Shown: piece by piece, positions 1 through 64,000 of the stretch | Numbering within the stretch: position 1 is the first letter of the stretch | Layout of the letters: every line of letters starts with the position of its first letter | Assembly (NCBI RefSeq): GCF_003473485.1 | Contig: NC_053046.1 | Location: 8,318,001-8,382,000 of the forward strand | Source of the DNA: Medicago truncatula | Lineage: Eukaryota; Streptophyta; Magnoliopsida; Fabales; Fabaceae | Direction of reading: 5' to 3' | DNA length: 64,000 nt | The notes under the pieces: generated by a model | The model's input: only the letters and a program-made list of their open reading frames with translations | Database searches by the model: none | What the model was told of the DNA's origin: nothing | Made by a program: the position numbers and the translations under genes

Positions 1-515
1 TCTGATTGTTCAATAAAATTTGCTGTTAAAAAAATTATTATTAAACTTAAATTTAGTTTTGGTCCCTTATTTATATCTTTTACGAAATTGATCCTCATAT
101 TTCAAAATTATTCATTTTTGGTCACTCCATAAGATATTTACACTTAAAAATAATGATTTGACGTAAATGACATGGCAAATGTGAAACGATCAATATTCAT
201 GAATTATATATTTGAATCCATACCAACAGCCCTCTCTGATCATGACCGTTCAACTCGTACATAAAGTGCAATTTTGTTATCATATTCGGCTTAGATTAAA
301 AACAATCTTTTATTTCCATAGTAATTTAGATTTGTCTTGATTTGCAGTGGTTACAGTGAAAAAGAAATAAAACTATTTCCCCCCATTTCAAGCATTAATG
401 ATGTTTCATCATGAAGAAGAAAAAAAATTAACTTATCTAGAGCTTTGATAGATTATGAATGAAAATTTTTGGGTTGTGGTTAAGAAGCCACACAAACACA
501 AAACATTTCTCTAGT
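1..515. other. Intergenic, no gene seen
   Basis: AT-rich sequence without a convincing ORF. Bases around 45-130 ('gtccctta', 'gatcctca', 'ggtcactc') resemble one arm of the 'gtccct'-type TIR elements found elsewhere in the window; the other arm would lie outside the window. Confidence 0.4.
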
Positions 516-1422
516 TTAGTTTTAGACTATTTACTTTTCCCACCCTATGTCTTTCCTCGTGCGCCCTATTTTTTTTTCTTTCCAATTTTACCCATGGTAT
601 GGATTTTTATTAATATATGAACAATACGTTACAATAATTTTCAAGCTTTTTAAGCTTATTACATAAGATCCTAAATCTATTTCTAATCTTCTATGAGCCT
701 AATTCTAATCTCCTAAGAGCCTAACCACTGGTATGTGATGGGACATACAAGTAGTTTGCCTATTGGAGGAAAACCGGAGGAGGACGGAAGAGGAGGGCGG
801 GAAGAAGAGAACAATGCCCCTGACGGAGGTGGGGGGTGCTCAAACTTACGTCCAGGCAGGCCAAGCTAAGAACCACACTGACCCACATGACCCTCAGATG
901 AACCGCGCTTCGTTGCAGCGCGGTTCCATCCTCATTGACCGTTCATACAAACCCTGAAAGTTTTCAACGAGACCCTTATCTATGAAGGAAGAAGAGGAGG
1001 AAAGGGTGGGAGCGGATGGTGTGAGAAATGGTGGGGTTTGGAAGGCTATTTATAGGGAGGGGTGGGTCAAAAACGGTTGGGAGGCCATAAATGCAGTCAA
1101 AATACGCGTTTTACCACTTTTTTTTACTTGACCACTGACAAAAACGCGTGGTGCAGATCACCGGCCATGACTGATGCATTTCTGAATATATAATCCAGAA
1201 AGCACATCTGTTTTCCGGAATATATTTTCCGGATAAATGCGATAATGGTGGTGAACGAGGGAAAAGTTGGCACTTCCTATAGGGCTAAGGACATTCCGGA
1301 ATGTAAAATCCGGAAAGATTCAGAGTCATTAATTTGGGTTTGAACGGTTACAACAACCACCAACACGTTTTTATTGACTGTATTAATGACCTAAGAATTG
1401 TTTTAGGCTATAAATAGACTTC

Positions 1423-2959
1423 ACTTGGGCCTCCCGATTGGAGGTAATCCGAGCCGGTTATTATTTTGGAAGCCTATTGTTAAACGTATAAAGTCTAGAT
1501 TGTCTGGTTGGCATAGTAGGTACCTTTCCTTTGGTGGTCGCTTGATCTGCTCAAATTTGTCTTAACTGCGATTCCTGTCTATGCACTTTCCTTTTTCAAA
1601 GCTCCGTCAGGTATAATCTCTTCTATTGAATCTTTGTTTAATAAATTTTTTTGGGGGGGATGTGAGGATAAAAGAAAGATTTCGTGGGTTGGTTGGAGTT
1701 CTGTGTGCTTGAGGAGGGAGTATGGAGGGTTGGGTGTTAGGAGGTTGCGAGAGTTTAACATTGCTTTGTTGGGGAAATGGTGTTGGAGGCTGTTAGTTGA
1801 TAGGGGAGGTTTGTGGAGTAGGGTGTTGTTGGCTAGGTATGGCGTGGAGGATGGTGGTTTGGAGGATGGGGGCCGGAGTTGTTCTTTGTGGTGGAGGGAG
1901 ATTGTGAGGATTAAAGATGGGATAGGTGAGGGTGGGGAGGGATGGTTTTCAGGTTGTGTTAGGAGGAGGGTGGGGGATGGAGCTGATACCGATTTTTGGC
2001 GCGATTGTTGGTGTGGCAGTGTTCCATTGTGTGTGCGTTTTAGGCGGCTTTATGATTTAGCTGTCAATAATGTTATTACAGTGCGGAACATGTTTTTGTT
2101 GGGGGTGGAGGGAGATGGGGGGGCGTGGCAGTGGCGTCGTCGTTTATGGGTATGGGAGGAGGAATTGTTAGTAGAGTGTAGGGATTTATTACTGACAGTC
2201 ACTTTGCAGGAATCAGAAACTGACAGGTGGATGTGGTTGCCGGATCAGATTTCTGGTTATACTGTTCGTGGTGCATATGACCTGTTGACATCACAGGAAC
2301 AACCTCATGTTCATCAAAATATGGAGTTAATTTGGCATAAACAGGTTCCTTTAAAAGTTTCTATCCTTGTTTGGCGACTGTTGAGGGATCGCTTACCTAC
2401 TAAATCTAATTTGGTGGCACGAGGGATTATAGCTGTGGAAAACCGGTTTTGTGTAACGGGATGTGGGCAGGTTGAAGATGTGAATCATTTATTTTTGTCT
2501 TGTCCGACTTTTGGTGCCTTGTGGCCTCTGATGCGGGCTTGGCTTGGTGTCGAAGGGGTCGATTCTCATACTATCTCAGATCACTTTGTGCAATTTATTG
2601 AATATGCAGGTGGCTTGAAATCACGTCGATCATTATTTCATTTGATTTGGTTTCAATGTGTCTCGATTTTATGGAAAGAACGGAATGATAGGTTATTTCA
2701 TAATCGTCACAGTTCTATACCACTATTGCTAGATAAAGTAAAATCAAATACCTTGTGGTGGTTGAAAGCTAGTAACATAGTCTTTATTTTTGGTACACAT
2801 AGTTGGTGGTCGAGCCCGCTTCTATGTTTGGGCATTGACTATCCTTGATGTAATTTTGACTGTGTTGTAATCTTTTTGTGATTGTTTTGGCACGTCTTGT
2901 GCTTCAACAATTACAGTGTTTTTAGTAATATATTCCATTTTTGTTTGTTCAAAAAAAAA
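1423..2959 (+). mobile_element. 5'-truncated LINE (L1-type non-LTR retrotransposon)
   Basis: An 11-bp target duplication AAATAGACTTC lies at 1412-1422 and 2960-2970, and the element ends in a poly(A) tract from 2951. The sequence encodes only the end of the reverse transcriptase and the downstream zinc-binding (zf-RVT) region, so the 5' part is lost, as usual for target-primed insertion. It sits inside a MULE, immediately downstream of a TATA-like box, so it is younger than the MULE. Confidence 0.9.
1425..2848 (+). pseudogene. LINE reverse transcriptase C-terminus, frameshifted
   Basis: Translation from 1425 gives LGLPIGGNPSRLLFW, the conserved block after the RT catalytic core of plant LINEs, followed by LSGWHSRYLSFGGRLI. 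One base appears to be missing near 1548; from 1550 the frame resumes as LKFVLTAIPVYALSFFKAPS and then stays open to the stop at 2848. The end carries the zf-RVT pattern (IWHKQVPLKVSILVWRLL, then CGQVEDVNHLFLSC). The catalytic YADD motif and the endonuclease are absent because of 5' truncation, so this is dead coding sequence. Confidence 0.85.
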
Positions 2960-3314
2960 AAATAGACTTCCATCTTCAACAAATACCTACATTCTTCACT
3001 TCACATCTTTTCTTACATTTTCTTCAAATGTCTTTTAGGGGTGTCGATGGTGTCATGGTCATTGTTGACCGTTCATAGGAACCCTGCAATTGCAATGCAT
3101 TGCAGCTTGTGTGGGGTTTATATAACAGTCAACAAAGACCCTTGACATCAAAGAAAGACACAGAAAATTACATAACATCTGGTTCGGATTTCTGTTTTCG
3201 GAAATCACTAACAATCTGATCCGGATTATATAATCCGGACAAAGGGTATTTTGGTCAAAATCACAGGGCGTGCAAGAAGGCTGTAGGGTGGGAAAAGTAA
3301 TAGTCTTAGTTTTA

Positions 3315-6300
3315 TATCATATCGCTTTTGAGTACATCACTTGTCTACCGCGCTATGCCCAAAGGGTTGACAGATGATAAATAATATTTGTATTGCAGTC
3401 ATAAGACATAAGACAGAGTTCATATCAATTAAATTATTCAAACAGCAATTAGCAACGCAGTTATTTCCCAGCTATTGTTTCAATCTGAAAATTGTAAACT
3501 CCCATAATGGTGGTGAAAGAAATTAAAGATATTGGGGTACACCGAAATTGGAAGTTTGCGGGGTTTCGAAGCTCTTAACATATGGAAACAAACAAGTAAT
3601 AATTTAATAGCAACTATTGACATTGACCGTAGAAAAAACGATTTAAACACTCCAGTCCCGACTTGAAAAGGTAATCTGATCTCTTTTCCCCTCACCATCC
3701 AGAAGTTCTATTTAACATTGAGATAGAAGTGAGCACATAGATAGCAATTACATTGGTGCATTCTATGAAATCAGTTGTTGTCGGAAGTGAAGTGGCAGGC
3801 CAAGCCAACATGGTTAAAAAAAAGCACTTGTGACAGACATTGCCGCCTGCCCCTTTCTTCATCAGCTAAATGACAATTCAGAATGGAAAACAAAGCAATG
3901 TTGATATAATACATAAACACTACTTAAATATACTACAAAATTGTACCATCAGCCAGAAACCAAAACCAACTATTGCAAACTTATTATTCTTCAAGTGCAT
4001 ATGAAATGTTCATTAGTTTTACTCGGATCATCGATTATTAGAATATTAACTTTGGAGTTTCTAAAATCAAGTAAAACTGAAGGAAAATACAAGGTGAATA
4101 CAAATATAACACACACATCAATCATATTTAGTGCTGCTAATGATACCTTTGTTGGGCAAGGAGAATTAATTGTATTCAAGGAAAAAGTACACAATTACAC
4201 CAACTCGTAATACCCAAATAATGATTAACCAAACATGTGCACTGTCTTCCATACTAGGAGATGGAAAATGGCAAGGATGCGTACCTATCATTCTGTCCTT
4301 TACAATGTTCTTAAAAAGTCCTTCACATTGATGAATCCAGAGACCAAGATATTATCAACCTGCAGCCTCTGCAAGCAGAAGTTCAAAACAAATCTAATTT
4401 GAAACAATAAACTAAGGACAAAAGTAATGTTCAATAAAATGAGAAAGTTTAGACAATGTTCAGGAAAGAGTTTGCTCGAGCACATAGATCATAACTTAAG
4501 TAAGATGGTAGCATTGTGAAAATTGAAATGAATAAACTTATGCCATGGTTATGGTTTTTTCTAATGGCTTTGACTTCACTCCCAACTCTCCAAGGTCTTA
4601 AAGCCATTTTGCTTCTACCAAGTCCAGATCCAGTTGTTGGAAAGAAGATTATACAAAAAAAAATGAACATCACTAGGTCACTGACTGTACCATCTCCAGG
4701 ATAACAGGAAATAAGTATTGATGGGAAGGAATCACCCATCCATGCTTTTCTTAGATTGAAGACAGATTCCTCCTAGAACCATTTTAAAACTGTTATGAAA
4801 AGGAAAATTAGAAAGTTATCTAACTTATTCAAGAAACTGCTGTAAGCATGCAAATCAATGAAACTGCAGCAACAAAGCTGAACAAGTACCCAGTAATGTA
4901 GCACAAAAACTATCATACTGAGTACCAATCCAAAACCTCAAATTGAATACAAAACTCTCAAACGCATATAATATGAATAACAACTTGGTAGTTCTGACAA
5001 AATCCTTAAACAACACAGAAAAACCATATTTAATTGCCATGTAGGGTGAAGATCTAATTTTAGGGTGAGAATATGATAAAAAAATCCAATCACTAGCTGA
5101 ACTAGCAATAGTTCCAGCAGCACTTGCAACTGCATATACACTTGCTCCAATAAAAGGATCAGAGTGTCCAAAATTGGAGGCAAAGCACCACACCCTACAT
5201 CAATTGCTAGGTAAGCTACTACTATTAAAGCTTAAAATCAAAAGCATCAAATACATGACAAAATTGACTCAGTTTGAATTATGCATTCCTAAACACACTT
5301 ACGGCGCTTGTTAAGGTGTTCATACCACCAGTCACAGCCATCAAGGTTCACACACCTAATAAGGTGGCCTTAATAACAACATAAACACCTCACTTAGACT
5401 TGGCCTACTTGCTTATCTTGATTGAGTTCCTTCTTAATTTGATTATTTATTTTTAATGAAAACCATTGCAGAATTAGCAATTATGGTCTAATTGCCTCCT
5501 AAAAGAGTACTTTCATCTTCATAACTACAAATGTAAATGCAACAAATGTGATATTTGAATTTTTTTATCAATTACACTTCAAAGAAGATAAAAACTTGGT
5601 GCAGATGTAGACTTCGGCTAAACACGCTGCAACCAATGTTCAGCAAACCAAATACTATGCATATTGGGAAAAATCAAATCATAAAAAATAAAATAAAATA
5701 TATATGAAACAAAACAAAAAATAAAAGTCTTTTCTTAATCATGTCTAATGACATCATTTATATCTAAATCCTTAATGACTTGACATGATTTTTTCTACTC
5801 TCCTCTATTACGTAACTACTCACCATCTAGTCTACTCTCCTTACAAGAGCTTTTATGGGTATTTTTAACACAAGCCCAAACCATATAATGCGGGACTCCT
5901 CTACATCTTTTTCACAGTAAGTGCTACTCCAAGTTTCACTCTAATACAGTCATTTCTAATCCTGTCTTGTAATCTACCCACTTTTCCATCATAACAATCT
6001 CATCACTATAACAAAAGAGATGTGCAATATATCATCAAAATTTAGATACAAAAAAAAAAACGCTGAATCCAATGTGGCAGTTACAATAAATGGGGAAAAG
6101 AAGCAAGAACAGTAAAGCAATTCATGTCATCTCAAATATAGCAAGAACAATTTCCTTATCACTTTTTTGCTGTTTCCTATTGTCACCAACTCACCTGACT
6201 CCTGCAGAGGCCGTCATGGAAATCCACTACATTTCAGAACTGTGTATTAGTGCTATTGATATTTGACAACTCGAACTATTTGTTGAGGAAATTTTTGACA

Positions 6301-6581
6301 GCTGAAATCCAAGAACATACCAGTACTAATTGGTAACACAAGAATAAAATGAAAATTTGGGGTCAGAAAGGAAGAAAAAGAATGAACAGAAACAGAATGA
6401 GCAAACAAATTGATAATGAGCAATCACATAAAACAGGTAAACTATGCTAGAGTAGTTCATATAAAAAAATTGACACTTGACTAGTACTGCCAGGTTAAAT
6501 TACAATAATTGGAAAGAGCCAACTACAGATATGTTGCGGATTACAAAAATCAAATGCAACCAATGCTAATGGGATCCAAAA
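3315..6581. other. Intergenic and 3' flank of the C3H44-like gene
   Basis: No intact gene. The last few hundred bases before 6582 are probably the 3' UTR of the minus-strand gene that ends there. Minus-strand stretches around 4300-4380, 4500-4740 and 4855-5200 look faintly exon-like (balanced codon use, some AG/GT borders), but no single frame joins them and I recognise no domain; they could be an old gene remnant. Confidence 0.35.
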
Positions 6582-9500
6582 TCATGGGTGGAAGTATTCA
6601 CAGGATGCCCCTTTCCTACAGTACCCACTTTCATAAAATTTACAAACTCGCTGCCCTTTGGGCAGAGGTCTATACGAGATTCCATTACCAACACCAAATA
6701 GTGGTTGCCTGTTCCACGCAGCTCTGCCTCTAACTAAACCTGGTTCCCTACCATGACCAGGAAAACCCCGATCTCTGGGCACAGAAAATCGATCACTTCC
6801 GTATCTTGTTTGGCTATCCCCAAAGCTTGGAGTTACTACAGAAGTGCATGAATTTGAGCTTCTGTTCTCATTCACTGCCGTATTTCCTACTCCCCAACTC
6901 GTGTTTGCATTTCGTTGATCCATTCCTCCCCATTCCAGGTGTGTACTTTCCAATCCAAGTCTCCAAGTGGTGTCTACAGTCATGCCCAATGTTGCAGTGG
7001 CTGGAAAAATAGAAGAATTTTCGGAGCCTGACTCCCACTGGTTAGTTGAAACACATATGTTCTTTGAACCCACGTCAACTTTAGAATTTCTCGAGGAAAG
7101 CTCCTCTGATATTCTTTGATGATGATGATTGACATCTGCTTGTTGTAACGGTTCCTCTGCTGCTGTAGATTGAGATAGTAACTGTAAATCACATGTCGAG
7201 CTCAATGCATCGCTTTTACCTGCATCAAGCATTGGACTAAGCTCTGCAAAACTGAGACAAAGATTTTTAGAACCATCAGTCAATTCCTCACTACGTTTCA
7301 TGATTGAAGTGGGAGATTCCAAGCCACCAAGCGATTCCATTGCCTCCACTTCTGCCAAAAGATCTGAAACTGATTCATCAAAATCATCTGGTTCACCTAT
7401 AATAGCCTGCCATGTAGTTGCATTGCATGCTGGATGGGAAGGGGGTTGGTGCAAATCAAATCCCAGCTTAAGTGGTGATGTTCTTGTCTCAGAAACATGA
7501 GCCGATGTGGTATCCAAGCAATTGGAAGAAGTATTTACATTATGGTTTCTCCAGCTTTGTGCCGAAGATTGCCCTGAGTTGTCTTCACTATCTGATTGCT
7601 TCTGATGATTCTGACCACTATTACTCTGACCACCAGAAGTCCTGTTTGAGTCATGATTTCCATTATCTTCAGAGTTTTTTTCAATCCCATGATCCTCCCT
7701 TAATTTGTTGGTGTGATTCTCATTCAAATTCTCAGAAAAGGCAGTTGGTTGTATAGAAGGGTGTACATGTGACTGGTCATGCCATCCATTGCTCCTAACG
7801 GATTCATCTTTACCATTAGACTGGGTCGAAATATCATCCACTTTTTGTTCTCTGATCTGTTCTATGATTCGGCTATCTGCAGAAATTTCATTCGTTGTTG
7901 AATTCCTCCCACCATCCTGACTGCTTTCTTTGTCATCCAATGCAACATTGGCTCCTAAAGAGAGCAATAGGCTGTTGTTCCGCAATGGCACATTTTTGGA
8001 GCACTTCCCATTAAGTGCATCAGTTAACAATATAGAGTTTGCTTGTTTCTCATCTACCCTCCATACTTTGAGATCTGGAGGGAAATGTCCACTTGCATTC
8101 CACTTATACAGCTGCAACATAGAAAAAGGTCCTTGAACCTTCCCAGATGGATCCTGATAATGCCATGATCTATCATTCATAAAATCATCAAATGGCTGCG
8201 CACTCCCTGTAGAGATAAGTGGAGAAGAAATGTCCACTGCAACACTAGACACTTCTGATTTCGTAACAACATCAGCACTATCATCAATAGGAGTTTCGTT
8301 TGGGTTGATATGCTTCTTTAGTAAGCATGTATTCTCAATTGGGTCACTGGCAGTGGTCAAGTCCCGTGTTCTTCCCCCAATACCATTCAAGACACCATCC
8401 CAAATTCTGGAGAAAATAGGTATATTGCCATCTGCAGATACATAATCATAGTTACGGTGATATAAGCACAGTCAGGATAACTGCTAAAAGAAACTTGAAA
8501 ACAAACTCAGTGGAGGAAATGAATTCTACCTTGTTGATTGCCATCTGACTCTCCAGCATCTTCATCAGACTCATACAATGAATCCAAATTGGGGTCAGAG
8601 TGTACATCTGGAACTTCATGCAGTCTGCGCTGACGTTCCACTGGGGAATTTAGTAGCTGCAACTTCTCCACGCATTCTTTAAGCGTGCAATTTGGTCAAG
8701 GAATGAATGAATAAGCAGAAAAGGCAATCACTAAGAAACCAACTAACATGCACATATCCATGTTAAAATTTATTTCTTGCATGAGCACCTAATTCTTTGT
8801 TAAAAAATTGTGAAACATATCACATTATTGCAAATTCAGTTAAAGTATTAAGCAGAAATAAATTAGAGGACAGCACGGTAAATAAAAATGTAGCTAGTTA
8901 CAGCATGAATTTATAGATATACTAGAAGAAATAAGAAAGAATAACCAACTAAAGGGGGGGGATACAGTAATTTTAACATATTGCTGTATATGCCTACACA
9001 GTTTTCCTATGATAGTAACACCCACGCATCTAGGCACCGCTAATGGTTTAATTTGTATAAACTTCATGTTTCATTGATTGGCAAACATTTCACAAATAAA
9101 TTATCACTAGTTGTAGAATTGAAGTATCCAATATGCATTATTCAGTACCCACAGTTTACCATATTTAGGAAAGAAGTAAATGGTAAAAAGGATATTCTTT
9201 TCTGTGTCCCTTCTCGCTTGCTCTATCCCGAAGATTATTAAGCCGCAATTTCTCAGCTTCCAATAACTACATCAATAAAAGAGGCATTCATGATTTCCAC
9301 CAAAAAAAAGAGGCATTCATGATGATAAAGAAGAGTAAAAATGTTGTGCTTTCTAAATTCAAGAGCTGCTATTTTAACTAAAGCATCTCACAAATTCAAT
9401 TCAGATGGCATTTGGCAATAGTTAAGTAACATTTAAAAAGCATGGCATTAAATTATTTAGGCATGGTACTTTATTAAATTTCAGTATGAAATTTCTACAC

Positions 9501-12500
9501 ATTGATGATTTCTTACAATTAAATGAGCATTAATCTGAACCATAAATCAGATTACTAAACCAGATAAAAAAGAAAATTTACTTACATCATTGACTCTAAT
9601 TTCTTGAAATGTCAGCGCTTTGTTCAGAATCTCTCCCTACAAACAAAGACAGCCATTATAAACCTCATACAAAATATAGCATACTTCATGGAAGCTGACA
9701 TAATATACACACTAACCACAGTCAATCTCTTTGAAAGCCCATACTTTATACTCTGACGCAATCGCTTGCATTCATCCTGGACATAGGATAAATATATTAA
9801 TCATCTGCAAACTTCCATGGAAGACACTTGACTCCTCTACAAAATATGAAGACTTGTAAGATGCTTAAAGTAATTTCCTATTTACCTCGGAGAACTCCTG
9901 ATTCGAAATCTCGTCTATCGATATGACCTCCTTCCGGTTTAAATTTAAAATTTCAAGCTTAATGTCAGTCGTTCTTGTGCCAATTTTGTAAGGTTCAGCA
10001 ACCTTGCTTGTACCTGCACAATTAGTTACCAAAACTAATTTCAAGACGTGAGATTTACAATGTGTAAAAATTCACTGAGGTATTACATGTGGTAAAAGTT
10101 TACATACCTACAACTTGGACAAGTCTATACATATCTTGTTTCTGATCACCACTAGAGATTCTTATCCGCACAAAAGAACCAACAACCTTCTCGTGAATAC
10201 TTTCACTATCATCAGTCAGACTCTCCATCAGACTTCGCCGCAAGTAGATCAAGTTAATGTTGTGAGCATTTATTGATGCGTATGCATCTTGATTATTTTG
10301 TGGCACAGGCATGTCAGCCTTTTTACTTGTGCATCTCTTATCATTGACTAATACTGACTGTCTATTGTTACTGTCAATGGCCTCCTTTCCATTTGCAACA
10401 GCATCACTAATTCCTGCGCCAAAATTATTTTCTGCAGGGGTATTTTCTTTTATAAGAAAGTGGGGTTCAAGGAGCATTAGCATTTCAATGTAACCAAGAC
10501 GAGCTTTTCCAAACAAATTTACTAGTCTAGAGTCGCAAACAATTAGAGATTTCTGTTGAGGGTCACGCAGATTGTTTTTCTTTACATACTCCAGCAAGAG
10601 ATTCTGGACATCAAATTGAGAAAGTATAGACGTATCACCATTTTTCATATGTGAGACAAACTCTAGAAGCTCCTTTGATGCCCATCTCTTGCACTCAGGC
10701 AAAGACATACCCGTGTCACCGCCTGAAGGTCCCTTAGGCTTCTTGTTTTTCAAATTATTTGATTCTATATCTACACAGGAGTTCTCAAAACCAGAACCTT
10801 TTTCATTTTTAAGATGGTAAAGTTTGTGGGAAGTTTGAACCATAGGAGCAGCAGCGCTCAATGGGTTTTTAGCTTGAAGGAGCTCATCAAACGTTAAAGA
10901 TAGATTCTCTTTCAATAATGTCCAATACACCTTGAAAAGATACTCCCAGCTGCTCTTGTCATCGAAATCCACTTCACACTGTAAAAGTAGCATAAGTCAA
11001 AACAATTAGACCATCATGCAATCATGTATCATTTCATTTGCTCAACATCAAGTTCCCCTTCTGTCTTGGTACACATGAGAGAGAGAGAGGAACACTAATA
11101 GATTAACAGTGTAGATAAGAAAGATAAGCATACCATTTCCTTATTTCCATGGGCACTATTCTCAATCAGCATTATAGTTTTCTTGCAAATTCCACACAAA
11201 CCTTTATTTCCTCTAACAGAAACAAAATCCGCATTTTTTATACACCCCTTGCACAAAGAATACGTACATGTATAGCACATATAATGGGATGCTTTCTGAC
11301 AAGAGCTACATATATGCCAACCTGAGCAGCGCAAAAAAGAAAGTCTATTAAAGGAAAGCTGCACAATTTGGTTAATCCAAAATAAACTATTAAAATTTAA
11401 AACAAATATAGGTGATAGATTTCTCAAAATAAGGAATGAGTGGGTGCTAATCGGCAAATTAACAAATGGAAACTCTATTAAACATGATAATAGATTCATA
11501 ATAACATACAATTGTGTTATTTTGACACAAATTTGACATCAAATTTCAACAGCAAAATAGATGGTTAACAAAATTCAATTATGTGGTTAATTATGTCCAA
11601 TAGATGATTAATGAATAACAAGATATCGCAACTCACTAACCATTCACCGAGCACAATTAACCGCAACTTTAAACATCATTAGCCACAATTTTGTCAAAAA
11701 TAGACATATATGTCATCCTAATTATGTTTGAATATACATGATTTTTATATATGATATTCATTAACTACGATTTGTATTCAAACATACACTTGAAAATCAT
11801 GGTCAATGGGGTTCAAAATCGTTGTTATTTGTGTTCGGTGGATGATTAATGAGTTGCCGCACCTTTTTAGATTTAGTGACCATCCACCGAGCTAATTTAA
11901 CCATATACTCTCTCCGGTCATTATTATACACAAAATTTCATTTTTTAGATTCATTAGTTATTATAGACCAGGTACATTAGTTATTCAATGAATCTGAAAA
12001 TTTAATTTTTGCTTGTAATAGTGACAGGAGAGAGTATTTTGTCGTGGGATTTGAAATCAAATTGTTGTGTCGAAATATCATTTATGAATAGCATAATAGA
12101 GAATATTTAGTAGATTCTATATAACAATCTACAATATTTGTGCAAATGTTCCAAGCAATATCACAAATAAAATCCAATTGCATGTAAATAACTACTTGAA
12201 ACTAATAATTAAACGTAAAGAACAAAACGGTTTAAAAAGTAAATAAAATACCGCAATTCCATTTGGCTTTTGAACGGAAGAACGCTTCATCTCGCTTAAC
12301 ACATGCCGGATGATACGCTTTAGGACAACCCCTAGAAATGAAAAGAGAGAGAAAGATTTAATAAATTACTACAAAACATTGATGATAATGATTGAAATTG
12401 AATAACGCATTTTCGACCTTATTGCAATCTAAAAGCCAATCTAAGATAAAATCTATAAAACACAAAATCAATAATTAAGCAGTTAAAGTTCCAATTCAAA

Positions 12501-12879
12501 ATTATTCCATTCTTAATCGCTAAACCCTCACTCACCGGCGATCGCAGAGAACGAGACTTCCACCGTCGAAGCAAATGAAGCAAACATCTTCATCTTCCTT
12601 CTTGATCTGCTTCGGCGGAGGAGCTACTTTCGGAGTTCCTTTCGCCGGACGACCACGCTTCTTCTTCATAACTTCACTGTTCTCGGCGATGACAGCGAGA
12701 ACTACTTTCGGCGCAGTACAACAACCGCCGTCTCTCTCCGTCATGTTCACATCGGAAACTGCCTTCGTCGGAACTTCAACTTGATTCGTCTCCGCCGCAG
12801 TCACCGTAACGGTCGCCGGAACTGTCGCCGGAACTGTCTCTGTTGTAGTTGCCGGTGTTTCCGGCTTCGATTGTTCCAT
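6582..12879 (-). CDS. C3H44-like: PHD-SWIB-Plus3-GYF-CCCH zinc finger protein (C3H44/NERD type)
   Basis: Ten exons on the minus strand: 12879-12536, 12331-12252, 11321-11134, 10978-10108, 10013-9886, 9776-9717, 9636-9586, 9266-9196, 8684-8530 and 8431-6582. They sum to 3798 bp, or 1265 aa. Domains in order: an AT-hook-like KKKRGRPAKG near residue 75; a PHD finger (about 98-165, starting CFICFDGG); a SWIB domain (about 300-378); a Plus-3 domain (about 440-575); a GYF domain (about 738-790, with SWHYQDPSGKVQGPF); and a C-terminal CCCH finger (C-x7-C-x5-C-x3-H) just before the stop. This is the architecture of Arabidopsis C3H44 (At3g51120) and C3H19/NERD, where NERD links histone binding to RNA-directed DNA methylation in the nucleus. 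The start is the ATG giving MEQSKPETPA, since the codons before it lack an ATG. Intron 8 is of AT-AC type, and intron 2 carries a Stowaway-like MITE. A direct silencing role here is inference from the family. Confidence 0.92.
8685..9195 (-). other. U12-type AT-AC intron (intron 8 of the C3H44-like gene)
   Basis: Read on the minus strand, the intron starts ATATCCTTTTT right after exon 8 (ends at 9196) and ends TTGCAC right before exon 9 (starts at 8684). The start matches the U12 5' splice consensus (ATATCCTTT). TTCCTTGAC at 8703-8695 closely matches the U12 branch-site consensus, with the branch A about 11 nt from the AC end. Joining GA|G restores the frame as HRKELKECVEKL, the sequence expected for this family. 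No GT-AG alternative restores the frame. Confidence 0.88.
9277..9323. repeat. Micro-insertion with 18-bp duplication (intron)
   Basis: AAAAGAGGCATTCATGAT occurs at 9277-9294 and 9306-9323, separated by ttccacc plus A residues. It looks like a tiny poly(A)-tailed insertion flanked by a target duplication, just upstream of exon 8 of the C3H44-like gene. Confidence 0.6.
11908..12034. mobile_element. Stowaway-like MITE in intron 2 of the C3H44-like gene
   Basis: 127 bp with terminal inverted repeats starting CTCTCTCCGGTCA and ending TGACAGGAGAGAG, flanked by TA at 11906-11907 and 12035-12036. This fits the Tc1/mariner-derived Stowaway group. Confidence 0.75.
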
Positions 12880-13250
12880 AAATAAAAACAAATAAAAAAA
12901 TCGAATCGAATAGAAGAGAGAGAATCAATCAATAATAGTCAATAATCATGAATAATTAGGTAACATGAGTTGAATTTGAATTGAGTTGAGTTTGCGTGAG
13001 GGAAACTGAAAAGTGAAAACCCTAGCACATGGAAATGGAAATGGACTGGGTTCAGAGTAAGAAGGAACTGTTTGTGATAATTTTGGTAATTTTGTGGGAA
13101 AAAGTGAAGAGATCCCTATCAAGCTAGAGAGAGGAAGTAGAGAGAGAATATGTGGAACTCTGACTATCACTCAGAAGAAGAGAGAAGAAAGAAAGAAAGT
13201 AGACAACATGCCTACTATTGCTCACTCACGATTGGTTCAATGTGGCACCT
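12880..13250 (-). promoter_or_regulatory. Leader and promoter region of the C3H44-like gene
   Basis: The sequence upstream of the ATG is, on the coding strand, rich in pyrimidine tracts (ttctctctcttc-type), typical of a plant 5' leader. I cannot place the transcription start. Confidence 0.35.
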
Positions 13251-15185
13251 CCCTCTAATTACTCCTTTTTTTCTTTTGTTTTTTCCGATTACTTCTAGTA
13301 GAATTACCTTTAATTACTTCTAATATCACCTTTATAAGTAGTAGATTAATTAATTGATAAAGGTTTTTCTTATATAAATAAAATAAAAAGGCTTTCTTTT
13401 GAATAGTTCAATTATTAAAGACATTTCAGTAATATGTAATGATCGAAGTTTAAATTTGAGATTCACTTTATTTTTTTTAATGATTGACCACTTATATCAT
13501 TGTGTCATACTCATTTCAATTTCGTACTAGCAAAAAATTATTCACTTCATCTTAAAATAAGTGATTTAGGTTGATCATGTGCAATATTCATGTGATATGT
13601 TTTGACTATTTTTTTTAATATTATACACAAATAATAACTTATAAGATTTTGTTGGATTTGTTTCGATAAATATTTTTAAAATGTCAAAATTTTATTAAAA
13701 ATATTAAAGTTCGAAGATGTACATTAATATCTGTACAATAGTCAAAACATTTAAAAAAAATAGGTAATTTCATTTAATATTCTTGAAGTAATAAAATGAA
13801 ATGTAGTTGCATTACTTAAATTCCTTCAAAACAAATTATGAAAATTTGGTTCTATGATTATATAATGATTTGTTGATAGACAACCTTCTTCAAAAAAAAA
13901 TGTTTTATCGAAAGAAAAAAATTATATTATTTAATTTAGATATACTAGTATACTAGTTAAAATTCTACTGCTTATACTTGAAGAATGTGTGAGTCACTCA
14001 CTCTTGGCCTATTAATTAAACGGCTTAGATTGTCAAAGTAATGTCCTCAATTCGATCTTATATGATTATGAGACTTTTCAAAAAAAAATCAAATGAAAGT
14101 ATGAATAATCTTCAAACCCTTTTCAAAAAAATTCGATCAATGTTTCTTGAGCAGCACCACGTGGTTAGTGGGTACGAAGGAAAGGCCAGCCAATGTGGGA
14201 GCCACATGCTATTTTGTTCAACGCCGAAAACACAAGTTTTTTTTTAAAACGGAAAAGTTGGGTTTGGGGTGATTCATGTGACACAAAAGGGGTATCTTAT
14301 TCCTCCTTTGCTACAGTACAAACTTTCCTATCTATCTTACGTTCCTTTTAATTCAAAATAAAAAATAAAAAATAAAAAAAAATCTAAGTTCCTTTTAGTA
14401 TTTTATTCTTTTTTGGATGAGTAATATTCTAAAGAGGGTGAAGCATAATGTTTAAGACATTTGACCTAAAATATATTTTTATGGAAAGAAGATTAAATTC
14501 CGTGACAGCTAGAAGAAGTAGGCAATTGACGTTGCTGCTGAGTACGAACGAATGCTACTTGTCGTAATTTATTAATGTGATTTATTATTAATAATGATTA
14601 AGGTTTTTTACTCGTACAAGTTAATTAGGATTGGTACGTAACTAGTAATAGTTCTTGCATTATTTATGCAATGACGGTGTCCAATTAAATGCTTGGTTTG
14701 ACTCATGGATTGCGTTACTTTGAGTTAAGGGGATTACTTGAAATTGATTTTGATTTGAAATTGTGGCTTGGCTAAACTGTAATGTATGCTTCGTTTGGAC
14801 GTGGTGAAAAGACATGGAGTACATGTATGTATATATCCATATCAAGTGAGATCGATATTCATTTCATTATCTGATTTTGGTAAACTTATCTGGAACGCAA
14901 GTTGAGGGTGAGTTCCTTTGATCATTGGAGTTGCACAAACAATCTTACCGTGTAATTACATGTGATTTCTCGTGATATTAGAATTGTTTTGCAATGCTAG
15001 CCAAAGAGATGTCATATGTCCTAACAATTCATGGTACTCTCATTAAATATATGGACCCCTGAAAGTGCATCATCATTCTCCTCTAGTTAGGGGTGATAAA
15101 GAAAAAGAAGGGCTCCTCTCAAAAAAATAAATAACAAGGGCTTAATATAATAAGGGTCTTGTTTAGGGCACTTGTTAAGGATTCA
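13251..15185. other. Intergenic, AT-rich
   Basis: No supportable gene. Short ORFs here (for example 14041-14247) have no recognisable domain and low-complexity composition. Confidence 0.5.
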
Positions 15186-15194
15186 AAAAAGGAA

Positions 15195-15731
15195 GGGTTA
15201 AATATGTTTTTGATCCCTATAAAATAGAGGTCTTTCAAGTTTAGTCCTTACTTAATTTTAATGGTTCTTTTAGTCCCTAAAAAAAAATCTGCATTCAGTA
15301 TTAGTCCCTTCTCAATTCAAATTTGTTTAATTTATGTTTAAACTCTTGAGTTTTTGAACAATTTTTTACATACGTGTTAAGAACATTATTAAAAGTTCTT
15401 ATGCAAAAAATTGTCGCAAAATTTGATTTCTACGTCCATATTTTGTTAATTTTATTTTTAACTTTTGTCGTTTTAAAAAATTCATATTTAATTCGTTTCA
15501 TGTTAAAAATTCTGAATTTTAGTAAATGAACCTTTCATAGTGTTCTAAACTTGCCTCAAAAAAATCGTTCAAAAATTTAAGAGTTTAAGGATAATTAAAC
15601 AAACTTTCTTATAATAGGGACTAAAATTAGAAGTAATTCTTATTTGTAGGGATTAAAAAATCAATTAAAATTAAGTAAGGATTAAACTTGAAAGGTCCCT
15701 ATTTTATAGGGACCAAAAACATATTTAACCC
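15195..15731. mobile_element. Mutator-type MITE, family A copy 1
   Basis: 537 bp with inverted ends GGGTTAAATATGTTTTTGAT and, at the right, ATATTTAACCC. The 9-bp target duplication AAAAAGGAA is perfect (15186-15194 and 15732-15740). A second copy of the family is at 38816-39354, alignable along its whole length. No coding capacity. Confidence 0.88.
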
Positions 15732-16851
15732 AAAAAGGAAATAATTGATAAATTTTATGTTAAAAAAATTACTTTTTAATGTTTCAATGTGTGTTTGTAA
15801 AAATAAAAAAAAAAAAAGGTTTCAATGTGTTGAATACACAACTTTCAATATAAACCTTCTATATTAAATTTCTTAGGGTACTTGTTAACTTGTTAACATT
15901 TTCCTGTATAATAAATAGGACAATAATCATTTCTGGTGAGATTTTTGCTAGAGAGAGATCGGTGTGCATATCTCCACTTTTGAATATTTGTTAATCAACC
16001 TCTATTAAGTTTGAGTATTCTTATTTACCGTTTGCTTCGATTTTTTTTTTCAGTTTTTCTACATTTTTAAGGAGAAGTTAGGTCAAACACAATATTCATA
16101 AAATATCTTAAAAAAAAAAGTACTTCAAAAAGTTGTTGAATGGAATGAGCTTTAACCAAAAGTTGTTGAATGCTACTTCAAAAAACTACTTCTCTGTAAT
16201 TTATTTCACAAACACTTCTCTTCAACTCACGCAGGCAACCTTATCTTTTATTTTTTAATATTATATTTCAATTTGTTTTTTTCTTCCATTTTTTTTTAAC
16301 CGGTCCATATTTTTTTTTAAAGGAGAACTAATTTAATTTTATTATCTTTTTATCACTTATATATTTAATTTTAACATCGTTTAATTATCACAACCTCACA
16401 AATATTTTTATTCATGCTGTCATTGAATGACACCAAATATTTTTATTCCCTTTCTTCAACCTCACAAATATACACACACATTAGCATTTAGAGTAATATT
16501 TTATGTCTGTATGACTGTTTTTTTGTTACGCTAATGCATTTAATTTTTTCAGTGTTGCGCAATGCGTACGATTATTATTTTTATAAAATTTTAATTTTAA
16601 TTAAAAGTACTAGTATAGATGCCTAAAAGAATTATACTTATATATATTTTACACATTTATATTGTAACAAACTATGCATATCTTTTTCTTATTAAAAAAA
16701 CTAAACATGTCTTTTTCAATGACACCAACAATGTAATAAATATAAATATCATATAATCTAAATTTTTATCTTTTTAAATGACACAAAAAATATGATATTC
16801 TTATAACAAAATTTGTTATACAGTATAATTGAAAAAGAAAAAATAAATTAT

Positions 16852-16934
16852 TCTCTAGCTTAGCTCAGTTGATATAAACAATGTATAAATATATGCAAGG
16901 TCGTAGGTTCGAACCCCGGACACCACGAAAAAAA
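16852..16934 (+). repeat. tRNA-derived SINE head (A and B boxes, A-rich tail)
   Basis: TAGCTCAGTTG at 16861-16871 (A box) and GGTTCGAACCC at 16906-16916 (B box), followed by ccggacaccacg and an A tract. The internal Pol III promoter spacing fits, but the rest does not fold as a functional tRNA. A second member is at 52757-52840. Confidence 0.65.
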
Positions 16935-17115
16935 ATAATAAATTCAAAGTTTTGTATAATATTTTGCAAAACAACTTTTAACTTAAAAATAATTTTAGAA
17001 CTAAAAAAAAATTAAAAAAACCAAACAACTTTAGTTTTTTCCTTAAAGAGCTTTATTTTAACTTTGTTTTAAAGTAGCTTTTAGACCGAAAAAAAGTTTT
17101 GCCAAACGCTACCTA

Positions 17116-18609
17116 GGGTTAATTAAGTTTTTGGTCTCTATAAATATCTGCAGTTTTGTTTTTAGTCTCTGTAAAAATAAATCACACTTTTTAGTCCGTA
17201 CAAAATTTTCTGTTTGTGTTTTTAGTCCCTGTTAAATTAAAATTTGTTTAATTATGCTTAAACTTCTAAATTTTTGAAAGATTTTTTACATACATGTTCA
17301 TAACATCGTAAGACACTCTTTTATAATTTTTTTTTTTAGTTTTTTAACATGTAATGAATTAAATATGAATTTTTCTAAAAGCCAAATTTTCAAGTTTATA
17401 TTAATAAAAATTTGGACTAAATAATAAAATTTTAAGTTACTTTTTTTGCGGAGGAACTTTGTTTAATATTCTAAGTAAGTATGTGAAAAATATGTTACAA
17501 AATTAAAAGTTTAAGCACAATTAAGCAAATTTTAATTTTACAAGAACTAAAAGTATGTTTTGGTCCCTGTTAAATTGAAATTTGTTTAATTATACTTAAA
17601 CTTTTATATTTTTAAATGATTTTTAGCAGACATGTTAAGAACATTATAATAATATCTTTTATAAAAAATTAGAATTTTTTAACATGTAATGAATTAAATA
17701 TAATTTTTTAAAAACGCCAAAAATTCAAGATAAAACTAACGAAAATTTGGACCTAAAAATAAAATTTTGAGCTAATTTATTGGAGCGGAACCTTTTATAA
17801 TGTTTTAAACAAGTATGTAAATAATCATTAAAAAATTTAAAATTTTAAGCATAATTAAACAAATTTAAATTTAATAGGGACTGAAAACATTAACGGAAAA
17901 TTTTGTAGGGACTAAAAACACTAACGGAAAATTTTGTAAGGACTAAAAAGTGTGATTTAATTATGGATAATGTTATCCAGTGCCCCTGGGGCACTGGTTA
18001 AGAAGCAATAAATTAATAGATTACACTTATTTACCTTAATTAAAGTGAGAAATAATAAATTAATTAATTAAAATTAATAAAAGCTTGTTTTGAAGAGGAT
18101 CTAATTACACATTTAATGATTTAGTATTTGATATTTTATTTGGATATATTTTATCTTTGAAATTGCTAATTTATTTTGGACTTTAAATATCTTGTCTTTG
18201 TAATTATTTCTGCAACTTTTAATTAAAAAAATGAAAGAAAACAATATGCTTTGAGGAAAATTCACAAGATGAAAAAAAAAATGGTACAAAAAAAATCACG
18301 GGAAAAGAAATACTCTTGTAAGGAAAATTCACAAAAAGAAATCACGGTTTAATTCACGTGGATGTAAATTGATCAACTCTCAAAATTATATAATAATTGT
18401 GCTTTTATGAGAGTATTGAATAGAACTTATGTTAATTTTAATTAGTTGGTTTATTATTTCTCATATTAATTAAGATAAAATAAATGAAACTTATCAATTT
18501 ATTGCTCCTTAACCAGTGCTCCGGGGCATCGGTTAGCAGCACCCTTTAATTTTATAGGGACTAAATACAAAACTGCAGATATTTTTAAGGATCAAAAGTT
18601 AATTAACCC
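17116..18609. mobile_element. TIR element with an internal duplication, host of a nested MITE
   Basis: The ends are inverted: GGGTTAATTAAGTTTTTGGT at the left and, at the right, the reverse complement of GGGTTAATTAACTTTTGATC, continuing through 'tatctgcagttttgt' on both sides. Only TA (or CTA) can be proposed as target duplication. About 300 bp of the interior is duplicated in tandem (starting near 17226 and 17562). A separate MITE (17965-18544) is inserted inside. Confidence 0.65.
17965..18544. mobile_element. Mutator-type MITE nested in the 17116-18609 element
   Basis: 580 bp with inverted ends of about 50 bp that share GGGGCACTGGTTAAG-like sequence (right end: gctccttaaccagtgctccg). Flanks TTTAATTAT (17956-17964) and TTTAATTTT (18545-18553) match at 8 of 9 bases, as expected for an ageing 9-bp duplication. 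A related end fragment is seen near 25752. Confidence 0.75.
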
Positions 18610-18611
18610 TA

Positions 18612-21600
18612 ATAAATATTACAGTTAATTAATATTGATTCAAGCGTTTAAAGATAACTTTATTGATTTACATCAGTATGTAATGACACTCTCGAGTGGA
18701 TCTATATAATGATGTTCTAGATCTTAAGTTCATGGATTTTTCTAAAAATGATGATGGTTCAATGAACTTGCATTTTTCTTTTCTTAGCGCTTATTCATAG
18801 ACTTTCTGCAAAATCATCTCATGTTACCATATTCCATATGATAGTTGATTTTGGCCTTTGATTTCTTTTCTGGCACATATAGGACATTCAACCATTTATG
18901 TTCAGCCCAATACCATGATTATACTTATAGGTCATCAGCTCTCAACTCTAAATCATTTTTTCTTAATCGACCTATTCACACACGATTGGTCACTCAGACC
19001 TTTAGCGATGATGCTTCTTCACGTCGATGGTAATTCTTTTTGGTCGTTTGACAACTTTTTCAACTTGAATATTTTTAGTTTTATACTCATGAAGAAGCTG
19101 TTTGTTGCAAAAAGACCTTGGGGTTTTAAGATGAGACAAGAGTTCGTATAAAGAATTATTGTGCACTTGTACAGTTTCGAGGTGATAACATGCCTCAAAG
19201 CATGTCTTCAAATAATATTTTTCTTGAAATCTTCAATCAAGATTATGCTCCTTGCCGATAAGCTTGGTCTAGGGAATTTAACGTTTAATAACTGGGTGAT
19301 TCATGTTGAGTTCATTTTGCCAAATGATTTAGTATTGGACTTGACTTCATACTTGGTTTGTTGACCAGATGTAGATGATGTTAGTCTTCAAATATATGAT
19401 GAGTTAGGGGGGATGGTTGTGTGTGTTGTGTTATTTGTACAACCAAAATTATAAAACTTATGCAACAATCTTTGACAATGTGAGGAGCACGCAAATCAAA
19501 ATCAGTAAAAATATATTAAAAAATAGCAAAAAAGTTGTTGGTTGTACAAAAATGATGTTCAAATATCATTCCTCTGGTTGTGTTGACGGATCATTTGAGC
19601 TTGATAAAGACAAAACGTCATAAATTGTGTTCCATATGGTTTTCCTGAGTGCTGATTCTGACAGGTTGATCTTCAGCTTATTCCAAACGATATTCTTAAA
19701 CCTTAACGCAAACTGACTATTTGGTTGTTGACCCAAACATACTATCTGACCGTTGATTCAGCCAATATGATTTGCTTTCAGAAAATGAGTTTGGCTCTTA
19801 TTGTATTTGCATCAGGAAGGCTTACTAATTTGGTGTAGTCAAAATGATGGAATCTTGACTTAATTGGACTTTGACCAGAACATGCATGGCAATGTCTTCT
19901 TCATTCTAAAGCTTCTTTACCGTCTACCGGATCTAAGTGGGCATATGAATATCATCAAGCTTATTTGTTCACGTTTCATAAGTGCTTTGTCTGATTTTCG
20001 GACTTTTCTACACTTAACCGTGTTCTTAGGAACTTGATCAATTAATTAATATTTCAATATGTATATGAAATTTGCTATAGTTTTTACGAAGACGTGTTTT
20101 AGCAGCATACATCTTAAAGTGTATTTAAACATTATTTAGTTATCTAGCAAAGGTTTGCGGTAGTTGTTAAATTACACCCACTTATTTTTTAGAATGAGTG
20201 TTTCAACAACATGCACCTAAAATATATTTAACCACTTTTTAGTTATATCTTTGCTAAAATACTTCTTATAAAAACCAAGCGGGTGTATCATAGCAAATCC
20301 ATATATATTAAGACTTGCTCTATTTGTAGATTCAATGTAATTGTTCATTAGTTCATATCCATCTTGTGTGGTTATTCAATCGAATAATAATTAAACTATC
20401 ATTTCTGACTTATTTAGTTCAATCTACTTAGACATAGACAATTTTTAACATATTTATAGTTTCTACTTGAATCGTATGCACACTTGAACGCACAGTTAGT
20501 AGACAATTATTCCTTTGCTTTGTTATCATTGAAATATCAATGAATAAGACATTGTATTTGAACCAATTAGATTCTAACAAAGTCTAAAGTAGAGTTTTTT
20601 TAGCTACTAACCTAATAAAAAATAAAGGTAAATATACATAACAAAAAATAAAGATAAACTGTGAGAAGAAAAATAGTGAAATGTGAAATGTGTCATAAGT
20701 GAAATGTGCAATAGGTATATAGGCAAAGCTAATACTGCTAGGCAAAATATCATGGCCTACAAAATTTAACTGTAACTTGCCTTAATCGGCTACACTCGCG
20801 GGTAATGCGTAAATTTACTCGTCGATGAATCTGATCGGTGCTCCATGTTGGACTTGATTATCTCATATATTGCGACATTTATGTTTCCCTTATCTATGTG
20901 CGCATTGTCGTTCCATCTCGTGCTTTCATAAATTAGTCATTTTAGTTTGTGAAGTGAAGCTATAAACATGGATCACATTTTTTTTTAGGGGAAAACATGG
21001 ATCACATGTATATTGCTAAATTGTCAAGTTCCACATGCCTTTAACTCATTTGACAGTCTCACAACCTTCGCGAACTTTAGTGAACTTGAGAAAGATTCTT
21101 CTATCTCATAGCTGTGTGATTTTAGTTCAATTGACATTCATTTGACTTCTTGAGAATTGACTAAATATAATTCAATTGCTTGCCGATTTTAACTAACAAC
21201 TTACATTAATTTTAGGTGTAAACAAATGTCCATTTGTGTTGCATTATTTGTAAAATTAAGTTGAGAGGTGATGCAATGCAAATAGAAATTACTGCATGAA
21301 CAAATGATATCTCTATAAATAAGATAGAGATTATATTCATTGTGAAATCTTTTTTGACTTGTGAATGAGCAAAAAATCATTAAACCTTGTGACGATTCCT
21401 CGTCGTATAATGTATTTATGTGCGTTTTATCAAGTCTTTTTGGTAATTTATTTGAAATTTTTAGAGGACTTTTGAATGAGCTACTCATGGTTTTTGGGAA
21501 AAGTCGATCTTATATCGAAAAGATTTTTTGTAAGTCATTTTCTTCCCTAGCAAGACAACTCTATATGTGTCGAGGTCTTTTTGGTAATTTTTGACAGGTT

Positions 21601-22188
21601 GATCCAATTAGATGATGCTTGGTAGAAGCTACAAAGATATTTAAACTTGCTATAATGAAGAATTGAAAACCCGATTATGTTCGGGAAAATTCTATCCCAA
21701 ATCCCAAGACATGTCAAAGGTTGAGATAATTTTGAAAATGAAGAATTGAAAGCCAAAAAAGGAACTAGATTACGCCTGATGCATGAGGCATTTGGCATAT
21801 GCAATTTACCTCGAACTAACGTCCTCGTGTCGTTCTTGTGGCAGACAACATCTTGCACGAAGTGCATACGATGCCAATCACAGGTTGACAACACATTGAT
21901 GAATATGATGTGTGAGCTGCATGTACGACCTAGAAATTTAATATAGAGCCCTATTTTCAGCCAAAAATGAGGTATATGAATTTTGGTGGCTATGAGGCCT
22001 AACGTGGGATCAAGCATCCCTAAGGTTGTGTTTTTGAAGGCTAAGAAACAGGTTGGAAGATCGATAGTTCGATACCATTGTTCATGTATCTTTCTCTTAC
22101 CTTTTGAACTTTGTTGTTTATTACTAGTATCACGTGTAACTAAACTCTCATAAATTATGATTGAATGATGAAACTTTAGCATGGGGTT
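18612..22188. other. Long gene-poor stretch
   Basis: No gene can be supported. ORFs such as 18858-19151 (+) and 21547-22182 (-) lack recognisable domains and overlap one another in several frames. A micro-insertion with a 15-bp duplication AAACATGGATCACAT lies at 20964-21007. Confidence 0.5.
20964..21007. repeat. Micro-insertion with 15-bp duplication
   Basis: AAACATGGATCACAT at 20964-20978 and 20993-21007 brackets a T-rich filler (an A tail on the minus strand) ending aggggaa. Confidence 0.55.
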
Positions 22189-22847
22189 AATTACATTTTT
22201 TTTATATAAAAAAGTACTAAAAAAATACTCCTATAGATTTTTTATAAATAAATTTTTAATATGTTTAAATAATGTCTAGTACAAAAATAAATTGCAAACA
22301 TTTTCGTACACTAGTCGTAAACTAAAACGGCGAGGATAATAATTTTAAATAAATTAGATACGTTATGGTTATATATATTTACTTCCCTTAAAAAAGTTAT
22401 AGATATTTATATATTTGATCTTTAAAATTATAAATAACTAAACGAGTAAATATAATTTTATATTACATTCATATGTGTTAATTCATTGAATTTTCACTTT
22501 TATTTTTTAGTTTGATAATCAACTAAGTAAAGAATTATTTGAAAAATATATATAATTTATAGGATTTTTTTGTTATGCGGGCTACCCGCGGCCCGTTCGG
22601 GCTAGCCCTAACGAGTACCGAGCTTTTTAGGGCCGGGCTAAAAAGCCCTATTAAAATTCGGGCTCAATATTTAAGGCCTAAGCCCTATAATTAATCGGGC
22701 TAAACGGGCCGGCCTGTAAGACCCGGCCCGTTTTGACAGCTCTATATGTTGATATTTATTAGTATAATATATATGCTATTTGGTTTAGAAATATATATGT
22801 TATAGAAATATATTTGTTATGGAGATATATTTGTTATAGAAATATTT

Positions 22848-22893
<46 letters not shown>

Positions 22894-23611
22894 AGAATAT
22901 TGAGTTTAGGGGTTGTTATGGGATTTTAGAAGAACTCATAGATCACATGTTTTCAACCATGGTATAAAGTTGGTGAAGTTTAGCATGGGAAAGGCTAATT
23001 TTTCCCACCATGGGAAAGTTAGTTTTTAACCATTAGATTAAACCAATAACACATCCTTACCATACTCCCTCATCACTAGATTTTGTAATTTTATTGTTTT
23101 AAAACCATTTTTTAAAAACAAAAAATATATTTCGAAATTAAAATAAATATTTAAAAATAAAAAATAAACTTAATTTTGGAAATTAATTTTCCAATTTTTT
23201 TTTTTTGAGCAAGTTTTTTTCAAAAAACTTAATTAAATATTCGAAAATCATATTTAAATTTTTTGAAAACAAGTTTATTTCAAAAAGTTTATTTATATTT
23301 TTTAAAATTTTGGAAAATTAATTTCCATATTTTTAAATTTATTTTTTATTTATATGTTTATTTTAATTTCGAAATATATTTTTTATTTTAAAAAAATGGT
23401 TTTAAAATAATAAAATTACAAAATCTAGTGATGAGGGAGTATGGTAAGGATGTGTTCTTGGTTTGATCTAATGGTTAAAAACTAACTTTCCCATGGTGGG
23501 AAAAATTAGCCTTTCCCATGCTAAACTTCACCAACTTTATACCATGGTTGAAAACATGTGATCTATGAGTTCTTCTAAAATCTCATAACAACCCCTAAAC
23601 TCAATATTCTA

Positions 23612-23657
<46 letters not shown>

Positions 23658-24302
23658 ATATAAAATATTTCTATAACAAATATATATCCATAACAAATAT
23701 ATTTCTATAACATATATATTTCTAAACCAAATAGCATATATATTATACTAATAAATACCAACATATAGAGCTGTCAAAACGGGCGGGCCTTATAGGTCGG
23801 CCCGTTTAGCCCGATTAATTATAGGGCTTGGGCCTTAAATATTGAGTCCGGCCCTAAAAAGCCCGATACCCGTTAGGGCTAGCCCGAACGGGCCGCGGGT
23901 AGCCCGTTAGCCCACATAACAAAAAAATCCTATAAATTATATATATTTTTTAAATAATTCTTTACTTAGTTGATTATCAAACTAAAAAATAAAAGTGAAA
24001 ATTCAATGAATTAACACATATGAATGTAATATAAAATTATATTTACTCGTTTAGTTATTTATAATTTTAAAGATCAAATATATAAATATCTATAACTTTT
24101 TTAAGGGAAGTAAATATCTATAACCATAATGTATCTAATTTATTTAAAATTGTTATCCTCGCCGTTTTAGTTTACGACTAGTGTACGAAAATGTTTGCAA
24201 TTTATTTTTGTGCTAGACATTATTTAAATATATTAAATATTTATTTATAAAAAATCTATAGGAGTATTTTTTAGTACTTTTTTATATAAAAAAAATGTAA
24301 TT
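22189..24302. repeat. 2.1-kb near-perfect palindrome (inverted duplication)
   Basis: The left arm 22189-23192 and right arm 23311-24302 are reverse complements with few differences, around a spacer of about 118 bp. The outer tip of the left arm reads AATTACATTTTTTTTATATA, mirrored at the right end. Both arms carry GC-rich GGGCCGGGC blocks, a (TA)n run and matching flanking DNA. The right arm contains most of an intact hAT element (23766-24442); the left arm holds an inverted copy of the same element cut off at 22189, so the last 140 bp are missing. The inverted duplication therefore followed the hAT insertion. Confidence 0.9.
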
Positions 24303-24442
24303 TTTAATAAGGGCCGGCCCATGTAGGGCCGGGCTCGGGTAGTATATTTCAAGCCCGTTTTTTCAACCGGGCTTTTTGGCCCGGCCCGAAGCCCGTTAGG
24401 GCCGGCCTGTTTAGGGCCGGGCCACCCGTTTAGACAGCTCTA
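23766..24442. mobile_element. Non-autonomous hAT element
   Basis: 677 bp with inverted ends TAGAGCTGTC(A/T)AAACGGG and a perfect 8-bp target duplication CCAACATA at 23758-23765 and 24443-24450. The 8-bp duplication fits the hAT superfamily. The interior is rich in GGGCCGGGC/GCCCGG motifs and has no ORF. Confidence 0.88.
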
Positions 24443-24572
24443 CCAACATATAACATAACAAAATATCACTCATCAAAATAAATCATATAAATCACACAAA
24501 TCATATAAGTATATTCTAAACTCATTAAAATAATCAAATAATTAAAGAGGGCGTTACACTAATCTTGGCAAT

Positions 24573-24843
24573 TTATCCTTGCATTGTTTAATCATTTAAA
24601 ATTTCGTCCCTCTCCCCACTTAATCACTGTCATTTCACTAATTTGATGACGTTGCAATCACTGCCATACATAAAATTCCAATTTTACCCCTGGGTTTCCA
24701 ATTCTTTCTTCAATATTTTGTCCTCTTCTTAAGGGCAAAATTGAATTTTCATGTGTGGTGGTGATTGCCACGTCATCGAATTAGTGACGCGGCAGTGATT
24801 AAGTTGGTCAAAGGACGAAATTTTAAATGATTAATGATTGCAA
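24573..24843. repeat. Fold-back (MITE-like) inverted repeat
   Basis: 'tccttgca...aatcatttaaaatttcgtcc' at the left is repeated in inverse orientation at the right ('ggacgaaattttaaatgatt...tgcaagg'), with arms of about 120 bp including 'tgacg(t)tggcaatcac'. Exact ends and target duplication are not resolved. Confidence 0.6.
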
Positions 24844-25148
24844 GGCTAGTTTGCAAGGATTAACGAATACGGGGACCAATTTTTAAACGACCCCTAATTG
24901 CAAGGATGAAATACATATTTTAGTTTTCTCTTAATGAACCTAAGTCCTAACAATTGATCCTCCGTTGAGATTTGGATCATGAAAATTGCTATCTATATGA
25001 TGAAAGTTCCTCCACCAAATGTTGATAGGTGGGTGAAACAGCTAAAGTAAAAGAACTACCATCTAGTAGATAAAGTAAAAGTTGTTCTAGACGTTAACTC
25101 CTAAAAGAGGTGAAATGCAAGAAGTCTGACATTAAATAGATAAAAGTT

Positions 25149-25533
25149 GGTTTAAATAGGTCTTTCATCCCTATAAATATAGGTCATTTGAATTTTCGTC
25201 CATGAAGTTACTAATCCTTCCATTTTGCCATTGAAGATATTAATCATTTGAAAAATGATCATAATTACATCTGATTAGTAACTTCAGGGACAAAAATTCA
25301 AATGGCCTATATTTGCTGGGACGAAAGACCTATTTAAGTCAACCACCTCGCCCAATCATCACTTGCCACATAAGCACCACGTCGTTAATGATAGCCCACC
25401 TCAGCAAAAAAACCTAATTAGGACCAAAAGTCAAATGATTAATATTTGCAATGGCAAAATGAAAGAATTAGTAACTTCAAGGACGAAAATTCAAATAGCA
25501 TATATTTGCAGGGGCGAAAGACCTATTTAAGCC
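25149..25533. mobile_element. Mutator-type MITE
   Basis: 385 bp with inverted ends GGTTTAAATAGGTCTTTC and gaaagacctatttaagcc, and a perfect 9-bp duplication ATAAAAGTT (25140-25148 and 25534-25542). The 'aacttcaaggacgaaaattc' block recurs internally in both orientations. Confidence 0.87.
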
Positions 25534-25801
25534 ATAAAAGTTTAACATGACATGTTAAAACTCTGACGAATTAGTTTCACATGACATGATCAAATGCAAT
25601 CCTAAATCAATATTTTTTTCCTTGTCATGTTATTGAGTGTACTAATGACATTAGTTAAGAAAAAAAAAGAAGTTTTAAATTGCAAATAACATCTTTTAAA
25701 CTTTTAAAAATTACAGAACTTTCAATACAAACAATAGTTTATTTGTTTTTTAACCAATAGTCCGAAGCACCGGTTAACATATATATATATATATTTTTTG
25801 A

Positions 25802-26066
25802 GAAATTCTTGTGTAGGAACGAACCTAACCTATCATCTTTACAAACAATAAATTAAAACATGACACGTCGTTGTTTTTCCACCATGAATGGTGTTGGTGG
25901 TGAATGGTGATGGAAGATCACGAGTTAGTGGTGGTGGAGAGAGAGAAAGGACTAGTTGATTTATTTTTTTTATAATTATTTTAAAAGAAAACAACGACGT
26001 GTCATGTTTTAATTTGTTGTTTGTAAGGATGATATGTTAGGTTCGTTCCTACACAAGAATTTCACT
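25802..26066. mobile_element. MITE with long inverted ends
   Basis: Inverted arms of about 75-80 bp (GAAATTCTTGTGTAGGAACG at the left; its reverse complement at the right, continuing through acatgacacgtcgttg) around a short spacer. No clear target duplication. It lies just upstream of the UPF0183/PHAF1-like gene. Confidence 0.65.
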
Positions 26067-26343
26067 ATTTTTTTTTTTGTCGACCAAATAAATAACGCTA
26101 ATGTGGGTTTGGGTGGCGTGCAAGAGGGGGCAACTTTTGCGTTATTGGATGTCCAAAAAGAAAAAGTTGTTAGTTAGTTTTTTAATTTCATCCAAACCAA
26201 AATATCATTTCCAATCTAAACCAATAAAACCAACCAACCCAAGCATTCAATTCAACACATCATCATCTTGAAGTACTTTCATCTCCGATAGTAACGGAAT
26301 TCCAACCCAGAAATCTCTAAAATACCCTCCAACTTCCCCGACT
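26067..26343 (+). promoter_or_regulatory. Promoter/5' leader of the PHAF1-like gene
   Basis: Only about 277 bp lie between the MITE at 25802-26066 and the ATG at 26344, so the proximal promoter is short and abuts the transposon. The C/A-rich stretch near 26195-26265 looks like a plant 5' leader. Confidence 0.35.
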
Positions 26344-31124
<4,781 letters not shown>

Positions 31125-31680
31125 TGATGGTATATTTTTCTTATATTGTGCGTTGTAATGTAAAATTTCAGCTTTATTCAAATTAAATAGCAAGTGATAA
31201 CCTTAATTTTCTTTTCTTAAATCTTAGTTATTGGTTCAATCATAGAAATCCAAGTTTATTTCTTACTAACCACACAGTATTGGACCATTATTGTCCTAAT
31301 ATTTCCAGCTTCTGTAATGCTAGACTTTGATTATACATCAGCTTCTGTCATGCTAGACTTTGATTATACATCAGCTTCTGTCTATTGAATTATATGTCTT
31401 GTCTTGATTCAGGGGCTTTTGGAGTTTGGTTACACTTAGTCTTTCTGCCTATCATTCCAAAGGTTTGCGAAGCGTGGTTGCGGAACTTCACAAGGAGTAG
31501 CAGGCTTTGTACGTTCACTGTGTAAAAAATCTGAATAGTTCAATCGGCACCATCGTTATCGTGTCAATGGGCTATGGTAAATTTGTACAGCTGTGTAAAA
31601 AATTGTACATATAAATCATGTAATTAACTGATATTGTCTTTGCACAAAGCAAATACAATAAATTCCTAATGCTTAACTTC
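31125..31680 (+). other. 3' UTR of the PHAF1-like gene, probably with an intron
   Basis: A plausible 3' UTR intron runs 31130-31412 (ATG|GTATAT ... GATTCAG|GGGC), starting 5 nt after the stop codon. It contains a 33-bp tandem repeat. 'acaataaattcc' near 31658 could be the polyadenylation signal region. Confidence 0.4.
31309..31382. repeat. 33-bp tandem repeat, about 2.2 copies
   Basis: The unit beginning cttctgtMatgctagacttt is at 31309-31341 and 31342-31374, with a partial third copy. Confidence 0.85.
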
Positions 31681-32785
31681 CAGATGGTTTCACTTTGTAA
31701 GATTCTCTTTTACTTTCCTTTGTCTTGGTTAACATGATGTCCGACTAATCCAAGTGGTACCCGATTAAAAGTAATGGGTTGGTATTATTGTGTTGATTCA
31801 GATCTCATTTCAGTTCAATTACTGGGTCAAGAAGAATGGAGTCCAATGAATATGAACTGAACTTGAAGCTTTTTGTGCAATCACACAGAGGATATCTCGC
31901 CTGTTTTGTTAAATTTTCTTGTACTCATTTTCACGCTGGAATGGTTTGAGCTTCTTCCATTTCTTACCACAATGCTTTTGCTTGTCAAATCCCACCGCAT
32001 TCATCATTTTCACATCTTTCTTTCGCTACAAGCTAATTAAATGCAGTGAATGGACACCTTAAGGGTTAGTGCTACTAAAATGGAAAACCCGTGAATGTTG
32101 GGGACATATTTAAGTTTATGTTTTTCCCCCTCAATTTATTAAAATTGTGATTTTTTATTCAACCTGGCCACTCGACCAGTCAAGAATTAAAAAAAAAACA
32201 TAACAATTGTTTTTATCGTTTGAATACAACCTATGGGTTTATCAATTTTAGTCATTAACTCTTCTTCAATTTCATCTCTTTGAGCTCTCTTGATCAAGCT
32301 TTGCATGCCTTCAATTTTTTTTATTCTGATAAACCAAGGTATCCATGTCTCGAGGTAATTGAGATTCATTAAGTGGCAGACCTCTCCGAATACTTTTTTT
32401 TTATATAGAACGTTCACTTTGGCTGGATTACATGGTTCATGCATTCAAACAAAATCTCAATCTAAGCAAGACTGAAGAAACAGAGACAGGGACTAATGAT
32501 TCTATGCATCAGTGACCAATGAAAAATGACCAAAGTCACTACTAAGTAGACATCCATTTTCTTTGTAGATTTTCACTATAGGCCAATGACACCCAAATGT
32601 TATAAATATATAACTGGTACACTATTATCTTGAGATTGAACGATATAAAATAACTTTGTACAAATATGTTTTGCCTTGCATTTGATCAACTTACACAAGA
32701 TTATTCAAAGCACAACATATAATTAAGTATTAATACTAGAAACCAGAGTAACTTCTAGTTGTACATCATGCAACTCATACAAATC
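31681..32785. other. Intergenic between convergent genes
   Basis: Separates the PHAF1-like gene (plus) from the EDA2-like gene (minus), which converge. No gene is seen; the 32187-32444 minus ORF lacks any recognisable domain. Confidence 0.45.
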
Positions 32786-35700
32786 TTATATACAAGTCCT
32801 GCCCGTGTCCTGACACTGAGACAACCATAAATCCATATGCTCTATGATCTTTTGTCTAACTTTGTGAACAGCATCAGGGGATGTGCAGTTCTTCTCATTG
32901 CCTAAAAAGAGATTTCACAATTAGAATGCTCGTTGATATAGCAAAATAACGCATACATTGTTTGTCACTTTCTTCCTTAATGTTTTTTGCCTTAACTCTT
33001 TGATTCTCAGGGAAAAGAGCTCTATAATCCCAGGTAAGTAAAGACTGGCGAATGATTGTTACAGACAAAGTTTGAACTTGGATACTCCTGATCGATTCAA
33101 TCTTTGCCAAAAGTCATTAACCTCTTGATCCTACACCTACCCGCTTGATTACTTTCCCTCTAATGTTTTCATCATCATCATTATTATCATTAAAAATGTT
33201 TTTCTTCTTTTTGATAAGCATGAGATTTATTTTTTGATGCCTTGGAGAAGAAATCTAGGTAATAAGTTAAACCCAATAAATTGCAGGTTGAAGGTTGGTG
33301 GCCTAAAAAGTACCGCAATGACAATAATGATAATTAGACATACCTTCAATGTTAAAGGGACTTTGAGGGCATCCTCGCATGTCAGTTCCATGGCCACAAT
33401 TATGACAAGTGATAGTGTAGGAAGGCACTGAAAGTATAATAGTGATAAAACATTATTCAGCAAATCTTATGAGAACGTCATAAATTATTACACGAATAAA
33501 GAATGCTACGGTCTAACTTGATTAAAGTAAATTCCAACTCACTATTAGGTGATGAAATTTGTTTTGATGCACGACGCCAAGGATCCTGTGAGCCATTTGT
33601 GAATACTATTTTGGAACCTGTCCATACACAATTCATAATAAAATCATAGAAGAATGTAAAATATGTAGTGTCCAACCAAATATGCCTACTGCGAAAAAAC
33701 CCAAGTTACACAGGTTAGACATATGACCTTAAAAAAAGCTTATAAAGCTTAGGCAATCCTCACCTAACAAAAAGGATGATTTAGGCCCGAAGTCCCAATT
33801 CTAAGATGGTACAAGAGTTTATCATAGGTTCGGTGACAGAGTTCTACAAAGTTTATACAATTCTAAACCTTATATGTTTTATTTTGTGGGTTTTGTAATG
33901 TAAGAACTATTCAAGCCTTATAACTTATAAGCACTACTTAGGTCATATCTCTAGTTGATGCGAGACTCGATACAATAAAAAAGAAAACAAAAAGAAACAA
34001 CAATTTTTGCAAGTTTCTAACCAGCAATTTTTGTGCCTCCATAATATATATTAGTTGCATCAACATCAGGAAATATGCCCTCTCCAAAGACATTTTTGCA
34101 AAGGTCCAAATGGTATCTGCAATTTATGAGCACCACTCCGTAAATATTTACAGGATCATGAAAACTAGAAATATTAAAATATAGTTTTTTTATGCTATGT
34201 ATACAAAAGAGGACGAAAGGAATATTGTCAAGAGAGAAGTATATTAACAATGGAAATAAGGATATTGCCTTGTGTCGACTTTTGAGGAGCGTATACTGTC
34301 ATTTGAGGGAGCCACCTGAAAGTATGCAACCTCAGTACAAACTTGAAACCACCACAGTCTACCAGAACTGTTTTCAGTGATAGCGGCGTTCTTCAAGTTG
34401 TTTTGGTTATAATCTTGTGTACTTTCACCTTCAGTTCCAAGGTAAAACTCTTTGATAAATTTGGCATAAGCATCCTGCATAGTGAATTATATATGTGCCA
34501 ACTTAGAACTATACAATAAGATAAAAAAAATTACATGACTGTACTGTATGACAAAGGAAAAATATTACTAAGCAAGGAAAAATAAAAATGAAAGGTGAAT
34601 TTAATTTGAACATCCAAAACAAGTTCATTCAGGATTGAGCCGTTTCGAAATGTTTTGGCAGAAGTAGCTAAACTGAAAAACATACCACCAAATCCTCGCC
34701 GTCCTTCTTCGCTTTAACAAGAGGCTTGCATAATATATCAGGATTCCCGTATTGAAACTAAAACATTCACAAAGAAGACATGGTAAAGTTTAAATACAAG
34801 ATATTGTAAGAAAGAATTAATAAAAAAGCAGCATGAGTCAAATGAATTACCGCTGTAACAGCAGCATCAGCCAAGAAATACAAGAAGTCACCATCAATTT
34901 CAAGCTGCAAAACAAGAAGTTCCCAACATGAGAATCGTAGAAGAAAATCTAGTGGAGACTCTGGAGCGTGAAATTGTATATGGCTAAAGTATAATATGCT
35001 TTAGAAGGTGTAAGAAAGAAACAAGCATACATCAGCTGCATTAAAAGAAGCCTTCAATGCCTTTCCATTAGTTACAAGTTTTCGTTCGATAAGTCGAGTG
35101 GTTTCTTGTAATGCTGCCTTACATTCAACACCTGCTGACTCACCAATCTGCATGTTAAAGACAGAAATCTAAATTTTGACACTAGAAAATAGTGAATTTT
35201 GTAAAATATACACCATCTTGACACACAAAAATGTCTGACCAAGAAGGAGAAATCACTATCTTCACCTGCTGATCAAATTCTGTGAAGTTGTAAACAGCAA
35301 GAACAACTGCAGAACTTGCAAGACTTCCACATGTTAAATGCGGAAACTTAAGACGGAACCATGCACTGAGAGCTCCAGGATATGAAACACCAAATACGAA
35401 CCAGGGATTGTCGGCATTTGTTCTATTAAGCTTTGCATTTAAAGAGTCCTACAAGAATATAATGCCAGCTTTGGATCCACCGAGATATTTTCATTTAGTA
35501 CATGCAATGCAGTGCAACTAGTACTAAGTATTAGAAATTTATTAAATTGGGAAACCAAATTTTTTTATGACATGTAAACAGAAATCATGTAAATCTAATT
35601 TCATTTGAATTGACATAAACATTGTTCTTTTCTGGACGTGTAATTGACAATTAGTTCCTGATTTCAATCTATATCTCAAACCCGACTCAAGGTCAACGAA

Positions 35701-36996
35701 ATCCTGAAATCTTTTTCAGAAAGCTTTTATCATAAGTTTATGGATTCTATAATTTGATTTTAAATAACTTATGCATGAACAAGATATCTCATTTTCCAAT
35801 ATTACTATTCATTGCATTTATTGATGCCAAGCAGTCATAAAACAGAAAGGTAATTTGCCTGGTAATTCTGGCGAAAAACAGCCAAATCAAAGAGCGCCTG
35901 CTTAGATGAAAGATATCTCAAATTTTTTGTCGCCAGAGATTTAAATGGCGAACTCTTCCCATAATAGCGATGCTCAAGAGAAACCACAGCTGCTCCAAAC
36001 TTCTTTGCCAGAACCTATAGATGTTTAAAGCAAATGGACATATATTAGCTTAATAAAAGCCACAATATATGTAAAAGAAAGATTGTCAATCTTATTGGTC
36101 ACTATAATCTATAGGATTCAATCGAGACATATTAGAACAACAAATATACATTGCGCAAAAAAAGCATACAGGCTATATCATATGATAATACAAAACTGAA
36201 CCAATAATAGCAACTTACACCAATATAGTCATTTCTTATCCCATCGCATGAATATTCACCACAGATCACCAAAAACACCGGTCCATCTGGAATCCGAAAA
36301 TGGTCAAGGAACTCATAGTAACGCTGTTGGAATTTGCGGTGATCCTGCAGTGAATTTATAAAGCATACAAATAAGAAGAATAGACCAAATTAAAATGTGT
36401 TACGTAAAGTGGATAAACAGATTCTACACTCGTGAAAAACTTAACAGAATATTTTAAAAACAAGACTCCTATCAAAATATCCTCCTTTCTCAAATCATTG
36501 CATAATGTCATACTTTTTGAACAGTTTCATTTACAACCAGCATGTATGCTTTAGTTGATAAACAACTTAATTTGCAGCTTATGTCATTAGCTCTTATCAT
36601 GATACGCGCTTATCTATAAACTATTTCAATAAAAAATGATAAAATAAATTTAAATTATTTTCGTATAAGATGTTTTGATAAGTAATCTTGAAAAACTTAT
36701 GAAAATAAGCTGAAAACAATTTATGAAATATGTCATAAGCTATTTTCATAAGTTCTGTCTCAAAAGAGTTTGTATCAGTAGATAAACTCAAATTGGAGAA
36801 TTGCATTTGATTTTATTGAGAAGAGAAAAGAAACAAGTAGTACATAGGGAGAGTAGTGATCGAGGGTTTGGGGGAACCACAATTCTTCCTTAGTCAGATA
36901 TCTTGCAGATTCAGACAAACGACGTCGAAGCAAATGAGGTGTTGCCGACACTGTAGAGATGAAGAACAGAAACACCAACAAACACGGCGACATCAT
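32786..36996 (-). CDS. EDA2: Secreted S28-family serine carboxypeptidase (EDA2 type)
   Basis: Twelve exons: 36996-36844, 36344-36219, 36014-35859, 35448-35266, 35147-35031, 34904-34851, 34757-34686, 34474-34269, 34116-34022, 33617-33543, 33427-33344 and 32901-32786. They sum to 1437 bp, or 478 aa. The start is the first of two ATGs (MMSPCLLVFLFFISTVSA, a clear signal peptide cut before TPH); upstream codons have no ATG. The peptidase S28 fold shows the nucleophile in FGVSYPGALSAW (Ser167), Asp399 in NGSQDPW and His425 in CHNCGHGTD. Family members are lysosomal/secretory prolyl-type carboxy- or dipeptidyl peptidases; Arabidopsis EDA2 was named from embryo-sac development arrest. Introns 3 and 8 appear to start with GC instead of GT. 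Several Asn-x-Ser/Thr sites fit a secretory protein. Confidence 0.94.
33680..33845. repeat. Degenerate LTR-type repeat in intron 9 of the EDA2-like gene
   Basis: Contains 'caatcctcacctaacaaaaa' and 'ctaagatggtacaagagttt', matching the arrangement of the 27693-27914 repeat (LTR end followed by a decayed primer-binding-like site). Confidence 0.35.
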
Positions 36997-37373
36997 CAAT
37001 GTCCAACAGTTCAACCTTGAAAATTAAATTAATGGGGTTCTGTCTCTCGTCCTTGTTTGTTTTTCTTTTGTTAAATTGATTTTTCAATTTTTATTTATTT
37101 TGAGGTTGATTTTCTAATTCTTTTGATCCTTTTAAAATCGAAACTAAATTATCCTTTCAAAATTGAGAATGCGGGGCATTAGTTAAAGTCATAAAATAAG
37201 TAAGCTTCCTTAAAAAAAAAAAAAAGTAAGTTTGTATTAAAAAATTGTGTAATTATTATTAAGAAAAAAATAAAGATTGTTTTTACACACAATTTTTTTA
37301 TTAATAGAATTATTAACCAAATGCTCTTAGAGCATTATTAGTAGTTAGCAACACACATTAACAAAAATTGATA
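36997..37373. other. EDA2-like upstream region and spacer
   Basis: Immediate 5' flank of the EDA2-like gene. A poly(A)-bearing filler near 37196-37238 sits between two AAGTAAG copies and resembles the micro-insertions described elsewhere. No other feature. Confidence 0.35.
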
Positions 37374-37382
37374 ATATAGTTA

Positions 37383-38312
37383 GACTGGTGCTAGTCACAC
37401 ACAAAAAAAAAAAGTTACACTTAAATTTATTTAAAATTTTACAATAATATCAAAATTGCTCTCTTCATGTAAATTTTTAAAAACCCATCTTTTATGATCA
37501 TTCTGAACCCTTTCCCTCTTTCATCCACAAATCACCATAGATGTGCAACCAATATCTGAATCAACATCTATGTTATTGATCTGTAATATATTCATAAAAG
37601 TTAGTGAATTTCATGAATTTCATTTTCGATGAGTTTCTATTTGTTTATTGTTTGTTTTGGTATGAGATATGCCTGTCAGTCAATTTGATTTTAAGTAAGA
37701 GGTTAGTGTAAATTAAGTTTACGTGTATGTATATAAAAGGGGTTAGTGAGTTTACGTATATAGGTTAATGTAAATTCAAGTTTACGTATGTTCAATTTAG
37801 GTTAATGTAAATTCAGTTTACTTACATTCAATTTAGGTTAATGTAAATTAAGTTTACTTATGTTCAATTTAGGTTAATGTAAATTTAGTTTACGTATGTA
37901 TATAAGAGGTTAGTGTAAATTCAGTTTACTTACGTTCAATCTAGCTTAATGTAAATTAAGTTTACTTACGTTCAATCTAGGTTAATGTAAATTAAGTTTA
38001 CGTATGTATATAAGAGGTTAGTGTAAATTCAGTTTACTTACGTTCAATCTAGCTTAATGTAAATTAAGTTTACTTACGTTCAATCTAGGTTAATGTAAAT
38101 TAAGTTTGTAAATTCAGCTACTTACGTTCAATCTAGGTTAATGTAAATTAAGTTTACTTATGTTCAATTTAGGTTAATGTAAATTAAGTTTACTTATGTT
38201 CAATTTACGTTAATGTAAATTTAGTTAATTTAAAATTTTTATTTTAGTTAAAGGGTATATTAGTCATTATGGGATGTAATTTGTTTTTTTTGGGGTGTGA
38301 CTAGCACCAATC
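37383..38312. mobile_element. Mutator-type TIR element carrying a minisatellite
   Basis: 930 bp with inverted ends GACTGGTGCTAGTCACAC and gtgtgactagcaccaatc, and a perfect 9-bp target duplication ATATAGTTA (37374-37382 and 38313-38321). More than half of its length is a tandem array (37690-38225). Confidence 0.87.
37690..38225. repeat. 36-bp minisatellite with 108-bp higher-order repeat
   Basis: The basic unit combines 'ggttaatgtaaattaagttt' with 'acttacgttcaatcta', about 36 bp. In the middle a 108-bp block (three units, one beginning acgtatgtatataagagg) is repeated, with copies starting at 37892 and 38000. It lies wholly inside the TIR element 37383-38312. Confidence 0.85.
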
Positions 38313-38412
38313 ATATAGTTAATGTATCTAATTTTTGTATTTTACTAATTAAATTGTCTTTTTTTTTTTTGAAAGAAAGAAAGAACTAAATTGTGAATTT
38401 TACTAAATTGTA

Positions 38413-38698
38413 CTCCCTCCATTTTAAAATGAGTGTCGTTTTAGCCAATTACACAAATATTAAGGAATGGAATAAAGTAGTCAAATGTCATAACAATTTT
38501 ACCAAATTATCCTAATCAACTATTGGTTTGTTTTTTATTAAAGAAAAAAAATAATATTTTGGAAGTAGTGTAACATAGTATTAATTGAAGAGTACAATTG
38601 AAAAAAAGAAGTTATTATTGCATTGAAAAATGGAAGTGACATTCATTTTGAAATATTTTATTTTAGCTAAAACGACACTCATTTTAAAATTAAAGGGA
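38413..38698. mobile_element. Stowaway-like MITE
   Basis: 286 bp with inverted ends CTCCCTCCATTTTAAAATGA / tcattttaaaattaaaggga and TA on both sides (38411-38412 and 38699-38700). The shared stem continues through gtgtcgttttagc. Confidence 0.85.
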
Positions 38699-38706
38699 TA
38701 TTTTGT

Positions 38707-40044
38707 TGAGAACATATCATACGATAATGACATTTCTATATAAAAATGATGAGAATGAATTTAAACCATCATATCTAAATAGATGGTTCAAATTAAAAAC
38801 TCTAATTTAATTTAAGGGTTAAATATGTTTTTGGTCCTTATAAAATAGGGGCCTTTTAAGTTTAGTCCTTATTTAATTTTAATGATTCTTTTAGTCTATA
38901 AAAAAAAAATTCTGCACTCAGTATTAGTCCCTCCTCAATTCAAATTTGTTTAATTTATGTTTAAACTCTTGAGTTTTTGAACAATTTTTTACTGACGTGT
39001 TAAGAACATTACTAAAAGTTCCTATGCAAAAAATTGTCGCAAAATTTGATTTCTACGTCTAGATTTTGTTAATTTTATCTTTAACTTTTGCAGTTTTAAA
39101 AAATTCATATTTAATTCGTTTCATGTTAAAAAATTCTAAATTTTAGTAAATGAACCTTTCATAGTGTTCTAAACTTGTCTCAAAAAATCATTCAAAAATT
39201 TAAGAGTTTAAGGATAATTAAACAAACTTTGTTGTAATAGGGACTAAAATTAAAAGTAATTCTTTTTTGTAAGGACTAAACAATTTATTAAAATTAAATA
39301 AAGATTAAACTTAAAAAGTCCCTATCTTATAGGGACTAAAAACCTATTTAATCCTTAATTTAATTAACACATGTGTCTTTTTACACTCAATCATTTTGTG
39401 AATCTTTCATCTTCCATCATGCCATTCTCTTTCTGTCAAGGAAGTTCCAAGTAATTGATCTACCATAACATATTATTAATAAGCATGTCATAATCTTCTT
39501 GGAATGGGATTCAAGCATTCTGTGAAAGTTTTAATTTTTAATTAAATTTGTCATCAAGCAATTTCAAGGGTGAAACGTTGTAGGAATTCAAGCAATTTCA
39601 AGCATGTCATAATTATTGATTAATAGCTTGTTGTAGGAAAAGAATTTCCTCTCACAATCCTCATATGAAACTCTTTCAAGTAATAAATAATACAAGAAAT
39701 TTCACAGAATTAATCAAATTGAAATTGAAACAAAATTCAACACAATCCCTAAATCCCAAAAAAAGAGTCAAGGGTGAACAAAATGCAGAATTGAAAACGA
39801 AGAAGAGGAAGTCAAGGGCGAGAGAGTTGTGGTGGGCAAAAGAAGAAATGGAGGAGAACACAGATCTGGAAAAGGCAAACGCAGGAAGAAGAAAGGTCAC
39901 GTAGGTTTGGGTTTTTTTTTGGCACATGATGATTGAGTGTAGAAAGACATATGCGTTAATTAAATTAAAGCTTTTAATCCGAACCTTCTATTTAGATCTG
40001 ATGGTTTAAATTCATTCTCATCATTCTCATATTACATGTTCTCG
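38707..40044. mobile_element. TIR element (long TIR) interrupted by a family A MITE
   Basis: Left arm from 38708 (gagaacatatcata, then gatgagaatgaatttaaacc) is inverted at the right end (ggtttaaattcattctcatc ... tacatgttctc). The inverted repeat resumes after the MITE at 38816-39354 with ttaattaacacatgtgtc. Flanks share TATTTTGT (38699-38706 and 40045-40052). Without the nested insertion the element is about 790 bp with arms of about 150 bp. Confidence 0.75.
38816..39354. mobile_element. Mutator-type MITE, family A copy 2 (nested)
   Basis: 539 bp, end-to-end relative of 15195-15731 (starts GGGTTAAATATGTTTTTGGT, ends ctatttaatcc). Perfect 9-bp duplication TTAATTTAA at 38807-38815 and 39355-39363. 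It is inserted in the left arm of the 38707-40044 element. Confidence 0.88.
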
Positions 40045-40052
40045 TATTTTGT

Positions 40053-41046
40053 TTATATTTAATTTGACATTTTATATTTCAATGCAAATTAATAATAGTA
40101 TTTATTAAAGATATGTTAAAAAAATAAATAATAAATGCATCTAATAATTTATATAGAGTCTATATTTAAAGACTTGATTTTTTTTTCTTCTAATGGGGAC
40201 TTATTATTATGGATAAAGAGAGTATAGTTGAATGGACATTGGTTAAATAAATAAATAAACATAGAAATATTGTTGCAAATGGTGAATTTAACCTTTTAGA
40301 AGGTTAAAAATGATTGTTTTTAATACATTTTTTTTCTTACTTTTTTAACCGATGTCTCCGTGACTTAGTTTTGGGATGTCAATTGAACTGATTTCGAATG
40401 GGTATGTGCAAAAAATATCCATGTCGGATAGAGTAAAAATCACATTATTTTACATAATGTGAACCCTCCTAAGGATAATATACATAAGGTTAAAGAGAGA
40501 ACTTTGACTCTCTCTTTAACTTTATGTCTATTATTAAGAGAGTAAAAACCAAATTTTGAGTAAATTTTTTGCGCATGAACTTTTTATAATGTTTTAAACA
40601 AGTCTTTAAAAAATCATTCAAAATTCTTAAAATTTAAACATAATTAAACAAATTTTAATTTAACCGGAACTAAAACTAGGCGATAAACTTTTTTATATTG
40701 ACTATATTTACCTAGACCAAAGATTTATTCAACCAAAAAGTAATGTAATAAATATGATAAATTAGTTTGCTAAAAAAATGATAAATTATTGATGTAATAG
40801 AAGATTATTTAAAAAAAAAAAAAGGGCACGAAAAACTAGTAAGAAATGGAAAAAAGAAGGTATAGACATAGAAAGGTAAGGGCTACTCACTCTGCTCTTG
40901 AAGAAGCTTCTTGAAGAAGCTTAGTAGCTTGTTTTCCCTCTTTCTCTTGTTAAGGGAGATACCGTCTGTGAGAGAAACTTAACTCACTAGCTTGCCTGAA
41001 AACCGGCAACGACCAAAACAGATCCAAAACTAAGCAAGCAGAAACA
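40053..41046. other. Intergenic and 5' flank of the F-box gene
   Basis: AT-rich. Bases 40545-40690 resemble an interior piece of the 17116-18609 element family ('aaacataattaaacaaattt'). The F-box leader near 40885-40935 has short 'cttgaagaag' direct repeats. Confidence 0.4.
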
Positions 41047-44024
41047 ATGGTGGTATCATCCAAACGAAGAAAACTGGTAACGGGTGAAGAAGAAAACGAA
41101 GACAGAATCAGCTACTTACCCGACGGTGTTTTGAACCATATCCTTTCATTCCTCCCTACAAAAACCTCAGTTTCCACCGCTCGACTTTCTAGCCGGTGGC
41201 GCCACCTCTGGCAGCATCTCTCCGTTCTTCACTTCTCCGATGACTCCCATGAGTATGTCGACCAACCAGCGGAGCGTTTCAAGAGTTTCGCTCTTCTAGT
41301 TAACGGTGTCCTGGCTCTCCTACGTAATCCCCGTGCCATTCAGAAGATGAGTCTCAGCTGTGTTCATTCCTTCACGGACGATAAGTTTCGTGAATATTCC
41401 GTAGAGACTTGGGTTCGTGCTGCCATTGGACCCCACCTTCATGAACTCGAGCTTACTCTCTTTTGCGACGAAGATGCTCCCGACTTCAAGCTACCGCAAG
41501 CCCTCTTCTCATGCCCTAATCTAGTTTCACTCAGGCATGCATGCACTCACGCACTTTCATTTTTATACACTACATTTTGGTTTTAAAACATTTTTCTTTG
41601 CTTTTTGTAGTTGTAATGTTGTGTCCTTCAATATTTGTTTGGAATGAAGAACCAGACACAAATACGACATCTACACCAATGATAATTTGAGGAAACAAAT
41701 TAATTAAATGTGATATGTGTGAGTGTTGTGTATTGGACTTCAGACACACCTTTAATCAGAGGTATAGGTGTTACGGTGGTAGTAAAAAAAATCTAGATTT
41801 GAATTGTTAAATCTTACGATTTTGCGCTTATACTTTCCCTCAACAATTATGAGCATAAGCAAAATCTTATTTTGGTGGACACTTATATAATCTATGGATC
41901 TTCGAAACGAACGATTTTACGATCTTGGTCGTGGTGGTGGAACTAGAGAAAACAATTTTGGTTTTGGTTTTATTAAGACTTATGAGTTTGAATTGCATTA
42001 GTGTTATGCAACTATGTTGTAATGTGAGCTATGCTTATGATTTTAAATTGGCTTAATTGCACTTTTGGACCCCTATCTTTTCAAAAGTTGCGGTTATGGA
42101 CCCCTAACTAATTTAAATACAAAACAGCCCCCTATGTTTTGATTCTTTGGCAGTTTTGGACCCCCAAGGCAAAATAAAAATAAAAAATTTGACACGTGGC
42201 ACCTCACTTAGGGTGCCACGTCAGCGTTGACCGAGTCAACATTGGACTGGGGGTTCAAAACTGCCAAAGAATCAAAACATAGGGGGTTGTTTTGTATTTA
42301 AATTAGTTTGGGGTCCATAAGCGCAACTTTTGAAAAGATAGGGGTCCAAAAGTGGAATTAAGCCTTTTAAATTTACACAAGTATTTCAAGTGTGATTTAA
42401 GATGTTTTTGTCTTACTTATGCTATTTTACATGCATACATATGATTTTTTTTTTTTTTGAAGAAGCATAGATATGAACTTATATGCACATATATAATATA
42501 TTTGACATTTATGAGTTTTGTATAATCGTACATTTACGATTTTACTTCCCCCTACTGATCTTGCATAAAATCTAGACCTTGACTACCTTGGTTACGGCGG
42601 TTGGAATTTGTCATTTTAATAGCTAGAACATTTGATTTTATATTAGACCATTTCAATATGGCTACATAAGGATAAGGATTGAAATGAATACTCCACACAC
42701 ATTATAGACCGTTTTAAACATGAACAAATTTTAGGAGACTAAAACAAAACAAGAAAGTCCAAAAGTAAAAACTAGTATATTTGATTTGTTTGGTTTCTGA
42801 ATTGTGATATATAACATTTTCTTGTTTGTTCGTCAGTCTCTCTGGTGCAGTTCATGTAAGCATCCAACACTCCACGGCTGTTAGTTTGCCATCACTAAAG
42901 ATGTTGATGATCGACATTGGTTATGTTGAAGTATCTTCTGTGAATGCACTTCTTGATGGCTGCTCAAGTATAGAAATTCTGGATCTTGGCTTTTCAGCCC
43001 AAAGCTTGGATAAAGTTTGTGTCCCGCCTTCCTTGAAAAGGTTGAAAATCACCATTGAGAATGATGTTGGAGCTTACTTGGAAGTAAATGCGCCGGATCT
43101 TCAATACCTTAACATTACCCAAATCACATTCGGCGAAGGTTTCAGCTTGTACAGCTTGCCCAACGTGGTGGAAGCGTATCTTGATGTCTTTCCCACGTCG
43201 CTTGGTTCCATCGTACCTTTGCACAACCTCTTTGGCGCTCTCTCTGGGGCAAAACATCTCATGTTGAGTCGTTCAACAACCAAGGTTAAGGTTTTTCTTT
43301 AGTCATTTTACGTTTACCTCTTCATTTATAGAGTTAGTACCTAACCAATAATAAATCATTAAGTAACTATATTTCTTATAATCGTGATATATTTATATTT
43401 GTAGATAGATAGATATAGTTTTGTACTAATTACTACTTGATATCGTGTACAAACAGTGGCTGCTAGGTGAACCCCATGAGATGCTTTTTCAAGAATTTCA
43501 ATATTTGATTCGCCTTGAGCTCGTTCTTTCCTGGTTTAACTCAAATTCTCTTCTCCACTTGATTCAGAAATGTCCCTTGCTCCAACCTCTCATAATTCAG
43601 AATGACAAGGTTTCATTTAATCCAAGCTTAATTTGGTCTATTAAACTTTGTTGCTAAATCAGAAGTTGCATCTTATTGAACACTACGCTACTGAATATAC
43701 GACATGATTAATTCATTATTAAGAATATTGCATCTTATTCATGCCCTTTGTTGCTTACAGGAACGGTCGCCAATTTTAGCATGGTCTCCACAGCCAAGTA
43801 TTCCTAATTGTCTTGTATCCCACCTGAGCTTTATTGAATTTAAAGGATTTCGAGGATTTCCAGATGAGGTTTCATTTGTTGAGTATGTTTTGCAAAATGG
43901 ACATGTTTTAAAGACGTTGATTATTGCTGATATTTCCTTGGACCTAAAAAAGAAGTATCTCATTCTCAAGTTAGTATCTGATGTGCCAAGGGCCTCTGCA
44001 ATGTGCCAACTGAAATTTGATTGA
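41047..44024 (+). CDS. F-box/LRR/FBD-type protein
   Basis: Four exons: 41047-41534, 42837-43284, 43457-43609 and 43761-44024, summing to 1353 bp, or 450 aa. Residues 19-58 are an F-box (EDRISYLPDGVLNHILSFLP, then SSRWRHLW), which binds SKP1 in SCF ubiquitin ligases. The middle has the irregular plant LRR pattern (CPNLVSL, VSLPSLKMLMID, CSSIEILDL), and the end has an FBD-like segment (LSFIEFKGF ... VLQNGHVLKTLII). The substrate is unknown; this is a very large, fast-evolving plant family. Exon 1 appears to end at AG followed by GC rather than GT. A MITE lies in intron 1. The frame is open throughout, so it is likely functional. Confidence 0.88.
42050..42364. mobile_element. Mutator-type MITE in intron 1 of the F-box gene
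   Basis: 315 bp with inverted ends GGCTTAATTGCACTTTTGGA and ccaaaagtggaattaagcc, and a perfect 9-bp duplication TTTTAAATT (42041-42049 and 42365-42373). A partial relative lies at about 62955-63121. Confidence 0.88.
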
Positions 44025-45123
44025 ACTGTATCTCCTTACTATATATAAGGTTTGAACTCTCTCCCTCAATCCATTCTCTCTGTCTTACTACTTCATCAAA
44101 TTCAAGATGGCTAACATTGGGTTTAATCTGTAGTAATTAGGGACTGAACTGAATCTTGTTTTTAGCTGCATGCCACCACATTTCAATTATATTGTAGTGG
44201 AATTACATAATATATACCATGCCCTCAAAGTTTCTAAATTTTCTTTGATGTAGTTATTTTCATGCTTACCAAGAGGTGTTAATCGATGAGAAATCTCAAT
44301 CACAAGAGCAGAGAAGCAAAAAAACATAACTGAAATTCCTCTTGATTATTATTGAAATATAAGTAGCAATCTGCTAGTTACATTTGAGAACCTCTTCGAT
44401 TTATAGAGAGTGAATTGGTGAGGTATCAATTCTATCGAAAAGTGAGGCCGGAAGACAGAGGGTGTGTCTGATATGATTGGCCTCGGAGTGGCATGCCTCC
44501 AAAACGACAGGAGACGGCACATCCACCACCATTGGAGGTGGAGGCAACAACAGTATCCACTGCGTTTCTATTAAAAAGACAACATGGTTAAGCTAGGCCA
44601 TTTGGAAACGTTCCATTTATGAGTCGTTCGTGAGATTTGTATGACACCTATGTCGTGCACATTAGCATTTCTCTGTTGCAAATTAACTTGGAGATTTTCT
44701 ATTGTGTGATATTATTGTTATTGCAACTAAAGCTTTGTTTATTTGGGACATCAGTGTTCACTTTTATGGATCATCATCACCTAAACTGATTTGTCCATGA
44801 AGCATCTGTCTTTCTATTATAAACTGATTTGTATTAATGTAAGTTACATCTGTTCGAGTTTCAGAGAAAACTTTCCCTCTTGAAGTACTCAGATCAAGTT
44901 TTCTCTGATGATTTGGCTTTACTACAAAGAGGATATGGGAGCAAAACGTATAATATGTATTTTGCATTTCATCAGGTTCAAAACTCTCTTGTATTTTGAC
45001 AACTACTATTTATTTCCATATTTTTGTATATTAATATCAGGACATGGTAAACAAGGAAAAGTTCTTGAAATTGTGTCTTGTTCTTTTGTGTAGAACAAGA
45101 AAAGTCATCTAAGTATTTGTCTA
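44025..45123. other. Intergenic, 3' flank of the F-box gene
   Basis: No gene can be supported. The first 100-150 bases are probably 3' UTR. Confidence 0.4.
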
Positions 45124-45132
45124 ATTTTCACC

Positions 45133-45533
45133 AGTTTAAATATGTCTTTAGTCCTTGCACTTTCATCAGATTTTGGCATTGGTCCCTACATTTTTTTTTT
45201 TGGAATTGGTCCCTGCACTTTGTAAAAATATTGGTATTGGTCCCTCTGTTAACTTTCTGTTAAAAAAAAACACAACTATTGGTATTGGTCCTGCACTTTG
45301 TAAAAATATTGGAATTGGTCCTTGCACTTTGTAAAAATATTGATATTGGTGTCACGTGGCGTGAAATGATTGGGCCACGTGGCACTCCGTTGGTTTTGTG
45401 TTTTTTTTTTTTTAACAGAGGGACCAATACCAATATTTTTACAAAGTGCAGGGACCAATGCCAAACAAAAAAAAGTGCAGGAACCAATGCCAAAATCTGA
45501 TGAAAGTGCAGGGACCAATGACACATTTAAACC
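45133..45533. mobile_element. Mutator-type MITE with internal repeats
   Basis: 401 bp with inverted ends (agtttaaatatgtctttagt / acacatttaaacc) and a perfect 9-bp duplication ATTTTCACC (45124-45132 and 45534-45542). The interior repeats 'ggtccctgcactttgtaaaa' several times in both orientations. Confidence 0.87.
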
Positions 45534-45542
45534 ATTTTCACC

Positions 45543-46655
45543 TTAAAATATAGATTTTTCAATCACTTGCTTATAGTGCCAAAATCTCAGTATATGTAGC
45601 CAAGCTAAGCAATTTCAACTTTGTTTAGATAACTTAGGTATGTGGTGTAGCAAATATTCAGATATCCATATGGATAGGAATATGATAAAGCTTACTCAGA
45701 TATATGTATATTGTACAATATGACCATTTCTAAGATCTAAAACCTGTATGCATAATATGTCGAAATTTGGCTTCACATGTGCTTAATATTCAACTATTGA
45801 CTTCAAATTTTAGACAGGTTTTGGTTGTACATTTCATATCATCTTATGCACAAATACAATCTCTCTTTCTATGACAAACAAATGTTGGTTGGTATAGCTA
45901 TATGCTTAGAACTTTGCATTCCTTGGAAGGTCACTGTTTAGGAGGCAAATGTTTATCAAGGATTTCAACTAAGACCAAAGTTATCAAAATTTGTAATTTT
46001 ATAAACTTCATTAGTTCAAAGCTATATAAGGTTGATGCAAACCAATGATTCCTTGGTCACATATAGATTCAACTATTGAGTAATTCTTCCTTGGTCACAT
46101 ACAAATAAAAAATATTTGGGCAACACACATAGATTAGAAAAAGTAAAAGATAAAATGAAAAAAATAATAAAAAATGATGCGACTTATTTATTTATTTTTT
46201 ATTTTATTTTTTTCCATTTATGAATGCTTGCCTAAATATTTTTGATATGTGTTTGTGACCAAAAATGACTTGCTCTCAATTGTTTATAGAATCTAGCTTA
46301 CATTCTCAAATTTGTACCTTTGAACTCACATAACCTCCATCCTAATGTAAACAGATGTAGTTCAATAAATTTTTCATGTGCAAACAGTTTATTCCTAATA
46401 GGAATTTTCTTTTTACCAATGTAATTTTTTTATACGGTTTTATTATTTAGGTGTATATGTCTCTGAGGATATTTTTATCTTTCATGCCTCTCGCCATTAT
46501 TCTTATCTCAAATGAGGTTTGATAGTATTGTTCCTTTATTTGGTAATCAGTGATATTTCTATGCAATAATTTTTATTTTCAGGAAAAAAAATTCTTTTGT
46601 TGATGGAGTTTTAATATTGAAAAATTAACAAACAATTTTTAGGTTAAAAGTGACT
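45543..46655. other. Intergenic
   Basis: No gene. A small possible MITE spans about 46091-46262: ttggtcacatacaaataaaa at the left is partly inverted at the right (gatatgtgtttgtgaccaa); no target duplication is visible. Confidence 0.4.
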
Positions 46656-47677
46656 TCTACTTTACTATATAGGACAATCTTTGTCCCTTTTATTGACCAT
46701 TTTACCCTTATTAGGGGTATTTCAGTAAATTGGTAATTGGAGAATGTTATATTATATATACAGAAATTTTTCCCCTTCTCTCTCTAAACCTCATAATTTT
46801 TTTCCCTTCTCTTTCTAAAAACCCATCGTCCCCCCCCCCCTCTCACTATTCACCATCTTCTCCAAATGTTTCTCCCTTTTCACTCAAAATTACCAACATG
46901 CAAGGCTACAGTCATGACTTAATTGTTATCTCATACTTCCAGCAAGCTCCATTTTCCTCATTTGTTCCCTCTAGGGCGCAGCTTTTCTCTATTCTGCTCT
47001 TGGGGTTTATTTCAGAAATTGGATCTAGAATCTCATGCATGTGGTTTCTGGTGTTGATTTTGGAACTGTTTGTGTGTTGTGTTGGTGACCAGAACCAATT
47101 AATTGGAGGATGGTACAAAGTAGAGGTTTGACTGTTAAGGGAGGTAAGGGATTAGGAAAGGTACTTGCTTATTCATTTTCTTCTTCCATTTTCTTGATTA
47201 TCAATGGTGACTTTTTTACTTTTTTTGGATTTGGGTTGTTGTTTGGTTTTGTCCAGGAAAATTGATGTAGGGATTTCGTCCAATTCAACTTCTGATGAAT
47301 TGATTGGTGAAAATATAGAATGTCAGGTATGTGGCCTTTTTAATTAATTTTTCTGAAGTTTAAATTTTATATCTGGTTTGGAATTATTTATTGAATTTGA
47401 TGATGAGTTTCCTCTATTTTGGTGATTGATGAATTTTTATTTTTCTGTGAAAAAAAAATGATTTTGAAGTGTCTGTTTGATTATTTGTGGAAATTTTTTT
47501 ATGCGGGTCAGAATTATTTGTTGAATTGAATAATGGGTTTCTTCTGTTTTAGTGATTGGTGATTTTTTTTTGTTATGAAAAATTCAGTTGTTTTGATGAT
47601 TTTGGTGTTTTTATGAAAATTTTAGTTGATTGATGATTTTGATTTTTGATTTTTGATTTTTTTGTTGAAAACTTCAG

Positions 47678-47806
47678 TTGATTGACCCTGCTGATAGGAC
47701 AGTAGATAGAGACTTATCACTCATTCAAGAATTGGGTTTGAAGTTTGTGTATGCTATAAATACACATGTACATGCTGATCATGTTACTGGAACTGGCCTC
47801 ATCAAG
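47678..47806 (+). pseudogene. ETHE1: ETHE1-like persulfide dioxygenase, single captured exon
   Basis: An in-frame exon of 43 codons with clean borders (acttcag|TTGATT ... ATCAAG|gtatta). It encodes [12 protein letters not shown] and [11 protein letters not shown], the first metal-binding motif (HxHxDH) of the metallo-beta-lactamase fold of mitochondrial sulfur dioxygenase ETHE1 (At1g53580 type). None of the other ETHE1 exons, with the remaining metal ligands, are found nearby. An isolated exon cannot make an enzyme, so it is a fragment carried in the putative Helitron. Confidence 0.8.
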
Positions 47807-49540
47807 GTATTAGTATGCACCTGATGGTAAATTGTGAAATGAAGTTGTCGTGATAGGTGCTTTTGTATATACAAAAACAGCTTCACAGAAATTGCGAAAA
47901 ATCTTAATTTTATCAAAATACATACCTTGATGATTACATTGGTCGTTAAGTTGTCATAATAGGTGTTAAAAATAGCTTATATTGTGAAAAAACTTAAATT
48001 GTGTATGCTATAAGCTATTTTGATGACATTGGCTAGGATAGGTCCTTCAATTTCTACAGAAGAATGTTGATGAAGCTTTGGGTATGTATGAGGTACTAAT
48101 CAATGAAGATTCAACATTGAAGATGATGTATGTATGAATAAGGATGAAAATTTCTGGAAAATGGCTTTTGAATTAGATGGAAAATGGCATCTCTGTATGT
48201 ATTTTTGCTTATAACTGAGTTTAGAGGGAGTAGTTAGGAAATAATATGCATGATCGTATGATGTGTGATATAAGGTGTGGATACATATTGGCTGTTCATG
48301 AAGAGTTTAGAATGAGAATTTTAAGTCTTTTTTATACGCAACATGCCTAAAAAGTTCATCAAATTAGTATGCCAAATTAGTGTTTTATTTTATATACCAT
48401 GCAAAATATATTATATAAGTTTTATTCATGGCCCCCCATTTCTGCCGCCATTGCACACACATATTTATCGGGAACATATGCATAGGCACTATCATTGGAT
48501 AAGCATGAAAGTGTGGAGAAGTATATGATTCCATTCCATTGTTGAGTTCAAAAGTAGATGTATAATTGTATTCCCATATGTGCAAAGAGTGCATGTACTT
48601 GAACGTGACACTCTTTGCTTATCTTGGTTACAACTATTTTATGAGTTATTGGGGAGATTTATCTGCATGTTGTATTCAATTTGAGAAAGATTTAAAGCAT
48701 TAGGCTCTTTGATCCAATCCAATTATGTGGTCACAATAATAACATGAAGGTCTCTATCAAAATACGTATTTATGCCGGTTAATTTGCCATCTTATGGTTA
48801 TAGTTGGAATCTCAATCTGAACCTTTACCATCAGATTAATTGGTGTCCTTATATATCAAGTCATTCATGATCTTACTTTGGTTAAGAGTTCCTAAACGTT
48901 TGGGAAATACACTAAAGAGCATTTGGTTCTTTTCTCTATATAGTCATAGTCACAGTGACTCATTGAGAACAAAACAGTACTCTCCTTTAACTTTCAAAAT
49001 ATGCTGCGCTTTGAAGCTTTTTGCTAAAAATGGAACATTCTTTGTATAGAACCAATTGTTGATATAATCATGTTCAGTTTCTGTCATTATTGAGTGAAAT
49101 TTTCGATTTTGGCAGAAATGAAAGTCAGTTTTGAATTACCTTTGATTATCAGAGGTGGTTCTTGCAGTGTAAGCACTAACTCTTCGTACGGCAATCACAA
49201 ATAGTTTATTTTCTTTGAATAAATTTTTCAGTATGTCACTGCACCATATGGTAATGTTTTATTTGTCTATAATTGATTGATGTTTGAAGCATACACTTCA
49301 ATCCAACTTTTAAACCTTTACCTACTGATGAAAACTAAACGTAGAACACACATTATAATGAAAGTGGTTTGGTTTTCTATGTGGAACTAGAAATGTAAAG
49401 TTTTATTAATGGAAAGACTAAGGTGGTATTTTGTTTTCATTATGACATTATAATATAACATACAAATCTTGGGTACTTGGTGCATAGATACACCAACCAT
49501 TAAGTTGGCAATGTTCTCCAACTCTCTTCCACAACTGCAG

Positions 49541-49699
49541 GTCTCTGTAGAATATGGGTTATATGAAATGATGAGCTGGAGGGCAATTAGGCTTGAGGTG
49601 GCTCCTAAAAATGAAAATTGGGGTTTCAATATATCAGAGCGTGAGGCCATGCTTTCTGCAGGGACAGTGGATAAAAATGTAGAAAGGGTCTATAAAGAG
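49541..49699 (+). pseudogene. Unidentified captured exon
   Basis: A 53-codon open exon (GTCTCTGTAGAATATGGG ... AAAGAG) with an acceptor (ctgcag) and donor (gtataa) and protein-like composition (VEYGLYEMMSWRAI, NWGFNISEREAML). I do not recognise the family. Since neighbouring pieces derive from unrelated genes, it is most likely another Helitron-borne fragment. Confidence 0.4.
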
Positions 49700-51047
49700 G
49701 TATAATGGATTCTTTTTCATTTTCAATTGCAAAATATTTTTGGCACTTGACAATTATATAATATGATCATTACTTTTTGTGTTTGTGGTTCTGTTTTTTA
49801 TTTGAGACCCATTTTAACTGATGTGAAAAAAAAATTGTCAGGAATTTATTTGAGACACAATAAGAATGTTCAAATAAGATGAGGATGTTACTTTCTGACA
49901 GTATTGTATGAGCCCAAACTCTAGAAAAGGATAGGTCAAATAAGATGAGGAGTTACTTTCACAATCCTTAAGATTCATAATATTCTCTATGTTTTAGCTT
50001 CAATTTTTTTCTATTTCATTTATTTATAATATGGCTTCTTCCAAGAAATCTGAATTGGAGCTCTTTCAATCTAGCTATGAACCTATTGTTTCCGTTATTG
50101 AGACCACCAGAATGATCACATTAAGGATTTCAGAAAAGGTGATTATATCATGCTTGCAAAAATAGGATATTAATTTAAATCATGCACACTTTAACTTTCC
50201 GTGAAAGAAAAGATAATCAAGCTTGATTCCTTAAATTATAAATACTCTTGGAGGAAATTCCAGTGCAAATAGCAGAGAATCATGTGCTTAAATTTTTACA
50301 TGGAAACTCATACATGAATGCATATAAAATTTGTAGTCAAACAAACTGTTATATGAACAGGTTAATTGGTTTTCTTTTTGTTTTTTTATTTTTATTTCAT
50401 TAAGTTATCAATCTGCCATCACAATGATTGTGCTATCTATTTTGAATACAGCTATGTTTCACAAAATTGTTTGCTTCTTGTCTGTTTTTCATATCCATTT
50501 GTTAAGTATGCAGTGGATTAGCAAGTGTTAAACATAAACCGGCACTAAGCACTGAAACTAACATGTGATATGACTCACTGTCATTAGGAAAAGAAAAGGA
50601 TGGATGTCAACTGCTTGCAGAATCACTCGATACAGAGTGCTTATCATGTTGCACAAAGGTTTTTATGCCTGAAATATTCCAATCAAGTCGGGAATACGAT
50701 TCGGCCAGCTTTGATGAATCTTAAGGAGTACTGCATCAAGCAAAAGCTTTAAAAATGGCCTAAAGGACAATCTTTTCTTTGGGCTGATTCTTTTCAGCAT
50801 ATGCAACTGTCATTACTCATCAAATTGTTTAATTTTGTGAACAAATTGCAGGTGTTGCTGTTTGAAATTTATAAGCCTGAAATTTATTGTGGTGGTCTTT
50901 GAGAGGACAGATACAAAAGATGTAAGCCTGATTTTTGTTTAGTTAGTTTGAAATCAAAATCTGTGTCTTAGTATTGAGTTCGATTCTTAATGATAAAAAA
51001 AAAGTCAATTTTAGTCCTCTGAATTGATCATAAAACATGTTTTGCAG

Positions 51048-51485
51048 GAAAGTATGTACCAGAGCTTGCTGAACTTATCATTGATAGAAACAATAACCCT
51101 TCCCTTCATATTGATCTCAAGGGCATTTTGGTATGTTCCTACATGATTTAAAATCTAGCTTTAAGTTCTAGATAAATATCAAAGTATAAAGAATCTTAAT
51201 TTAAAATAAATATGAAAGAGAAAAAATAATGCTTTTATTTTTTGGGCAGCTGGGAAACCCTGAAACTTATGCTGAAGATTAGTTAGGAATGGTTGATTAT
51301 GCTTGGAGTCATGCAGTGATATATGATGAAACCTATAAAACAATCCGAAGAAGCTGTGACTTTAACAGTAGTGATTCATGGAAAAATGAAGAATGTACTA
51401 ACGGTGTGGATGAAGTGCTCAAACAGTACAATGAAATTGATATCTACAGCCTGTATACCTCTGTCTGCTTTGCTACCTTCATTTT
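51048..51485 (+). pseudogene. Serine carboxypeptidase-like (SCPL) fragment, two exons
   Basis: The first piece (51048-51130) reads GKYVPELAELIIDRNNNPSL, then HIDLKGIL; after an intron, 51250 onward reads LGNPETYAED-stop-LGMVDYAWSHAV, then YNEIDIYSLYTSVCFA. This is the region after the catalytic Ser of S10 carboxypeptidases of the SCPL26-35 type. A TAG at 51280-51282 replaces what is usually Trp, and neither the rest of the protein nor the catalytic triad is present. It is a dead fragment inside the putative Helitron. Confidence 0.85.
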
Positions 51486-52475
51486 CAAACTAATGTTTGT
51501 ACCACTTTTAATTGTACAAAAGGTAGAAAAAAAAGGTCAAGAAAACAAAAGAGCTATCATTTTACTACATAGAACTGACACTTATTAGTTGTTGATTTTT
51601 GCAGCTTTATTCCTGATTAATTTTTTAGGAATTTTATTGTTTTACTATATTGAAAAATTAATCATGAAGACTTTTTTAAGAGTTATATTATATTAATTTC
51701 TTCAAAAAAAAAAAAGGGTTATATTTTATTAGTGTGAATTATGTTTGGTATGCTGTTGTAAGAATTAGAACTATAAAGATATGGTGATCAAAATAAGACA
51801 TGCTCTTTTTGTACAACAAAGTTTTATAATGCTTTGTCAAATCTTTTAGTCCCTACAAAATAAAATCATATTTTTTAGTTCCTGTGATATTTTCCTTAAG
51901 CATTTTAGGGATCAAAATTGTTGATGGAAATTTTTGACAATGACTAAAAGTGCTCATGGAAAATTTTTTAGGACTAAAAATGCTGATAAAATTTTCTAAT
52001 ATATAGATAGGAATTGTGCAGTTTGCTTGCTTTTCTCATTTATGAAGTTTGCATTTTCCGTAAACTTGATCATCCGTATGCAATATAGTAACATGAAAGA
52101 GACTTCTTTTACAAATAGCATAGATGGGAAGAGATCAAATGCAGCCATATATGTGTGTTCCATATCTCATACTTGATAATCGTGTACAGTTATGCAAGTT
52201 AAATTTTAATATCAGAATGAAACAAAATTGTATACCGCATCTTCAAATACTATTTAAAAGGAAAGAAGTCTTTGTAGCAATATTTTATAAGCGGTGGCTG
52301 ATTTTGCTTATTTTTCCTTTGGAACAATTTTTTTTACAAGATACGTTATTCAACCCGTACGAAGCACGGGTTTATAACTAGTTATTATACAAAAATGGTG
52401 TAAACTCGGTAGTAAAAGCTTGACTTAGTAACGTTGAGGGATGGTTCAAATCACATCTAGAACATTTGTAAAATA

Positions 52476-52524
52476 GATATTATTGCCACCTTTTTTTTCG
52501 AACAAGGATATTATTGCCACCTTT
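52476..52524. repeat. Micro-insertion with 18-bp duplication
   Basis: GATATTATTGCCACCTTT at 52476-52493 and 52507-52524 brackets tttttcgaacaag. On the minus strand the filler reads cttgttcg plus poly(A), very like the terminus of the LINE at 2941-2960 (tttgttc plus poly(A)). Confidence 0.65.
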
Positions 52525-52756
52525 ACTATTAAATGGTTTCCCTTTTCCCATTTTCTTCTTCTAAGAAACATAGAAAAATACAAATTATCAAGCAACTTTA
52601 ACTTTGTATATTACTAAAGCTCTTTTCATTTTTATTTTGGTATGTATAGGAAGTAGCAAGCATAAATTTAATTAAATAAAAATAATGAAATCATTCTTGT
52701 AATTTTTTTTTTTAAATAAAGAAATCATGGTGTAAAGTGATAGATATAATGGCAGT

Positions 52757-52840
52757 CCTCGTGAGTTTAACTCAGTTGGCATGGACAATGCATAATATAT
52801 GCAAAGTCTAGGGTTCGAATCTCGGCCACCACAAAAAAAA
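52757..52840 (+). repeat. tRNA-derived SINE head, second copy
   Basis: TTTAACTCAGTTGG around 52766-52779 (A box), gggttcgaatc at 52811-52821 (B box), then ctcggccaccac and an A tract. Same family as 16852-16934. It lies just beyond the Helitron 3' end. Confidence 0.6.
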
Positions 52841-54682
52841 ATATAGATATAGTATCAAATTAGTTTATGTTTATCCAAAAGAACTTGCATTGTATGAGAT
52901 GACACTGACTCTCTTTCAGTTTTATCAGAGGGTCCTGTGTTCGAATGTCTTGCAAATGCATCAATATTAAGGTTTATCACGAAATAATAATATAAAAAAG
53001 AGATTTAATATTGATGCATTTGATCTTCCTCAAGAGTAAGTGATAAATAAACCAAATTAAAGGTTTTTCACGAAATAATAATATATAAAAGATGTTTAAA
53101 TTTAAAATAGTTGGATTTCAAGGGAAGAAAATCTATGGAAAAGAAAAAGTTGATTAATGTAATCCGCAACCTCAATTGCAACAAGAAAGCCAGTTGGAGT
53201 CTTGAGAAAGTAATTCCTGGAGGGAGACCACGCAAACGTCAATTATACCACAGAGAAACATGCATTGAATTTACACAACAAATGAAGCCTAATATCATTA
53301 TCAATCTTAATCGGTGTATATAATAATTTGACAGTTTCTTCTTCCAACAGCAAAAATGCATGTCGGCTGTTTTTTTGTTTCCTTCCAACTCTAGCAGCTT
53401 ACATTTTATTTGAATTAATTTAATTATACGCGATTCGTGATAATTTTAAGATTTCCTCTTACAATACTTTTGAAATTTATACTTTGAAATTTTTCAGTAA
53501 TTTTAAAATATCCAAGCATAAGGTGTTGAAAAGTGAAAGAAATGCTGATAGTCGATGAATTGGCTCCTTATACAGTACCTAAAGACTTTGATGAAGGAAT
53601 ATATCAAAGCATTAGAAAGGTACTTCTTTCCGTCATAAATTCTTGTTGCAGTTTGATGATATGTACTATTCACATAAATCACATAACTTTGATTTGTATC
53701 AAAGATGTTTAATTTATTTTAATGAATATTTTCAAACATATAAACTTTTTATAATTTTTTATTGTATTAGAAAATAATAATCGTTAAAGTTGTACATTGA
53801 CGGCGTGTGTGAACTGATCAAGTGTGACATTTTTTGAAATAGGAGTAAATGATTATCAAAATTTGACTTTATTTTTTACCAATGGTTAACTTTTAGAAAT
53901 CATTTGAGAATCAATATAAACCATGTACTAAATTCATATATAGTGATCATATATTACTTCAATCATAATTACTTTTAAATTCCTGCATATAAATTGTTGG
54001 TGATGTAATTTTTTTACACTGGCAGGATATGAAAATTAAACTCAAACTATTATAACTAAATATGTCTATAAAACATATTATAGCCATGAACCAACCGGGG
54101 TTAAGTCTAACATAAAGAGGAGCACTCTCACAACCTAGCAACCATGTTCATGTTCCGGAAAAGTATTCACATTTAGTGTATGACCCATCATCTCAAATAA
54201 GATGATCTACGTAAAACACTGAAGAAAGAAACATATTATAGCCGTGCAAGTCTTCATCATGGTTGTTAAATCATGCATGGTGTCTTTTAGAAATTGATAT
54301 TAGATGCTCAATAATTCACAAACAACGACAAAAACAAGGCAGCAGTCCTTTGATTTCTGCCATCAATTGTGGTTTGGCTAAACACATTTTCTATTTTTAT
54401 TTTTTGAAAAAGAAGTATTATCCTCTATGTCATGGGGGGGGAGCACAAATGTCACATACAAAACTGAAACCAAAAACAAATTTCAACACACTATTCATTG
54501 AAAAGGGGGTCAGAGGTGTATAATAAACAATGCTTTGCAGTACAGATTCTATGTGTTGAACTAAAAAACTAAATTCCTACATGAGAGAACAAATTCTTTA
54601 GACTCGCATTGCTTTGTAGCATGATCTATGGTAGATTTCTGATGTAAGATCCTGTTGGAATCGGACTGCCTTGTAGCACGAT

Positions 54683-56955
54683 CTATGGCTGCCAAGATAA
54701 ACAAAAAACATTCATGAGATGCATATGCATGTCAATCAGACATGCTTTGGAACGTGTAACGGTAAATCAAACATACGCTTAAAAGCTTCTACTTAATCCT
54801 GTCATTGGATGATTGCATTGAAGACAGAAAGATGAATGGTTTGTGGTTCGGAAAAATAACAAAATAATAAGGAACCAATCTGCAAAAGTTCAAGATATAT
54901 TTTACATAGAAACTTTTTAAGGTAATATTTCAAACCACAATCATAAACACATGGATATTGGCCTTGCAATGTTAATTTCTGTAGAATGCATCAGTAGAGA
55001 GGATTCATCTCAATTATTGTTGATGTCCCTTTAAGTAAAGCTGGTCATTTGATTTCACAAGATGAGATGAAATAGTGGAACTGAATCCCTCAAGGTGGAT
55101 GATTGCTCATTCATTGGACTAGCTCAAATTTTGAAAGATCGAATTCAAGTTCAAACGCGACAAGTTTTATTTGTAGATAATCATAATTTCAACAATCACA
55201 TCACTTTGCAATATCAGTCCTATATCCCAATCATAACTACATTAGCTATACATACAAGTTCATTATATTTAATGCATTAGAGATGAATCTAGCACCACTA
55301 ACTAGAAATTATTCATATTTAGCGTGATTACTTTGTACCAGTAGCAACAGCCAATAGCCAATATGTTTATCAATTTCACTCTAAGTATATTTTGCGGTAT
55401 CTAATTTATGTTAAACACGCATTTATCACAGCAGAAATTTATAACCAGCAGAACAAAGTTTACTTCCCATGAACTCTAACCTGATTATTTGATGCATGTT
55501 CATGTATTCTGTTGTTAGGCTTCATGTTCAAATCAATCAATTTATTTTCCATCTTAGAATTCCCATCAGCATTAGGTTCTGAAGTTGGAACCGGAGGCAT
55601 CCTATGATTTTGTTGCTTCTCTCCCATTTTTTGTTTAGGAAGTGGACTTTGTCCTCTTTTAATATCACCTGGATCTAGAGGTTGTGAAGCCGGGTTGTCT
55701 GCATTACTAGGTTTATCACCTGGAAACTATGAAACAAAGAGGTATTATACATAAATTTGAAGGCATGAAGAAGAAAATTTCAAGAGAGTAAACAATCATT
55801 TTAGTCCCTAAATGTGTGAAACGATGTCACTATAATCCCTGAACGTATCAAATTTCAAAAACAACCCCGAGAATGACTAACAAAAGATACATTTGAGGAC
55901 CAAACTAACTAATAAAAGAAGCATACACGGACCGAACTGACTAATAAAAGACACATTCAGGTATACTTTTATAGTAATTTTGATACATCGAGGGACTGTA
56001 GTGACTGCCTCACACATTCAAGGATTAAAATTACTATAATCAATTCAAGACTAATTCATTTTATAAAGGATAGACACACCTCAACTCTTTGCCTAAAGAG
56101 AAGATATCTTCCATGCGTTCTTTTGCCACCAACATGAACTATCATATCACATTGCAAACAAAGGGAACTTCCATCTGTTTCGCAATAGAAGAAAGCTGCA
56201 ACAAGATTGAGAAAAACAAATTCATAAGCAACGAAAAACATCAGAAGAACAACACTACAAGGATCAAAAGAAGAAAGTTCTTACCAGGTGCATTCTCACA
56301 TATGTCGCACCGCGGCACGTCGCTCGGACTTGCAAGACCAACCCTAACATGTCTACTAGCTAACTTATTGCACATATGAACCTGCAATTTCCAAAAGTTA
56401 CAAACTTTGAACCATCAGTTGAAAGACATTGACCAGGAAAATCACTCAAATTAAAATACCAGATTTAAACATAAAACTAACTTAGATTTTTTTAAACAAA
56501 ATCGAGAAGGAGAAATTATTTAGTAACGACGATTTTAGCTTATAAGGTCAAACTCTTACGGCTGAGCGTACACCTTAGATTTCGAATTTACACAAGTCCA
56601 CAAAAAATATCAAATCAAATCGAATTATATTTATGAATTATGAAACTAAATTGCAAGTGGTCCAATCCAATCTTTAACCAAATCCAACATAAATGGACTT
56701 ATTTAAATTAAGCAAGATTCTAAATTTCAATATTGCTACATTAATAATGAAACATTACACTTACAAAAAAATATCCAATTATACAAAAATTCATGGTCAA
56801 TGATTAACATGAAATTGAATAGTAAATATAAGAAATCAAATCAGAGATTGATGATAAGCTACCTTCTCATCACAAGCACGACAAAGTGCAGCCTCATCAG
56901 CAGCACAGAAAACTATAGCGGCAGCACTCTCACAAGCATCACAAAGCGTTCGCAT
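54683..56955 (-). CDS. BBX18/19: Double B-box zinc finger protein (BBX18/BBX19 type)
   Basis: Exons on the minus strand: 56955-56863, 56381-56285, 56195-56080 and 55726-55481 (184 codons), followed by a terminal exon I cannot fix. Residues 5-47 form B-box 1 ([20 protein letters not shown]) and 56-98 form B-box 2 ([20 protein letters not shown]), with all zinc Cys/His/Asp positions present. The tail has FPGDKP and [19 protein letters not shown], as in Arabidopsis BBX18/19 (DBB1 group), which lack a CCT domain and modulate light and flowering signalling through COP1/HY5 and CO interactions. A GGCAG acceptor at 54689 would add Pro and a stop (54688-54683); reading through the donor would instead add six residues. 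Intron 3 carries a MITE. The 5' coding exons are certain; the 3' end is not. Confidence 0.85.
55786..56041. mobile_element. Mutator-type MITE in intron 3 of the BBX gene
   Basis: 256 bp with inverted ends (gattttagtccc-like; left 'aatcattttagtccctaaat', right 'attcaaggattaaaattact'). Flanks ATTTCAAGA (55777-55785) and AATTCAAGA (56042-56050) match at 8 of 9 bases. Confidence 0.75.
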
Positions 56956-57480
56956 AATTGAACTCTCTAACTTTCATTGCTTCATTTTCAATCAAAAAAA
57001 TAGAAACATAGTTGAAAAGTCATATACAGAACAAGAAAAAAGAAAAAAAACACCTGAATTATCTACTATAAAATAATAATAAAAAATAGATAAGAAACAA
57101 AAAAAAAAAGACAGATATTCACCAAATCCATGTGGGTTTGTTTTTTTATCAAAAAATGATGTTGGGTTGTGAAGAAGTTTGATGAAGATGGAGGTTGTTG
57201 ATGATGGAAAGTTATAGGATTTTGAAGGAGTTTGGGGGACCTTTTGGTTTGGGTTGAAGGGTTTTTTTCTTCTGATTGTTGAGAAGTGAGAAATCTTAAA
57301 GAGAGACACAAACACAAATAATAATAATAAATGAATATGAGAGAGGAGAGAGAGTATTAGTATTGTTTGTTGAATGTTGTGTTGTGTTGTCAACTATGAT
57401 GTTACTTGGTGGCCACAAGTTCAAAGCCAATGTGGGGTTGACACTAACTCTTCATTCATTCTCACCCACTACTTCACTTA
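56956..57480 (-). promoter_or_regulatory. BBX gene leader and proximal promoter
   Basis: On the coding strand this region has long pyrimidine tracts (ctctctcctctctcatattc near 57340-57357), typical of a 5' leader. ORFs here overlap in several frames and look like leader sequence, not protein. Confidence 0.4.
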
Positions 57481-57982
57481 TCTCACATGGGACCCATTTT
57501 CATATATTTTTGTTTGTTTACTTATTTGCCTTTTAGTGCATGCCCCTCCCCCTCTCTCTAACCACTCAAATAAATATGAGATCTTTTCACCAAATTTTAC
57601 TAATTTGGGGATTGGATTTAGATCCTTTCTTTTTACTCAATTCGATCACATTTATAAGTAAAAATTGATATTTTAAATATATTAAATAATTAATGTATCC
57701 GATCACATTTATATGTTGGATACATTAATTATTCATTGTATTTAAAAAGTTGTTTTTTCTTATAAATATAATCGGAGAGAATATATTTCTCTTTATCTTT
57801 TTTAACTCTCTTAATCTTAATCTTAATGTCTCTCCTCATTGTAATTTTGTTTTTAAGGAAAAGTAAGATCAAGAGATAAATAGTTACGAAAGATGTAGAG
57901 AATAATGTGAGAGAAAATTTAAATCTACCACCTTTACCTCTCTTCTTAAATGTAAATTTTTTTTCTTTCAAAAATTAATTCT

Positions 57983-57987
57983 CACAT

Positions 57988-58055
<68 letters not shown>
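57983..58055. repeat. Compound (CA)n(TA)n microsatellite
   Basis: Alternating CA repeats run directly into a TA tract of about 50 bp. Confidence 0.95.
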
Positions 58056-58058
<3 letters not shown>

Positions 58059-58373
58059 TTCTTATAGTTTCTATTGTCGTTTAATGGTGACTAATCTTTG
58101 AGGGAGTTTGTGGGATATACAAAGGTGAGTTATCTTATCCCAATCAGATTTTTCATGCATTAGAATCAATGATAAAACCGGCCTTAACCATCTACTTAAA
58201 GAGCTCAAATTTCTTACCCCAAGGACCAATTTATTGTTGATATCAAAAATATATCTTAAGTTGTCAATTAACTGTAATAATCAAAATCATAAAAAATATT
58301 TAACTTTCCCCTCAAAAAACATGATTAGTTTTAATTTGTTGACAATATAATTTTTTTACATTACAATGTCCTA

Positions 58374-58665
58374 CCTCCGTCCCTAAATATAGGAGCATTT
58401 TATCAAAATTACTGGAATTAAGAAAGTTGATAGTAATATTAAATTTATATATAATTACTGTTGTTTTTACAATTTTATACTTAAAAGATAGAGTTAATTT
58501 ATGTTTTCAACATAATATTTATTGTTGATTGAAAAAAAAAAAGATGCAAAATAAATAAGGGTATGTTGGTAAAAAAAATAATTAATGTACTTGAAAATGT
58601 CAAAGGTGTTTTTATAATAAGGGACAAAAAAATTTCTCAAAAAGGTCTTGTAATTAGGGACGGGG
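58374..58665. mobile_element. Stowaway-like MITE
   Basis: 292 bp, starts CCTCCGTCCCTAAATATAGG and ends ttgtaattagggacgggg, with TA on both sides (58372-58373 and 58666-58667). Confidence 0.75.
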
Positions 58666-59155
58666 TAATATTAATTAAACTTTTTTTGTTCATAATAGCT
58701 AATTAGCTAAAAACATTTTTATAAAAAATAAAAAAATTATTAGTATATTAAGTGGTTTAGAAGTGGCTACTTTTTTCTCCACGAGTTCTATATTTTGTTA
58801 CGAAAACAGTAGTTGGTAATTCAACTTGTCTTTTCTCACCAACTAATTATAATTCTTCTAAATCAACTTTAAAATTATATTTGAATAAAGATTGGATGAT
58901 TAATATTCTCCACTTTATTCATATAAAAAAAAGGAAGAATACTTTTTTGGGTTGTAAATAAAGTGACTAAAATTTACAATTTTGTGTTTAAGATTAATGT
59001 ATCCAACTTAACAATATTGATATTGTTGGTTGAATTAACATTTAGAGATAAAGACTAATTCTTTTTGATAAGAAGTATATTAGTTAGAAATCCATCTTTT
59101 AAAGATAAATAAGTAGATGTCTGAAGTTCGTATCCCAATCCATGTATATAATATA

Positions 59156-59470
59156 GACAAAATTATATTTTTAGTCCCTTAACTTAATTTCAGGTAATAG
59201 TTTGGTTCTTTATTTTTTTTCATTTCAATTGGGTCCTTTTTGTCCATTTTCATATACATTTTCAAACTTCAAATTAAATATTCTTATGCAAACATAGACA
59301 AGGATCATAGATTTGAAGACTGAAAGACAATAAGAAAATAAAATCATGAATTTTAAGCTTAAAAATTCATATGTAAATGGATCAAAATGACAAAATTGAA
59401 ATGAAAAAAAAGATAAAGGACTAAACTCTTATCTAAAATAAAATTAAAGGACTAAAAATATAATTTTACC
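59156..59470. mobile_element. Mutator-type MITE
   Basis: 315 bp with inverted ends (gacaaaattatatttttagt / ctaaaaatataattttacc) and a perfect 9-bp duplication TATAATATA (59147-59155 and 59471-59479). Confidence 0.87.
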
Positions 59471-60252
59471 TATAATATATTATATCCCTACCAATTGGAC
59501 TAATTTTATATCGCTCACACTCGATCAACTTTAAAATTTATTTCAAAATAAGTGTTGTCTATTCTTTATCTAACAATGTAGATCTATAAATACAGAATAT
59601 ATGGATGATGACAAAAATCCAAATGTGACTAACTCTATTGAAAATCCTAAAAATTCTATGACACCATTGACACGTGTCCTTTATGATTATTATTTAATTA
59701 TTTTATGAGAAAGATGATTAATGATTCAACTTGCTTATCTCCCAACTTCCCTTTTGGGATTTTGTCAAAAATAATTTCCCTTTTTAGCGAAACAAAATAT
59801 TGCAAATATTTTCTCGTGCAATAAATTATATGCAGTTTAGAGGGCTTGGTGGATTTAGATTGATATCTACGGTAGTGAAGGGTGACGTGTGAAAGACTCA
59901 ACATATTTAATTAACTTTCCATAGTTGAGCTAAAAAACAAATTAAATACAGTCTAGATTGCTGTTCACGGGTCCATAAATAGGAGGACATTAATAATAAA
60001 TCCACAATTATTGTGGCTCCTAGAAAGAACTATGTTCAGTTTGTCTTCAAAACCTCTAAAGTAGTTTCTTCTCAATCATTTTATGTTTAGAGAAGGCTCA
60101 CACATTTTGAAAGCTAACAGTTTTAACAAGAGATTTGGATTATGATTTTTCAAGAGAACACGTGGTTAGGCTTAGGCAGTCAGTTAAATTTTCTGTCTTA
60201 TTTTCTTTTACTCTCTAATTAATAGTATATGTAAACTTGTAAAAAAAAAAAA

Positions 60253-61625
60253 GGTTTAATTGATCATTTGATCCCTTAACTTAATTCTTTATTTTGAATT
60301 GATCCCCTAATTATTAAACGTTTTAAAATGGTCTTTTATCTTTGTTTTAGTCATCATTTTGGTCATATTTTATTAATTTTAAATTCCTTAAAAAGAAGAC
60401 CGTTCGTTAAAGGAGGTCCATCAAATCTAACGGTGTATCACCAACACATAATTTATATTGCTTTCTTCCTCTCCTTCTTCCCATTCATCTTCTTCATATA
60501 ACTATCATCAATATTCATGAACTAAACCCAGAAAAATCATGAATATTATAATTTTGTTTCGACCAAATGAATGAATGAAAGGAGAAAAGGAACGGTGAAC
60601 TTCACTACTGGGGTAGAACAAACTAAAAAACACAAAATGAAAGTGACGTTGTTGAACAACCTTAAACGACATTTCTGTTCCAACATCATCACAACAACAA
60701 CAACCTTAAATTCCTCAAAAAAGAAAATCCCTTGTCGCTAAAAGAACCTTGCCGTCACAAGCTCAACAAGCACTCAGTGAACATCTTCGTTCCACAAGAT
60801 CCAACCCTTATGCTTTTGCATATCAGATTTCCAAAAACTCATTTCATTCTCTCTCTAATATCATTTCAAAGTTGGGTTCCATTTCACCAAAAAAAAGTTG
60901 GATTCATTCACCAAAAAAGTTGAAAAGTTCCAAAGGAGGAGGTCGGTGAGACTGAGGAGCGTATTTCTTCAATCTCTCATAACTGTTTTCCGTCATTTCC
61001 ATGGTCATCACGGATGACGACACAAAACTAACAAAATAAGACTCATGAATTTTCCAACTTAGAAATCGTACCCTTATTTTCTAAAAATCCAACGATTGTT
61101 ACATGCCATGTATGTATTCTCCAACAATTTGAAGGTACTTCTTGAATTGATATTGATTTCACTTGTGAATCATTGTTTCTTCTCCAATTCAATGTTTGTG
61201 GGTTCCCCCGTCTTCTCTCTTCTCTGGCGTTGATGAAAGAGGGGTAAAAAGGCTTATTGTTGATTTTTTTGGCATCTGAAAGAGGGGGAAACAATTGGGT
61301 TTAATTTTTTGTATTTGTGAGTTGGTAGGTTTGATTCATGATTTTTTTGGGTTTAGTTCATGAATGTTGATGATGGTTTTATGAAGAAGATGAAGATGAA
61401 GAAGAAGAGGAAGAAAGCAATATAAATTATGTGTTGGTGATACACCGTTAAATCCGACGGACCTCCTTTATCCAACGATCTTCTTTTTAAGGGATTTAAA
61501 ATTTATAAAATAGGACCAAAATGATGACTAAAACAAAGATAAAAGACCATTTTAAAACTTTTAATAGTTAGGGGACCGATTCGAAATAAATAATTAAGTT
61601 AAGGGACCAAATGATTAATTAAGCC
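60253..61625. mobile_element. Long-TIR Mutator-like element, possible Pack-MULE
   Basis: 1373 bp with inverted ends GGTTTAATTGATCATTTGAT / ccaaatgattaattaagcc extending inward for about 290 bp per side (both arms include gtgtatcaccaacacataat and gaactaaacccaraaaaatc). It sits in poly(A), so the 9-bp duplication (AAAAAAAAA versus AAAAAAAAT) is not decisive. The unique centre (about 60730-60950) encodes a protein-like ORF (LPSQAQQALSEHLRSTRSNP) that may be a captured host exon. Confidence 0.75.
60749..60949 (+). pseudogene. Protein-like ORF inside the long-TIR element
   Basis: A 66-codon open frame with the composition of a real protein start: PSQAQQALSEHLRSTRSNPY, then AFAYQISKNSFHSLSNIISK. 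I do not recognise the family. It lies exactly between the two long inverted arms of the 60253-61625 element, so a captured and truncated host gene piece is the likeliest origin. Confidence 0.35.
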
Positions 61626-64000
61626 AAAAAAAATATATATACCACAACACTTATAAGGTATTATTTTCTATTTAATATTTATGACAATAAAAATTAATCA
61701 ACAGTTATTAAGATTAATTTAGTAGCTTGGCCTGTCCTTCCTGTGTCATTCTCTTATATTTATTTATAATTTCTTAGTTTATGTGAAATAATCTAATACG
61801 ACAATGGACGAGAGAGTAATGAATTCACTAACCACTTGATCACATATTTGCTTTACCACAATAAGCACTTATAGTTTACTATGCAATTATGAGAACATAT
61901 TTTTGGTCTTTAACGTTATGGTTTTAAGGGAAAGAGTCATGATAATCCAGTGTTCAGCCAAGAGACAAGTAAAATATGATTGATGATTATCCTAGCTTAA
62001 ATTTGACCTTGCGCTTGTTGACGTTGGCCTTGCGTTTGTTGCACCATCACCCACCGTCATCGCAACATTTGCATCATTTGGTGTTGTTACAACAACATTT
62101 GAGTCCACTTATCTTCATCAGTGTTTGCACTCTAGTTCCCTGGAGGTCGATCATGTCTCATTTGTTCAGCCATATCGTTCATATAATTTTATAGTGCAAT
62201 TGTCAAAACTAAGGAAACTAATACATCTTGTATTATAGAGTAGTCCATAATACAAAGCATTATATAGTGATATACAATTGCAAAAGTTACCTAATTATAC
62301 ATTACAAACCCAAAAACTTGTTTTAAAAATATATTTTTTTCAAGTTGTATTATATAAGGGAAGTTCCTCGTTTTACATATAACTCAAAATAAAATGAAAG
62401 TTTAATGTTGCGTTTAGTTTACTAAAAAGTAAACACGGAACAATACAACACAAGATAGAGCAACAAATACAAATTATTATATTATTGAATAATTTTTTAT
62501 AGTATACATTTTTGATAGATAAAAGATTATTTTAGTATTTTAGACAACTTGTATTTGAGACAAAAAAAACTGTATTTTAGTTCAGTGAAATACAATAATT
62601 TAAGTTTTTGTTATGCCGCTTACCTCTATTTTGTTTTGTTCCTTAAAACAATTTTACAATCAAACATTGTAAAACTTGTCATATCCTATTATTCATTTTT
62701 TTAATAGATAAATGCACCTTAAATATAAATTAAAGTATATTAATTAGCATCATATACACAATCAATACACCTTCACATAGCTTTATCCTTATCCTTATTA
62801 ACGTGCTTAGAAACAAAACTAAAAACTATAAGATAAGATAACATCTTGACGAGTTCTTTAAGTACAACCCTAATATATTCGGAATAATGTTTCACAATTG
62901 GTAAAAAAAAAAAAGACAATTTTGTAGAAGCAACAAAAAAAGTACATAGCAAAATTTTGGACCATTGTGGGTGACACGTCAGCGAAGATTAAGTCAAAAG
63001 TGGTCTTGGGGGGCCAAAATTGCCAAAGATCCAATACATATGAGACTGTTTTGGATTTTAATTAGTTAGGGGGCCAAAATCACAACTTTTAAAAAGATAG
63101 GGACCAAAAGTACAATTAAACTTATATATTACTAATGAGGTATTGTCAGAATATTGAAACCGCGTGTGAGATGAGAGGAGGGTGGAAAAAATAACAGCCT
63201 TATCTTTGCCTACAGCTCTTCAATCCAAGCCATATGGACGACACTTTCAAATCCACACAAACAATCATATTTTACACACCATGATAATGTTGCAATCTAT
63301 TCAAAATAAAAGGCAATAAAGCAAGCCACAAAATCCCAAATATTATTGGACTAAAATAGAAAATATTGAAAGCTAAAAGAGTAGATGTTCACCTGAAAAC
63401 TAATAACATTAAATAAAGGATAAAACAAAGAATCAACGACATCTTTAGGGCCATAAGTTATTTGTAATTCACGGAGATAATGCCATCTTTCTTCAACTTC
63501 CTAAAATGTACATTTAATCAAAGATAATTAGAATGGTTATTATTTAAATATAGTAAAGGTAATATAAATAAACATTTCTATATACCTGAGCTCAATTTGC
63601 ATGTTGTCATTCTTCTCTCTTTTTCTTTGAATTTCGTTCTGTGAGGTCAACCTAAAATGCCAAAAAAGGAAATAAAAAAAAATGAGGCAAAAAATGAACA
63701 TTTGGGTGTAGAATCATGACACTTATATATTCTCACATCTTTGTTATCTATATTTCCAAGAAACTTAAATGATTCAGCTTTTGAAATCTTAGCAAAAAAA
63801 ATGAAGCAATTGAATAATGTGTTACCTCCAAATCTATTCATATAGAAATATATATATTAACTCTTTTTTGTTGCTTCTTCCATTATAAGTGGTTCACTTT
63901 CTTGCTTTTTGGATACTGTTGTACAACACCACAGAACCAAGTTACTTGCAGTTAGGAAAGAAAAGGATTTTTTTTTTTTGAAGGAAGGAAAGAAAAGGAT
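61626..64000. other. Intergenic to window end
   Basis: No complete gene. A partial copy of the F-box-intron MITE family lies at about 62955-63121 (ggggggccaaaattgccaaa). Minus-strand pieces at about 63393-63500, 63585-63650 and 63723-63775 have splice-like borders and short open frames, possibly the 3' exons of a gene continuing beyond the window or a remnant, but no single frame connects them. The last 46 bases hold a micro-insertion. Confidence 0.35.
63955..64000. repeat. Micro-insertion with 14-bp duplication at window end
   Basis: GGAAAGAAAAGGAT at 63955-63968 and 63987-64000 flanks poly(T) plus gaaggaa, which on the minus strand is ttccttc plus poly(A). Confidence 0.55.

Follow-up and report, generated by a model that had tools for sequence, protein, structure and literature searches.

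A putative non-autonomous Helitron carrying exons from at least two, and probably three, unrelated genes in a legume-like genome

The 64,000-nucleotide stretch of DNA analysed here (the window) carries on its plus strand, between positions 46656 and 52381, a series of gene fragments lying in the order ETHE1 (persulfide dioxygenase) exon, a further open exon (the third exon), and two serine carboxypeptidase-like (SCPL) exons, followed by a hairpin and CTAG (Table 1). The peptide encoded by the ETHE1 exon matches PDB 2gcu with an E-value of 1.5e-19 (a record named putative hydroxyacylglutathione hydrolase 3, which we take to come from Arabidopsis) and PDB 4chl, persulfide dioxygenase ETHE1, with an E-value of 3e-13. 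Against Pfam the same exon reached only E 0.098 (Lactamase_B). Because Pfam performs poorly on isolated short exons like this one, tblastn is the more suitable test for ETHE1, and when residues 2-245 of 2gcu were searched against the whole window the exon was recovered with 81% identity over 43 aa (E 3e-19), the remainder being chance matches with a best E of 3.3. The two SCPL exons, which individually match Peptidase_S10, were joined and compared with PDB 1whs (serine carboxypeptidase II, presumably from wheat), giving E 1.4e-13. An intron is retained between them, and the translation of exon B contains an in-frame TAG at 51280-51282. ETHE1 and SCPL are unrelated protein families, and their exons, which share a strand, are separated by 3.2 kb.

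Table 1. Coordinates of the putative element and of the features within it (positions in the window)
Feature	Position	Strand	Details
Putative non-autonomous Helitron	46656..52381	+	5726 bp; borders TC ... hairpin-CTAG followed by T, with internal gene fragments; 5' border inferred
Putative 5' terminal region, TCTACTTTACTATATAGG...	46656..46740	+	TC at 46656-46657, then AT-rich stretch; preceded by T
5' hairpin GGACAA-TCT-TTGTCC	46672-46686	+	6-bp stem
Possible ATG-bearing exon (MVQSRGLTVKGGKGLGK)	47110..47160	+	Reading frame, then gt; speculative
ETHE1 (persulfide dioxygenase) exon	47678..47806	+	43 codons, phase 0-0, ag/gt borders, stop-free
Third exon	49541..49699	+	159 nt, 53 codons, phase 0-0, ag/gt borders, stop-free
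Serine carboxypeptidase-like exon A	51048..51130	+	ag/gt borders; homologous frame stop-free; Pfam Peptidase_S10 E 0.0055, below curated cut-off
Serine carboxypeptidase-like exon B	51250..~51480	+	3' limit approximate; Pfam Peptidase_S10 E 4.7e-7
3' terminal hairpin AACCCGT-ACGAAGC-ACGGGTT	52352-52372	+	Perfect 7-bp stem, 7-nt loop
CTAG 3' terminus	52378-52381	+	Preceded by 5-nt spacer TATAA; followed by T at 52382

The third exon found no match in Pfam or in PDB (E up to 10 in both cases), and none of the 96 stretches in prokaryote genome contigs that fitted a pattern derived from it was confirmed. It aligns with a plant phosphoglycerate-mutase-like protein at 51% (70 columns, E 3.9e-15), a match to be taken as a lead and not as a test, because the comparison sequence was chosen after the exon had been seen; that protein itself matches His_Phos_1 in Pfam (E 1.2e-14). 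As a lead, then, the third exon probably belongs to the plant phosphoglycerate-mutase-like (histidine phosphatase) family. Judged from these sequence matches, the exons would come from at least two, and probably three, unrelated genes. The original prediction had listed an ETHE1 exon, SCPL exons with a nonsense codon and an additional exon piece, all in the same orientation; every one of these pieces is borne out, the last as an open stretch between ag and gt, and all of them lie on the plus strand. Other open stretches in the segment, such as 47198-47344, 50569-50721 and 50588-50749, have no Pfam match.

Exons in one orientation with their splice borders retained could also be what is left of a single native locus after decay in situ, such as adjoining ETHE1 and SCPL genes. 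Against this, the tblastn search with 2gcu found one ETHE1 exon only in the whole window, and Pfam scans of the flanks (E up to 1, stops read as X) detected neither further Peptidase_S10 nor Lactamase_B matches in 37000-46655 (plus strand only) or from 52382 to about 62000 (both strands). What these scans did reveal was an F-box/FBD gene on the plus strand of the left flank and, on the minus strand of the right flank, a B-box zinc finger plus a weak Apc15p match; the plus strand of the right flank, from 52382 to about 62000, gave no Pfam match. On searches of this extent, we regard a decayed native locus as very unlikely.

The last gene fragment, from SCPL, lies about 0.9 kb upstream of a terminus of the Helitron kind. 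The hairpin followed by CTAG and T was found at exactly the position predicted for it. Helitrons end in CTRR, mostly CTAG, with a GC-rich hairpin nearby; here the terminus is CTAG, and the stem contains 4 G/C pairs and lies 5 nt before CTAG, a spacing inside the 2-10 nt rule of EAHelitron. Measured to the terminus itself, the stem ends 9 nt away, a little short of the published distances of 10-12 or 10-15 nt, the latter being the distance given in a passage of PMC6591975. The terminal 42 nt, folded as DNA, yielded -8.2 kcal/mol (z -3.7), with 1 of 200 shuffles equally good. To quantify how often such a signature is expected, we searched, on both strands, the window itself and 300 simulated windows with its dinucleotide frequencies. 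With a strict signature (CTAGT preceded, 2-10 nt ahead, by a stem of at least 7 bp with at least 4 G/C pairs), the terminus of the element is the sole match in the window, compared with a simulated mean of 0.02 per 64 kb and 6/300 simulated windows with any match, figures that are somewhat flattering because the criteria were set after the site had been seen. Looser definitions are less discriminating. Requiring CTRRT and 7 bp or more of stem gives one match in the window (mean 0.18; 54/300 simulated windows). Lowering the stem minimum to 6 bp also gives one (mean 0.36), and since 91/300 simulated windows contain such a match, a signature this loose means little by itself. In a preceding run of 60 simulations under looser settings (distance 0-15), the figure was 0.27 per strand. 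When CTAG was accepted without the T, again with 6 bp as the shortest stem, two sites were observed (mean 0.12; 35/300 simulated windows). The second of these hairpin-CTAG sites, at 23882 on the minus strand, was rejected, being followed by C instead of T and sitting in a GC-rich palindromic tract; this tract, at 23770-23915, consists of CGGGCC/GGCCCG-like words amid AT-rich DNA and is perhaps a transposon end. Searched as a degenerate exact pattern, the 3' end had 0 matches in viral and 0 in prokaryote contig collections, as expected for a plant, and a literature text search for ten letters of the hairpin together with "Helitron" returned zero papers.

The least secure part of the element is its 5' end, with a common dinucleotide, TC, at its start and a T before it. 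The start had been predicted at 46656, and TC is indeed present at 46656-46657, though this dinucleotide is frequent and the border was picked by eye. The left flank, ...GTGACT, ends at 46655 and the right flank, TTATTATAC..., starts at 52382, the flanking bases of the element thus being T and T. According to one passage of PMC6591975 Helitrons always insert between A and T, and a passage of PMC4683698 describes insertion between A-T "or sometimes between two Ts". The folding of 46656-46755 is not significant (z -1.5; 16/200 shuffles equally good). Neither end recurs within the window, where the other matches to them are 12-17 nt long with E 0.038 or worse. GC skew was likewise considered. Its segment averages are 0.11-0.14 inside the element versus about 0.02 outside; however, there is no skew step at the proposed ends, and within 40-60 kb the skew is strongest over 47041-48337 and not over the element, for which reason we dropped GC skew as boundary evidence. 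In that segment G makes up 71.5% of G+C, compared with 50.3% in the remaining 40-60 kb, and 0/200 block shuffles were as strong, on a shuffle grid coarser than the observed fit. A single captured piece surrounding the ETHE1 exon could account for this asymmetry.

The same observations bear on a genomic mosaic formed without any Helitron, by segmental duplication or by filler DNA at double-strand break repair, its hairpin-CTAGT having arisen by chance or come from a solo Helitron end. Such an origin would agree with a 5' end that lacks independent support (5' ends of Helitrons are less conserved than 3' ends, in the wording of a passage of PMC6591975), with a GC skew that shifts inside the element instead of at its ends, and with the chance occurrence of loose 3' signatures in simulations. 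It accounts less well for the rarity of the strict signature and for its placement downstream of the last of several fragments that share an orientation, and we consider a mosaic of this kind rather unlikely.

Across the six frames of the element (E cut-off 1 for five of them, 10 for the sixth), Pfam matched Peptidase_S10, Lactamase_B and Apo-CIII only, the last of which we took as a chance match; Rep, helicase and transposase domains gave zero matches. The element would therefore be at most a non-autonomous member of the Helitrons and would depend on Rep/helicase supplied from elsewhere. Pack-MULEs also carry gene fragments, between terminal inverted repeats. The cargo here, unspliced pieces of several genes, would suit a Pack-MULE or another terminal-inverted-repeat transposon; in a repeat search of 46000-53000, however, no inverted pair of at least 14 nt was found at the two ends, and the 3' end carries the Helitron signature, so that we give this possibility the smallest credence of the alternatives. 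Tandem repeats in 46000-53200 amount to one short array. Overall, the best reading of 46656-52381 is that it is likely a non-autonomous, multi-donor Helitron. Of the original prediction of a Helitron carrying exons of at least two unrelated genes, what holds is the good 3' terminus, the two unrelated protein families in one orientation and the failure to find further parts of those genes in the stretches scanned; less certain are the 5' boundary, a TC after T, and the third donor, for which the comparison sequence was chosen after the exon had been seen. A majority of Helitrons are presumably non-autonomous, without Rep/helicase of their own, as stated in a passage of PMC4683698.

If the segment is such a Helitron, an autonomous relative would supply the Rep/helicase that nicks it at the 5' TC, one strand would be peeled off by rolling-circle replication as far as the 3' hairpin-CTAG, where the process would stop, and the freed strand would be inserted between two Ts at another site. 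In earlier rounds, genomic DNA including introns would have been taken from an ETHE1 gene, an SCPL gene and probably a phosphoglycerate-mutase-like gene, and the three captured pieces would now persist as fragments in one orientation. The anatomy fits stepwise capture, in that the pieces are unspliced, share an orientation and are interrupted by at least one nonsense codon. For Helitrons the mechanism commonly proposed is rolling-circle transposition in which the hairpin acts as the stop signal (PMC6591975, PMC4683698), and PMC4683698 also argues for at least one alternative pathway. The 0-0 phase shared by the ETHE1 and third exons makes in-frame splicing of the two possible, which would put SCPL exon A out of its native reading frame. 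A hypothetical chain of 47110-47160, the ETHE1 exon, the third exon and the SCPL exons has 152 codons before a stop, and is one chain among many. From the sequence we think it highly improbable that the element makes a spliced chimeric transcript; if it did, a new fusion protein of ETHE1 and a phosphatase-like part could be expressed in a legume.

Among known systems, the closest in anatomy are the gene-capturing Helitrons of maize, which, according to PMC3288121, likewise have TC and CTRR/CTAG termini, a 3' hairpin and fragments of several genes; the element described here differs in its legume-like genome and T-and-T flanks. PMC3288121 reports that stepwise capture was inferred in maize and that captured fragments could form chimeric genes, and gives 0-12 gene fragments (mean 3) for helA Helitrons and up to 5 (mean 1.8) for helB. 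Mothra of rice, as described in PMC4683698, resembles the present element in being non-autonomous, with 5' TC, 3' CTAG plus hairpin and a presumed captured gene fragment, and differs in being high-copy, with blocs of tandem repeats and a 16-bp hairpin located 13 bp from the end. One paper, PMC4413256, was found to combine the terms Helitron, serine carboxypeptidase and "captured". Pack-MULEs are similar in gene-fragment cargo, and differ in their terminal inverted repeats, of which the element has none of at least 14 nt. Multi-donor Helitrons are already well documented in maize (PMC3288121), and the element is an ordinary but tidy example of this known behaviour. As a compact multi-donor gene capture in a legume-like genome it provides raw material for capture studies, and it is a trap for gene annotation because its exons could attract false gene calls.

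Several other features of the window were noted. An F-box/LRR/FBD gene occupies 40972-44024, about 2.6 kb upstream of the element, and between its F-box/FBD open frames, at 42122-42292, the Rfam MIR2619 precursor matches on both strands (192 and 125 bits); this near-palindrome may be a miniature inverted-repeat element. A match to the Rfam MIR2587 precursor at 3050-3148 (both MIR2619 and MIR2587 being, we assume, Medicago families) lies just downstream of a LINE-like frame, a 442-aa open frame at 1520-2848 with a zf-RVT domain (E 2.7e-19) that is probably the tail of a LINE-type retroelement. Of 4 papers containing both MIR2619 and Medicago truncatula, two name the species in their titles (PMC4212123 and PMC3160423), and the window probably comes from Medicago or a close relative. 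On the minus strand, GYF and CCCH-type zinc finger frames (6582-8471) and SWIB and Plus-3 domains (10100-10996) probably belong to one host gene, which perhaps extends to 12924 (the frames at 11095-11538 and 12532-12924 have no Pfam match) and which in our view resembles plant NERD-type proteins. A sigma-70 promoter scan was set aside, since it carries no meaning in plant DNA. Immediately beyond the 3' end of the element, 52758-52830 contains a tRNA-like box A, recognized visually, and a box B with the exact sequence GGTTCGAATCTC at 52812-52823, perhaps a SINE, the box pattern having been chosen after viewing; ARAGORN called no tRNA there. Further downstream, the B-box zinc finger match on the minus strand has E 4.4e-7 and falls at 56863-56949, coordinates computed from the residue range.
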